NCBI RefSeq assembly: GCF_907164915.1
Contig: NC_061867.1
Span: 31,121,751-31,185,750, forward strand
Source: Impatiens glandulifera
Taxonomy: Eukaryota; Streptophyta; Magnoliopsida; Ericales; Balsaminaceae
Length of the DNA stretch: 64,000 nucleotides
Direction of reading: 5' to 3'
Of this stretch, positions 1 to 64,000 are shown piece after piece (within the stretch, counting starts at the first letter, position 1; every line of letters starts with the position of its first letter). A program made the translations under genes and the position numbers. The notes below the pieces were generated by a model that saw only the letters and a program-made list of their open reading frames with translations, did no database searches and was not told the DNA's origin.

Positions 1-332
1 TTATTCCTCGACAAACCACATCTCAATCACACTTGTTAAAGGTTGTACTTATTTTGTTAAGTTGAAAGTTGGAAACATACAAATAACATTTTTAATTTTA
101 TTTTTAACCGTTTTAAGTTTATGGGCGGGTCAACCCACAATCCGACCCAAATATCCATTTACTCTCACATATATATCGAAATTAACCACAGCTTTCAACC
201 CGACAATCCGGACAATTTAAAAATTAAGCATCATTATATATATAAATTAGTTAGTTAAAAATTTAAACTTTTATTGTTAAAATATCTCGCGTTCATCAAA
301 TTTGGTGTTGAATCTTAAATATAAAGTGTTGT

Positions 333-386
333 TAGCCTAGTTGGTTAAAGAGTTGTACTTATTTTGTTAGGTTGCAAGTTCGAAAC
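333..386 (+). promoter_or_regulatory. Pol III A box and B box of SINE copy 2
   Basis: The A box TAGCCTAGTTGG (333-344) fits the consensus TRGYNNANNNGG, and the B box GTTCGAAAC (378-386) fits GWTCRANNC. The start-to-start spacing is 45 bp, as expected for tRNA-derived SINE heads. Confidence 0.65.
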
Positions 387-650
387 ATACAAATAGCATT
401 TTTTATTTTATTTTTAACCGTTTTAAGTTTATGGGCGGGTCAACCCACAATCTGAACCAAGTATCCATTTACTCTCACATATATATCCAAATTAATCATA
501 GCTCTCGACACGGCAATCCGGACACTTTAAAAATTAAGCATCAGTATATATATATATATAGATTAGTTAGTTAAAAATTTGAACTTTTATTGTTAAAATG
601 TCTCTCGCGTTCATCAAATTTGGTGTTGAATTTTAAATATAAAGTGTTGT

Positions 651-705
651 TGGCCTAGTTGGTTAAAGTGTTGTACTTGTTTTTGTTAGGTTGCAAGTTC
701 GAACC
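651..705 (+). promoter_or_regulatory. Pol III A box and B box of SINE copy 3
   Basis: TGGCCTAGTTGG (651-662) and GTTCGAACC (697-705) both fit the consensus, with 46 bp spacing. This is the best preserved head of the three copies. Confidence 0.65.
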
Positions 706-1089
706 ATACTTATAGCATTTTTAATTTTATTTTTAACCGTTTTAAATTTATGGGCGGGTCAACCACAATCTGACCCAAGTATCCATTTACTCTCACATAT
801 ATATCCAAATTAACCATAGCTCTCGATCCGGCAATCCGGACACTTTAAAAATTAAGCATCATTATATATATATAGATAAGGCCCGTTGATATTTGAGAAG
901 TTAAATTCTTCATTTTGCCTCCAATTTAACAACTTAGCAATAATTTATTTAGCTCTCAATTTTTTTTAATAAATTATCTTTAATTTAGTTAAGAAATTAT
1001 AATTTTATTAAAGAAAAAAGTTTTTCCAGTAGTTCTGGAACATACAAGAAAAACGATACCGGAAAATAAAATTCTCAACATTGTTTTGC

Positions 1090-2960
1090 TACTCAATTTT
1101 CGGGTTCATCAACATTGTGACAGATGAACTAAACTTTAAAGTGGTGGTGACAAGACATAATTTATTTAATATCTTGTATAACAAGTTTGCGGCTCCAATG
1201 ACTTTTTTTTGTACATCAAGAATGAGAGAGACAACATTTTTGGCGTTTGAATCGAAAATGACATTGTGCCATTGATTGTCCACAACACACCACATTGCTT
1301 GATGAATTTCTATGGCTTCACCACAATATAGTTAAGGCATTTGAAATTATGGACAAAAGACTATGACAAGTTTCCCTATATGCTCCTCAATAATGATTTC
1401 GGAAGATGCCTTGAATCTGCGTTCATGCAATAAGCATCAGAGTTGACATTTATCTAGTTAGTGTCCGACAGTATCCAACACACAACATCTTTTGGGAAGT
1501 TTCAATCGATAAACACCCTCATCATTTTTGTAATTAAAATAGTCTCAAACATCATTCATAATAAGAAAAACTAAATAGTGACCATGTAGCAAGATTTTCT
1601 TAGCATAGTAACTATTACACCCTAAATTCCTACTTTCATGCACCTAAATCAACGTGATTTCGAAGATAAATGCGGAAACACTAGGGTGCCTATTTGACAT
1701 GATCATTGAAAATGTTGATATAAAAGTCGGTCCTACGGTCTCGGTCCTCCTCCCACACACATCTTCATCACCATGCTCCACTCTAAATCTTCCTTCACCT
1801 AATATGAAATCTGTGCTGCTGGGTTCCTACACCACACAAGCATAGTGAGTCTAAAGACCCAACAAGCATTATATAAGAAGACATTTTAAGACATTGCATT
1901 CATGAGGTTTTTTAAGAGTATCTCATCAGTCAATCATGTACAGTTTCATACCTTAGCACATATTTGGGACCCTTAGCCAGAAGAGCTGATCCTCCAAGGT
2001 AGGCATCCATTCGTCAATTCCTCCAGCCATATTTTGGGAGCATCGAACCACCAGAGCTCATCCTGGTAACCATCCTCCTGTATCTGTCAATTCTTTCATA
2101 ATTATCTCTTAGATTCCATAGCCCTTAACTTAAAAAACATCGTTCTTTAGAAAACCATGGACTTGCAATGAAAACATGCTTTGAAAACCATATGCATCGT
2201 TTATATAAAATACATGAATAAATAGCACTGTATGGGTTTATAAAACGTATAGAAAAGTACTTTCCAGATAATTCCTTGTTTGCGGAATCATTGGTCGGAC
2301 CACTCGGTCCTGGGTGTCATCATCCACGATCCTAGATCTCTGTCAGGGCCGTAGATTCCTCGGTCTAGAAAGACTGATTTTGGGACGTGACAGTAACAAT
2401 GAGTGTTCAACCGTTTAAAAAAAATAGAAGAACACCTATGATAATAGGGGATGACGAGATTTATTGTCGAAAATAATTCTCAAGAGTAGGGTGAGCATTA
2501 TAACAAGTTTTCCAAATGAAATTCCTAATTTTTTGTAGACATTCTAAACTCCAAATAGACTTCCAAAGTCTAGGGTGCACTTGATGATGAAGATGGGGTA
2601 TTGATCTAGAAGATTTATGACTATGAGTGCAAAACTAAATCCATAACTCACTCAATACATTCCATTGGAATTATCATTCCATGTGTTTAAAGATCCAACA
2701 CACTAATTTGGAGCTTAAGAATACAATCTATGAGTGTTTTACCAAATATTTCATGTAAAATAATTGTATCCCGATGTTTTGAGTGATTAATAACACGACT
2801 AAAAAATAAAGGTTCATATGTTATACTCGGGATAAGGTTCTTAGATATTTTTCAATTAAAACACACTACTAATGTTCTTAATGGGTAGCCAATTATCATT
2901 CCAAAAAGAAATAGATAATCTATCAATGATTTGTCAATGTTTAAAACAACTCATTGCACG
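1090..2960 (-). pseudogene. Non-LTR (LINE) ORF2 3' half: zinc-binding RT domain and RNase H, decayed
   Basis: Reading the minus strand from about 2935, I see the region that follows LINE reverse transcriptase (ISFWNDNWLP). Next comes a zf-RVT type block near 2565-2420 (WKSIWSLECLQKIRNFIWK followed by CYNAHPTLENYFR). After the solo LTR there is an RNase H-like stretch (INVNSDA near 1460; EAIEIHQAMW and NVIFDSNAKNVVSLIL, 1340-1150). The order matches plant L1-type ORF2. There are several in-frame stops and no intact frame. The reverse transcriptase core itself is not visible upstream. The assignment rests on motif order read by eye. Confidence 0.6.
1613..2392. mobile_element. Solo LTR, 780 bp, inside the LINE remnant
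   Basis: The element starts TATTACACCC (the first G of TG apparently mutated to A) and ends GGGACGTGACA. It is flanked on both sides by the 5-bp duplication GTAAC (1608-1612 and 2393-2397). The ends resemble Ty3/gypsy LTRs of the TGTTACACCC...GGGACGTGACA type. No internal retroviral region is present, so this is a solo LTR. It separates the zf-RVT part from the RNase H part of the LINE. Confidence 0.7.
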
Positions 2961-3281
2961 AGATTAAAATGAATAATTAGTTTAAAAATCGATCTAATTC
3001 TAAAATAATTAAAATCTAGGTTATCTTCAAATAAAATTAAAAAATACAAAGAAATTAATAAATACATAATAGGTTCAATGAAATATGTGCTTATTAATTA
3101 ATATAAATTATGTTTATTCTGTAGATTGGAATAAAATTTAAAAAAATGTTGATCGAAGGTGACCGGCGACCGCCGTGTACAGTCACCGAACAACCGTAAC
3201 TAGCGAACTACCGAGACCCAACCCAAATAGGGCAAAACTAAGGGTCCAACTCACACATAGAAGGTCAAGTCACAAGTCAAT
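2961..3281. other. Unassigned flank
   Basis: AT-rich up to about 3140, then a GC-richer segment (from about 3150) leading into the gypsy insertion. I recognise no gene, repeat or promoter here. Confidence 0.5.
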
Positions 3282-3838
3282 TGTCACGGGCTCAGTCTTT
3301 TCACTGACGGTGTGTGCGGCACTAGTTACGATCTTCGCAAGAACGAGTAACTAGTCAGCCTTACTCGACGTAACACTCGACGTTTAATAGAATTGACACA
3401 AGAATTCTAAAGAGAGAGTAACTCTTACAAAGAATAATATTATATCATTTGAATACTTGGTGATTTACAATATAATACCTCACAGGTATTTATAGGACTA
3501 ATTCTTGGTATTACATTAATGACATGCTAATTTAGGGCATTCCTTATAAGTGTCAATTAGTGATGCACTAATTTAGGGATTCCTTCTAATTGTCAATCAG
3601 TAATGGACTAATCAAGGACATTCCTTTTAAGTATCAATTAGTGATGCGCTAATTAAGAACATGCCTTTCAACTCTCAATTAGTGATGCGTTAAACAAGCA
3701 CCTTCCTTCCAGCTAGAATATTCCTTACATTGGGCTTAAGTGGGCTTAAGTCTCCTCCTCTTCTTGAGCCAGGAATATTGGGTCGTGACATACTCCTTAA
3801 GCCTCCTCTTCTTGGGCCACGAAGATTGGGCCATGACA
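3282..3838 (-). repeat. Gypsy 3' LTR
   Basis: Begins TGTCACGGGC and ends GGCCATGACA in plus orientation. It aligns end to end with 15975-16531, with roughly 30-40 mismatches by eye (about 93-95% identity, uncounted). It contains short internal direct repeats near 3510-3710 (AATTAGTGATGCGCTAA type). Confidence 0.85.
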
Positions 3839-3850
3839 TTCTCCCCCACT
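3839..3850 (-). other. Gypsy polypurine tract
   Basis: TTCTCCCCCACT directly abuts the LTR. On the minus strand this is AGTGGGGGAGAA, the usual plus-strand primer position just upstream of the 3' LTR. Confidence 0.7.
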
Positions 3851-4066
3851 CAATCTGGCGACGTCCTCATCGCTTCCTCCTTGTAGACCTGGATGATGTC
3901 TCCACATAAGATAGAAGTTTTGAGTGACATACTGGCTCTCCAAACCGGTTCTTCTCTAAGAAAGGGTCTTCATATTACCTCACAAGCCCCTTGTGAACTT
4001 TGGAAAATCGTCTCTCTTGATGGAGTAGAAGTTTTACTATCACTCGGTTTCCTCTAAACTCCAAGT
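3851..4066 (-). pseudogene. Gypsy integrase C-terminal / chromodomain tail remnant
   Basis: The minus strand reads RGNRVIVKLLLHQERRFSKV then HKGLVR*YEDPF, the GPY/F module found after the integrase core in chromoviruses. It then jumps to a tail ending EEAMRTSPD*VGEN next to the polypurine tract. There are at least two stops and an internal deletion. It joins element A's LTR array abruptly at about 4066. Confidence 0.6.
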
Positions 4067-5060
4067 GTCTAATAGAATTAGACGTACAGTCTAACTCATC
4101 GGAGTTAGACGTGTAAGTCTAATAGATGTGTAAAGAATTAGACGGAAAGTCTAATGAATACACGGAATTAGACGGATTGTCTAATGGAATTAGACGTGAG
4201 TCTAATAGAATTAGACGTACAGTCTAACTCATCGAAGTTAGACGTGTAAGTCTAATAGATGTGTAAAGAATTAGACGGATAGTCTAATGAATACACGGAA
4301 TTAGACGGATAGTCTAATGGAATTAGATGCGAGTCTAATAGAATTAGACGTATAGTCTAACTCATCGGAGTTAGACGTGTAAGACTAATAGACGTAAAGA
4401 ATTTGACAGGTTGTCTAATTAGTGAAAGTTAGACGTGAGTCTAACTCCTTCAGATTAGTCTGAGGTAGAACCGGAATTAGACGTGGCAGTCTAACTCAGT
4501 GGAGTTAGACGTGCCGGTCTAATGGTTATGTAATAATGAGACGGGTTATTTAATTGGTGAAAGTTAGACGTGAGTCTAACTCCTTTAGATTAGTCTGAGG
4601 TAGAACCGGAATTAGACGTGACAGTCTAACTCAGTGGAGTTAGACGTGCCGGTCTAATGGTTATGTAATAATTAGACGGGTTGTCTAATTAGTGAAAGTT
4701 AGACGCGAGTCTAACTCCTTCAGATTAGTCTGAGGTAGAACCGGAATTAGACGTGGCAGTCTAACTTAGTGGAGTTAGACGTACCCTTCTAATGGTTATG
4801 TAATAATTAGACAGGTTGTCTAATTAGTGAAAGTTAGACGTAAGTCTAACTCCTTCAGACTAGTCTGAGGTAGAACTAGAATTAGACATGGTAGTCTAAC
4901 TCAATGGAGTTAGACGTACCCGTCTAATGGTTATTGTAATTAGACGCGAGTCTAATTCTATTAGACCAGGCGGTCTAATAGGCGTTCTCATTAAAAGGAG
5001 TTGACTTATTTCATTAGACGTATTTTCTCAAATTCGTCTAACTGAAATACATCTAATGCT
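4067..5060 (+). repeat. U3 palindrome array (TTAGAC...GTCTAA), two-tier tandem repeat
   Basis: Dozens of short dyads of the form TTAGACGT-n-AGTCTAA are organised in tandem units of about 130-140 bp. The marker CTTCAGATTAGTCTGAGG recurs at about 4446, 4578, 4717 and 4849. The same array is in the 3' LTR (marker at about 12787, 12919, 13056 and 13188). Palindrome clusters in U3 are known from Sireviruses, where the sequence differs between families. Confidence 0.85.
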
Positions 5061-5660
5061 CTGTTTAAGTAGTACGCTTGAATCTAACATTTCTCTTATC
5101 CACGTGCTATAGCTGTACCCTACTCCTGCTCCACTTTCTAGTGAAGATTAGTACAACAGCTATATGCATCCAATCAAAGAATGTCACGTAAGAGAATTTT
5201 TTCACATTACCTATTTTGCAGGTATATCCCTGATGGAATATTCGGCGCACTACCAGTTCGGTACGACCACGATCCTTGTGCTCAGAACCTGCTGTCTACA
5301 ATGGAGGCTTTCCAATTGAAGAGCGCCACTTATCATTCTTGTAGATTCGACCGTTAGCTCCTGCTCAGTATTTAATCAATCCTAAGGAGAACGGACGATC
5401 TTACAAACAAGCAATCTGATTTTGCAGAGAGAGATTACTCAATCATCTTGCTTATTGAACTTATTCTGTGAAGCTTCTTTCTGATTGTTCTGTGTGTGAA
5501 TCGAGAGAGAGAGAGCTAGAATCAAAACACCATTAGCTGAGTGATATTCTTCATCTTCTTGTAATTGAATAGAAAGTGTTCTGTTCAATAGTGAGCTAAG
5601 TGTGTGTGTAAACTGTATTTGATTCTCATCATATAGTGAATCCTTCCGGTGGTTGGAAGA

Positions 5661-5700
5661 AGGGGTGACGTAGGAGAGTTTCTCCAAACATCCATAAACA
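5661..5700 (+). promoter_or_regulatory. Conserved leader hairpin 1 (element A 5' LTR)
   Basis: GGGGTGACGTAGGAG is followed by a short loop and CTCC, then ACATCCATAAAC. The stem is GGAG/CTCC (5673-5676 and 5682-5685). The same block with different loops occurs in the LTRs of B, C and D. Confidence 0.6.
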
Positions 5701-5774
5701 AACTGCCGTGTTCTTCATTTCTGTCATCTTTTCATATTTCATCTTGTGCTTCAAACCCAAGTAAACAATTCCGC

Positions 5775-5791
5775 CTTGAATCTGTTTCAAG
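5775..5791 (+). promoter_or_regulatory. Conserved leader hairpin 2 (element A 5' LTR)
   Basis: CTTGAA and TTCAAG flank a 5-nt loop. The equivalent stem is found in D (34158-34174) and C (63357-63372), and in a shortened form in B (44233-44249). Confidence 0.55.
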
Positions 5792-5919
5792 TGTTTACAC
5801 AAGTTTGCGTAGAATAGAAAGAGATATTAATCCCTAACATGATTTCTATCAAACCGTTTTTATAAGCCTTCATCATTAGGCAGACCCCCGTCTCTATTGA
5901 TAAAGCCGATCCTATAAAT

Positions 5920-5932
5920 TAGTATCAGAGCC
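5920..5932 (+). other. Element A primer binding site
   Basis: TAGTATCAGAGCC, one mismatch from the Met-tRNA complement TGGTATCAGAGCC, directly after the 5' LTR. Confidence 0.75.
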
Positions 5933-5962
5933 CTGTTTCTATTCTCAAGCCTTTCCTGAAAA

Positions 5963-7760
5963 ATGTCAAACGTACCCAAAGATGCCAGTGCTACAGCCAT
6001 TCCAACCTTCTCTCGTGAAAACTACATTGTTTGGAAGAAAAGAGTTCGTGTTCATCTCTATTCTCTTCATGATGATATGTGGAGTATTGTCACAGAAGGT
6101 CCTATCAAGATTGATAAGGAGAAGGCTGACTAGACTGTTGATGAAAAGAGGCAGAACACAACAACACGACTCTTAATGTTCTATACAGATCTCTCGATGA
6201 CAGTATGTTCAACTACATCATCGAATGTGACACTGCCAAAGAGTTCTGGGACAGACTCACTCAACTGTGTGAGGGCAACGAGCAAACCAAAGAAAACAAA
6301 ATCATGGTTGCCACTCAACAGTTCGACAGCTTCAAAATGCATCCTGGTGAAACAATGAACGATTTCGACACCATATTCAGTAAGATCGTCTCCTCTCTGT
6401 CCATCCTAGGCAAGACCTATAGCAACCGGGAGCTTGCTATCAAGGTCATGCGTGCTTTCCAAGGGAATGGGACATAAAGACTATGGCGATGAGAGAATCC
6501 AAAGATCTAAACAAGATCTCTCTCTTTAATCTCTTCGCTGACCTCAAGGCCTATGAGTTTGAGCTGAACTATAGGATGGAAGAAGATTAACCCTCGTCCG
6601 TTATTATTGCCAAGGCGTTGGTGACTGCTGAAAAGCCACCAAATGCTCTGGACGTGAAGATGGCAGCTCAGCAGCTGAGCAGCGATGCCATGTCTCACTT
6701 TGTGAAGAAGTTTGGCGACTTCATGAAGAAGAGCAACTCTAACTCAAACTCTTCAAATTCTAATGATAATAGAAAATCTAAAGCTAATGTTACTTGTTTT
6801 AACTGTGGTATTAAAGGTCATTATGAATCGGAATGCCGGAAGCCAAAACGTGAAGACGCCAAGGAAGATGGAAAAGAGTTGAAGGCTCTTATTGCCGGTG
6901 ACGGAAAGAACAGAGGAATACCCCGTGGCTCGTACTTCTCAACCAGTGAAAGCGATGAAGAAGACGTGACTTGCTTCATGGCCAGAGAAGATGAGGAAGG
7001 AACTCAAGAAACAGAGGTATTTGATTTCTCCTCCGAAAGGTTTTCAAGGGAACAACTGGTAGCTGCACTAGATGAAATGGTCACCGAGTACAGAAAGCTA
7101 GCAGAATCTCTAAATGAAACTAAATCTTCATTAGATTTAAATGAACCAAATCTGTCTAAAGAGGAAGAGTCACATGTTTTTAAAAAGAAAATTGAAGAGA
7201 TCTCATCTGAAAATGAGATTCTCAAAGAACAGATTCAAACTCTTTCATCTGAAAACAAAAGTCTTAACTATGTTGTCTGTGCATGGACAAGGTCTGGTGA
7301 TGCTGTCAAATATCAGATCAGCATGTTGAAACTTGCTGGATCCATATCCGGATTGGGATTTGATAGCAATGATCATAACCTGTCATGCAAAAAGTCAAAG
7401 TCAAATGACAAACATAAGCCAATAAGTTTTGTCAAAGGAAGTATGACTGACATTGAATCTGATCCTATTCATGAAGAAGTTGCATTAAAAAATAAAATAG
7501 TTTATGTTCCACCAACTGTTAGCTGGCTTAAGAATAAGCTTGAAAAGACTAATAAGTTTGGTAAATTAAAACCTGACTCTAAGTCAAGGAGTTTTAAAAG
7601 AAAACTAAAACCTTCTTCAAAAGTCAAAGGATTAGTGGCTAGCAGGAAATCATCTGCTAAGTCAAAATCTTATGCATTAATCATAACACAAAATGGGAAA
7701 TCCATCAGAATAACTCAAATATGGATTCCTAAGGGATTAATTGATCGAGGACCCAATTGA
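5963..7760 (+). pseudogene. gag: Element A gag
   Basis: Copia-type capsid/nucleocapsid gene that would form the virus-like particle. The start ATG at 5963 follows the primer site and matches the start in element B. The N-terminal part (FSRENYIVWKKRV) and the LCEGNEQTKENKIMVATQQF block are typical of the UBN2/gag family. A CX2CX4HX4C zinc knuckle (CFNCGIKGHYESEC, near 6795-6836) is followed by an acidic, coiled-coil-like C-terminus ending in IWIPKGLIDRGPN. Breaks: in-frame TAG at 6131-6133, frame shifts near 6160 and 6460, and TAA at 6588-6590. The last 380 codons (6618-7760) remain open. In autonomous relatives, protease would follow directly. Here the frame ends and the accessory promoter begins. 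Confidence 0.85.
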
Positions 7761-7989
7761 GTATGGGTACCAAGATTTGTAAATAGTTTATTTTGTAGGT
7801 GATGCATGAGGATAGCAGGAAGGAAGCTAGAAGAGTACTCATCTGAGTACACATCTTGGAAGATCAACAATTGTACTTGCCATTCTGGAAGAATAATTGT
7901 TTTTAATTGTTAAAAATGTTTTTGGTCTTTGGACCACAAAAATTGTTTATAAAACTCTAATGTCCATATTCATTTTTGAGAAGAAAAAT

Positions 7990-8732
7990 TTCTTTGGAAT
8001 TAAAGATATTCTCTAGACGAATATCCTTAATCGGTCTAATTAGACAAGGTTGTCTAAAAGAAAAAGTATGTACTTAGACGTATTTTTGCTCACAATTCAT
8101 ACATCTAAGTCTATATGTTGAGATTTTATATCCACGCAATTAGACAGACACGTCTAATAGACGTTAGACGTTTTTACGTCTTGAGCAAAAGGATGCTCAC
8201 GTCTAATAAACACACGTCTAACACGTGGTGTTTATGAGGAATTAGACGTACACGTCTAATAAACATTAGACGGAATTGGTATTTACACGGAATTAGACGT
8301 ATGTGTCTAATACACTCATCCGTCTAATAGACGCTGTGTTATTTGTGAAGTAAGAAAAACGTCTAACTACGTGCCGATTAGACTGATCAGGGACAGCTGT
8401 CACACGCTGAGAGCTATCTTCTATTCCCGCTCAAAATATCGAACAATCATCTTTTAATAACATGAAGACACGTGTCTATCAAGTTTAGAGAAAATGATTG
8501 ATATACCCTCATTTTTAATGATTACTTCTTGAAAAAGGACGTCTAACATTTATTAATGGGCCATACCCCTAGAATAGACAGTTATTCTGTATTTCCATTT
8601 TCATCTATATAAGGACATTCCTGCATGATTTTGAAAACTTTCAATCTCTCGAAATCTCTAAGAACCCTAGTTTTCTTGCATTTCTCTCACTAAAACTCTC
8701 AGAAATATCGTATCGATTCACATTCTCTCAAA
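7990..8732 (+). promoter_or_regulatory. Internal promoter of the element A accessory gene
   Basis: A second, looser set of TTAGAC/GTCTAA dyads (about 8030-8400) precedes a compact core promoter. It has an E2F-like ATTCCCGC (8423-8430), the inverted repeat CATGAAGACACGTGTCT (8461-8477), a site II motif TGGGCC (8557-8562), and a TATA box TATATAAGG (8606-8614). A telo-box-like AGAACCCTAG (8661-8670) lies in a CT-rich leader, and the ATG is at 8733. Order and spacing are almost the same in element B, and a related set is present in C. I infer a separate Pol II transcript for the accessory gene. Confidence 0.65.
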
Positions 8733-11700
8733 ATGGCGAAGAAAATCACGCTCGGTCACTGTACTTTGCAGGTGGACTTTCCATCGGTGTACTCCTTTGA
8801 TCAGCCGGAGGGGGTGAAGATGTTCCAAACCCTAGAATATTATGGGTTGAGGAAATATCTGGGCGGACCGTTCATCTTCTATGAAGATGAAGTTCGCGAG
8901 TTCTTCAAAACGGCAGTTATGGTGGATGATTCCATCGTAGCAACCGTTAACGGAAAAGAGATCTCTTTTGATGAAGCGGTGTATGCGGAGTTTTTTGAAC
9001 TTCCAACGGAGGGTCATCTGTTCGACTTGGTGCTCCCTTCAGAAATTATGGAGGAAATGAAGACTTCCTTCTCCGCTGACGGTTCTAAGATCCATGTGAA
9101 TGGATATAAGAAGGTATTCAAACCCCACTTTATTCTCCTAAACGACGTGGTGGCGAAGGCGCTGCAGGGGAAGGTCGGCTCTTTCAATCTCTATAGTCAA
9201 GACTGTTTTGACTATATGTGCGCCATTTCTAAAGGAATCCAAGTAAATTGGGGTCATACCCTGTTTCAGAATCTGTGTTACTCTATCAGCCAGACGAACA
9301 AGGAGAGTATCATGTATGCGGCTCAACTGAGCCACCTGTTGAAGTTTTTGGGGGTTCCTGTTGGTGAACCGACACAGATTAACTCTGCAAGAGTTTTTAC
9401 TGCTTCTACGGTGGACAAAACTCTGATTAGGGTGAAGAACAACCTAGAGTCTACATCTGGGGCATCTAGTTTCAAGACTGGTGGAAGGCCTTCCACCCGA
9501 TCAAAGCCCTCTACTTCTATTGTGTCAACAGGGGCAAATAGAACCAGAACTGTGAATGAATCAAAGGCCAGTTCCTCCAGCATGAAGAGTCCAAGTCAGA
9601 AGGACACAGAATCTGTCGATTCAAGGGTGAAGCAAGGTCCAAGCGTACTTGCTGTAACCCCGATGACATCATTATCTACTCCCTCAACCTTCTTGAGGAA
9701 ACCTTCGAGGTCTTGTGCCTCAAAGGAGAAGAAGACAAAGGCGCCCCCCGCGCGTCTAAATCTGCTAAGGTAACGTCTTCTAAATCTTTGGTTGCTGTGC
9801 CAAAATTTGTTGTTCCCGAAGTGGAACAAGTTGAATCTGTTTTCTCTCCCTTGAGAGAATCTGCTGAAGGGCCTGTTGTTGAGTTAGTCGGTCCAAATGT
9901 TGAATCTATTAACAGGGCGGAGTCCCCTGTTACTCAATCTGATCATGTAGCCGTCGGCACTACAAAGTCGTCTATGCCAGAACAAGGTGCTGTTTCTAAC
10001 TTTGTCGCTGATGAACCCATCATTCCCGCTCCCAAGGATTCCTTGGTGGTCGGAAAAATTGTTTGTAAAGAGCTTCCTGCTGAGCTCTGTTTGAAACCTC
10101 AATCGGCCTTCGAACTGTTGCGGGCCAGGAAAGGGACAAAAGGAATTGTTATTGGTGAACCAAGACCAGCTCCAAAACCTATAGAGGTTGTTGGAAAAGG
10201 GAAGTTTACTGCTTTTAAAGCTCCTAAGAAGGTGTCTGAAGCAAGAGGAATCGTTGATCTCATTTTGAATCAAGTAAAGGTTCTTTCATCTGAAAAGTTA
10301 GGAATCTATGATTCCTGGTGTACTGATAGGCTGTCCTCTAAATACAACGATTCTCTATCCAATGCTACGATAACGAAAGAATGGAAGAAGAGAGTGGCAA
10401 ATGAGAAGAAAGTCCTGAAATTGGCAAGAACTTCAGATGTGGGTGAAGCGTTGAACAAAAGGGAACTGGTGGAAGCTTGCATTCTTGGGAAAACCTTGTT
10501 TCCAATATATGAAGCCAGGAAAGCAAAATTCAACCCTGACGCAAGAGGAGCTGTTGTTGAAGGCAAAGTGCTAAAGAAGTTGAATGATATCATGGAAAGC
10601 TATGTTTCTGCTACTTCCAGATACATTCATGGCGCCAATTGCTCTGGCGCAGAACCGCTCAACGAAGAAGAGGCAATGGATATTCCGAACGCTGATGAAT
10701 CAGATGCTGCTCTCCTGATCAAATTCAGGAATCTTTCTGCCGAAGAGAGACGCATTCAAGATCATCCTGTTCAAGAGCTTCCTAATGAAGAAAAGGGAAT
10801 GGTGAATGTTCAAGAGCCTGAACAAGCTCTTGTGACAAATGTTGAAGAAGCGATCTTAGAAGATGTAGCTGAGGAGGCTTTAAAGCTCCTATTGAAGAAG
10901 ATGTGTTTATAACCCCTGTTGCGAGAACATAGGGTGTTCAAGAAAAACTGGCCGAGATAACTCATCCAGAGACTGCAAGAACTGAGGGGGAACCCTCTAA
11001 AGAGAAGAATGATGAAGAAGAAAGTTCCTCATCTGAGGAGGAACAGGATGAGCAACCAAAGGCTGTTAAGACCTACCTATTTCCTGATGGTGTTGTGGGA
11101 AGTGTTCACGAAAACATAACCACTCCCCGTCACTTTTCTGGAAGCCTGCTCGAAATTTTGAAAGGGCACAAAGAGAAATTGACGAAGAAGAGGCACAAGA
11201 GAAAGCGGCTAAGGATGCTTAAGTAAATCAGCCTGATCAATCCTTACAGATTCATACAAACTTTGAACCTATTCAAAGTATGGCTGTAGAGTCTGAAGAA
11301 GTGTCTTCTCACGAAGGTCCATCTGCTGGAGGAGATAAAATGTTAAAATCAATGAGGTCTATGCTCTCCTCAATGCAGAAGACTATGTGTCAGCCAATGA
11401 TCTCTAGGGAAGAAGAAAGGGCGAATTTCAGCAACATCTTCAATATCCTAACTGAGCTGGATAAGACCCTGAAAATGAATACGTATGAGACCCATGTCTC
11501 AAATGTAAAGTTTTCAAAATTTCAACAGGAAAGCTTCAATCACCACAGTGAACTACTTAATATTGAGAGGCACTTCAATGATGAACGCCACAAGGAAACC
11601 TTGGATGAATTCAGTTTAGTGAAAAATCAGCTGGTAGAAATGCAAGGTTGCATGAACAGAAATGACAATGAACGACAAGCTTTTGCTGAGACCAATGCCA

Positions 11701-12077
11701 GGAAGTTTCAAGCGAAAGAGGATGCTTTGAATAATGCTGAAAATGCTCAACCTCGACCAATTCAAGGTGAATCAAGCAGAAGGAACGATGGTGTAGCAAC
11801 TGGGACCAGATCCAGGCGGGCCCCAAGTTCTGATGACAATCCTAGGACAACCAAGAGAGGTGGTGCTCGAAGTGGTTCTGAGCGTGGCGGAAGAAGCGGT
11901 GGTGGCCGAAGTAGGCTATCTAATGATGATCAAGGTGGACGTGGCAGTGTTGCTGAGCGTGGAGGAAGATCGAATGCAGGAGGTCGTGTTGGTCGCGGCT
12001 ATCCTCATTTCATGAACATGCTTCCCGGGAAAGAAATGAGTCCAACCGAACCTCGAGTGAAAAGGGAAGAACAATGA
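8733..12077 (+). pseudogene. Element A accessory gene (plant-transposon-protein-like domain plus RGG tail)
   Basis: I do not know its function. The first ~225 residues (8733-9410) form a conserved domain shared with B, C and the three D copies. Marks are LQVDFPSVYSFD, a VREFF...DDSIVATVNG block, FELPTEG, FILLNDVVAKALQGK, ISKGIQVNWG and FLGVPVGEP. It resembles domains annotated in plants as putative plant transposon protein (from memory). A Ser/Thr/Lys-rich linker, a GEPRPAPKP motif, a Lys-rich helical part and a Glu-rich segment follow. Next is a weak coiled coil, and then a C-terminal RGG/GGR-rich tail (11790-12000) ending PRVKREEQ. No signal peptide or membrane segment is seen, so it is not a classical Env. 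Breaks: frame shifts near 9745 and 10895, TAG near 10930, TAA near 11222. About 1,100 codons in total. Confidence 0.7.
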
Positions 12078-12240
12078 TCTATCCTCTTTTACTCTACTTA
12101 ACTTATTGAACATGGTTTTTGATCAGTTTTTTCGAATACTGGCTCTTTTGAATGATTGGTGTAAGTGAACAAGTTGTTTATTTATTTATTGGATGAATTC
12201 ATGTCTTGTTGTATGTATGTAGGTTTGCAATTTCTTCATC
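12078..12240 (+). other. 3' untranslated region of the element A accessory gene
   Basis: T-rich, no ORF. It leads directly into the polypurine tract and corresponds to 50621-50787 in element B. Confidence 0.5.
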
Positions 12241-12254
12241 AAAAAGGGGGAAAT
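12241..12254 (+). other. Element A polypurine tract
   Basis: AAAAAGGGGGAAAT sits immediately before the TG of the 3' LTR and is identical in element B (50788-50801). Confidence 0.85.
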
Positions 12255-14293
12255 TGTTGGGTCAAATTATTTTGACTAAGTGTTGAAATAATTTATCCCC
12301 TGATATTTTGATGAAGAAATAATTTATAAGTTTTAATACAGTATTGAGACAGCATGTCTCTAGATTTGGATCTAATGAGGGCCATTAGATCGATCTTGAT
12401 TTTCATTCGCATTGAATTAGACGTACAGTCTAACTCATCAGAATTAGACGTGTAAGTTTAATAGATGTGTAAAGAATTAGACGGATAGTCTAATGAATAC
12501 ACGAAATCAGACGGATAGTCTAATGGAATTAGACGTGAGTCTAATAGAATTAGACTTACAGTCTAACTCATCGGAGTTAGACGTGTAAGTCTAATAGATG
12601 TGTAAAGAATTAGACGGATAGTCTAATGAATACACGAAATTAGACGGATAGTCTAATGGAATTAGACGTGAGTCTAATAGAATTAGACGTACAGTCTAAC
12701 TCATCGGAGTTAGATGTGTAATTCTAATAGACGTAAAGAATTAGACGGGTTGTCTAATTAGTGAAAGTTAGACGTGAGTTTAACTCCTTCAGATTAGTCT
12801 AAGGTAGAACCGGAATTAGACGTGGAAGTCTAACTCAATGGAGTTAGACGTGCCGGTCTATTGGTTATGTAATAATTAAACGGGTTGTCTAATTAGTGAA
12901 AGTTAGACGTGAGTCTAACTCCTTCAGATTAGTCTGAGGTAGAACCAAAATTAGACGTGGCAGTCTAACTCAGTGGAGTTAGACGTGTCGGTCTAATGGT
13001 TATGTAATAATTAGACGGGTTGTCTAATTAGTGAAAGTTAGACGTGAGTCTAACTCCTTTAGATTAGTCTGAGGTAGAACCGGAATTAGACGTGACAGTC
13101 TAACTCAGTGGAGTTAGACGTACCCGTCTAATGGTTATGTAATAATTAGACGGGTTGTCTAATTAGTGAAAGTTAGACGTAAGTCTAACTCCTTCAGACT
13201 GGTCTGAGGTAGAACCACAATTAGACGTGGTAGTCTAACTCAATGGAGTTAGATGTACCCGTCTAATGGTTATTGTAATTAGACGCGAGTCTAATTCTAT
13301 TAGACCAGGCGGTCTAATAGACGTTCTCATTAAAAGAAGTTGACTTATTTCATTAGACTGATTTTCTCAAATCCGTCTAACTGAAATACGTCTAATGCTC
13401 TGTTTAAGTAGTACGCTTGAATCTAGCATTTCTGCTACCCACGTGCTATAGCTGTACCCTACTCTTGCTCCACTTTCCAGTGAAGATTAGTACAACAACT
13501 ATATGCATCCAATCAAGGAATGCCACGTAAGAGAATTTTCTTCACATTACCCGTTTTGTAGGTACATCCCTGATGGAATATACGGCGCACTACTAGTTCG
13601 GTACGGCCACGATCCTTGCCCTCAGAACCTACTGTGTATAATGGAGGCTTTCCAATTGAAGAGCTCCACGTATCATTCTTGAAGATTCGACTGTTAGCTC
13701 CTACTCAGTATTTAATCAATCGTAAGGGCAACGGACAATTTGTCTCACGAATCAACCTATCGGTTTTTCAAGCAATCTTACGAACAAGCAATCTGATTTT
13801 GTAGAGAGAGACTACTCAATCATCTTTCTTACTGGACTTATTCTGTGAAGCTTCTTTCTGATTGTACTGTGTGTGAATCGAGAGAGAGAGCTTGAATCAA
13901 AACACCATTAGCTGAGTGATATTCTTCATCTTCTTGTAATTGAACAGAAAGTATTCTGTTCAATAGTGAGCTAAGTGTGTGTGTAAACTGTATTTGATTC
14001 TCATCATATAGTGAATCCTTCCGGTGATTAGAAGAAGGGGTGACGTAGGAGAGTTTCTCCGAACATCCATAAACAAACTGCTGTGTTCTTCATTTTTGTC
14101 ATATTTTCATATTTTATCTTCTGCTTCAAACCCAAGTAAACAATTCCGCCTTGAATCTGTTTCAAGTGTTTACACAAGTTTGCGTAGAATAGAAACAGAT
14201 ATTAATCCCTAACAGGATTTCTATCAAACCGTTTTTTGTAAGCCTTCATCATTAGCCAGACCCCCATCTCTATTGATAAAGCTGATCCTATCA
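12255..14293 (+). repeat. Element A 3' LTR, 2,039 bp
   Basis: Runs TGTTGGGTCA...TCCTATCA. The order is a unique ~160-bp start, palindrome array (12414-13400), TATTTAAT near 13708, hairpin 1 (14048-14060), hairpin 2 (14150-14166), then the end. The gypsy protease sequence resumes at 14294. Confidence 0.85.
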
Positions 14294-14645
14294 AAGGTAT
14301 TGTGCGAGTATTGTCTTCCTCTAGAATGTACATCATATTGGTAGAAGGGAGTAGGATGGCATTTACATTGTCTAGGAACTCTATGCCGAGAACCATTTTG
14401 TAGTCGTCCATGTCAATAATGGAGAAATCCAGAAGGCCAGTCCACTCCCCCAAGTTGATCTTTACATTACGAGCAACTCCAGAAGTTGCACTTGGTGCCG
14501 AGTTGACTGCTTTAAGCCACCCTTTCTCCTTAGTGTACCGGATTCCTAGTCTTCCTGCCTCCTTTACCTCTAGAAAGTTGTTGTTGGCTCCCGTTTCCAA
14601 CAAAGCTTTAACCATGTGGTTTCTTACTTTAGTTTCCACAAATAT
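14294..14645 (-). pseudogene. Gypsy protease remnant
   Basis: The minus strand continues from gag in the same frame after a TGA. It has a retropepsin-like fold signature (VKALLETGANNNFL, later MVLGIEFL and MYILEE). The catalytic Asp-Thr-Gly is Glu-Thr-Gly here, so the enzyme would be inactive. The frame runs into element A's LTR at 14293, where the true protein ends. Confidence 0.7.
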
Positions 14646-15956
14646 TCATCCTTTCTTCGTGGACTTTGGCTCATTAAACTTTGATGTAACATCACTTATT
14701 AGGTTTAACGACCCCAGTCGAGCTTCATCGTGAGGGTGTTCTTGCTCCTCCATCAATGCTGATAGTTTGTTCTTCATAGGGAACTCTCTTGCTCTATATG
14801 ACCCTTCACAAAAGAAACACTTTATCCGGGGTTTCTCTCCACATTTCTCATCCCGATCTTCTCTACCATTGAGTTTGGTAGACTTAATTGGGTCTTCATT
14901 GTTGTAGATATGGTTTCCACCATTTCCTCCCTTGTCATTCCTCTCATAGGTCGACTTTGATTTCTCCTGCCTTCTCATTTCGAAAAGTGATTCAGCCACG
15001 ACAATAGAGGTGTTTAGATCTTGGACACCACGTCGTTCCAACTCCAGCTTCGCCCACATTTGTAGACAATCAGTGAAGGAAAACAAGGCTTCGTCGTTTG
15101 AGTAATTAGGGATTTCAAGGAGAGTGGCGATGAACTCCTTGACATACTCCTTAGTACTCCCTCTGTGTGAGAGCCGCCGCAACTTGGCCCTTACTTCTCG
15201 AATGACATTTTCTGAATAGAACTGTCTCTTAAGTTCCTCCTTGAATTCACTCCAGGTATTGATCGAACATAGACCTCTTTCTATGTCACTACTTCTTCTC
15301 CTCCACCACAGCATTGCGGTGTCTTTTAGGTATGTCGTGGCAGTATCTATCTTCCTCGCCTCTTCTACTAGGCCGAGTGTTTTGAAATACTGGTCCAGAC
15401 TCCATAAGAAGTATTCAATCTCCTTCGCATTCCTCTCGCCTAAATACGCTTTAGGCATTGGAACGTCTATCCTTATCGGATTGGGGACTCCTATAAGCGC
15501 GCGTCCGCACTCTTGCGCAACTTTCTTCTTGAGTAACGCCACATCCTCTTCAGTAGCTTGTAATTTAGATGACATTACCTCGAATTTCTCGGTCAAGGTA
15601 TTGATTTCACCAAGGAGGGTCTTCTCCAGAATCTGAGTTTGCTATTGACATTTGAACAAGCCTTCGTTCAGGGCACCTTGAATTCCTTCTCGGAGCTCGT
15701 CTCTATCCTTCTCAAGCTCGGCAATGTGTTCCTCTAGGTCCCCGACATTATCTTGTCTGTACGCCACGGTGAGTTATACCTTCTCCTGCCTGGCGATAAT
15801 ATCAACGATAGCGTCTCTTGATCTTTCTCTTTCTTTGGTAGCTTTGGTTCCTCTCGCCTGAACTTTGCGAGAGTTCCTACTATCTTCTCCGGTCCCGTGG
15901 GGAAGATTCTCTACTTCATCCACGACCTTTGAATTTTCTTCCGATCTCTTCGTCAT
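14646..15956 (-). pseudogene. gag: Gypsy gag
   Basis: The start at 15956 lies just inside the primer site. The N-terminus is charged and likely helical. The central Retrotrans_gag domain shows TATTYLKDTAMLWWRRR and FKEELKRQFY. At the C-terminus the zinc knuckle reads CFFCEGSYRAREFP, with the metal-binding His and last Cys replaced. Two in-frame stops (near 15774 and 15641) interrupt the first third, and the rest (15596-14646) is open. Gag and protease share one frame, as in many chromoviruses. The particle protein would package the element RNA. Confidence 0.75.
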
Positions 15957-15960
15957 TTTA

Positions 15961-15972
15961 GCTCTGATACTA
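15961..15972 (-). other. Gypsy primer binding site
   Basis: The minus strand reads TAGTATCAGAGC, matching the Met-tRNA complement with one mismatch, next to the 5' LTR at 15975. Confidence 0.75.
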
Positions 15973-15974
15973 AT

Positions 15975-16531
15975 TGTCACGAGTTCAGTCTTTTCACTGA
16001 CGGTTTGTGCGACACTAGTTACGATCTTCGCAAGAACGAGTAACTAGTTAGCCTTACTCGACGTAACCCTCGACGTTTAATATAATTGACACAAGAATTC
16101 TAGAGAGAGAGTAACACTTACAAAGAATAATATTATATCACTTGAATACTTGGTGATTTACAATGAAATACCTCACAGGTATTTATAGGACTAATTCTAG
16201 TTATTACATTAATGACACACTAATTTAGAGCATTCCTTATAAGTGTCAATCGGTGATGCACTAATTTAGGGATTCCTTCTAATTGTCAATTAATTATGGA
16301 CTAATCAAGGACATTCCTTTTAAGTATCAATTAGTGATGCGCTAATTAAGGACATGCCTTTCAACTCTCAATTAGTGATGCGTTAATCAAGCACCTGCCT
16401 TCCAGCTAGAATATTCCTTGCATTGGGCTTAAGCGGTCTTAAGCCTCCTCCTCTTCTTGGGTCAGGAAGATTGGGTCGTGACATACTCCTTAAGCCTCCT
16501 CTTCTTGGGCAAGGAAGATTGGGTCGTGACA
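15975..16531 (-). repeat. Gypsy 5' LTR
   Basis: 557 bp, the same length as the left LTR. TGTCACGAGT...GGTCGTGACA in plus orientation. The following CAAT matches the bases before the left LTR. Confidence 0.85.
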
Positions 16532-17129
16532 CAATTCATGCAAAAAACAAGACCAAACTGCGTTGCGCGTGAAAGGTCAACGCACATAGAGGAGATCAAC
16601 CATCATCAATCACCCTCACACAGCCGCGTTTGGAGGATACAAGATCAGTGTCATTTTAGCCCTAGATGCATGGGCTCATTTAAAAATTGTTGAAATCATA
16701 TCTGATTGGTTACCAAATTAGTTAATTTAAAAGGGGAAAAAACCTCATTACGTTTAGATCATTTTCCTTACGCTCTCATAGACTCTAGTGGCCATAAGCA
16801 ACGAATTGTGACTAAGAAGTGAAATATGATTAATGGATTTTGTCTACGCTTGGCGTCTCGAGTCTTTGGCGTTAACCTTCTGTCTAGGCTTCCGTTTGGT
16901 CTTGCTCATTCCGCGCTTAAGCTAAGTGTGGTCTAGAGACGGTTTGATTTGGACCAGACGACTTTGGTCATGTTTGACATTCTTCACGACATTTAATATA
17001 TATAAATATAAATTTATTTATTTATTTTTATCTACAAAATAAATTAATAAACCTAACATTTATTTTTGCTTATTCTGTTCTATTTATTAATTTATTTGTG
17101 TATTTTAGAGTTTTAATTTTATTTTAAAA
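16532..17129. other. Intergenic flank, unassigned
   Basis: Resumes the target sequence of the gypsy insertion. Moderately GC-rich to about 16980, then AT-rich. I see no gene, promoter or repeat I can name. Confidence 0.5.
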
Positions 17130-17615
17130 TTTAAATGGCTACAACATTCTTTCTCAAATAATTATTTAATTTATGAATGCTCTTAATTTAATTATTTTTT
17201 GATAGATTAATGCAACATTTTCCTAAATAATTATTAAATTTATTTTTGTCGTTTTAAATTAATTATTTTGGGATAAATGAATACAACATTTTTTTAAATA
17301 GTTATTTAATTTTTCTTTGGCCGCTAAATTAATTATTTTGAGATAAATGAATACAAAAATTTTGCTTAATAATTATTTAATTTATTTTTTGTCATTAAAT
17401 TAATTATTTGAGATAATTGTATACAACATGTTTTCTAAATAATTATTGAATTTATTTTTGGCCTTTGAATTAATTACATTGAAATAATGAATATAACATT
17501 TTCTAAATATAATATTATTTAATTTAGAGGCCTTTGAATTAATTATCTGGAATAAATGAATACAACATATTTCATAAATAATTATTTAATTTATTTTAAA
17601 TCCCTTTTCGAGTCT
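17130..17615 (+). repeat. AT-rich tandem repeat, about 7 copies of ~70 bp
   Basis: The unit contains ATACAACATTTT, AAATAATTATTTAATTTATT and a following TTAATTATTTTG. Copies start near 17140, 17211, 17282, 17352, 17421, 17492 and 17561. Copies are diverged. The array lies about 0.7 kb upstream of the LBD exon. Confidence 0.65.
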
Positions 17616-18345
17616 TATAATATTTTAAATTATTTAATTTTCTATAAATTTGGTAAATTAATTTTCTTTTAAAACGCTGGGTTCCGCAACTCTTTTGAAA
17701 TCTCCGCGAGTTAATTATCTTCTCGTCTCACGAATTCGAACTTAGGACCTTATTGAGACTGAATAATTAAATTTTAGTGTATACCCGGTCTAAAGCGACA
17801 AGATATAAGTGATTAGGGATTAGTGCTTAGATGAAGAGTAAAAATAATTTGACGTTTTGTTAGTGAGACTCGTTTTGTGTATGATCTTTAGTTTAATCTC
17901 CGTGATAAACACCAAGTTGTGGCTAGAGTTTTTGATTTCATCTATAGAAGAAGTTTTTTGTTTGCCATTTTTGTTGTTATTTTTGTTTTTGTTTTATTTT
18001 GTTGACAAAACTTTTTGAAATAATTATTTGAAATAAATATTAAAAAATATATATATATTTTAAAATCTACTTTATAAAAATAAAATAAAAGATATTAGAA
18101 TACTAATTTTGAAATATAGATGATGTGATAACAATATTTTATGAAAAAATTCTAAAATATCAAAGATAAATAGTATTTAATTACAACCAATGACACAATT
18201 TTCTTTTTCTATCCCTTCACTTTACAAGAAAAAAGAAATCTACCAACCCTCAACAATCTAAAAAAACACACATATAAGATAATTATTATTCATCCTAAGT
18301 TTTTACCTAAAAAAAACTCCAACTTCTCTTAGGAAACAATAAATA
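17616..18345 (+). promoter_or_regulatory. Upstream region and core promoter of the LBD gene
   Basis: AT-rich, no ORF. A TATA-like TATAAG at 18273-18278 lies about 70 bp before the ATG, with an A-rich leader between. No other motif is distinctive. Confidence 0.4.
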
Positions 18346-18648
18346 ATGTGCACCGAGACCAATTCCAGCGCCAAAATTATTATTAGACCATGCGGAGCAT
18401 GTAGATACTTACGAAAGAAATGCCTCGACAATTGTATATTCGCACCTTACTTTGATTCCGATCAAGGAACCGCCAATTTCGCGTCGATTCATAAGATTTT
18501 CGGAGCAAGCAACGTTACAAAACTTCTAGCGAATATTCCGATCGACAAACGGCCAGAGGCAATTAGGACTTTAAACTATGAAGCTCATGCTCGTCTCCAA
18601 GATCCTATCTATGGTTGCGTATCTCAAATCTTTGGTCTCCAAAATCAG
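18346..18648 (+). CDS. LBD: LOB-domain (LBD/ASL) transcription factor, exon 1
   Basis: 101 codons ending at a consensus donor (CAG at 18646-18648, then GTACTT), the usual position of the single LBD intron. It contains the zinc-binding C-block [15 protein letters not shown], and [20 protein letters not shown] leads into the GAS block [30 protein letters not shown] and [15 protein letters not shown] open the leucine-zipper-like coil. All conserved residues are present, so the domain looks functional. The sequence is nearest to the class I LBD18/LBD30 type as I recall it (nuclear DNA-binding regulators of vascular and lateral-organ development). Without splicing, the frame runs on to a stop at 18685-18687. 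No second exon is visible, and the 500-N gap and a pile of retroelements follow. It is either a gene with its 3' part in the gap or a truncated copy. Confidence 0.85.
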
Positions 18649-19503
<855 letters not shown>

Positions 19504-19565
19504 TTGTTATGTACTAATATATATGTTGTCTGTTTTCTTAATTCATTTTATTTGAAATTTTTATT

Positions 19566-20065
19566 NNNNNNNNNNNNNNNNNNNNNNNNNNNNNNNNNNN
19601 NNNNNNNNNNNNNNNNNNNNNNNNNNNNNNNNNNNNNNNNNNNNNNNNNNNNNNNNNNNNNNNNNNNNNNNNNNNNNNNNNNNNNNNNNNNNNNNNNNNN
19701 NNNNNNNNNNNNNNNNNNNNNNNNNNNNNNNNNNNNNNNNNNNNNNNNNNNNNNNNNNNNNNNNNNNNNNNNNNNNNNNNNNNNNNNNNNNNNNNNNNNN
19801 NNNNNNNNNNNNNNNNNNNNNNNNNNNNNNNNNNNNNNNNNNNNNNNNNNNNNNNNNNNNNNNNNNNNNNNNNNNNNNNNNNNNNNNNNNNNNNNNNNNN
19901 NNNNNNNNNNNNNNNNNNNNNNNNNNNNNNNNNNNNNNNNNNNNNNNNNNNNNNNNNNNNNNNNNNNNNNNNNNNNNNNNNNNNNNNNNNNNNNNNNNNN
20001 NNNNNNNNNNNNNNNNNNNNNNNNNNNNNNNNNNNNNNNNNNNNNNNNNNNNNNNNNNNNNNNNN
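19566..20065. other. Assembly gap, 500 N
   Basis: Exactly 500 N, probably a fixed-size scaffold gap. The microsatellite on its left likely caused it. Confidence 0.99.
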
Positions 20066-20346
20066 CGAGTTAGATTGCACGTCTAATTCCGGTTCTACTT
20101 CAGACTTGTATGAAGGAATTAGACTACACGTCTAACTTTCTCTTTCTATTAGACTGTACGTCTAACTCCACAAGTTAGACTGCACGTCTAATTACGGTTC
20201 TACTTCAGACTTTACTAAAGGAGTTAGACTACACGTCTAACTTTCTCTTTCTATTAGACTGCACGTCTAATTACAGTTCTACTCCAGACTTGTCGAAAGG
20301 AGTTAGACTACACGTCTAACATTCTATTTCTATTAGACTGCACGTC
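20066..20346 (-). repeat. Element E LTR, left fragment
   Basis: Minus-strand LTR of the A/B superfamily. It holds dyads such as TTAGACTGCACGTCTAA and the marker pair TTCAGACTTG...AAGGAGTTAGACT. It continues at 35282 once element D is removed. Its U5 end lies in the gap. Confidence 0.75.
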
Positions 20347-21598
20347 TATTAGGATCTAGATCGGGGATGGCGGACCGGGGTCTGACCGGTTTACACCTTT
20401 CACTCAACGGTTGGCGCTAATCTGGTTAGAGATTAACCCCGGGTTTCAATACTACACAAACTGTCACAAACCCTTGAACCGAGTTCAAGTGCGGAAGTGG
20501 TTCGTTTCAGGTTGAAGCAACACACACACGGGATGAATAAATATGGATTTGGATAATGTCGGTTTGGAGTTTAGTAGGTCGGTTTGAGGTTCAGTAAATC
20601 AGTGACAATGATGTAGATTGGTTAGAGCGGTACAGATCGGTTAGTACAAATCGGTTAGAATGTAGAGCCGACAGAAAATAAAGAACAAGACAGATTCTTA
20701 TGGATGTTCGGAGATAAAACTCCTATGTCACCCCTTTTTCTCGAAACCGCGATAAGGATATTCATTAAGGAATACACAAACACAATATCCGATCGAGACT
20801 TATTTGCTGCTCGATAAACACTCGTACAATTCTCACTGAAATTGTAATCTCACTTCAAATGCACACTTAAACTTTGAATCTTGTAGAGAGATGAACTTGT
20901 AATTAATAACTCTTAGAACTTGTAGCTGGTCGAACTGGTAATTGCATTTACTCCTCTTCAACTCCTTTTATAGGTGAAATGTGCTAACGGTCACATTTCT
21001 TCTCCTTGAATCTGATTGGTTTAGCAAAGTTCAGTGTTTCAGACCTGGCGGTTTAGGCTTCCAATGCATAGGTCAAACCGGCTAGGTTTGTATTTTACTT
21101 AATATAGCAATTGTCGGTTGGACAGTTGCCTGCACCTGGAAGGTTGCGCCTCTGACTTATCCCAGAGTGGAAAGATCTTTTCAGGCGGTCTTCTGCAGCC
21201 TGCAGAGTATCACCGAACTTGTATGAATATGGCAATGTTATAGTTTGTTCCTTTGGTATCATCTTCCGCAGATACTCAAAGTATCTGTTTACACCGATTT
21301 GTAGGTTGTACTTAGTTTGATATTCTTGCCTTCTTTCTCTAAGTAGGTTCTTCATCGATTTTCCGGTTGGATGCATTTCGGTTTAGGATGTCTACCGGTT
21401 GTTCATAGCTTCAGGTTAACCAGATGACTTCTAGTTTTGGTTACATCTTTTGCCTTATCTTCTAACCGGTCTTATTTTCTTGATCGGTTGGATTCTTGAC
21501 CGATCAGATTTTTGACCGATCCTGGTTCTTAACCGTTCCTGCACAGGAAGTTTGTTTTGATAAGTTTTTTTATTTTAACCGGTCTAATTAATCTAACA
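20347..21598 (-). repeat. Element D 3' LTR
   Basis: Plus-strand ends TATTAGGATC...ATCTAACA (the first TG mutated to TA). Hairpin 1 block at 20700-20735, hairpin 2 at 20473-20489. ACCGGT/ACCGAT words cluster at 21390-21590, on the U3 side. Confidence 0.85.
21095..21376 (-). CDS. 93-codon ORF in the U3 of element D (3' LTR copy)
   Basis: Function unknown. It shares almost all residues with the copy in the 5' LTR (34780-35061). Marks are QTKYNLQIGVNRYFEYLRKM, IPKEQT, TLPYSYKF and a Lys/Arg-rich N-terminus; it ends NCPTDNCYIK. No domain recognised. It lies upstream of the LTR TATA box, so the element's own transcript would carry it only in the 3' LTR. It may be a captured host exon or chance. 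Confidence 0.35.
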   Translation of the reverse strand: MHPTGKSMKNLLRERRQEYQTKYNLQIGVNRYFEYLRKMIPKEQTITLPYSYKFGDTLQAAEDRLKRSFHSGISQRRNLPGAGNCPTDNCYIK

Positions 21599-21613
21599 AT
21601 TTCTCCATTTTTG
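21599..21613 (-). other. Element D polypurine tract
   Basis: The minus strand reads CAAAAATGGAGAAAT directly before the 3' LTR. It is purine-rich with one T. Confidence 0.6.
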
Positions 21614-21910
21614 ATTATCTTATTTTAAATATTCAAAACCATGTAAGAAGTAAATTGTAGGCCGATTGTTTTAAAGGTTTATTTGGCCGGATTTTTGGGA
21701 AATGACTTAGAAAAAATTTGAGAAAAATTTGAGAAAAATTTTGTGTTTGAAAAAAAGTTATTTTATCAAATTCTTCCTTTTTGATTATTTTATTTAAAAT
21801 ATTCAAAATCATGTAAGAAGTAAATTGTAGGCCGATTTCCAAAAATACTTTATATATATAGAAGTGGGAAATATACTAAAATTGACATAAATAGTAGATA
21901 ATTAAAACTT
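21614..21910. other. Element D 3' untranslated region
   Basis: AT-rich. Holds two copies of a ~130-bp direct repeat around AAAACCATGTAAGAAGTAAA (near 21637 and 21806). No coding signal. Confidence 0.5.
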
Positions 21911-24137
21911 CTATTCCCTCTTCTTAGGCATGAATCTTTTCCGTAGGTAGTCAACTATCATTCCCCTTCCTGGATTGCAGGGATCGGCGCCAACTCTGGA
22001 GGAGAATCCTTGACCGCCCGAGGTTCCGGTGAACGGTGAAACCTGCGAGGGAACTGATCTGAGTGGAATAGCTTCGATACCCCGCGTTCTTTTCTGCAGC
22101 GGTATATCCTCTTCCTCGACTTCTTCAACCTCCGGGGAAACTGGGTTGTCCAATACCTTTTTAGCCGCTGCCCTCTTGGAGGCCTTTCTCTTTCTGTTGA
22201 CCGGTCCGGTTGATGGAGCAGCAGCCTTCGATTTCTTATGTGCATCGGTGATATCTTCGAATATCAGATGTTGTTCGACTAGCCGAGCCGCATCCTCATT
22301 TGCTTGAACTGCTTGTGCCGGTGCAACATTTTCTACTGTTTGAACATGTTGGGCCAGGTCTGCATCCGCTTGTTCCTTTTCCTTTTGAAGTCGTATTCGC
22401 TCGTCTTTGGCCTCTTGAATCTTCTAAGTCGCGATCTCATTCGCTTTTTCATGCGCTTCGTCGGCTGCTAGCTTGGCCGCTATCATCTCCGCCAGCTATT
22501 CGTAGACCGTCTTTAGCTCGGCTTCGGTCTGTGCATGCTTTTCTTCACGCGTTGCCATTCTTTCAAGTATTGAGCCGACCTGGATACCGGATTGAAACAG
22601 ACCCTCTTCAAAAGTTGCCAGCCTTTGATCTGTTGTCATCAGCTTTTGATCCATTAAACCGACCCATTGGTCGGTGTGAGCAAGACCGGTCTCCAGATTT
22701 GTCGTTCTTTGTATCGTGGAGTGAACAGTTGATCGGTCAGGCCGTAGTTGTCTTCAATGACCGTAAGCCGTTGAACTGCGGAGTTCAGCTTTTCACTAGT
22801 AGACTCAATAAACCGGATGTATTTCTTTTCTCTTTCTCTCACTTTCTTCTGCCACGGCATGATGGCATCTTTACAAAATTCCTCGATTAAATCCATGACC
22901 TTGGCCTCGGTCATAGCAGGCACCGGCGTTTTGTCGGTTTGAGGAGATCCAGGCAGATTGGTGAGTAATGTATCTGTTTCGGTTTCAACAGTGTTGACCG
23001 GGGGTTCCGATGGAGGAGGGATATTCTTGGCCTCATTCGGACTCGGACTGCCGTTGGATTCGTTACCGTCATCGCCTTAATGATGAGATCTGGAAAAGTG
23101 TGACGCTTCTTGGTGAGCGGGTTCCGATTCCAACCGCGTCATTTCATCGATTAGCTCCCAGACTTTGGCCGTTAGCAATTCCAGCACTAAATCATCGAAC
23201 TGGGATTTGTCCTCTTCAGGGACATCCTTTTCACGAAGATGACGAATGTGGTCGGTGAGTTCTATCAACCGGGCGTGCAGTTCAACCATCCTTCCTCTTC
23301 GAAGAGCGGTGACCACGCTCTTAGCCTTTGTAAGGTTGAGCACCGACCTTTCCATCTCAATCAGCTTTTCGTATCTCTGGTTAGCGGGATGCTCCGGTAA
23401 CATGTTGGTATAAAGGACTTCATGTCGTTCCAGAGCCCATTGATAGTAGACATCGCTCGCAGCATGAGCCTGATCGTAAAGTTGTTCTAATATTTGGGAG
23501 ACAAGTTATTCTCCCATCTGACGAACGTTGTCGTCCGCGGTTTCAAATATCTGCGTTCTCTTGGCCGAACCGGTTTCATCATTAATATTTCTGGCCGGTT
23601 GTTCTTCGACCACCTTCTCTTTCCCTTTGTCTAGCCGAGTCTCCTCGGTGTTGTTGGAGTGAGTCCGGCTAGAGCTAGACGCGGAGTTCTCCGGATTAGG
23701 AGTGTCGGCTTGAATATTAGCCGATCCGGACGTGTGCGGAACTGCTTTGCTTCCGGACTTTTCGCCCGCCGGAGCCTTTTTCTTTCTAGGCTGCGATTTC
23801 CTTCGACGAGTATTTGGTTGTTTACTGGCGGAGACCTTTGTCCTGCCCGGTTTGTCCTCCGGTTTCAGAAAGTTGGTGGATTTTATTATCTTGCTGGAAG
23901 GAATAAAAACGCCTGGGCCGGTTTCGGCATTTGAGTGGCGCATCAGCTTGCCAAGTGGAACGGCGTATCCCCACGACCGTTTTGAAGATGGATCCAACAT
24001 CTCACACAGATTAGAGAAAATAACCTTGGCCCAGTTGATCTTAATTCCTCTGACCAAACCGGCTATCATCTCAATTTTCGAAATCTACTTAGAAGATGTG
24101 AGTAAAGAGCATAGAATCGCGACCCATTTTACTTGTA
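21911..24137 (-). pseudogene. Element D accessory gene D3 (long form)
   Basis: An ATG at about 24137 follows a CT-rich leader. The N-terminal domain is mostly lost: an internal deletion joins the start to the motif RGIKINWAKVIFSNL (24069 onwards). Then come a basic stretch RRRKSQPRKKK, a Ser/Asn-rich linker, and a long helical/coiled-coil region (about 23500-22300). A bipartite nuclear-localisation-like RKRKASKRAAAKK (near 22200-22160) precedes the C-terminus FMPKKRE at 21911. Breaks: in-frame stops near 23518, 23075, 22498 and 22425, and a frame shift near 22720. Its tail differs from the RGG tail of A and B. Confidence 0.65.
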
Positions 24138-24400
24138 GAGACTGAAAGATTGAGAGATTGAGAGATTGAGAGCTTGAGAAAGATTTGAGTGCTAGAGAGA
24201 GAAAGCAGATTCGCGGAAGAAGAAAATAAAATGACGAATGAAGGTATTTATAGTCGCGGATTGGAATGCGAACCGTCGTAAACCGTCACATCAAGAATGG
24301 GCGGCAATTTTCCCTCCAAAATGTCTTTGGGCGGCAAGCTTTTAGGCGGGAAGTCTTTAAGCGGGAATTCTTTAAGCGGGAGTTCTTTGAGCGGGAAGTT
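24138..24400 (-). promoter_or_regulatory. Promoter of accessory gene D3 with E2F-like tandem sites
   Basis: TATAAATA on the minus strand (24246-24253). Four GCGGGAA-type cores lie at 24346, 24361, 24376 and 24391, exactly 15 bp apart, and a degenerate fifth near 24330. On the minus strand these read TTCCCGC, the E2F core. ACCGGT words lie just upstream (24438 and 24481). Confidence 0.5.
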
Positions 24401-24632
24401 ATTTAAGGCGGTTATTTTTGTAACCGATTATTAGTGAGGCGGTTATTTAACCGGTGATTTAGAAAAGCGATAGGCGATTTTAACCGGTTGAGAATTTAAA
24501 CCGATATTTAAACTTAGTAATTTGAAACCGACTTTTGGACTTCATAATTTAAATGGACATTCGATTGAAGAAGAAAGACATGATAGATACCGATACAAAG
24601 ATCGGTTTGGAGTACACATAAGAAAGAGAAAA

Positions 24633-25334
24633 TTACATAGTGATCATTTTAGAGAGTTTGTCATCTACCACCTCCTCGTTGAGGACATTCGAGAGATTCA
24701 CCGGTGTACCCGGTCCAAGATTTGGAACGCAAGCTCGAATAACCCGGCTCAACTGAGGAGCATAGTCGAACCATCTCTTTGTTTCGACCATGTTTTTCAA
24801 GTTGTTGAAGATGACCGACGCCCAGTTGATGGGGGTGTTACTGATGATGCAGGTCATCATGTCGAAGGTCCGTTTGGAATAGTTTTGGTTCGGAGATTGG
24901 CAGATGATCGACCAGTTGACGATCTCATGCAGGAGTTGGATGTGGGGAGCAAGGTTTGTTTTCAGGCCGTGATTCTCCACCGGTGTTTCAGATCCGGAGA
25001 ACATTTCAGCGTAATCAACAGCTGCGCTGCCCACCCGGGATGGGAAATCTAAAAACCCTTCACTGGGAAGATTAAACATTCCGGCGAGTCCGCTCTCCGG
25101 GAGAACAATGACGTTGTTTTTCACGGTAGATACAACTGCACCGTTGAACATAGACGCATTGTTGAAAACTTCTAGTACCTATGGAAAAAATAGAGGTCCG
25201 GATTCTTCGAGGAAATCGCGAAGTCCGGTTTCGTCGAGGGATTCAAAGAGTATCTCCATGACTTCAACATCTTCCATGTCTAGGACAGAATCGAAGTCGA
25301 CGCATAAATAGTTCCTGAGAGTGCGATGAGACAT
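24633..25334 (-). pseudogene. Element D accessory gene D2
   Basis: 234 codons from the ATG at 25334 (MSHRTLRNYLCVDFDSVLDM), interrupted by one TAG near 25180. The same domain as A, B, C and D1: VDFDSV, GLRDFLEESGPLFF, FNLPSEG, LLHEIVN, SNTPINWASVIFNNL and a final Arg/Leu segment with a Gly-Pro-Gly turn. Compact form: it stops soon after the domain, with no linker or tail. A TATTTAAG box lies about 80 bp upstream (25409-25416). Function unknown. Confidence 0.65.
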
Positions 25335-25735
25335 TTTTCAACTCTTGCTAAGAGAGAGAGTTTACAATATTTTGTTTTGAGGTGTGTTGGTATAAAGGGG
25401 AGATGTTTCTTAAATAGATTTGAAATTGGAGGGAAAGTTAGAGCATTTAATGTTTATATTCCGTTTTGTCTCATTAATGTTGGGGAATATTTATGTCTTC
25501 AAAACGTCTTGGGAAGGGGTTACTTTTGACCGGTTACGAAGACCGAGGCTGAGAATGTAGTTGGGAAGTAACTAAGTTTGTGTAATTTCCCATGCAGTTG
25601 AAATTCATTAAGGAGGGACGAATTACATTTAACTGAAGGAAACATAAGTTAAACCGAAAGGAATCATAATCGAGTAGGTTAAAAATACAACCGGTGCATA
25701 CAGCAAAATGACCGGTTGTCCGAAGGAGTGAGTTT

Positions 25736-26479
25736 TCAGTGACCGGAGGAGGTGAGGTGTCTGTTCTTTTTCTTCCAAGCTTTCTCGAACCGCTCATAGA
25801 AGGAGTCGTCGGAATCCCTGGTCAAGACTTGTGACTGGTTCAGCCCTTCGCCCGGACAGAGTGGAACCCCGAGTTCCATGAGTAAAAAGTTGATCTGGGG
25901 AATGAAGCCGGTATGACGGGTAGTGATCATCCAGATCAGGATGTCAAACAGCAACCTAGACCAATTGACCGGAGTATCAATTGTGATAGCGGTCATGATG
26001 TTGAAGACGGTTGCGCAGTAGGTGTTTGTGACATCTTTTACCAAGATGACCCTACCGATGATATCATTGAGAAGCTGATATTCAGCCTTTAATGATGACC
26101 GAGCTCCGTGGTCATCGACTGGAAGGTTCGAGCGTGAGAAGTTCAAAGAGATTTCAGCTTTTAGTTCGGCCGAGACATTCAGATCGGTAAGACCCTCCTT
26201 CGGAAGATCGAAGCACCGAGCGAAATCACGCTCGGAAAAGTCAAACATTGTTCCCCTAACCCTGGATTGGATAAGGGTATCAAAGTATGGAGTACCACGA
26301 AAGACCCTAGCGTTGTGGAAGAATTCGAGTACGGTCTCAGGAAAGATGACATGTTTGTCATCTAGGAAGGGCTTCAGACCGATACTTTCTAGAGATTTAA
26401 TCATTTTGAATATCTCATAGTGTTGTGTCTCATGCGTTGAATCAAAATTAACTTGGAGAATGTTTTGGAACTGAGACAT
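25736..26479 (-). CDS. Element D accessory gene D1, intact
   Basis: 248 codons with no break, the only fully open accessory copy in the window. Start chosen at 26479 (MSQFQNILQVNFDS), because its homology with D2 and A begins there; an in-frame ATG 54 bp upstream is less likely. Domain marks: VNFDSTHE, IGLKPFL, TVLEFFHNARVF, CFDLPKEGLTDL, AEYQLLNDIIGRVILVK, TIDTPVNWSRLLFDIL and LGVPLCPGEG. A short basic tail (WKKKNRHL) follows. No signal peptide or membrane span. A TATA box on the minus strand (26540-26547, TATATAAG) is about 65 bp upstream. Function unknown; probably nuclear or particle-associated. Confidence 0.65.
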   Translation of the reverse strand: MSQFQNILQVNFDSTHETQHYEIFKMIKSLESIGLKPFLDDKHVIFPETVLEFFHNARVFRGTPYFDTLIQSRVRGTMFDFSERDFARCFDLPKEGLTDLNVSAELKAEISLNFSRSNLPVDDHGARSSLKAEYQLLNDIIGRVILVKDVTNTYCATVFNIMTAITIDTPVNWSRLLFDILIWMITTRHTGFIPQINFLLMELGVPLCPGEGLNQSQVLTRDSDDSFYERFEKAWKKKNRHLTSSGH

Positions 26480-27039
26480 TTTTGTCTTAGTGAGATGATG
26501 AGTTGATATTGTGGATATTTGTCTGATGTTCACCTAACTTATATATTAGTTGAGAGGTCATAGTATTATCCAGTGGGTAGCAGGTGATTTAGTTTATTAA
26601 CCATATGATAAAGCATTTTGCATGAATTAGGTATATGTACAACCTATGGGTGTGAGTCATAGGCCTGGACGGTGAGAGATATCATATCTTCACGTCTTTG
26701 GAGGTATGACTATTTTGTTTTGAAAATGTATCTTTTCAGAACAGATACGTCTAAGCACAGACAGTTGTTCCATTTTTGTTCGGAAGCCAAATAATCCAGA
26801 ATATATTATATTCAAACCGGTTGGTTTTCAGTCATTGGTCCCGATGCGGTTAATTAGTGTAAGCACTAAGTAACCGGTCGGTTTACTATGACTGATAGAC
26901 AAAGTGGTTCTTCAATAGATACTATGGTAAATTCGGTTTCCGACAATTTAGGAAGAGCTGCTGGTTTTGTCTGTCCGAACCGATTTTCCCTTTAAAGATT
27001 AAAGGTTTAAGAAATGAGTTGATTAATATCGGTTAAACC
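26480..27039 (-). promoter_or_regulatory. Spacer between RNase H and D1
   Basis: Contains the D1 TATA box (26540-26547) and ACCGGT words at about 26813 and 26873. No ORF belongs here. Equivalent in position to the internal promoters of A, B and C. Confidence 0.45.
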
Positions 27040-29162
27040 GAGGATGTTTTTGAAGTAAGAAAACTTAGCTTCCTATAGCGGCTTTGTGAAGATATCGGCT
27101 ACTTGTTGATCAGTGGATACATATTCTAGCCGAATATGCTTCTACATGACATGTTTCCGAATGAAATGATGCCTTATGTCGATGTGCTTGGTTCTAGAGT
27201 GTAAAATCGGATTGTATGTGATTGCTATGGCACTTGTGTTATCACAAAAAATCGGGGATTCTTCGGCGGTGATACCGAAGTCCTTTAGTTGTTGTTGAAT
27301 CCATAGGAGTTGTGAACAACAACTTCCGACTGCCAGATATTCTGTCTCTACGGTTGATGTAGCAACCGATGTTTGCTTCTTGTTGTGCCATGACACAAGC
27401 CGCCTAAGAATTGGCATGTTCCGCTGGTACTTTTTCTGTCAACTTTACAACCTGCATAGTCTGCATCAATGTAACTTGTGAGGTTAAAAGATGAGTCATT
27501 TGGATACCATAGATCGACTTCAGGGGTTCCCTTTAGATATTTCAAGATTCTCTTAGCGGCTGTATAGTGAGATTGTTTGGGATTAGCCTGAAATCTTCCA
27601 CACACTCCGATCGCAAATAGTTTGTCCGGTCTACATGCTGTCAGGTATAGAAGTGAGCCAATAATTCCACGATAAGCAGTTAGGTCTACTCCCTGACCGT
27701 AATCATCCTTATCCAGCTTGATTGATGAACTCATTGGAGTAGCGGTAGAGGAGCATGTGTCAATCCCAAATTTCTTTAGAAGTTCCTTTGTATATTTGGG
27801 ATGACTGATGACGTTCCTCCTTCGAGTTGTATAACCTAAAGGCCTAGGAAGAAGCTTAATTCTCCCATCATACTCATTTCAAATTTGTTAGTCATCAAGG
27901 TTGAGAATTTATCACATAGCTTAGGATCGGTTGATCCAAAAATGATATCATCCACATATATTTGAACAAGTAAAATGTGTCCCTTTTTCTCAAATTTAAA
28001 TAGGGTTTTATCCACTGAACCTATTGTAAAGTCATGATGTATCAAAAATGCGGTTAATGTGTCATACAAAGCTCTAGGGGCTTGTTTTAAACTGTACAAT
28101 GCTTTATTTAGGCGGTATACATGATTAGGCAGGTCAACATTTTTGAAACCGGGTGGTTGCTCAACGTATACTTCTTCGCGTAGGTCACCATTTAAGAATG
28201 CACTTTTAACATCCATTTAAAAAACCTTAAAATTTTTGAAAGCAGTAAATGCTAGAAAAATCCTAATGGCTTCAATTCTAGCTACAAGAGTAAATGATTC
28301 TTCAAAATCAATGTCTTCTTCCTGTTTGTATCCTTGTGCCACTAATCTAGCTTTGTTCCTCGTAACCAAACTGTCTTCATTGAGTTTATTTCTGAATACC
28401 CATCTTGTTCCTATGACCGGTTGATCTTTCAGTCTAGGGACTAGGTACCAGACTTTATTACTCTCAAACTGGTTTAACTCTTCTTGCATTCCCAAGATCC
28501 AATCCGGATCCGACAATGCTTCATACACCCTTTTCGGCTCAATCTGGGATATGAAAGCGGAATTGAAGTATTCCTCCAGTATTTGTTGCCTAGTTTGGAC
28601 GGGTTTTGAAGGGTCACCTATAATAAGCTCAGGAGGATGATTTGTGTTCCTTTTGAGATTCGGTTTAGGAGTGTCTACCAAATCACCGTTTGTTTGATCA
28701 AGGCTAGACATATCGGTAGGCTAATCAATAATGTCAGACATACCGATTTCCTTAGTTTGAACCGAGGTGTCAGCTTCCTGCTGTGTGGCAGCTTTATCCG
28801 GCTGGGTTTCATCAGCACCCATTTGGTCATTGACAAACCGTCTGAAAACAGGAACCTCATCATCACTATCAGAATGGATATTATTATTTTCCAATCTGTT
28901 GTGTAGATCAAAGGATGATGCAGTGTTACTTTCAACTGATTCACCGAATACTACATGAAGAGATTCCTCCACGGTTAAAGTTCTAGTATTATATACTCTA
29001 TATGCTTTACTAACTACTGAGTAACCTAGCATAATTCCAATATCGGATTTTGCATCAAAAGCAGATAAGTAATTTTTGCAATTTATGTGAATGTAACATT
29101 TACAACCGAAATTTTTAAGATACCTAATGTTAGGAATTCTACCAAAATACACTTCATACCTA
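27040..29162 (-). pseudogene. pol: Element D pol: integrase C-terminus, reverse transcriptase, RNase H
   Basis: Minus-strand order: integrase C-terminal part from about 29160 (YFGRIPNIRYLKNFGCKCYI, then FDAKSDIGIMLGYS), a linker, and reverse transcriptase ([25 protein letters not shown], catalytic YVDDIIFGS near 27950). RNase H follows (DADYAGCKVDRKSTSG, TVETEYLA, FCDNTSAI, HIDIRHHFIR). It copies element RNA into DNA inside the particle. Breaks: TAA just before MDVKSAFL (near 28216), frame shifts near 27835 and 27400, further stops near 27140. The catalytic residues remain. Confidence 0.85.
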
Positions 29163-32100
29163 ATTAAACAGAGTTGTAATTAAATGACTATTAAATTGCT
29201 CAATGAAAAGAGTAATAAACAATAAACACAATCAGCAAACTAAGTCAAGATGTGTACTCATGTACAATCCAAAGACTAGGCGAAGTGTGTAGAAATATAG
29301 TCGAAACCACTAGGCTCGATCTACACGATCAATAAACCAGGAGCGATGCATATTCTAAACAAAGGTGAATCGTCAACGAGTGGATGATAAAACGACTTTG
29401 AAGAATGAAGGGTAAATTACACGGGTCTCCTGAGAGACTCGTCAAGTTTGTTCTCTTTTCATTCAAGAAAGCCAAAAATAAACTATAAATTGGGTATTTT
29501 CAAAGCGCAGTGCCTATTTTCAACCTTGGACATGCATTTTTCTAAACCGAGTGTTCTCTAAAAATTTTGTCCAAGAGGGACATTCTGTAGACACTCATTT
29601 TTTACACCTAATTTTATAGTTTATGCTTTTCATAAATCTGAGTCTATAAAATTTTCTCGAATTCATTCACGGACTCATTGCACGATTTATATTAAAGACG
29701 ATTATTTTTAGAACAATTAAGTTTTTTAAAATAAATTATTTTGGATTCTTAATAAAGTTAATGTAGTAATTTGTCTATGTTACAACACTTAGAGAAGTTA
29801 TTATACTTAGAATATTCAAGGTTTTATTTAATTAATTACCTTGGGTATTTATAAAAAATAAAAATTAAAAAAATATATATTTTACAAAATATATATTAAC
29901 GTTTTTATAAAATTTCGTTAGTTATATTTTGTTTTCTTTTAATTAGATTAGTTTGTTAGATTAGTTTGTTAAATTAGTTAGATTAGACTTTGAGATTTGA
30001 TTTCTTGAATAAGTTAGTTAGCATTTTAGTTATTTAATTAGAATCTTTCCTTATAAATAGGTATAATTAAAAATAAAATTGTTTATAAGTGTTTTTAATA
30101 AAATCTTTTTTTTTGTAGGATGAACGGGTGTGTAAAGGAGATAGCGCGCAAAAATAAAAGATAACGGTGTCTACACAATCGTGAGAACCACCCTAGGTCA
30201 AAGAAAGGGAAAAAGAGATTGCTAAAATAAAGGAAGAAGTTGTCAAAGGAAGAATAATTCAGCCGTGTATTGAAGAGAAGCATGAAGGCTTGGTCATTTT
30301 TAATTAAACATTAAAATGATCAAGTATTACATCATTTATTAAATAAAGCCAAAATCTCATTAGATGAAAACTTGATATTTATTGACATGTCAAGTGGATA
30401 GATTGCTCCATTATTTTAAACATTTGTAAATGTTTAAAATAGTTTTTTTCCCAACGGTCAAGTGTGTTAAATGGGCCTTTGGGCCCTAGGGTTTCATAGA
30501 TTTTCCTATAAATATCCTTCTTAACACCCTAGCAAAAGGTTCTTGATCTCTCTTTGGACATTGACCTTCCTTTCTCTTTTCTCTCTAGGCTGCCTATTTG
30601 AAAATCCTAAGCAAACACCACTCTTGTTAAGTTGTTCGCAAGATTTGCTTATGAAATCTTAGATTAAATACCACCCTTAACATCAAAAGAGCAGCCCCAT
30701 TGTAAGCTCTTTTGTCTTTTTTTTTCTTCTTGAATTTGAATTTGAATCTTTTTTGCTTTTTTTTAATTCCATATATTGTTTCTTTAAGCTTTCTATTTTG
30801 ATAGATGTTTAGGATTTTTACTTTTCTTGTTGTAAATATATAATCTAAATAAAAAAACTTAATGTATATAAAGGTCATTGACCTAAAATTTCTTTAAAAC
30901 CAAAACCGGCCCTTAAATTGGCCATTTCAAAAATAAAAATATAAAACTTAAAGCCAAAAAGAAGCAATCTGCTTTTATTTTATTTTATTTTATTTATTTT
31001 ATAATTGTTAGAATTAGATTTTTTTATGTATATAGGTGTTTATATATTTGAAAACCTTGCTGGATTTATTTATTTTTTTTGCAATTTGGGATCCATTTGG
31101 ATCACCAAGTGTTAGTTAGTAGGATTAGGTCAAAACGGCACAATGAACCATATTTGTGTGTCATCCGACCAAGGAGCCTCTCCACATGAAAAGATTTGAT
31201 GCTTTCCCGACGTTTCCAGCACTTCAGGATGCATTTGTGCACATAAAGACCGAAGATTTCTGCATCCAAGGATGGAGGACATAACTGCATTTATTTATTT
31301 GTTTTATTTTATTTATTTGTTTATTTTCAGTTTTCTTTAGTCTTAGGGTTTGTTTGTTTGACATTTTTTATTTTGCTTAGTTAAGAGTTTGTGGCTTGAT
31401 TGATCCTAGATTAGAAACAAAATTTAAAATGAAACCCTAACTAAAATTAAACTTAGCCCAAACTTAGACTTAGGATTTTCCTTAGACTTAGGACTTTTTT
31501 TGAATTTTTTTTAAATAAAAACCCAAAAAAATAAAATAAAATTTTAGACCCATTAAATAATTCACTAAAGTTCTTGAAAATTAATCTAGACTTAGACCAA
31601 TTAATTTTTGATTAATAACTTGCCTAGTTTTGATTTTTAGGATAACTTTATGTGTGAATTATTTGCTCTCGTTTTCTTTTATCTTTGCTTATTTGTTTAT
31701 CTCATGCAAACCCATTAAATGTTTAAAATGGAAAATTCTAAAATGTAAAGCGTAAAAAAGTTTTAAAGAAAGGCCAAAATTAATTAGTAGAGACCTTAGG
31801 GGCGTTGTGGGACATAGTGTCTAAAAAACCCTTTCCCACACGTAACCAAACGTCGAACTCACATCTTTCAAATTCCTAATTTTTGAAATTAGGTGGCGAC
31901 TCTCTAGTCGTGAGGTTAATTAATATTGAAAAAAGTTAAAAAAGGCCTATGACAGCCTATGACATGCTTTCCATTAAAAAACTCCCAATCTCTCCCAGAT
32001 TCGACGGAAAGGTAAGATATGGAGTTGTCTATAAAGCCTCGTTTTTAAAACTTAAAATTTTTCAACATTAAAATTAATTCCCCTCACGTTTTAAAAAAAT

Positions 32101-32168
32101 AAAATTTTTAAAGAGTGTCCCAGAATTTTCGAACTAGTCGATCAAAATGTTTTAAAAAAAAAAATCGA
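29163..32168 (+). mobile_element. Ty3/gypsy Tat/Ogre-like LTR-derived insertion in element D integrase
   Basis: Non-coding, AT-rich. A core-promoter-like CCTATAAATATCC near 30505 and the block CCCACACGTAACCAAACG...GGTGGCGACTC (31835-31905) recall Tat/Ogre LTRs. It interrupts integrase between STRINM (32169) and YEVYFGR (29160). About 110 residues expected between these are absent, so the insertion came with, or was followed by, a deletion. Ends are not sharp. Assignment is tentative. Confidence 0.45.
29586..30175. mobile_element. 590-bp solo LTR with TGTAGACAC / GTGTCTACA ends
   Basis: Perfect 9-bp terminal inverted repeats. The flanks CATTC (29581-29585) and CAATC (30176-30180) match at 4 of 5 positions. 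TGTAGACAC starts are typical of Tat-lineage LTRs. It may be a solo LTR nested in the surrounding Tat-like segment. Confidence 0.5.
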
Positions 32169-33122
32169 TCACATGTTTATGCGTGTTGATTTTTCATTTT
32201 GCAAACGTTTAAGAATTGTAATTAAATTTGACGTGGTTTCACGTTTAGATGCCAAAAATATGACCCATGTATACCTAGAATAATCTTCAACAACTACCAT
32301 AATGTAAAGCATACCACCTAGGCTGGTGACCCTAATCGGTCCAAATAAATCCATTTGAAGAAGATCTAAGTATCGGTTAGACTGAATGTATCCTTTACTC
32401 TTGAAGGTTGACTTAGTTTGTTTACCCATTTGACATGCTGAGCACACCTTATCCTTATTAAATACTATATCAGGAATTCCTTCAACTAGCTTTTTACCGC
32501 AGATATAGTTTAAGGTTTTGAGGTTTAGATGGTTTAGCCTTTTATGCCATAACCAGGTTTGATCGGTTTTAGCTACCATGTAAATAGGATGCTCCACTTC
32601 ATTTTTCCAATCTACCTTGTATATATATTTCCTAACCTATTTCCGGTTAGTAGTATGTTACCCTGAGAGTTTTTAAGCATGTATGTTTGAGAAATTCTAC
32701 TGTATATCCAGCATCACACATCTAACTAATGCTTAGCAAGTTAAAATGTAGATTTTCGACTAGAAGTACATTATCAATTGTTAAATTACCATGGACAATC
32801 TTACCCTTGCCCACAGTTCTACCTCTTGAGTTGTCACCGAAAACAATCATTGCACCGGTTTCTATTTTGATGTCAGTTAGAAGGTTGTTGTTTCCAGTCA
32901 TGTGTCTGGAGCAACCGCTGTCCAGGTACCACTCAGAGTTTCCTAGTCGTTTCTTCATATCCTGTTCCTCGTTTTCCATGAGACATGTGAGTTCATCATT
33001 GTTGTCACTGTGAGCCCATAAGCTTCCTCCATCACCGACTATCAGTGCTTTCTGAACTTCCCTTCCCTCATCGGTTTGTGAGTGATTGTTTCTTTGGTTC
33101 TAATCATCCAGTTTCCTGTCAT
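32169..33122 (-). pseudogene. pol: Element D pol: protease and integrase N-terminal part
   Basis: Protease near 32925-32720 keeps the active site in WYLDSGCSRHMTG. The pre-integrase HHCC zinc module follows (WHKRLNHLN ... CSACQMGKQTKS, 32550-32400). The integrase core start (MDLFGPI, then EDYSRYTWV) runs to 32169. The second Asp and the Glu of the D-D-E triad are missing because of the insertion, so integrase is dead. Stops near 32640-32720 and 33080 break the frame. Confidence 0.8.
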
Positions 33123-33979
33123 CCCGTCTTGGTTTTCTGCATTCTCATATGAAATGTCCCAAACAATTGCAATTATAACATCTAATATTAGATTTATCAC
33201 CGTAATTATGGTTGTTGTTTGTCGGTTGGTTTTTCTTCATGAATCTGTCAAACTTCTGTGCAAGCATTGCCATGGCATCCTCAGTGAACTGTTCATCGGT
33301 TCTGATCGGTGCAGGAGCAACCGGTTCCATGGATGTGACTAAGGCCTTAGTGGAGGTTGAGGCTGATACTTCATCTTCGATCCTAGATCTCATTTCAAAC
33401 TCATATTCCTTAAGATCTTCGAATACATCGTGTAGCTTCATCTTGTTTAGGAAATTTGATTCTCTCATCACCATCGTCTTTATATCCCATGCACTCGGAA
33501 GAGATCTTAAAGCTTTCATGATAGTTTCCTTGTTATCATACTTCTTTCCAAGAGTTGATAACTCATTTATCACATCTGTAAACTGGTCACTATACTCCCT
33601 CATGGTTTCTCCTGGTTTCATCTTGATGTTTTCAAACTTTTGGGTAGCCACCATTATCTTATTTTCTTTGGTTCTTTCATTTCCCTCATGAAGTTGAATC
33701 ACCGTTTCCCATACTTCCTTTGAGGTTTCGCAATCTTTGAGCATACAAAAGGTATTTCTGTCCAAACCATTGAAAATATGGTTTCTGGCATGATTGTCCA
33801 AATTGGCTCTCCTCCTATCCTCTTTTGTTCAATCCTTCCTATCTTTATCAATTTTTATCGGTCCTTCAGACAGGATGAACGGAATCTCATCATCCATAGT
33901 GATTAGGTGCAAGTGCATGCGTATCTTCTAGTTGGTGAAATCATCACCTTCTAGCATTGGAGGCTTCTCGAAAGTCATG
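33123..33979 (-). pseudogene. gag: Element D gag
   Basis: The ATG at 33979 (MTFEKPPMLEGDDF) lies 50 bp inside the LTR. The block LHEGNERTKENKIMVATQKF is shared with A, B and C. The zinc knuckle CYNCNCLGHFI*EC (near 33165-33125) contains a TGA. Two other stops lie in the first 50 codons (GDDFTN* and DRKD*). Main open part 33801-33145. Confidence 0.8.
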
Positions 33980-34011
33980 CTTGCTTGCTTCGGGTTGCTT
34001 GAGTATTCAAA

Positions 34012-34031
34012 CTAACTGGTTTGATAACAAT
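34012..34031 (-). other. Element D primer binding site, degenerate
   Basis: The minus strand reads TTGTTATCAAACC, about 10 of 14 positions like the Met-tRNA complement. Either decayed or a different tRNA. Confidence 0.4.
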
Positions 34032-35281
34032 TGTTAGGATCTAGATCGGGGATGGCGGAATGGGGTCTGGCCAGTTTACACCTTTCACTCAACGGTTGGC
34101 GCTAATCTGGTTAGAGATTAACACCGGGTTTCAATACTACACAAACTGTCACAAACCCTTGAACCGAGTTCAAGTGTGGAAGTGGTTCGTTTCAGGTTGA
34201 AGCAACACACACACAGGATGAATAAAGATGGATTTGATAAAGTCGGTTTGGAGTTTAGTAGGTCGGTTTGAGGTTCAATAAATCGGTGACAATGATGTAA
34301 ATCGGTTAGAGCGGTAGAGATCGGTTCGTACAAATCGGTTAGAATGTAGAGCCGACAGAAAATAAAGAACAAGACAGATTTTTATGGATGTTCGGAGATA
34401 AAACTCCTACGTCACCCCTTCTTCTCGAAATCGCGAGAAGGATATTCACTAAGGAATACACAAACACAATATCCGATCGAGACTTATTTTCTGCTCGATA
34501 AACACTCGTACAATTCTCACTGAAATTGTAATCTCACTTCAAATGCACACTTAAACTTTGAATCTTGTAGAGAGATGAACTTGTAATTAATAACTCTTAG
34601 AACTTGTAGCTGGTCGGACTGGTAATTGCATTAACTGCTCTTCAGCTCCTTTTATAGGTGAAATGTGCCAACGGTCACATTTCTTCTCCTTGAATCTGAT
34701 TGGTTGAGCAGAGGTTCAGTGTTTCAGACCTGGCGGTTTAGGCTTCCAATGCGTAGGTCAAACCGGCTAGGTTTGTCTTTTACTTAATATAGCAATTGTC
34801 GGTTGGACAGTTGTCTGCACCTGGAAGGTTGCGCCTCTGACTTATCCCAGAGTTGAAAGATCTTTTCAGGAGGTCTTCTGCAGCCTGTAGAGTATCACTA
34901 AACTTGTATGAATATGGCAATGTTACAGTCTGTTCCTTTGGTATCATCTTCCGCAGATACTCAAAGTATCTATTTACACCGATTTGTAGGTTGTACTTAG
35001 TTTGATATTCTTGGCTTCTTTCTCTAAATAGCTTCTTCATCGGTTTTCTGGTTGGATGCATTTCGGTTTAGGATGTCTACCGGTTGTTCATAGCTTCAGG
35101 TTAACCGGATGACTTCCGGTTTTGGTTACATCTTTTGCCTTGTCTTCTAACCGGTCTTGTTTTCTTGATCAGTTGGATTCTTGACCGGTCAGATTTTTGA
35201 CCGATCCTGGTTCTTAACCGTTCCTGCACATGAAGTTTGTTTTGTTAAGTTTTTATTTTAACCGGTCTAATTTATCTAACA
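34032..35281 (-). repeat. Element D 5' LTR
   Basis: 1,250 bp, TGTTAGGATC...ATCTAACA in plus orientation. On the minus strand a TATAAAAGG box (about 34648-34656), hairpin 1 (34394-34407) and hairpin 2 (34158-34174) follow the U3 with ACCGGT words (35080-35270). Confidence 0.85.
34780..35061 (-). CDS. 93-codon ORF in the U3 of element D (5' LTR copy)
   Basis: Partner of 21095-21376, the same length and reading frame, differing at about ten residues with no stop in either. Function unknown. See that entry. Confidence 0.35.
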   Translation of the reverse strand: MHPTRKPMKKLFRERSQEYQTKYNLQIGVNRYFEYLRKMIPKEQTVTLPYSYKFSDTLQAAEDLLKRSFNSGISQRRNLPGADNCPTDNCYIK

Positions 35282-35752
35282 ACGTCTAACTCCACGAGTT
35301 AGACTGCACGTCTAATTCCAAATTCATTAGACTGCACGTCTAACTCCGCGAGTTAGACTGCACATCTAATTCCGAATTCATTAGAATGCACGTCTAACTC
35401 CACGGGTTAGATTGCACGTCTAATTCCGAATTCATTAGACACACGTCTAATTCCGAATTCATTAGACTGCACGTCTAACTCCACGAGTTAGACTGCACGT
35501 CTAATTTCGAATTCATTAGACTGCACGTCTAACTCCACGAGTTAGACTGCACGTCTAATTCTGAATTCATTAGACTGTACGTCGAATTTAATGCATCTAA
35601 TACCAAATCAGTCTAATGAACCTCATTAGAACAAAGTCTTATGAAATCTGATTTCGTTACACCTACATCAAAATGCATAAATCATTTAATCATCAAAATC
35701 CCAATAGTCAAACTATTTCAACACTTAGTCAAAATATGTTGATCCAACAAAA
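35282..35752 (-). repeat. Element E LTR, right fragment
   Basis: Continues 20346. A regular 53-bp tandem unit with two dyads each (TTAGACTGCACGTCTAA plus CTCCACGAG or TTCCGAATTCA) runs 35282-35590. Then comes the LTR start, TGTTGGATCAACATATTTTG on the minus strand, ending at 35752. No polypurine tract adjoins, so this is a 5' LTR or solo LTR. Confidence 0.75.
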
Positions 35753-36290
35753 TCCCAAGAAAATGAAAAGTAGAAAAATGAAACGGAAGAATCAATGATC
35801 AAAGAGCATATTAGGGAAGTTTAAGACAATCAACAAGGTAAAATACAAAGGAAGAAATTAAGGAAGAATCAGAGATGAAATAAAGTAATGATGTAAAGGA
35901 AGAAAGCAAGGTAGAATTAGATAATAAAGAAATCAATGAAATTAATGAAATATGGGATGCTGAAAAAGATAAACCTAAAGATAAGGAAGAGGAAGAGGAA
36001 GAGGTAGAAGATTAAAGTAAAGATATAACAGAAGAGAAAAGAAAAAAGGAAACTAAGGTTGTTGATCCTCAAACACGTAAAATTGATGCAGAGAAAAATA
36101 GTGACAAAAGCCTTGAAATCCTGAAGAAGAATATATTTTATTATGTTAATGTGAATTCATATAGAGGAAGATTAAACAATGAGACCAAACAAGCATCATC
36201 ATCTGTTTCAATCTAATATTCCTTCATGAAGAACGAGAGAAGAATGGGACATAGAAGAAGACAATATTGTCAAAAAGGAGGATATGGAGA
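35753..36290 (+). pseudogene. Purine-rich, Lys/Glu-rich coding remnant
   Basis: One frame reads strongly Lys/Glu-rich (NKEINEINEIWDAEKDKPKD, then poly-Glu, then EEKRKKETKVVDP) with several stops. I do not recognise a family. It may be a charged C-terminus of a host or element gene, or simple purine-rich DNA. Confidence 0.25.
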
Positions 36291-37689
36291 CAACATAGGT
36301 TGTAATAGCTAGATTGTAGTCTTTGTTTATTGTAATTTGATTTGACTTCTACCAAATCAAGGGATTGTCTTTGTTCTGAAACTTTTAGGTCTTTTGTTTG
36401 TAATCTTAAAATCAAAACTAGGGGTTGTTTAGTTTTGATTATTGACCCTCCCAATTTTGGGGTTCCTTAAATCCCCTTATATGAACATCGTGGTTAAAAT
36501 GTATGGTAAATTAACAAACAAATAACAACCTTTGACGGATTTGATTTTTTCCTCAAAACATTTTCCAATAAAATTGTGTATAATCTATTAGAATACCAAG
36601 TAGTGTATGTTCTAAATTAATGTTCTTTGTAGTGAGGTCCTCTTAGAGGAATCAACCACTTTAACACACCAACTTAAGACATGTGTATTTGCACTGAAGT
36701 TATGGACGTTTCGGCCCATCTGTTGAACCTTCAACTTAGCAGGCTAACAAGGCTTGAGAAATGAATAATTTGCTTTTCTAGATTATCCTATATAAGTACT
36801 TAACTTGGTTGTGTTATGCTCAATGTTCATGTGATTAATATTTCGAATTTATTTATATATAATGATTGATCATGGATCCTCATCATTTGTGTTTGCACTT
36901 AAGGAAGAGATGTAGTGATATAAAATATCAAAAGAAGACGACGACAAAGATGGCCTTATATGTAACCCTTACTTCAAATAACAAATTATGTTTATGCTTA
37001 TATAAAATCATAACCAATAATTCTGCTTTTATAGATATTCATATCATTCATCCGCTCTGAATATTTTTATATTATATGTATAAATATGACTGTAGACAAA
37101 GTAAAAATATTACACAATAGGCCACTTCTGAAAGGTGTTAATTTTAATAATAAGTTTGTGGTATAAGAAAAAATATAGGTTTGTTTGTTGATTTTTTGAG
37201 TCATATAGAATCTATCTAAGGTGGTAAAATAAAAAAATGAAAATGAAGGCTCTAAACATGTCGTGACAAGACGATGTAAACGCCACCTGTTGTGGTGTTT
37301 ATTGCTTAAGGCACATGAGGGCTTATAAAGGAGATGTCATGAACTAGACTTGTGATATCAGTAATGAAAATATAAGTGTTAAACATATATTCTTTATTCA
37401 AACTTCTTTCTTTACTAATTTCCTTATATTTTTTGTTGTTGTCTTGAAGGCCTCTAAATCGTTGGGCACACTCAGGATAAAATACATATACAATATTTTT
37501 ATGTCAGACCTTATTGCGATCAAGAGGAATTTAATGAAATATATAAGATAAGAGTTGTATAATCATTGTAATTATTATATCATACATTATGTTGTTTGTT
37601 TTGTTATCCTATTAATTCACTTATTCATTATGCCGATAAGAGTTTTACAAATTGTTGTTGTTTGTTTTCTTATCATTCACTTATTCATT
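36291..37689. other. Intergenic, nothing recognised
   Basis: AT-rich, only short spurious frames. No repeat or promoter structure I can support. Confidence 0.5.
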
Positions 37690-38475
37690 ATGTTGATAAT
37701 ATATGCATGTAATTATAATGTAAAATCACTAACACATTCATGTAAAAATATTATTGCGTTCATGAAAAAGAATTTATGCCTAATATAAACCTTACTAGAG
37801 AATAAAAAAATTGAATCAATTGCTAACGTGTTAAGCTTGCTTCATTAGGAATTTACACTATTAATAGGAGTGAAACAAGCGTTAACTAGTGAAATATTTA
37901 TACATATATTTTTCATGTAAAACCAATAACACATTAATGTAAAAACATTAATGCCTTAATGTAAAAGAATTTATGCTTTCATATAAACTCTACTAGAGAG
38001 TAAAAAAGATGAAACAATCGCTAACGTGTGATACTTGTTTCACTATGTATTTACACCGCTGATATGAGTGAAACAAGCGCTACCTAGTAAAATATATGTA
38101 TGTGATTTTCTTGTAAAAACCAATAACACATTTATTTAAAAATATTAATTCCTTAATGTAAAAACATTTGCCTTCATTAAACCCTACTAGAGAATACAAA
38201 ATAAAACATATTAATTATTTTATAATCTATATAATTATATATTATATATAAATATATAAAATAACATATTTATTAATTAATTTCTAAGAATTTTACATTA
38301 ATTTGTTTTAATTATTTTATAATTTATATAATAGAAGTGAAACAAGTGCTACCTAGTGAAATATATGCCTGCAATTTTCATGTAAAAAACCAATAACACA
38401 TTCATGTAAAAAATATTAATGTTTAATGTAAAAGCATTTATGCCTTTCATGTAAACCCTACTAGACAAATCTAAA
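37690..38475 (+). repeat. Dispersed tandem repeat (GTGAAACAAGCGCTA family), forward copy
   Basis: About four diverged units of 200-290 bp. Shared words in order: GTGAAACAAGCGCTACCTAG, CATGTAAAAACCAATAACAC, TTAATGTAAAA and CCCTACTAGAGAAT. The same family appears in reverse at 53770-54990. It abuts the 5S array. Confidence 0.6.
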
Positions 38476-38480
38476 AAGGA

Positions 38481-38574
38481 GTGCGACACAAGGATTTTTT
38501 AGGGTGTCACCTGTCCTAGTACTACAGAGTTCGCTTGACTACAAAGTTCTAATTGGAATCACATTCTTTATATG
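38481..38574 (-). pseudogene. 5S rRNA pseudogene copy 1
   Basis: Keeps GTGTCACCTGTCCTAGTACTA (reverse sense). Lacks about 12 bp in the middle and has lost the gene's 5' end. Confidence 0.75.
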
Positions 38575-38897
38575 AAAAACAATTTATTCTTTCAATACAT
38601 TAAAATTTTACAGAAATTAAAATAATCTTCAAATTCAAAATGCTCGATTTTCAGATGTCTAAAGGATATTTACTATCGCGATTTTTTTAAATTGATTAGT
38701 CTTCACACTATTGTTTATAATTTTTTCATAGAAATATCACAAAATAAATTAATAGTTCGAAATTATTATTTTTTAAATCGTCCGTCTTCACGATATTATT
38801 TATTCGTTTTACATTAAAATATTAAAATATTAGAGTGACATTAACGTTTATTCAGTTTGGTCTATTTTTATGTATATTTTTAAAAATCTAAAAAGAA

Positions 38898-39011
38898 GAG
38901 TCATAATATAATTCCTAGGGGGTCACCATTCTAATATTACTCTCATCGAAGCTCGCTTGACTTTGGAGTTCGGATGAATTCTGGTGCAATAGTGACTATA
39001 TGATCGCACTC
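38898..39011 (-). pseudogene. 5S rRNA pseudogene copy 2
   Basis: Near full length, ends TGATCGCACT. Many substitutions. Resembles copy 5 (shared GGGGGTCACCATTCTAATAT). Confidence 0.8.
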
Positions 39012-39319
39012 ATTATATGAAGAACAATTTATTCATTTGATACATGAAAATTTAACAAAAATGTAAATTATCTTCAAATTTTGAAATGTCGTTTCGATCA
39101 CAGTTTTTTTAAATTGATTCGTCTTCACACTATTTTTTATGCTTTTTCATAATAAAAATCAAATATGTAGTTCGAGATTATAGTTCTTTTTCAAATCGTC
39201 TGTTTTGAAGATATTGTTTATTAGTTTTTCTATTAAAATATTAAAAACTGAGTGTGACATTAACGTTTATTCAATTTGAGACATTTTCATTGTTATTTTT
39301 TTTTAAATCTAAAAAAGAA

Positions 39320-39435
39320 TGTGACATGGGGACTTCCCAAGGTGGTCACCAATTCTAGTACTACTCTCTTCCAATCACGTTTGTCTGTGGTGTTCTAATT
39401 GAATCTGGTGCATTAGTGGTGCTTTGATTGCACCC
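39320..39435 (-). pseudogene. 5S rRNA pseudogene copy 3
   Basis: Full length. Best match at its gene-3' end (GGGGACTTCCCAAGGTGGTC), degraded in the centre. Confidence 0.8.
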
Positions 39436-39760
39436 GTTATGTGAAGATAAATTTATTCATTGAATACATCAAAATTTTACAGAAATAAAAATAATCTTCG
39501 AAATACATGAGTTTTAAATGACTGAAACTTGTTTACGATCACGATTTCTTCAAATTCATCTGTCTTCACGCTATTTTTTATGTTTTTTACAAAACCATCA
39601 CAAAATTAAATACATTATTCGAAATTAACGATTTTTAAATCTTCTATTTTACGAAATTGTTTATTAGTTTTTATATAAAAACATTAAAAAATAAGTGTGA
39701 CTTTAATGTTTATTAAATTTGGTCCATTTTCATCGTTATTTAAAATAAAACTAAAATAGA

Positions 39761-39876
39761 GTGCCACACGAGGACTTTCTAGGGTGTCACCCATCCTATT
39801 ACTACTCTCACCCACGCTCTCTTGACTACAGAGTTCTAATTGGATCTAGTGCATTATTGCTTCTATAATTGCATTC
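39761..39876 (-). pseudogene. 5S rRNA pseudogene copy 4
   Basis: Full length. GTCACCCATCCTATTACTAC is close to functional 5S, but the gene's 5' end is degraded. Confidence 0.8.
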
Positions 39877-40197
39877 ATTTTGTAAAGAACAATTTATTCT
39901 TTCAATACAATAAAATTTTAAATAAATTAAAATAATCTTTGAATTTTTGAATGCTCTATTTTTAAATGTTTAATGGATGATTAGAATCCTGATTTTTTCA
40001 AATTAATTTGTCGTCATGTTATTGTTTATGTTTTATCATAAAAATATCACAAAATAATATAAATAGTTTGAAATTAACTTTTTTTTTTCAAACTCGTCCA
40101 TTTTCACCATATTGTTTATTCATTTTTACATTAAAATCTTAGTGTGACATTAATTTTTATTCGATTTGTTATATTTTTTATCTATATTTTTTATCGA

Positions 40198-40308
40198 GTG
40201 TGATAATATACTTCCTAGGGGGTCACCATTCTAATATTACACTCACCGAAGTTCGCTTGACTGCGGAGTTCTGTTAGGTTCAGCATTAGTGATGATATGA
40301 TCGCACCC
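40198..40308 (-). pseudogene. 5S rRNA pseudogene copy 5
   Basis: Retains CTGCGGAGTTCTG and TGATCGCACCC, the internal control and gene-5' ends. Small deletions elsewhere. Confidence 0.85.
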
Positions 40309-40642
40309 GTTATATGAAGAACATTTACTATTCTATAAATTAAATTTTGACAAAAAGGAAAATTATCTTTAAATTTTTAAATGTACAAGTTTCAAAAGGA
40401 AGAATGTTGTTTACAATTACGTTTTCTTTAAATTGATTCGTCGTCATGCTATGTTTTATGTTTTTTCATAAAAACATCAAAAAATCAAATAAGTACTTAG
40501 AAATTAACGTTTTGTTTTTCAAAATTGTGTATTTTCACGATATTGTTATTCATTTTACATTAAAATATTACAAAGTGAGTGTGACATTAAAATTTATTCA
40601 ATTTGGTCTATTTTTTCAATATTTTAAAAAAATTAAAAAGGA

Positions 40643-40752
40643 GTGTGAAAATAAACTTTCTAGGGTGTCACCATCCTAAAACTACTTTCGTCCAAGATTC
40701 CTTGTAGAGTTCTAATGGGTTTCGGTGCATTAGTGATGGTATGATCGCACCC
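40643..40752 (-). pseudogene. 5S rRNA pseudogene copy 6
   Basis: Retains GGTGCATTAGTGATGGTATG and ATCGCACCC. Has a central deletion around the TTAAGCGTGCT equivalent. Confidence 0.85.
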
Positions 40753-41056
40753 ATTATATAAAAAACAATTTTTAAATTTTAACAAATATGAAAATTATTG
40801 TCGAATTTCGAAATTTACGAGTTTACTATCACGGGTTCTTCTAATATATCTATATTGCCATATTTTTAATGTTGTTTTCCCAAAAACATCACAAAATCAT
40901 ATAAATAATACGAAATTATTGGGTTTTTTTACAAAATTGTCATTTTCAAGATATTCTTTTATTATTTTTTACTTTAAAACATTAAAAAAATAGTATGACT
41001 TTAACGTTTATTCAATTTGGTCAATTTTTATCATTATTTTTAAAAAATGAAAAAAA

Positions 41057-41087
41057 GTGTGACACGAGAACTTCTTAAGGGTGACCC
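41057..41087 (-). pseudogene. 5S rRNA pseudogene copy 7, cut by the gap
   Basis: Only the gene's 3' end is visible (GTGTGACACGAGAACTTCTT), then N. Confidence 0.65.
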
Positions 41088-41587
41088 NNNNNNNNNNNNN
41101 NNNNNNNNNNNNNNNNNNNNNNNNNNNNNNNNNNNNNNNNNNNNNNNNNNNNNNNNNNNNNNNNNNNNNNNNNNNNNNNNNNNNNNNNNNNNNNNNNNNN
41201 NNNNNNNNNNNNNNNNNNNNNNNNNNNNNNNNNNNNNNNNNNNNNNNNNNNNNNNNNNNNNNNNNNNNNNNNNNNNNNNNNNNNNNNNNNNNNNNNNNNN
41301 NNNNNNNNNNNNNNNNNNNNNNNNNNNNNNNNNNNNNNNNNNNNNNNNNNNNNNNNNNNNNNNNNNNNNNNNNNNNNNNNNNNNNNNNNNNNNNNNNNNN
41401 NNNNNNNNNNNNNNNNNNNNNNNNNNNNNNNNNNNNNNNNNNNNNNNNNNNNNNNNNNNNNNNNNNNNNNNNNNNNNNNNNNNNNNNNNNNNNNNNNNNN
41501 NNNNNNNNNNNNNNNNNNNNNNNNNNNNNNNNNNNNNNNNNNNNNNNNNNNNNNNNNNNNNNNNNNNNNNNNNNNNNNNNNNNNNNN
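41088..41587. other. Assembly gap, 500 N
   Basis: Exactly 500 N. It falls inside the 5S array, which probably collapsed in assembly. Confidence 0.99.
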
Positions 41588-42911
41588 TTATTCTTCCCTA
41601 TGTAGTTTCCAAGCATTACAGTTTACCATTCTTTAACACATTTTTCCTCCACTTTAGCTGGAAATTAATATTCAAAAGGATAATTGATTACATACACTTT
41701 TATTTTAACATTGCCCAAGTAGATTTTTCCTTTATACGAATGATCCTCTCCTTTCATTCCTGCATTATTTTTCCAAACTTCATTTACTCTCCAGCTAGAA
41801 TTACTCATGATAGTATAGGTCTTAGATTTAGGGGAGTTCATCAACTCCCTCATTATTACAACCGACTAGTATACTATCTTTTAATACTCTTCCATCATTA
41901 GTAAATTCCAGTCCTTAGGAAGTGTACATTATATTGGACGGTTGTTTGCTGCATTTTTTCTTTGTTGAGCACAATCTCTTCTTTTTTTGCGTGCATCAGG
42001 AGTTTTTTTATTTAATTTTTCAGACGAAAGAGATTTACTCTTTCATTGTAACCAACCTTCCAAATTCCTTTTTTCTTTCCTTGTTTTCCTGCTACATTTT
42101 TTTCAAAATGTTTATCAACAATTGGTTTATTACTTTTGTTGCATTCATGTTTTTCTTTGATAAATTCTTTAGCAATCCTATCAATTTCTTTTTCAGCTGC
42201 CTCTCTTAAATCTTTCATCATAAATTCTTAGACTTTCTTATCCTTATTTCTTTTTTTTCTTCCTATTTTATTGAAGAACATAAAAACCAACAAAACAGAT
42301 AAATTATAGAACATGGTATACCAAAAACCCTAGCTATTATAGAACAAGGTAAACTAGGCTTTAATAGGCTAAGTGGCCGAGGGACTTTTATTTGGAAGGT
42401 CTTCATTCACTTTGAAATCTTTTAACACTTATGACTATGTAAAATTCAGGATACAGACCTCAAAAATAGGTCTAGGTTTGATGTTGAGTTTTTCTAACTC
42501 CCCTGAAAGATATAATAATTATTGTGTCATACCATATCATTAAAAGTTTGGAATACTTTATATGTCAACATCTGTAGAATAAAATAAGAATAGTTTATTA
42601 GTCTCAACAACATGTAAGTATTTACAAATTCCAGTAAAGTTGTTAATATAATACCTTTCCTTTATTTATTGGAGTTTTTAAATCCATCATCTTATGTTGA
42701 GGTAATTCTAAATAATGATATGGAGTCTGAGGTTGAGGTAATTCCAAATTATTGATTGGAATCTCGGGTTTATTTTCATTAAGTGGTAGGCGTGTCTTGG
42801 CTCTTCCACGTCCAAAACCACATGCTCGAGATTCTAACATGCTGATCTTTGACACTGTGGTGTCATCCCAGCAAAAGATGATTAGAAAAAACTTTTGATC
42901 ACCTTTTACAA
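41588..42911 (-). other. Unassigned region with exon-like minus-strand stretches
   Basis: Three minus-strand open stretches (41665-41853, 42012-42221 Lys-rich, 42643-42993 with GFGRGRAKTRL) might be exons of one decayed gene. I recognise no family, and splice sites are not convincing. Element B inserted at its left edge (42912-42916, CAAAC). Confidence 0.25.
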
Positions 42912-42916
42912 CAAAC

Positions 42917-44376
42917 TGTTGGGTCAAATTATTTTGACTAAGTGTTGAAATAAGTTTGACTAGTGTAATTATAATGATGAATGGATTATTCATGCGTCTA
43001 ATTGATTTTGATGCAAGTATATCGAAATCATACTTTATTAGACTTGGTTCTAATGAGACGTACAGTCTAACTGGAGAGATTTAGACGTGCAGTCTAACGG
43101 ACTCGTAATTATACGTGTAGTCTAACTCATAGAGTTAGACGTGCAATCGAATGGACTCGTAATTAGACGTGCAGTCTAACTCATGGAGTTAGACGTGCAA
43201 ACTAATGGACTCATAATTAGACGTGCAGTCTAACTCGTGGAGTTAGACGTGCAGTCTAATGGATCCGTAATTAGACGTGCAGTCTAACTCGTGAAGTTAG
43301 ACGTGCAGTCTCATGTAATGTGAAAGTTAGATGTGTAGTCTAACTAGTGAAAGTTAGACGTGTAGTTTAACTCCTTCAGATTAGTCTGAAGTAGATCCGT
43401 AATTAGATGTGCAGTCTAACTCGTGGAGTTAGACGTGCAGTCTAACTAGTGAAAGTTAGACGTGTAGTCTAACTAGTGAAAGTTAGACGTGCAGTCTAAC
43501 TAGTGAACGTTAGACGTGTAGTCTAACCCCTTCAGATTAGTCTAGAGTGATTGTAATTAGATGTAATTACCCACGTGCTCTAGCTTTACACTACTCCTGC
43601 TCCACTTTCTAGTGAAGATCAGTACGACAACCAGATGTAACCAATCAACCAATGCCACGTAAACAAATATCCTTCACAATATTTGTTTTTGCAGGTACAT
43701 TTCTGAAGAATATTCGGCGCACTACCTGTTGTGTACGACCACGATTCTTGTATTCAGAGTCTGATGTTTACTATGGAGGCGTTCCAATGAAATCTCTCCA
43801 CGTGTCATTATGAAGATTCGACCGTTGGTACCTGTTCATATTTAAAGATTCAAAGGGACAACGGAAGAACTGTCCGTCTTGCTTATTGGAATCATTGAGA
43901 AATCAAGCTCTTGAATATTAAAACTGTTAGTTGCTTTCCTGATTGTACTTTGTGTTAATCAAGAGAGAGTTAGAATCAAAGAATCGTTTTAGCTGAGTGA
44001 TATTCTTCATCATATTGTAAGTTGAATAGAGTCTGTTCTGTTCAACAGTGAGCTATTCGTGCAAACTGTATTTGATTCAAAGCATATTATAGTGAATCCT
44101 TCCGGTGGTTGGAAGAAGGGGTGACGTAGGAGAGTTTGCTCCGAACATCCATAAACAAACTGCTGTCTTGTTACTTTCTGTCATCTTCTCATTCTTGTTC
44201 CTAAGCTTCAAACCTAAGTAAACATTTCCGCACTTGATTATGTTTCAAGTGTTTGCAAGGGTTTGCGTAGAATAGAAAGTGAATTAAATCCCTAACAAGA
44301 TTTCTTTCAAACCGTTTTTCATAAGCCTTCATCAATCCCCAGACCCCCGTCTCTATTGATTAAGCCAATCCTATCA
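42917..44376 (+). repeat. Element B 5' LTR, 1,460 bp
   Basis: TGTTGGGTCA...CCTATCA. About 100 bp shorter than its partner: it lacks an array segment and most of the block corresponding to 51430-51570. TATTTAAA near 43840, hairpin 1 at 44129-44142, hairpin 2 at 44233-44249. Confidence 0.85.
43040..43550 (+). repeat. U3 palindrome array of element B 5' LTR
   Basis: Regular dyads TTAGACGTGCAGTCTAACT separated by TCGTGGAG or GGACTCGTAA. The same words are in the 3' LTR (50980-51520), with a different number of units. Confidence 0.85.
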
Positions 44377-44378
44377 AT

Positions 44379-44391
44379 TGGTATTAGAGCC
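44379..44391 (+). other. Element B primer binding site
   Basis: TGGTATTAGAGCC, one mismatch from the Met-tRNA complement, 2 bp after the LTR. Confidence 0.8.
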
Positions 44392-44421
44392 AAATTTCTA
44401 TTCTCAAGCTTTTCCTGAAGA

Positions 44422-46152
44422 ATGACAACCATAACCAAAGATGTTACTGCAACCGCCATTCAAACTTTCTCTCGAGAAAACTATATTGTATGGAAGAAGA
44501 GAGTTCGTGCCCATTTTTCCTCTCTTCATGACGATATGCGGAGTGTCATCACAAAGGGTCCTATCAAGATCGATAAGGAGAAAGTCGATTGGACCAGTGA
44601 AGAAAAGAGGCAGAACAACCTCAACAACATGGCTCTTGATGTTCTGTACAGATCACTCTATGACAACATGTTAAACTACATTATCGAGTGCGATACTGCT
44701 AAAGAAGTATTGGACAGATTCACCCAACTGTGTGAGGGCAACAAACAAACCAAGGAAAACAAGATCATGGTTGTCACTCAACAGTTTGACAGTTTCAAGA
44801 TGTGTCCTGGTGAAACAATGAAAGAATTCGACAACATATTTAGCAAGATTGTCTCCTCCTTATGCATCATAGGCAAGACCTATAGCAACAGGGAGCTTGC
44901 TATTAAGGTCATGATAGCTTTTCCAAGGGAATGGGACATAAAGACGATGGCCATGAGGGAATCCAAAGATCTCAACAAGATCTCTCTCTTCGACCTATTT
45001 GCTGATCTCAAGGCTTATGAGTTCAAGCTGAAGTGTAGAATGGAAGAAGATCAATCCACATCCATTATCATTGCCAATGCTCTGGTGACTGCTGAAGAGC
45101 CACCTGTAGCTACTGATGTGAAGATGGAGGCACATCAATTGAGCAGCGATGCCATGTCTCTCTTCGTGAAGAAGTTTGACGACTTCATGAAGAAGAGTAA
45201 CCCTAACTCAAGCTCTTCAAATTCCAATGATAATAAGAAATCAAAGGCTAATGTTAAGTGTTATAACTGTGGTATTGCAGGTAATTACCAGTCGGAGTGC
45301 AGGAAACCTAAGCGTGAAGATAAGAAGGATGATGACAAAGAGCTGAAGGCTCTTATGGCAGGAGATGAAAAGATTAAATGAAGCATCCGTGACTCTTACT
45401 TCTCATCCAGTGATAGTGATGACGAAGAAGTGGCTTGCTTCATGGCAAGAGAAGATGAAGAACAAACTCAGGAAACTGAGGAATTTGACTTCTCTTCTGA
45501 AAGATTTTCAAGGGAACAACTGGTAGTTGCACTAAATGACATGGTCATTGAGTACAGAAAGCTAGCAGAATCCCTAAATAAAACTAAATCTTCACTTGAA
45601 GTATCTCAACTAGTTTTACCTCAAACTCTTGAGTCAAATGTTTTTGAAAAGAAAGTTCCAGAGATCTCATCTGAGAATGAGATGCCCAAAGAACAGATTC
45701 AAACTATTTCAGCTGAAAACAAGATGTTAAACTATATTGTCAGTGCATGGACAAGGTCTGGAGAAGCTGTCAAATATCAGATCAGTATGGTAAGACCTTC
45801 TGGATCTAGATCCGGTCTAGGATTTGATGGCAATGACCCTAACTTTTCTTGCAAAAAATCAAACTCAGCACATGACAAGCTTAAGCCAATAAGTTTTGTT
45901 AAAGGAGGTCTGACTGACAATGAATCTGATCCTATTCGTGATGAAATAGCTTTTAAGAATGAAATTATTTATGTTCTGCCGATTGTTAGTTGGCTGAAGA
46001 ATAAGTTAGAAGCAGCTAGCAAGTCTGGTAATCTAAAACCTGACTCAAAGTCAAGGAGTTTTAAAAGAAAGTCTTCTTCAAAAGCTAAGGGATCAATGAC
46101 TAGCAGAAAGTCGTCTACTAAGTCAAAATCATACGCATTAATTACAACGTAA
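44422..46152 (+). pseudogene. gag: Element B gag, one internal stop
   Basis: About 576 codons in a single frame, broken only by TGA at 45379-45381. Domain order as in A: FSRENYIVWKKRVRAHF, LCEGNKQTKENKIMV, MRESKDLNKISLFDL, zinc knuckle, acidic helical C-terminus. The knuckle reads CYNCGIAGNYQSEC: the metal-binding His is Asn. The C-terminal frame ends (TAA) about 20 codons before the equivalent end in A. Confidence 0.85.
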
Positions 46153-46459
46153 CATGGGAAATCCATTAGAATATGTAAAATATGGATTCCTAAGGGACTA
46201 ATTGATCGAGGACACAATTGAATATGGGTACCAAGTTTGTAAACAGTTTCTTATGTAGGTGATGCAGGAGGACAACAGGAAGGAAGCATGGAGAATACTC
46301 TTTTGAGTATACTTTTCAGAGGATCAGCAATGGCTGTTGCGATTCCAGAAGAATAAATATTTTTCTACGTTTTTGTATTAAAATATTTTTGGTCCGAAGG
46401 ATCTCAAGGCATTTGGTTATTCATTTTTGTACATGCACAAAATGAGAGGGATAAATTAC

Positions 46460-47207
46460 TTTGAAAGTAAAGATACTCTCAATACTAATGACCTTAATTG
46501 GTATATTAGACAAGGGTGTCTAAAGGAAAAAGTCTGTACTTAGACGTATTTTTGCTCACAATCTATACATCTAAGTCTATATGTTGTAGTTTAAAACCTA
46601 TGCGGTTAGACGTACATGTCTAATAGACGTTAGACGTTCTTACGTCATGAGGAAGAGGATGCTCATGTCTAACCAAACACACATCTAATACGTGGTGTTT
46701 ATGCGTAATTAGACGTGCACGTCTAATAGACATTAGACGTATACTTTATGACATTTAATTAGACGTATGCGTCTAATGGACCCATGCGTCTAACAGACTT
46801 TTAGTTTTATAGATATGTGAAGTAAGAAAAACGTCTAACTATGTGCTCATTAGACTGATCAAAAACAGCTGTCCACATGAGGAGATATCTGACTTTCCCG
46901 CACAAACATTAAAACAATCATCTCATAATAACATGAAGACACTTGTCTTTCAAGTTAAAAGAGAATGACTGATATACCCTCATTATAATGATGACTCTTT
47001 TCAAAGGACGTCTAATTTTAAATGATGGGCCATACCTCTAGGAAAAACGACGGTTATTCTATATGACTCTTGATAGTCTATATAAGGATATTCTTGCATG
47101 AGATTGAAAGCTTTTTCTCACTTAAGATTTCTAAGAACCCTATATTTATTTTTCTTTCTCTCTTAAAAATCTCTATTAATCTTGTGTCTGTTCATATTCT
47201 ACTGAAA
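46460..47207 (+). promoter_or_regulatory. Internal promoter of the element B accessory gene
   Basis: TTAGAC/GTCTAA dyads (46500-46860), a perfect E2F consensus TTTCCCGC (46894-46901), and CATGAAGACACTTGTCT (46932-46948). Then TGGGCC (47026-47031), TATATAAG (47079-47086), AACCCTAT (47136-47143), and the ATG at 47208. Spacings match element A within a few bases. Confidence 0.65.
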
Positions 47208-50200
47208 ATGGGAAACAAGAGAATCACGTTGGGTCACTATACTTTGCAGGTTGATTTTCTATCGGTCTATTCCTTCGATCAGCAAAGGGTGGTCGATATG
47301 TTCAGAACCCTCGAGTATTCCGGTCTTGGAAAATATCTTGGCGGTCTATTCATCTTTCATGACAAGGAAGTTCGGGAGTTCTTTCAGACTGCAACAATGG
47401 TGGACGATTCCATTGTAGCAATTGTTAACAGTATAGAAATCTCTTTCGACGAAGCCTGTTAAGCAGAGTTCTTCGAACTTCCGTCGGAGGGTCATACTTT
47501 CAACAGGCACCTGTCACCGGAAGTAATTGAAGAAATGAAGAAAGTTTTATCTGCCGATGGCTCGACGATTCGACTAAATGGAAGTAAGAAAGTCCTTAAA
47601 CCACAATTTATTTTTCTAAATGATGTGGTGGCAAAAGCGCTTCAAGGGAAGGCTGAATCATTCAATCTTTATAGTCACGATCGATTTGACTATATGTGTG
47701 CCACTTCAAAAGGGATCCAGGTCAACTGGGCTTTAACATTATTTCAGAATCTCTACTTTTCCATCAACTAGGAGAACAAGGAAAGTATAACTTTCGCTGC
47801 ACAACTAAGCCGTTTGTTGGAGCATTTGGGGGTTCCGATGGGTGAACCTGAACCGATCAACTTGAATAGGGTGTATACTATTTTGACAGTCGCCAACACC
47901 CTGGTCAGAATGAAAACCCTTAAAGAATCGCCTTCAAGTGCTTCTAGCCAACAGACAGGTGGAAAATCTGTTACCAGATCCACACAACTAGCCACTTCAA
48001 TCTTGTTAACAAGAGCAAAGAGATCAAAAACAGTCAACGAATCAGAGGCTAGTTCTACTAGCCTAAGGAGCTCTTCAAAGAAGGATTCTGAAATAGTCGA
48101 TTCTAGAGTGAGGAAAGGTCCAGTTGAACTTGCCACTATTCCATTGTCTCCCTTGTCTTCGGCTGCTAGTCAGTTGAGGAGATCTTCAAGGTCATCCGTC
48201 TCAAGAGGATTGATGAAGGTGTCATCAAAGGTAACCTCTTCTCAACCTCTAGCCGATGTGCCCAAATTTGATGTTTTTGTGATGGAAAAGGAATCTACTG
48301 CATGGCCTGCTGTTGAGTCAGCTAGTCCAAATATTGAGAATATTGACAGGATTGCGTCTCCTGTTTGCCAACCTGATCCAGTAGCCGCTGGTGCTACAGA
48401 AGTTTGTTCAACCAGAATAAAGTGCAGTCCTTACCCTTGTTGTTGGTGATACTGCTGAAAAGGCTTCCTCTGTTTCTGTTAGAGAGCCTTCCTCCTCAAA
48501 TACCATTTCAAAAGATTCCATAGTAACCGGGAAGGTCACTCGAGGCGAGCTTCCTCCTAGACTCTTTAAAAAACCATAATCAGCTTATGAATTGATGCGT
48601 TCCACAAGACAGTCCTGTGGAATTGTTTTTGGTGAACCAAGACCCTCTCCAAAACCTGTTGAGGTTGTTGGAAAAGGGAAGGATGTCGTAACAGACGTAA
48701 ATGAAGATGTTTTTGAGGCAACATGCATTGTTGACCTCAAGATGAATCAAGTCAAAACCATAGGTGCTGAGAAATTGAAAACTTTGACTCTTGGATCTAG
48801 AAAAGAATGTCAATCTAGTATGATGAGGTCATCACGGGTTCAGGAATAAGTAGTAAATGGCGTAAGCTTGTAGCAAATGAAAAGAAGGTTCTCAAATGGA
48901 CTAAAACACCAGAGGTGTCTGAAGCTCAGAATAGATAAGACCTTATCAAAGCATGTTTGAGAGGAAGAGTTTTATTCTCTATCCTTGAAGCCAGAAAAGC
49001 TAATTTCAATCCAATTGAGATAAGTGTTGAAGCGGAAGCAAAAGTCTTAAAGAGGTAAGATGAGATCATGGCTGACTATCTTTTCGTAGTCACTCGATAT
49101 GTTGATGGAGCTAACTGCTCAGGAGTTAGCTATTTTGGTATCTTCTCCGATGAAGACGAACCAATGGATGTATCTGCTGATCATGCTAATACAGATGAGC
49201 AAGTTGCTGCTCTTCTGATAGAGCTTGGAAATCTCTCTGTAGAAGAAATAAGTTTACTGGCTCAACCCCTTGTCGAGCAAGATAAGGAACCCATTAAAGA
49301 GAATCTGTCCTTAGAAGAAGAAGAAGAGATTATTCAAGAGCCAGTCCAAGCTCTTATAACTCAAGAGGAAGAAATTGTTGAGGAGATCGTTCAAACTCCT
49401 AATGAAAAAGAGGTAGTGAAATCCCCTGATGTCAGAACAGAGGGATCTCAAGAAAAGGAGGCTAAAGTTTGTCTGCCTGAGATTATCAGATCTGAGGGGG
49501 AACCCTTAAAAGACAAAGATGACGAAGAAAGTTCCTCATCTGAGGGAGAACAGGACCAAAATGCTAGAACTGTGAAGTCTCTACCATTTCCTGATATTAA
49601 TGCTGGTAACCTCTATGAAAATATTCTCAATCCTCTTCACAACAAGAGTAATCTGTATGAAAGATTTCAGAGAGCAGAAGAGGAGCTGGAAGAAAAAGAG
49701 CGGAATAAAACTGGAAATGAGTCTGAGAAGGATGAACCCGAGCAATCCCTGCAGACTCACACTCAATTTGATCCTATTCAGAGTTTGGCAGCAGACTCAC
49801 AAGATAATTCATCTAATAAATGATCCTCTGCTGATGATACCAAGCTTCTGAAGTCGATGAAATCCCTACTTACCTCTCTTCAGAAGAATGTGGTAACTAT
49901 GGGATCAAATATGGTAAAGATTTTAAAGACCCAGAAGAGGACAGAAAAGAATTTGCTGAATATGTCAAAATCCTTAAAGAGTTGGATAATATATTAAAGA
50001 AGAATAGGTATGAGACTCATGTCTCAAATTTAAATTTCTCTAAATTTGAAAAGCAACTTTTCAGTCGTCAATTTGAAATGATGAGTCTTGAAAGACAAAT
50101 CAATCTTGATAATCATCGTGAGATCATTGAATCAATGGAATTATTTAAGAGTCAGATGATTGAAATTCAAGGTAGCTTGAGAGGATCTGATGATGAAAGG

Positions 50201-50620
50201 TTGGAGTATGCCGACTCCATTGCAAGGAAATTTCGAGAGAAAGAAAATGCGAAAGCTGTTGCTGAAAAAGAACAGACTCGTATCACTCAAGGTGAGCCTA
50301 GCAGAAGAGGCGACGGTATATCAACCAACACAAGATCTAAGCGTGCGCCAACCAATGATGAAAATCTAAGGCCAACCAAAAGAGGAGGAGGTAGAAGCGG
50401 TGGTGATCTCAGAGGCCTAAGTAGTGGTGGTCGTGGTGGGCAATCTGGTTGTGATCGCGGAGGTCGTACTAGTGGCGGTGATCGTGGTGGAAGATCTAGT
50501 GGAAGCGGTCGGGGTGGACGTGTTCTTCCTCCGTTTCAAAACCTGCTAACTGGTGAAGGGATGAGTTATGAAGGAACTCGTTTCCTAATCGATCCTCGAG
50601 TTAAAAGGGAAGAACAATAA
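47208..50620 (+). pseudogene. Element B accessory gene
   Basis: Collinear with the A accessory gene over its full length (about 1,100 codons). N-terminal domain marks: LQVDFLSVYSFDQQ, VREFFQTATMVDDSIVAIVN, FIFLNDVVAKALQGK, TSKGIQVNWAL, LGVPMGEPEPIN. GEPRPSPKPVEVVGKGK, a Glu-rich region and a coiled region around 49980-50260 follow. The tail is rich in RGG/GGR (50380-50530) and ends PRVKREEQ. In-frame stops at 47460-47462, 47769-47771 and near 48447, plus frame shifts near 48500-48590, 48850 and 49830. Function unknown; the RGG tail suggests nucleic-acid binding. Confidence 0.7.
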
Positions 50621-50787
50621 TCTCTTTTCTTCTACTCTGTGAACTCTTAACCTACAACTCTTTAACTGTGTTTTTGAACTCTGGTTTTTGAAAAGTCTCT
50701 ATGTAAGTTGGATGAACAAATTCTACTCTGAATGTTATATGATGAATGCTTAAATTGTTACTTATGCAAAGTTTCAATCTCATCATC

Positions 50788-50801
50788 AAAAAGGGGGAAA
50801 T
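50788..50801 (+). other. Element B polypurine tract
   Basis: AAAAAGGGGGAAAT, identical to element A, directly before the 3' LTR. Confidence 0.85.
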
Positions 50802-52362
50802 TGTTGGGTCAAATTATTTTGACTAAGTGTTGAAATAAGTTTGACTAGTGTAATTTTGATGATGAATGGATTATTCATGCGTCTAATTGATTTTGATGCG
50901 GGTATATCGAAATCAGGCTTTATTAGACTTGGTTCTAATGAGGCTCATTATACCGATTTGGTTTTAGATGCACGGAGTTAGACGTACAGTCTAACTAGAG
51001 AGAGTTAGACGTGCAGTCTAATGGACTCGTAATTAGACGTGCAGTCTAACTCATGGATTTAGACGTGCAGTCTAATGGACTCGTAATTAGACGTGCAGTC
51101 TAACTCATGGAGTTAGACGTGCATTCTAATGGACTCGTAATTAGACGTGCAGTCTAACTCGTGCAGTTAGACGTGCAGTCTAATGGATCCGTAATTAGAC
51201 GTGCAGTCTAACTCGTGGAGTTAGACGTGCAGTCTAACTGGTGAAAGTTAGACGTGTAGTCTAACTCTTTCAGATTAGTCTAAAGTAGATCCGTAATTAG
51301 ACGTGCATTCTAACTCGTGGAGTTAGACATGCCGTCTAATGTAATGTGAAAGTTATACGTGCAGTCTAACTAGTGAAAGTTAGACGTGGAGTCTAACTCC
51401 TTCAGATTAGCCTGAAATGATTGTAATTAGACGTGAAGTCTAATCCCATTAAACCAGGTGGTCTAATGGATTCTGTTGTTAGACGGGGATGTTTGATTTC
51501 ATTAGACGAGGTCGTCTAACTAAAATATGTCTAATGCCTTTCTTAAGAAGTTGCTTGAAGCTAGCACCCGCCTATCCACGTGCTCTAGTTGTACACTACT
51601 CCTGCTCCACTTTCTAGTGAAGATCAGTATGACAGCTAGCTGCAACCAATCAACCAATGCCACGTAAGCGAATATCCTTCACAATATATGTTTTTTCAAG
51701 TACATTTTGAAGAATATACAACGCACTACCTATTGTGTACGGCCACGATCCTTGTATTCATAGTCTGCTGTGTACTATGGAGGCGTTCCAATGAAAGCTC
51801 GCCACATGTCATTATGAAGATTCACCGTTGGTACCTGTTCATATTTAAAGATTCAAAAGGACAACGGAAGAACTGTCACATTGTGAAATCAAGCTCTTGA
51901 ATATTAAAACTTTTAGCTGCTTTCCTGATTGTACTGTGTGTTAATCAAGAGAGAGTTGGAATCAAAGCATCGTTTTAGCTGAGTGATATTCTTCATCATA
52001 TTGTAAGGTTAATAGAGTCTGTTCTGTTCAACAATGAGCTATTCGTGCAAACTGTATTTGATTCAAAGCATATTATAGTGAATCCTTCAGGTGGTTGGAA
52101 AAAGGGGTGACGTAGGAGAGTTTGCTCCGAACATCCATAAACAAACTGCTGTGTTGTTACTTTCTGTCATCTTCTCATTCTTGTTACTAAGCTTCAAACC
52201 TAAGTAAACATTTCTGAACTTGATTATGTTTCAAGTTTTTGCAAGGGTTTGCGTAGAATATAAAGTGAATTAAATCTCTAACAAGATTTCTTTCTAACCA
52301 TTTTTCATAAGCCTTCATCAATCGCAAGACCCCCGTCTCTATTGATTAAGCCGATCCTATCA
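50802..52362 (+). repeat. Element B 3' LTR, 1,561 bp
   Basis: TGTTGGGTCA...CCTATCA. Array 50980-51520. Hairpin 1 at 52115-52128. Followed by CAAAC. Confidence 0.85.
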
Positions 52363-52367
52363 CAAAC

Positions 52368-53769
52368 CCATCGAGGTAGCATAATTGAAAGAAAAAGTAA
52401 ACATTTTAGTGAATATTTAACATCTATTAAACATAAACAAAAGAGTAATTATATGTTTATAGAATATTTATCAATAAAAAATGTTAGAGGTCCATCAAAA
52501 TGGGATTCTTTATTTTTTTTCCATTTTAGGGCACTTTCAACCAAACCTTTTAGAGTGAATTTGCACTAGAATGTTTATATTCTCAACATCCATTAAGGAT
52601 TTAAAAAATTTGAACCTGCATTAATATAATACATGTGTAAGTATTCACAAATATAAATAGATATATAATAGATTTCTAAAATATGTTTACCCGCATCTTG
52701 AATTTGAGACAACATAGACAACAAAGTCAATTTTGAAATTGTTGTCTGCACTTCTATTATATATATCGTTGATTTTATAAAATTTGTTTCATGACTTCAA
52801 GTTGATTCACTTCCTCCCAATCTTACCCTCCAAGCCCTCAAGAATACATAAAATTCAGGGTCATGTGTCGGTCCCAATGGACTCAACTATGTCCATTGGC
52901 CCTTTAGGGAGGTTTAGCACGGACTAGACAATGTCTTCATCGATAAGGTTCTCATCACTATTAATACAATACCAAAAAACTCTTTTCGACGTTGAAAATG
53001 GTCAATACGTGTTTGGATAAATGAATAGGGCACTTGGAGACGCCCAATGTAAGAAGAGATCTAAACATGATCTCCTTCACAACTTCCTTCTATTCTTTAG
53101 TAAGTCTTCGAATCATGTTGAAAAGGACATTCGAGAAGGTTCTAGTTTTAAAATTTACATTCTTTCTTCTTTTGGGGGATTTCGTATTTCTTCATCAACA
53201 GGTGTGGCTATAGCTACAACTGTAGAAGCGAGAAAATACAATAATTCGACAGTTTACGATGACTTCGTCTTCTTTATAACCCTACAAAAGAAAATTTTTA
53301 ATAAACAAGAAAAAAAAATCATTTGCAAATGAAAAGAAATACACTATAAATACACTAGTAATAATACGACAAGCACATTATTAATCAAAATACACTACCT
53401 CTCCGATTTATTGTCGGTGTTGTTGTTGGATACATGGTCAATTTCGTTGACGGGGTTGGATATAGGGTAGACTAGTTCTTGGTTGTTGGATCCTCTACGA
53501 GCATGTAATTGTTTTCGTTTTGTTCCATTTTGCAAGAAGATTGTATCGAATGAGACGTAAAGTCCTAGGGTTTGAAACTTCAAAGATGATCAATGAGAGA
53601 GAAAGTTAATAGTGGGTGTAGCGGAAAAATCTCTATTTATTCCTTCATTAAGTAAAGTTAACTCCACAATTATTTAGGGCAATAATAGAATTAACACTAG
53701 AGTGAAGATAACAAAACGTTATTCAGTGAATCTAATTTCACATTTTATTTACATAGTGCTGTCAATAAT
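52368..53769. other. Unassigned region
   Basis: Continuation of the sequence interrupted by element B. Open stretches (52342-52569 and 53021-53332) have no recognisable family and look like chance. Confidence 0.4.
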
Positions 53770-54644
53770 TAATACAAATTAATTTAAATATATCAAGAAT
53801 TAATTAATTACTTAGTGAAACTCCTAGTGAAACTTGCTTCACTTCTATCACGAATGTAAATACGTAGTGAAAAATGCTTCATTAGTTAGCGCTTTTTCCA
53901 CTTCTATCAGCGTTATAAATACCTAGTGAAAAATTTCATTTGTTATCACTTATTTAATCTTTTTTATTCTGTAATAGGGCTTACATGAAGGCATACATTA
54001 TTTTACATGAACTTATACATGATTTTACATGAATGTATTAGTGATTTTACACGAACGTTTATATATATTTAATATATAATTATATAAATTATAAAATAAT
54101 TAAGCAAATTCATTTAAATATCTTACAAATAAATTTTAAAATATGTTGTTATATATATTTAAAAAATGAAACAACGGATTAAGTATGTAGCCTGCAAACA
54201 CACATAACCATTTCATCATGCGTTGAACTTGTTGGTTGATGTCTGACATGTTCGAACCTAGCAACTTAGGGTTAGTATCTACCTTTTATATTTAATATAT
54301 AACTATATAATGTATAATTCATACAAATAAATTTAAATATATCACAAATAAATTTATAAATATGTTGTTATATATTTTTTATATAATATATACTTATATA
54401 GATTATAAAATAATGAATATAATTTATCTTTTATTCTCTAGTAGGGTTTACATGAATGCATAAATACTTTTACATGAAGGTATAAATATTTTTACATGAA
54501 TGTGTTAGTGGTTTTATATGAAAATTACATTAATATATTTTAGTTTGTAGCGCTTGTTTCAATTCTATTATATAAATTATAAAATAATGAATACAAATTA
54601 ATCTAAATATCTCACAATTTTTTTTAATTATGTTTTTATATTTG

Positions 54645-54684
<40 letters not shown>

Positions 54685-54990
54685 TATTTATATATATATA
54701 TATATTATAAAATAATTAATAAAAATTAATTTAAATACTTCACAAAATTTTATATATATATATGTTATTATATATATTTATATATAATATATAATTTTAT
54801 AGATTGTTAAATACTTAAGATGTTTTATTTTGTATTGTCTAGTAGAGTTTACATGAAGGAACGCAAAAAAAAATTTACATTAAGGCATAAATGTTTTTAC
54901 ATTAATGTGTTAGTGGTTTTATATTTAATTTAGGAGATTATATTTTCAGTTAGTAGCGGAGTGAAGTGAAGCAATCTTCACTGATTAATG
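53770..54990 (-). repeat. Dispersed tandem repeat family, reverse copy
   Basis: Reverse complement of the 37690-38475 family (TTACATGAATGTATTAGTG, CACTTCTATCAGCGTTATAA, TAGTAGGGTTTACATGAA). Several diverged units with AT tracts, including (TA)n at about 54650-54710. Confidence 0.6.
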
Positions 54991-55033
54991 CTTCCTTCCT
55001 ACCTTTGTGTTGCGTTCCTTTGAGTGTAGCGCA

Positions 55034-55130
55034 CTACAACAAAACATAGATTCAGTAGCCTATAATTTCCAACACATATTAAGCGTTGGTAAAAGTTCTA
55101 AACAAATTAGATTTTTCCATCATTTAATAT
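55034..55130 (+). mobile_element. CACTA-type terminal sequence, one end only
   Basis: CACTACAACAAAACATAG and following TTCCAACACATATTAAGCGT look like the terminal and subterminal repeats of a CACTA DNA transposon. I did not find the opposite end in the window. Confidence 0.35.
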
Positions 55131-56583
55131 CTATTACAACCTTGACAAATTTTATTTTACTTTTTACTTTATTTTTTAATTTCTTAAAAAGAATCGCGGT
55201 CATGGGTCATGAGCTAGGGTAGGTCTTCTAATCTGATTGGGTGAAACAAGATAGAGATTCCTTAGATGAGTCTAACTTTATTTCATTTTCTCTTCTCTCT
55301 AGGATTCTAATATCTCTTTCGCTGCACACTCTCTAAATCTCCCCTAATTCTAATTGTGTGATGGTAGGTCTTTGTTTCACATTATTCCTGAAAGCATATG
55401 ATTAGTTAATATATTTGTTTGTCATCATCTTCAATTTCGTTAATCAAATTTTTATTATACAATCAAATTTTTATTATACATATGTGTTCAATCTGTATTA
55501 AATGCAAACTAGAGTTCTTTTTTAGGATTTTTTTAAAGAAGAAAGAGTTTGAACATGTAAAAGGATACTAGAAGGCACTGAATTCTTACTCTTCGCGTTT
55601 CGCAATTAGAGTTGTAATTTCACATGTTTTTTTCATCAACTATCTTCATCCGACCTTGTATATATCTTTTTCCGAATCACTACTTGCCGTGAGAATATAG
55701 AATACATGTAAAGTTGTTTAGTATGCTGTTTGTAGAAATTCTGAATCTATTTGAACATCATTTCAGTTGTGCGGTCATTTCAATGATCATCATGCATCAT
55801 TGTTAGTTTTTGATCGCTCATACCAAGCTTAGTTGAAGAATCTTGTTATGATGTTTTGAAGTTGCAGGAATTGATTGTGGAGGTTCCAAAAATTAAAACA
55901 CACGCTCTCCAAACAAGTGATTTGTGATTCAACTTCTTGGAAACATGTTATTATAGGTCCTGGTGATATATTGGGGGAAATAACAAATTGAATATAGTAT
56001 TATGTTTAAGATAATGTAAACAGACTTGATTTTTATCCAATATTTTTGTGTAGTATTTGAATTGTGAAGTTGGTAATTCTAAAAAACTTGTGTTCTTCGA
56101 TTATGGTGACAACTCTTTGCCACAGATGCATCTTAATTTTGCATCTATTCAATCTAGAGAATGTTATTCAATTATTTTCGGATTATTTCATTTATTTTTA
56201 TCTTTTATAGTTTTGAGTTGTGTTGATTTGAGGCTAGTATATATTCATACCATAAAAATTGAATTACTTTCATGTCTCTATGGTTTAGATTACAATATGA
56301 GAAACGTTTTTGTAATATTACATCCTAGGGACACACAATGTAGGAATAATCAGTGGTTTTTGATACATATATTTTCACATTTTCAAAACAAGAAAATAAT
56401 GTAAATGATTCAAAACGTCCAATAGTTGTGAACACCGCATTTTCCTCTCACAAAGACCCGACCATTTGAAAATTGAAATGCATGATAGATGTCTACAAGT
56501 CATAGTTTCTACACTTATAAAAACTTCATTGTCATTTGTTGTCTTTGCTATAGCTCTTCTTTGGTGGAATATTTTCTTTGTAG
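55131..56583. other. Unassigned, possible intronic or transposon-internal sequence
   Basis: AT-rich with CT-rich leader-like patches near 55270-55350. A 115-codon frame at 56057-56404 has no recognisable domain. Nothing firm. Confidence 0.35.
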
Positions 56584-56738
56584 ATTGGACGTGATAGGCA
56601 TTCAATTTTCTACTTAATGCAAAAGTTCATGGACCTATAACTTCTTGGAACTAAACTTCAAATATATCTACTTTTGCCCTTGATCATGTGAAAGGGTTTA
56701 TTTATGTTGAAGATGAAAAACAACATGATGTTCATGAG
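56584..56738 (+). pseudogene. SPT5-like (transcription elongation factor) exon fragment
   Basis: After an acceptor-like TTTTCTTTGTAG, one frame reads IGRDRHSIFYLMQKFMD. After a stop and a one-base shift, another reads FALDHVKGFIYVEDEKQHDV, ending at GAG before GTGAGC, a consensus donor. The motif order matches the NGN-domain exon of plant SPT5 as I recall it. It is a single broken exon, so a pseudogene or a fragment carried by a DNA transposon. No neighbouring SPT5 exons seen. Confidence 0.5.
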
Positions 56739-57114
56739 GTGAGCATTACTATTCCAGTTAATGTTATTTTGGGTTTTATGGCGCAGAAACAAACTTAAGT
56801 TATCTTGTTAATTGTAATTTTTGGAAATGATATTTAATTAATTGATACAATAGTTATATTGAAAGTGTCCATCTGAAATCAACTGTTTAAAGATGCTATA
56901 AATGTCAACATTCACAATAAATCTAATTTAAAGGCTTATAATACTTGTAGTCGACTCTTGCACCTGCACCTTTCTCCTCTTTGCATGGGTTTTACAACTG
57001 GAAGTCGCAGGACGCTTGGATAGAATGGTCGACTGACCACTCGACTATAGGACGGATGAGGTGGACTTGATTTCTTTAACCACCTTCATCCGTATGATGT
57101 AATTCCCAACAGTA

Positions 57115-57745
57115 TTGCAGTTCATGATCCTGCTCACAATTATATTGGCACCTTTTCCTAAGGGCACCTATAGGTTCTTAAGAACTTTACTGAGTTGGAT
57201 TGAGAAGCCCGCACTCTACTTCTTTGGCATAGAAACCATCAAGAATAGATTGGAGAATAGGATGGATGACCATTTGATAATCATCCCCTTCGATATGGTC
57301 ACTATCATCTCAAATCTATTATGAGTGTAGTCATCGACGTACCTACTCTCGCCTGAAGAGACTTGGAGACGATATCATTAAAAAGACAAACCTCAGATTT
57401 GAGATACTTCTTCATCCTGTGAGAGCGAACGGGACCTGAAACGTTTGAGAAGACGATTCGCATATCCTCGGCCAGAATCTCGTCAAAAGAAGTAAGACCT
57501 TCCGTCAGAAGCCTAAGAATCTGTGCAAATAGAATTTCATATATAGATATTTAAGCACCCTTCACCGTTGTTATAATGGAGTCTTCGACCAAATTCGAAG
57601 ATGCAAAGAACTAACGAACCTCTAGTTTGTGAAGAATGAACGGACCGCCTAGAAAATTCCTTTTTCCGAAAGCCTTAAGAGTTTTGAACATCGCTACCAT
57701 CGCCAGCAACCCTAAAGTGTACACTAATTCAAAGTCTATATGCAT
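57115..57745 (-). pseudogene. Element C accessory gene
   Basis: The ATG at 57745 (MHIDFELVYTLGLLAM) follows a leader. Domain marks: MFKTLKAFGKRNFLGGPFIL, a stop after LEVR, EDSIITTVKG, LLTEGLTSFDEI, VCLFNDIVSKSLQARVG, then a frame shift and ISKGMIIKWSSILFSNL. The remaining, more basic sequence fades out near 56940. Same family as A, B and D1-D3, but without the linker and RGG tail in view. Confidence 0.6.
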
Positions 57746-58480
57746 TGTGTTTTTAGAGAAAGAAATTGTCTTAGATATTTTAGGGATTAAATGAAAGCGA
57801 CTAATATTGTAGAGATTAGACAGAGATTTTTCGAGCGAAAGCAAATATCTAGGGTTTTAGAAAACTCAAATGGAAAGTGAGACGTCTTAGGCGTGCAAGG
57901 CACCATTTTATAAAGTATAATCGACACATGTCATAAAAGACATCATTAACAAAAGACGTCATTAATAAAAGACATCATTAAAAGAAAATATGTGTGTGGT
58001 AATGGGCCCTCAGGCCTGTATATCATATTTTTAATTATGAAAGACATGTGTCTTCATGATATTCATTCTTGGAGATTTTTATAAGATATTTATATTATCT
58101 TATAAATATTTTCCCACAAAGTATTTTGAAATTTGACCGTTGATTGATTGAAGGGAAAAATAAAATGACAGAACAGGGATAAAATTAAGACAACTGTCCC
58201 ATTCGACTTGAGACGAGGAGCACTAGTAGATAGACGTCTCACTGTGTTGTCCGCATACATTTCATTTTAAGCTAAGTAAGACGTCTATTTGGAAGGCGTC
58301 TATTGACTCATAGCAACAGTCGTGTTAGTAGACGTCTGCCTAACATCTTAGCGTCTGACTATGATTAAATTGCAAGTTGCTTAAGCACAGACCGTCTGAT
58401 GCACAGTGTCTTCAGACGATTGTTCAGTTTAGCACAATATGAGACATCCGTCTTAACACATCTGGCTTATTAGCTTATCA
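57746..58480 (-). promoter_or_regulatory. Internal promoter of the element C accessory gene
   Basis: AGACGTCT-type palindromes (58230-58420), then on the minus strand CATGAAGACACATGTCT (58058-58042), a site II TGGGCC (58003-58008), TTTATAAA (57907-57914) and the telo-box AAACCCTA (57850-57857). Same order as A and B, with different palindromes. Confidence 0.55.
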
Positions 58481-58576
58481 ACAAATTTTATCCTCATTTT
58501 GTGCATACTAAATTAAAGTAATTTAGATTTAAAAGACCCAAAATATTCTAAAGTAAGAAAACTTAGTCTTGGGGAG

Positions 58577-59760
58577 TTACTTCGTGAAGATGTCGGCCAC
58601 TTGCTGATCCGTTGGCCCATATTCTAGATGAATATGTTTCTGAGCAACATGATCCCAGATGAAATGATGACGGATGTTAATATGTTTTGTTTTGGAATAC
58701 AACACCAGATTATATGTGATCGAGATAGAACTGGAATTGTCGTACAAGATCGAAGACTCGTCTACCTGGATTCCAAAGTCTCTCAATTGTTGTTGGACCC
58801 ACAACAATTGAGCACAACAGTTGTCGGCGGAAAGATATTCTACTTCTATTGTAGACGTGGTGATAGACGTCTGCTTCTTGCTAAACTAAGAGATCAGAAG
58901 ATCACCAAGGAACTGACAAATTCCACTAGTGCTCTTCAGATCAATTTTGCAACCTGTATAGTATTCATCATAATAACTAATTAAATTGAAGCTAGAATCC
59001 TTCGGATACCACTTTCCCACATTTTGAGTTCCCTTTAAATATTTCAAAATACGCTTAGCAACAATATAATGAGATTGTTTAGAATTATCCTGGAATCTTC
59101 CACAGACGCCGAAAGCAAACAAGATGTTTGTCCCGCTGACTATTATATATAGCTAAGAACCGATGATTCCTCTATAGGCTGTGATGTCGAGAAATTGACC
59201 ATCTTCATCCTTATCCAGCTTGCTAGATGAGTTCATGGATGTTGAGGCAGTTGAGTAATTCTCCATGCCGAATTTCTTCTGTAATTCCCTAGTATAATTC
59301 GCTTGATTGGTAAAGATTCCATCTTCAAGTTGACAAACTTGAAGACCAAAGAAGAACGTCAGCTCACCCATCATTCTCATCTAAATTTGTCCTGCATCAA
59401 CTTAGAAAATTTCTCACATAATTTGGGTTTAGTTAACTAAAATATGATATCATCCACATAAATTTGAATAAGCAATATATGTGAATCTTTGACAAATCTA
59501 AAAAGTGTTTTATCTACTGTGTCAATAATAAATTCATGCTCAAATAGAAAATTAGTCAAAGTGACATACCAAGCTCTTGGAGCTTGCTTAATACCATATA
59601 AAGCTTTATCTAATTTGAAGACATGATTAGGTATAGAATAATTTTGAAAATCATGAGGTTGTTTATCATACACATCCTCATTCAATAGATCGTTAGCAAA
59701 TGTATTTTTAACATCCATTTGATAAACTTTAAAGTTTTTAAAAGCTGCATAAGCTAGGAA
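58577..59760 (-). pseudogene. pol: Element C reverse transcriptase and RNase H
   Basis: Reverse transcriptase begins near 59720 (MDVKNTFANDLLNEDVYDKQ). ALYGIKQAPRAWY and the catalytic YVDDIIF follow. RNase H then reads GVCGRFQDNSKQSHY, LILYDNSSS-type Asp motif and HINIRHHFIWDH, to a stop at 58577. Stops and shifts near 59436, 59150 and 58880. RT catalytic aspartates kept. Confidence 0.8.
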
Positions 59761-61400
59761 AATTCTGATAGCTTCAAGTCTAGTTATGGGGAGAATGACT
59801 CCTCAAAGTCAATCCTTTCCTCCTACCTAAACTACCAATCTAACTTTGTTTCTCACAAGTAAGCCATCTTCACTTAGTTTGTTTTTTAAAAACTCATCTA
59901 GTTCCTATAACCGATTAATCATTCAGTTTTGGAATTAAAAGCCACACTTTGTTTTATTCAAATTGATCCAATCTGGATCAAGCAATTCTTCAACAATTTT
60001 CTTAGGATCAATTTGAGAGATAAAAGCGGAGTTTGAAAATTCATCCATTAATTGTTTTCTTATTCTTAGAGGTGCATTAGGATTACCTATTATTTGTTTA
60101 AGTGGATGGTTTATGTTCTATTTGAAGTTCGATCATAGAGGGTCAGACGTTTGGGCAGTTGGCTCTGTCACATCTAGACTGTCAGCAGTCTGCTGACTTA
60201 TAGTCTGGTTGTCTGGTTGAACAACAACCAGATCAGCCGACTGATCAGACGAGCTATTTCTGATAAATTGAACTTCATTGTCACTATCATATTGAAGATT
60301 AAAAGCTTCCAACCTGTTAGCAACTTCAATGATTTTGTTAGAATTACTTTCAATAGATTCACCAAAGACAATATGAGTAGATTCTTCAACAGTTATAGTT
60401 TTTTTTATTAAACACTCTATAAGATTTAATAATTGAAGAATAGTCTAACATTATACTAGCATCTACTTTAGCATCAAATGTAGTCAAATGAGTTTTGCTA
60501 TTGTTATGAATGAAACACTTACATCCAGATATCCTAAATATGAAATCTTAAGAACTTTACCATAAAATATTTCGTAAGGTATTTTATCAAAATATTTATT
60601 AATCATTGACCTATTTTGAGTATAGTATGTTGTGTTAATGGCTTTTGTCTAAAGTATTTGAGAAACACCGGAATCGGCTAGCATAAATCTCACTACTTCT
60701 TTTAGTGTTTTGTTCCTCTTTTCAGTAACACCATTTTACTGTGGAGTTCTTGTAATAGACAACTCGTGTCTAATACCAGATTCCTTAAGGAAGGAAGACA
60801 GAGTTCTGTTGGTAAATTCAGTACCTCTATCACTTCTAATCTTTATGATACTTCAAGATTTTTCATTTTAAAGTCTCCTAAGGTTCTTCATCAAATTTTC
60901 AGTAGTTTGATCCTTAGAAACCAAAAATATCACCCAAAGAAATATGTAATAATAATCAATTATGACAAGGGTATATCTCATTCCCCATCAACTAGTGACT
61001 AGGATTGGACCAAACAGATCCATGTGCAATAATTCCAAACACCAGTCAAAATGGATATTCCATTTGTTTTTAAAAGTTGATCTGACATGTTTTCTCATAT
61101 GACAAGAATGATAGGTCTTATCTTTAGAAAACTTCAATTCAGGTATTCCAGAAACTAAATCTTTTTAATAGATGTTGTTAATGGTTTTAAAATTGAAATG
61201 GTTTAATCTTTTATTCCATATCCAATTTTGATCATTCTTGGCTATCATGCATGAAGGATCAGATGTCTTATTTTTCCAGTTCATCTTATAAGAATTTACT
61301 ACCCTATTTATTATTAGAAGAGTGTTTCCCTGCTGATATTTACAAGACATTCATATTTTGGAAAATCTACAATATAGATGTTATCACACATTTGACGAAT
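59761..61400 (-). pseudogene. pol: Element C integrase
   Basis: HHCC module (WNKRLNHFN ... CHMRKH) with one Cys position read as His-Ser-Cys. The core keeps all three acidic positions: MDLFGPI, RSDRGTEFTN and NGVTEKRNKTL. C-terminal part near 60600-60470, with linker 60390-59760. Many stops. It would insert element DNA into the genome. Confidence 0.75.
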
Positions 61401-61640
61401 ACTGAACAAGTTATAACATAGATTTTCTACCAGCAGCACATTGTTAATAGTGAGGTTACCATGGATAATCTTACCCTTACCCACGGTTTTACCATTGTTG
61501 TTATCACTAAATATGATCTTAGATCCTCTGCATTTGATTATATCAGTCTACAACCGTCTGTCACTTGTCATGTGTCTGGAATAGCCAATGTCCAGATACC
61601 AAACAAAGTCTTCTAGGAAGCTGTCCTGAGTTACCTACAA
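61401..61640 (-). pseudogene. Element C protease
   Basis: WYLDIGYSRHMTSD (near 61600) corresponds to the aspartic protease active site. The Ser of Asp-Ser-Gly is Ile and the next Cys is Tyr, so it is inactive. VGKGKIIHGNLTINNVLLVE follows. Confidence 0.7.
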
Positions 61641-61679
61641 TTATACATATTTACAGCGTTGGTACTCATATTCAATTGG

Positions 61680-63165
61680 ATTTGTGGTTAATCAGTTCCT
61701 TAGGGATCCATATTTGAGTTATCTTTATGGATCTCCCATTTCGTGTAGTTAATGAAGAAAATAATTTTGATTTAGCAGACTTCTTTCTACCTTCCTTCTG
61801 TAGATTCCTTGACTTTAGAAGATGAGTTTTGTTGAAAACTTATTGCCTTTTCTCAAGTTTTTGCTTGCAAGACTTTCTGGTTGCCTTCTTCTTGGGCTTA
61901 AACCAGCTTGACGTTGGCTTAACATATTTAATCTCGTCTTTTAAAGTTAAGTCATCACAGCCATGATTAGTTCCACTTTCAGTAAAATTTCCCTTGACAA
62001 AGTTTATTAGCTTAAGCTTTCCTTTTATTGGGTTCAATTTTTTATTGGACTCATCTGGATTGTCATTTTCAAATCCTAAAACAGATTTGCATCCGGTAGG
62101 CCTTTATTGATTGATCAGCAGTCTGACGGCATCTCTAGAATTCATCTAGGAACTAACCATATAGTTTAACCTTTGGTTTTCAGTAGAAAGATTTTGAATT
62201 GTTTCCTTGAGCTTCTCATTCTCATATGAGAGCTCAGTTATTTCAAAACTTCTTGTTCAATATTTTGAAATGAAGAGGTGTTGTCAGATTTATTTTTCAA
62301 ATTCAGTTCATTAAAAGAGTCTAACAACTTCTTGTACTCAATGACCATGTCATTGAGTGCAGAGGTTAGATCATCTCTTATGAACTCGTTAGAGGAGATG
62401 TCAAATTTCATTGTCATTTTCCATAAAGCATTTAACGCCTTCATCATCATTCTCACTTGAAGAGGTTTCGTTTGAATCAATATCAACCCACTTGCTCTTG
62501 TTTTCCTCAACTAGGAGAGCTTTTTTATCCTTCTTATTCTTCTTATCATGAGACTTCTTATCATCCCTCTTTGGTTTTCTGCATTCTTTCTTGAAGTGAC
62601 CTAGTTTATCATAGTTAAAACACTTCAAATTACCCTTGGAATCACTTTTATAATTGTTATTATTGGAAGAGTTTGACAATGTTGCTGAGTCTTTCCTAGA
62701 GTGGAAAGTTCGATAACAATATTGATGAGTCTTTCATCAAACTCAGTCATCGTCTCTCCAGGACGCATCTTGATACTATCAAACTTCTGTGTGGCAACCA
62801 TAAGCTTGTTTTCGTTGGTTTGGTCATTGCCCTCACAAAGTTGAGTCATCTTCTCCCAAATTTCTTTGGCAGACGAGCATGATTTGATCTTGCTAAACAT
62901 ATTCTTGTCCAATGTCTTGTGAAGAATATATCTTTGGCCACATTATCGAGGTTGGACTTCCTCTTATCTTAAGCCGTCCACTCAAATCTTGGTTTCTCCT
63001 TCATTTTAGGAGCACCATCAATAGAGGTAGTGGTTGTGCTGACCTTCATAATTTTCATTGACTATTAGTGATGACATACCACATGTCGTCATCTAGAGAA
63101 ATAGATGAGCCTGCATTCTAATTTTCCAATCGTTATAGTCTTCCTTTGAGAACATTGTGATTTTA
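61680..63165 (-). pseudogene. gag: Element C gag
   Basis: N-terminus near 63165 (FSKEDYNDWKIRMQAHLF). LCEGNDQTNENKLMVATQKF follows (near 62850), then the zinc knuckle CFNYDKLGHFKKEC (62625-62580) with the second Cys replaced by Tyr. A Lys/Asp-rich part and a helical C-terminus end near 61680 in the WIPK-type motif. Several stops and at least three frame shifts. Confidence 0.75.
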
Positions 63166-63216
63166 TTTAGGATATAACTAATTCAGGTATTTACTTTTCT
63201 TGAGAATAGAAAACTT

Positions 63217-63229
63217 GGCTCTAATACCA
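63217..63229 (-). other. Element C primer binding site
   Basis: The minus strand reads TGGTATTAGAGCC, identical to the element B site, next to the LTR at 63232. Confidence 0.8.
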
Positions 63230-63231
63230 CT

Positions 63232-63830
63232 TGTTAGGATTGGGTACAACAATAGTAGGGAGTATAGTATTATTGTGCCTATTAACACTTTTAATTAGAT
63301 TTTAATCCTGTTATAGATGAAAATATGTTTCTATTCTTCGCAAACCTTCGCAAGCTCTTGAACGGATTCAAGTGCGGATATGTTTGCTAGATTTTAAGTG
63401 GCAGATACACGACTGTAAGATGTACAAATGAAATAACACATGGAGTTTTATGGATGTTCGAAGATAAAACTCCTATGTCACCCTTCTTCTGTTTCCAAAA
63501 GGTTTTTCACTAGAAGGCTTTGATTCGTATAGCAACTACACAAACCCTGTCAGTAACACATGACTTAACTACTGTTTATTTCTGAACTCCTAGCTATCAC
63601 TTTGTTGAATAGACAATGTCATGTTCAACTTACAATACTAGAAGTACACTCAAATAGAATAGTAAACAAGTAGAATAGTAAACAATAGCGCAGCTTAGCT
63701 CAGTGAATTACAAAATGATCTTAGAGATATAGTAATCACAACGCTTATTAGACGGATGTGTATACTTTCTTCTTCATTGTGATGAAAATAGTTTATGAGA
63801 CGGATGGCATCCATATGGAATAGGTTAACA
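63232..63830 (-). repeat. Element C 5' LTR
   Basis: Plus-strand start TGTTAGGATTGG, likely end TAGGTTAACA at 63830 (terminal TGTTA/TAACA). Hairpin 1 block at 63440-63480 and hairpin 2 at 63357-63372. The U3 appears very short, with only weak AGACGG words, so it may be internally deleted. The outer boundary is uncertain. Confidence 0.6.
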
Positions 63831-64000
63831 AATGAGTTCTTAATCATGATATGGGCACTTGTCAACTTCTTGAACCACTAATTTTAGCCTTGTGTATGTG
63901 TAAAATATTTTTGGCAGTCCTAATTTTAATTTAAAAAAAAATGTTAGAAAATTGTTTATTGTGAGATTTAAACCATAACCAAATGAATTATTTAATTTGT
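63831..64000. other. Flank at window end
   Basis: AT-rich, no recognisable feature. The target duplication for element C was not identified. Confidence 0.4.

Follow-up and report, generated by a model that had tools for sequence, protein, structure and literature searches.

A predicted VANC21-like domain and candidate palindromic targets in copia-type retrotransposons, including a lineage without pol

Introduction

In the passages that treat it, published work leaves the function of the extra ‘env-like’ gene of Sirevirus-type elements unproven (PMC3414828, PMC6317226), and a 2026 paper on Tork and Athila elements states in its relevant part that the encoding of such ORFs and epigenetic modulation are still to be investigated (PMC12844716). 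The 64,000-nucleotide stretch of Impatiens glandulifera DNA analysed here, which we call the window, holds four copia-type elements, A, B, C and D, that share one accessory domain family, each encoding it 3' of gag or pol. An initial annotation, made from the letters alone, had recognised this N-terminal domain in all four elements, placed A and B in a lineage without pol, and proposed that the gene is kept because it is useful to the element.

Results

Four elements carry the accessory gene, two of them without pol

Element A lies on the forward strand and consists of a 5' LTR (4072..5917, the extent alignable with the 3' copy; the first ~155 LTR bases were not found), a broken gag with one CCHC knuckle (5919..7757), a linker (7758..8732), the accessory gene (8733..12077) and a 3' LTR (12255..14293) preceded by AAAAAGGGGGAAAT. 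Element B has the same strand and layout: 5' LTR (42917..44376), gag in two open pieces (44419..46149), linker (46150..47207), accessory gene (47208..50620) and 3' LTR (50802..52362). It is bounded just 5' and just 3' by a perfect 5 bp target duplication, CAAAC.

Elements C and D lie on the reverse strand. The LTRs of C (5', 34034..35281; 3', 20347..21599) differ by 4.4%, and its broken gag, PR/IN, RT and RH pieces occupy 27145..33828, including about 3 kb (29181-32171) without pol pieces. Pfam matches run in the order Retrotran_gag_2, Pol_BBD, gag_pre-integrs with rve (30.4 bits for rve, below its cut-off of 32.6) and RVT_2, and with RNase H recognised by eye C has the copia order gag-PR-IN-RT-RH. 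C splits an LTR of the A/B type, fragments of which flank it at 35299..35558 (reverse strand) and 20066-20346. Element D is degraded and spans 57.3-63.5 kb, with accessory domain remnants (57308..57856), a linker (57857..58579) and gag and pol remnants (58580..62942), the pol being recognised by comparison with C; a search for its 3' LTR found none.

At tblastn E<=1e-3, none of 13 pol pieces, seven taken from C and six from D, matches A or B, while all 13 match both C and D. Homology of A and B with D ends at A7800/B46269 (D 61633/61624), just 5' of the protease, and between B and D it returns past RNase H but short of the accessory gene (B 46927-46960 / D 58063-58029). Pol was thus lost from A and B by one common deletion. 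Since this deletion is common to two insertions and B has a target duplication, the lineage probably moved in its pol-less form. Non-autonomous elements of the TR-GAG type likewise have LTRs and gag without pol; A and B differ from these in also keeping an accessory gene of ~1,100 codons with a promoter-like region.

A diverged domain family with a distant Pfam relative

A, B and D each encode the accessory domain once, whereas the single element C has it 2.5 times in tandem, a new observation. In A the domain occupies 8733-9434, followed by a Ser/Thr- and charge-rich middle and an RG-rich C-terminal tail. In C, copy 1 lies at 25739..26479, copy 2, whose N-terminal part is absent from the open frame, at 24636..25178, and a third, half copy with the remaining tail pieces at 21914..24084. 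The domain of A aligns with C copy 1 at 30% identity over 223 columns (E 8e-29) and with one piece of D at E 7e-12; C copy 2 aligns with copy 1 at 32% (E 1e-26), and the half copy with copy 2 at E 3e-9. Two B pieces are 72 and 76% identical to A, short D pieces 36-45% and C pieces 29-30%. Together with the ORF maps and Pfam, these alignments bear out the annotation of one N-terminal domain in all four elements, 3' of gag or pol.

The gene of A spans 1115 codons, in line with the ~1,100 annotated, but stops and changes of frame interrupt it; the gene of B is interrupted likewise, and no copy in the window has the whole gene intact. C-terminal to the domain the proteins are Ser/Thr- and charge-rich, and the final piece, which carries the RG-rich tail, contains 11 RG/GR dipeptides in A and 14 in B, a statement of composition only. 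As annotated, no membrane segment was found: across 15 pieces, drawn from A, from C and from B apart from part of its middle, the largest 19-residue hydropathy mean was 1.46.

The sole Pfam match is to Transposase_32 (PF20167), and it is weak. Scores are 16.5-24.8 bits over 67-162 residues for the domain of A and the first two C copies, none reaching the curated cut-off of 45 bits, and the C half copy has no match; 45 of 72 aligned family members match at E<=0.01. DUF1985 gave no match at E<=1, nor among 46 members at E<=10, in a search that may filter out weak matches. Searched against PDB sequences, the family profile returned nothing at E<=1, its one hit being a huntingtin repeat at E 4.3. 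With a piece of A as query, two of 1443 candidates matched, both Impatiens glandulifera proteins that align with a third of the query at 67-70% identity. With a relative from Dorcoceras as query, 384 of 571 candidates matched; the 120 matches listed were all from Dorcoceras hygrometricum, and precomputed PF20167 annotations occur in at least 35 proteins of that species (35 of the 120 among the matches listed). To judge by these matches, the domain appears abundant in Dorcoceras. One Dorcoceras gene model, P0074, fuses a copia-type gag to the domain without pol, as a pol-less element or a spliced model would. A sunflower Athila element, of the Ty3/gypsy group, is described in the relevant part of its report as having an extra 3' ORF that is PF20167-like (PMC11728184). 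We regard the family as a distant match to Transposase_32, with the sunflower ORF residing in a gypsy element and those of A-D in copia elements.

The domain is predicted to resemble VANC21

AlphaFold models of the A domain and of C copy 1 are mixed alpha/beta and globular, and both match VANC21, in its DNA-bound construct, over 195-197 residues. The same fold is thus predicted in two diverged family members, and among solved structures VANC21, an anti-silencer, is the sole one to stand out. A viral structure library, compared with the A model, gave a best E of 0.18 (probability 0.08). On these models, the domain very probably has a VANC21-like fold. The initial annotation had assigned the gene no function; the predicted fold and the palindrome arrays described below suggest one.

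Palindromes are concentrated in LTRs and before the accessory gene

The palindrome TTAGAC-N4-6-GTCTAA, with constant arms and a variable middle, has 92 copies in the window against 0.03 expected (100 shuffles for the whole count, 200 shuffles per region). All but eight lie in LTRs of the A/B type: 25 and 23 in the 5' and 3' LTRs of A, 9 and 14 in those of B, and seven (35299..35558) and six (20066-20346) in the LTR split by C. In the 3' LTRs they lie at 162-1062 (A) and 176-717 (B) from the LTR start. The other eight precede the accessory gene within the linkers, A (8040, 8140, 8242, 8293) and B (46506, 46606, 46709, 46759) having four apiece at matching positions. None occurs in the gag or accessory coding DNA of A and B, nor anywhere in C or D. 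For linker half-sites chosen in B, A matches at 96 of 96 bases, and for those chosen in A, B matches at 105 of 108, in surroundings 26% divergent. These boxes stand ~300-570 bases 5' of an internal TATA box, TATATAAGGA, which lies 127 nt (A, 8606) and 129 nt (B, 47079) before the accessory ATG. A TATA box also precedes the gene in C copy 1 (TATATAA at 26545) and in D (57912), whose start codons were taken from the sequence (C, 26479) and from the translation (D, 57745).

C and D carry other motifs. ACCGGT is found in C 11 times in non-coding DNA (0.47 expected), with four copies in each LTR, yet also eight times in coding DNA (0.89 expected). The C palindromes are significantly enriched in the gap between domain copies 1 and 2 (1e-4), in the LTR (6e-5) and in linker and gaps pooled (5.5e-9), but in neither the linker alone nor gap 2-3. 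The D linker has four copies of AGACGTCT (0.015 expected), with the AGAC/GTCT arms of A/B and no gap. D is nearer to A than C is, in palindrome arms as in protein pieces, a motif-protein correspondence that may be taken as suggestive only, since there are just three motif types.

Among 14 regions scanned for 5-base dyads, a single arm exceeded all shuffles only in the LTRs and linkers of A and B (25, 4, 17 and 4 copies); the commonest arm reached at most two copies in C and one in the D linker. Total dyad counts did not discriminate: coding controls exceeded their shuffles too, with 55 dyads in the A accessory gene against 24.8 and 36 in D pol against 17.7, and the linker of D, at 7 against 6.5, did not. 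Permuted 6-mers gave a weighted mean identity of 0.854 in the A spacer, a poor control in that it contains the motif itself and overlapping words. In 176 control windows (those with >50 N skipped), the top motifs were (AT)n repeats. A and B have short tandem motif arrays in their own non-coding DNA, which are candidate targets; in C and D palindromes are enriched, but clear tandem arrays are not seen.

The accessory gene is constrained and appears older or faster than gag

Between A and B, dN/dS (NG86) is 0.22 for the accessory gene (bootstrap 0.16-0.29), 0.11 for the domain (0.09-0.14; rough, as dS of 1.58 is near saturation) and 0.24 for gag. The comparison is of one pair and covers 613 of ~1,115 accessory codons, with stop, N and gap codons dropped; correcting for decay after insertion (half the LTR divergences, ~0.07 summed) would push the ratios lower. 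On this one pair the protein has been under selection, in agreement with the proposal that the gene was kept for its use to the element.

Divergence is uneven along the elements. Per 300 columns it is 14-21% in gag and linker, but 28% at 7725-8025, and 28-42% from ~8630 on; dS is 1.28 for the accessory gene against 0.54 for gag; and fourfold sites differ at 86 of 161 positions against 31 of 122 (Fisher 2e-6). Because fourfold differences are larger in the accessory gene than in gag, A and B do not have one uniform history. The annotated pol-less lineage is upheld by the common deletion and the target duplication of B, but not as a single history for all its parts. The accessory gene is constrained, but it is probably either older than the LTR-gag-linker part, perhaps by module exchange, or evolving faster.

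Discussion

A likeness to VANC, at a position shared with Sireviruses

According to the parts of two reports that describe them, VANC proteins bind short tandem motifs in their own elements’ non-coding DNA and remove methylation there (PMC5735166, PMC10398659). The family described here resembles VANC21 of VANDAL21, a DUF1985-type protein of an Arabidopsis MULE, in predicted fold over the 195-197 matched residues, in being encoded by a plant transposon beside transposition genes, and in having short tandem motif arrays in the element’s own non-coding DNA. The same parts of those reports describe a VANC motif that varies between related families, as the palindrome does among A/B, C and D. Unlike VANC21, however, the accessory gene belongs to Ty1/copia LTR retrotransposons, with LTR pairs and copia gag and pol, rather than to VANDAL/MULE transposons, and its protein has no detectable DUF1985 or sequence kinship. 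The A/B motif is a two-armed palindrome whereas that of VANC21 is YAGTATTAY, and a VANC-like activity in A/B would be deduced from fold and motifs. Our best reading is that the family works like a VANDAL/VANC system in LTR retrotransposons; we do not place it as a member of the VANC family.

The position of the gene, as the initial annotation recognised, is that of the env-like ORF of SIRE1-type elements; it missed the distant PF20167 match, the apparent abundance of the domain in Dorcoceras and the precedent for such an ORF. Since 74% of SIRE-clade elements have a heterogeneous extra ORF at that location, by the account in the relevant part of one survey (PMC6317226), the presence of such an ORF is not by itself novel. 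Sireviruses of the SIRE clade resemble A-D in copia gag, gene order and an extra ORF between pol and the 3' LTR, and resemble A and B in that palindromes occupy the initial portion of the LTR and also precede the extra ORF, and that a purine octamer has its first base 10 positions ahead of the 3' LTR. That octamer is AGGGGGAA in A and B but AGGGGGAG in Sireviruses, where it lies 10 bp before the 3' LTR and is repeated in the linker; AGGGGGAG is absent from the whole window. The A/B palindrome also lacks the CGG-CCG core, and the accessory protein has no membrane segment. We do not file A-D as Sireviruses, because the octamer differs and those canonical proteins were outside the comparison.

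In Sireviruses, as the pertinent part of Bousios et al. (PMC2829016) recounts, palindromic repeated motifs occur in LTRs, and linker copies (77 of 79 before ENV) are present in each of the nine elements that combine the motif with an ENV-like gene and absent from the four motif-bearing elements without ENV. A DNA-binding, self-targeting role of the ENV-like gene would explain why linker palindromes track it. Six ENV-containing Sireviruses without the palindromic motif, in the same account, count against the link.

Weighing the anti-silencing reading and its rivals

We consider it rather probable that the accessory protein binds the palindromes of its own element, and it may do so as a dimer. 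That it opposes silencing, with demethylation as the outcome, strikes us as about an even prospect, and the same balance applies to the whole reading, in which the gene encodes a sequence-specific DNA-binding anti-silencing factor working like VANC of VANDAL DNA transposons. A palindrome-binding protein might instead simply activate transcription from its own LTR and internal promoter, in a circuit like those of Tat or Tas, leaving methylation unaffected. The spacing of the boxes within the 3' LTRs and before the internal TATA box suits such an activator, and the evidence of fold and motifs serves it equally; against it stand the identity of the one solved structure that stands out, an anti-silencer, and the dense tandem arrays known for VANC targets from the part of the literature describing them (PMC5735166). 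We judge it unlikely. Similarly unlikely is a reading in which the palindromes are sites for host factors and the protein, unrelated to them, acts in particle assembly, nuclear transport or RNA packaging. Sirevirus palindromes mainly gave sites of stress-related host factors, and some Sireviruses have an ENV-like gene or palindromes, one without the other, as far as the relevant part of Bousios et al. 2010 reports (PMC2829016); the RG-rich tail of A and B would suit RNA binding. This account, however, must treat as coincidence both that two members match the VANC21 fold and that published data link ENV-like genes with linker palindromes, and a palindrome that differs between A/B, C and D within one genome is unexpected of a common host factor.

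The remaining alternatives concern the protein itself. Functionless passenger genes hitch-hiking in old copies could be as broken as those in the window, where the whole gene is nowhere intact, but selection between A and B (gene and domain ratios at or below that of gag), recurrence of the domain in A, B, C, D and Dorcoceras, and conservation of the half-sites and TATA region before the gene make this very improbable. A Sirevirus-type envelope-like or movement protein, now degenerate, would sit just where this gene does, between pol and the 3' LTR, as the passages locating the ENV-like gene have it (PMC3414828, PMC6317226). It is the least probable reading of all: no 19-residue mean reached a hydropathy of 1.6 in the pieces covered, the domain is predicted to be mixed alpha/beta and globular, and the tails are charged and RG-rich. 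Hydropathy, with no membrane segment, and predicted fold led us to reject the Env reading.

A possible anti-silencing circuit

Under the anti-silencing reading, the N-terminal VANC21-like domain would bind the family-specific palindrome in the LTRs and just 5' of the accessory gene’s promoter. The tail, helical as judged by eye, may hold two subunits together across the pair of half-sites, and the RG-rich and charged tails might contact chromatin or RNA. Binding would remove or block DNA methylation; the opened LTR promoter would then yield genomic RNA and gag, and the opened internal promoter accessory mRNA. The non-autonomous A and B would borrow pol in trans while keeping their own gag and their own anti-silencing key.

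More tentatively, and with considerable doubt, we suggest that the disputed ‘env-like’ genes of Sirevirus-type, perhaps also Athila, LTR retrotransposons may encode anti-silencing factors of the VANC class that recognise specific sequences, with the palindromes in LTRs and before ENV as co-evolving targets, and that pol-less lineages like A/B may survive by keeping gag and this key and borrowing enzymes. In the parts of the literature that our search covered (including PMC12844716, PMC12859917 and PMC13317346), no VANC-like protein is described in LTR elements. Should the protein be an anti-silencer, this would explain why an element without pol kept a gene of ~1,100 codons. Sequence-specific anti-silencing would then extend beyond one group of DNA transposons, having arisen in, or spread to, LTR retrotransposons. 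The predicted VANC-like fold and the element-specific palindromes make the function of an env-like gene directly testable.

The insertion site and surroundings of element C

Element C, one of the four copia-type elements encoding the accessory domain, sits within an LTR of the type carried by the pol-less elements A and B, and its insertion point falls inside one of the palindromic boxes (TTAGAC-N4-6-GTCTAA) of that LTR. The flanking sequence reads ...TTAGACGT / GACGTGCAGTCTAA..., from which a 5-bp duplication, GACGT, can be read off at both flanks (20342-20346 and 35282-35286). Because such boxes are dense in this LTR, it is possible that C landed in one by chance. Between the integrase and RT pieces of C lies a stretch of about 3 kb without pol pieces (29181-32171, minus strand). 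A/T words are abundant in this stretch, which is possibly a nested insertion.

Two assembly gaps of exactly 500 N occur in the window, one (19566-20065) adjoining the fragment of A/B-type LTR that borders C and the other at 41088-41587. An open frame at 18343-18684 (plus strand) encodes a LOB domain (PF03195, E 7e-33), a plant transcription factor domain, and is probably a gene or gene fragment lying between elements. Immediately adjoining A are gag- and protease-like frames of a further element (14295-15641, minus strand), identified by eye from the open-frame map and, judged likewise, probably gypsy-type.

The accessory domain in predicted proteins

P0002, a predicted protein of Impatiens glandulifera, combines an NF-YB/histone-fold domain (PF00808) with the accessory domain's first half; either its gene model extends into an element or it is a fusion protein of the host. 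Two predicted proteins of Dorcoceras hygrometricum also carry the domain. P0004 has two copies, the second partial, a repetition that recalls C. P0074 joins a copia-type gag with a CCHC knuckle to the accessory domain in one protein without pol, and its order, gag followed by accessory domain, is identical to that of A and B.
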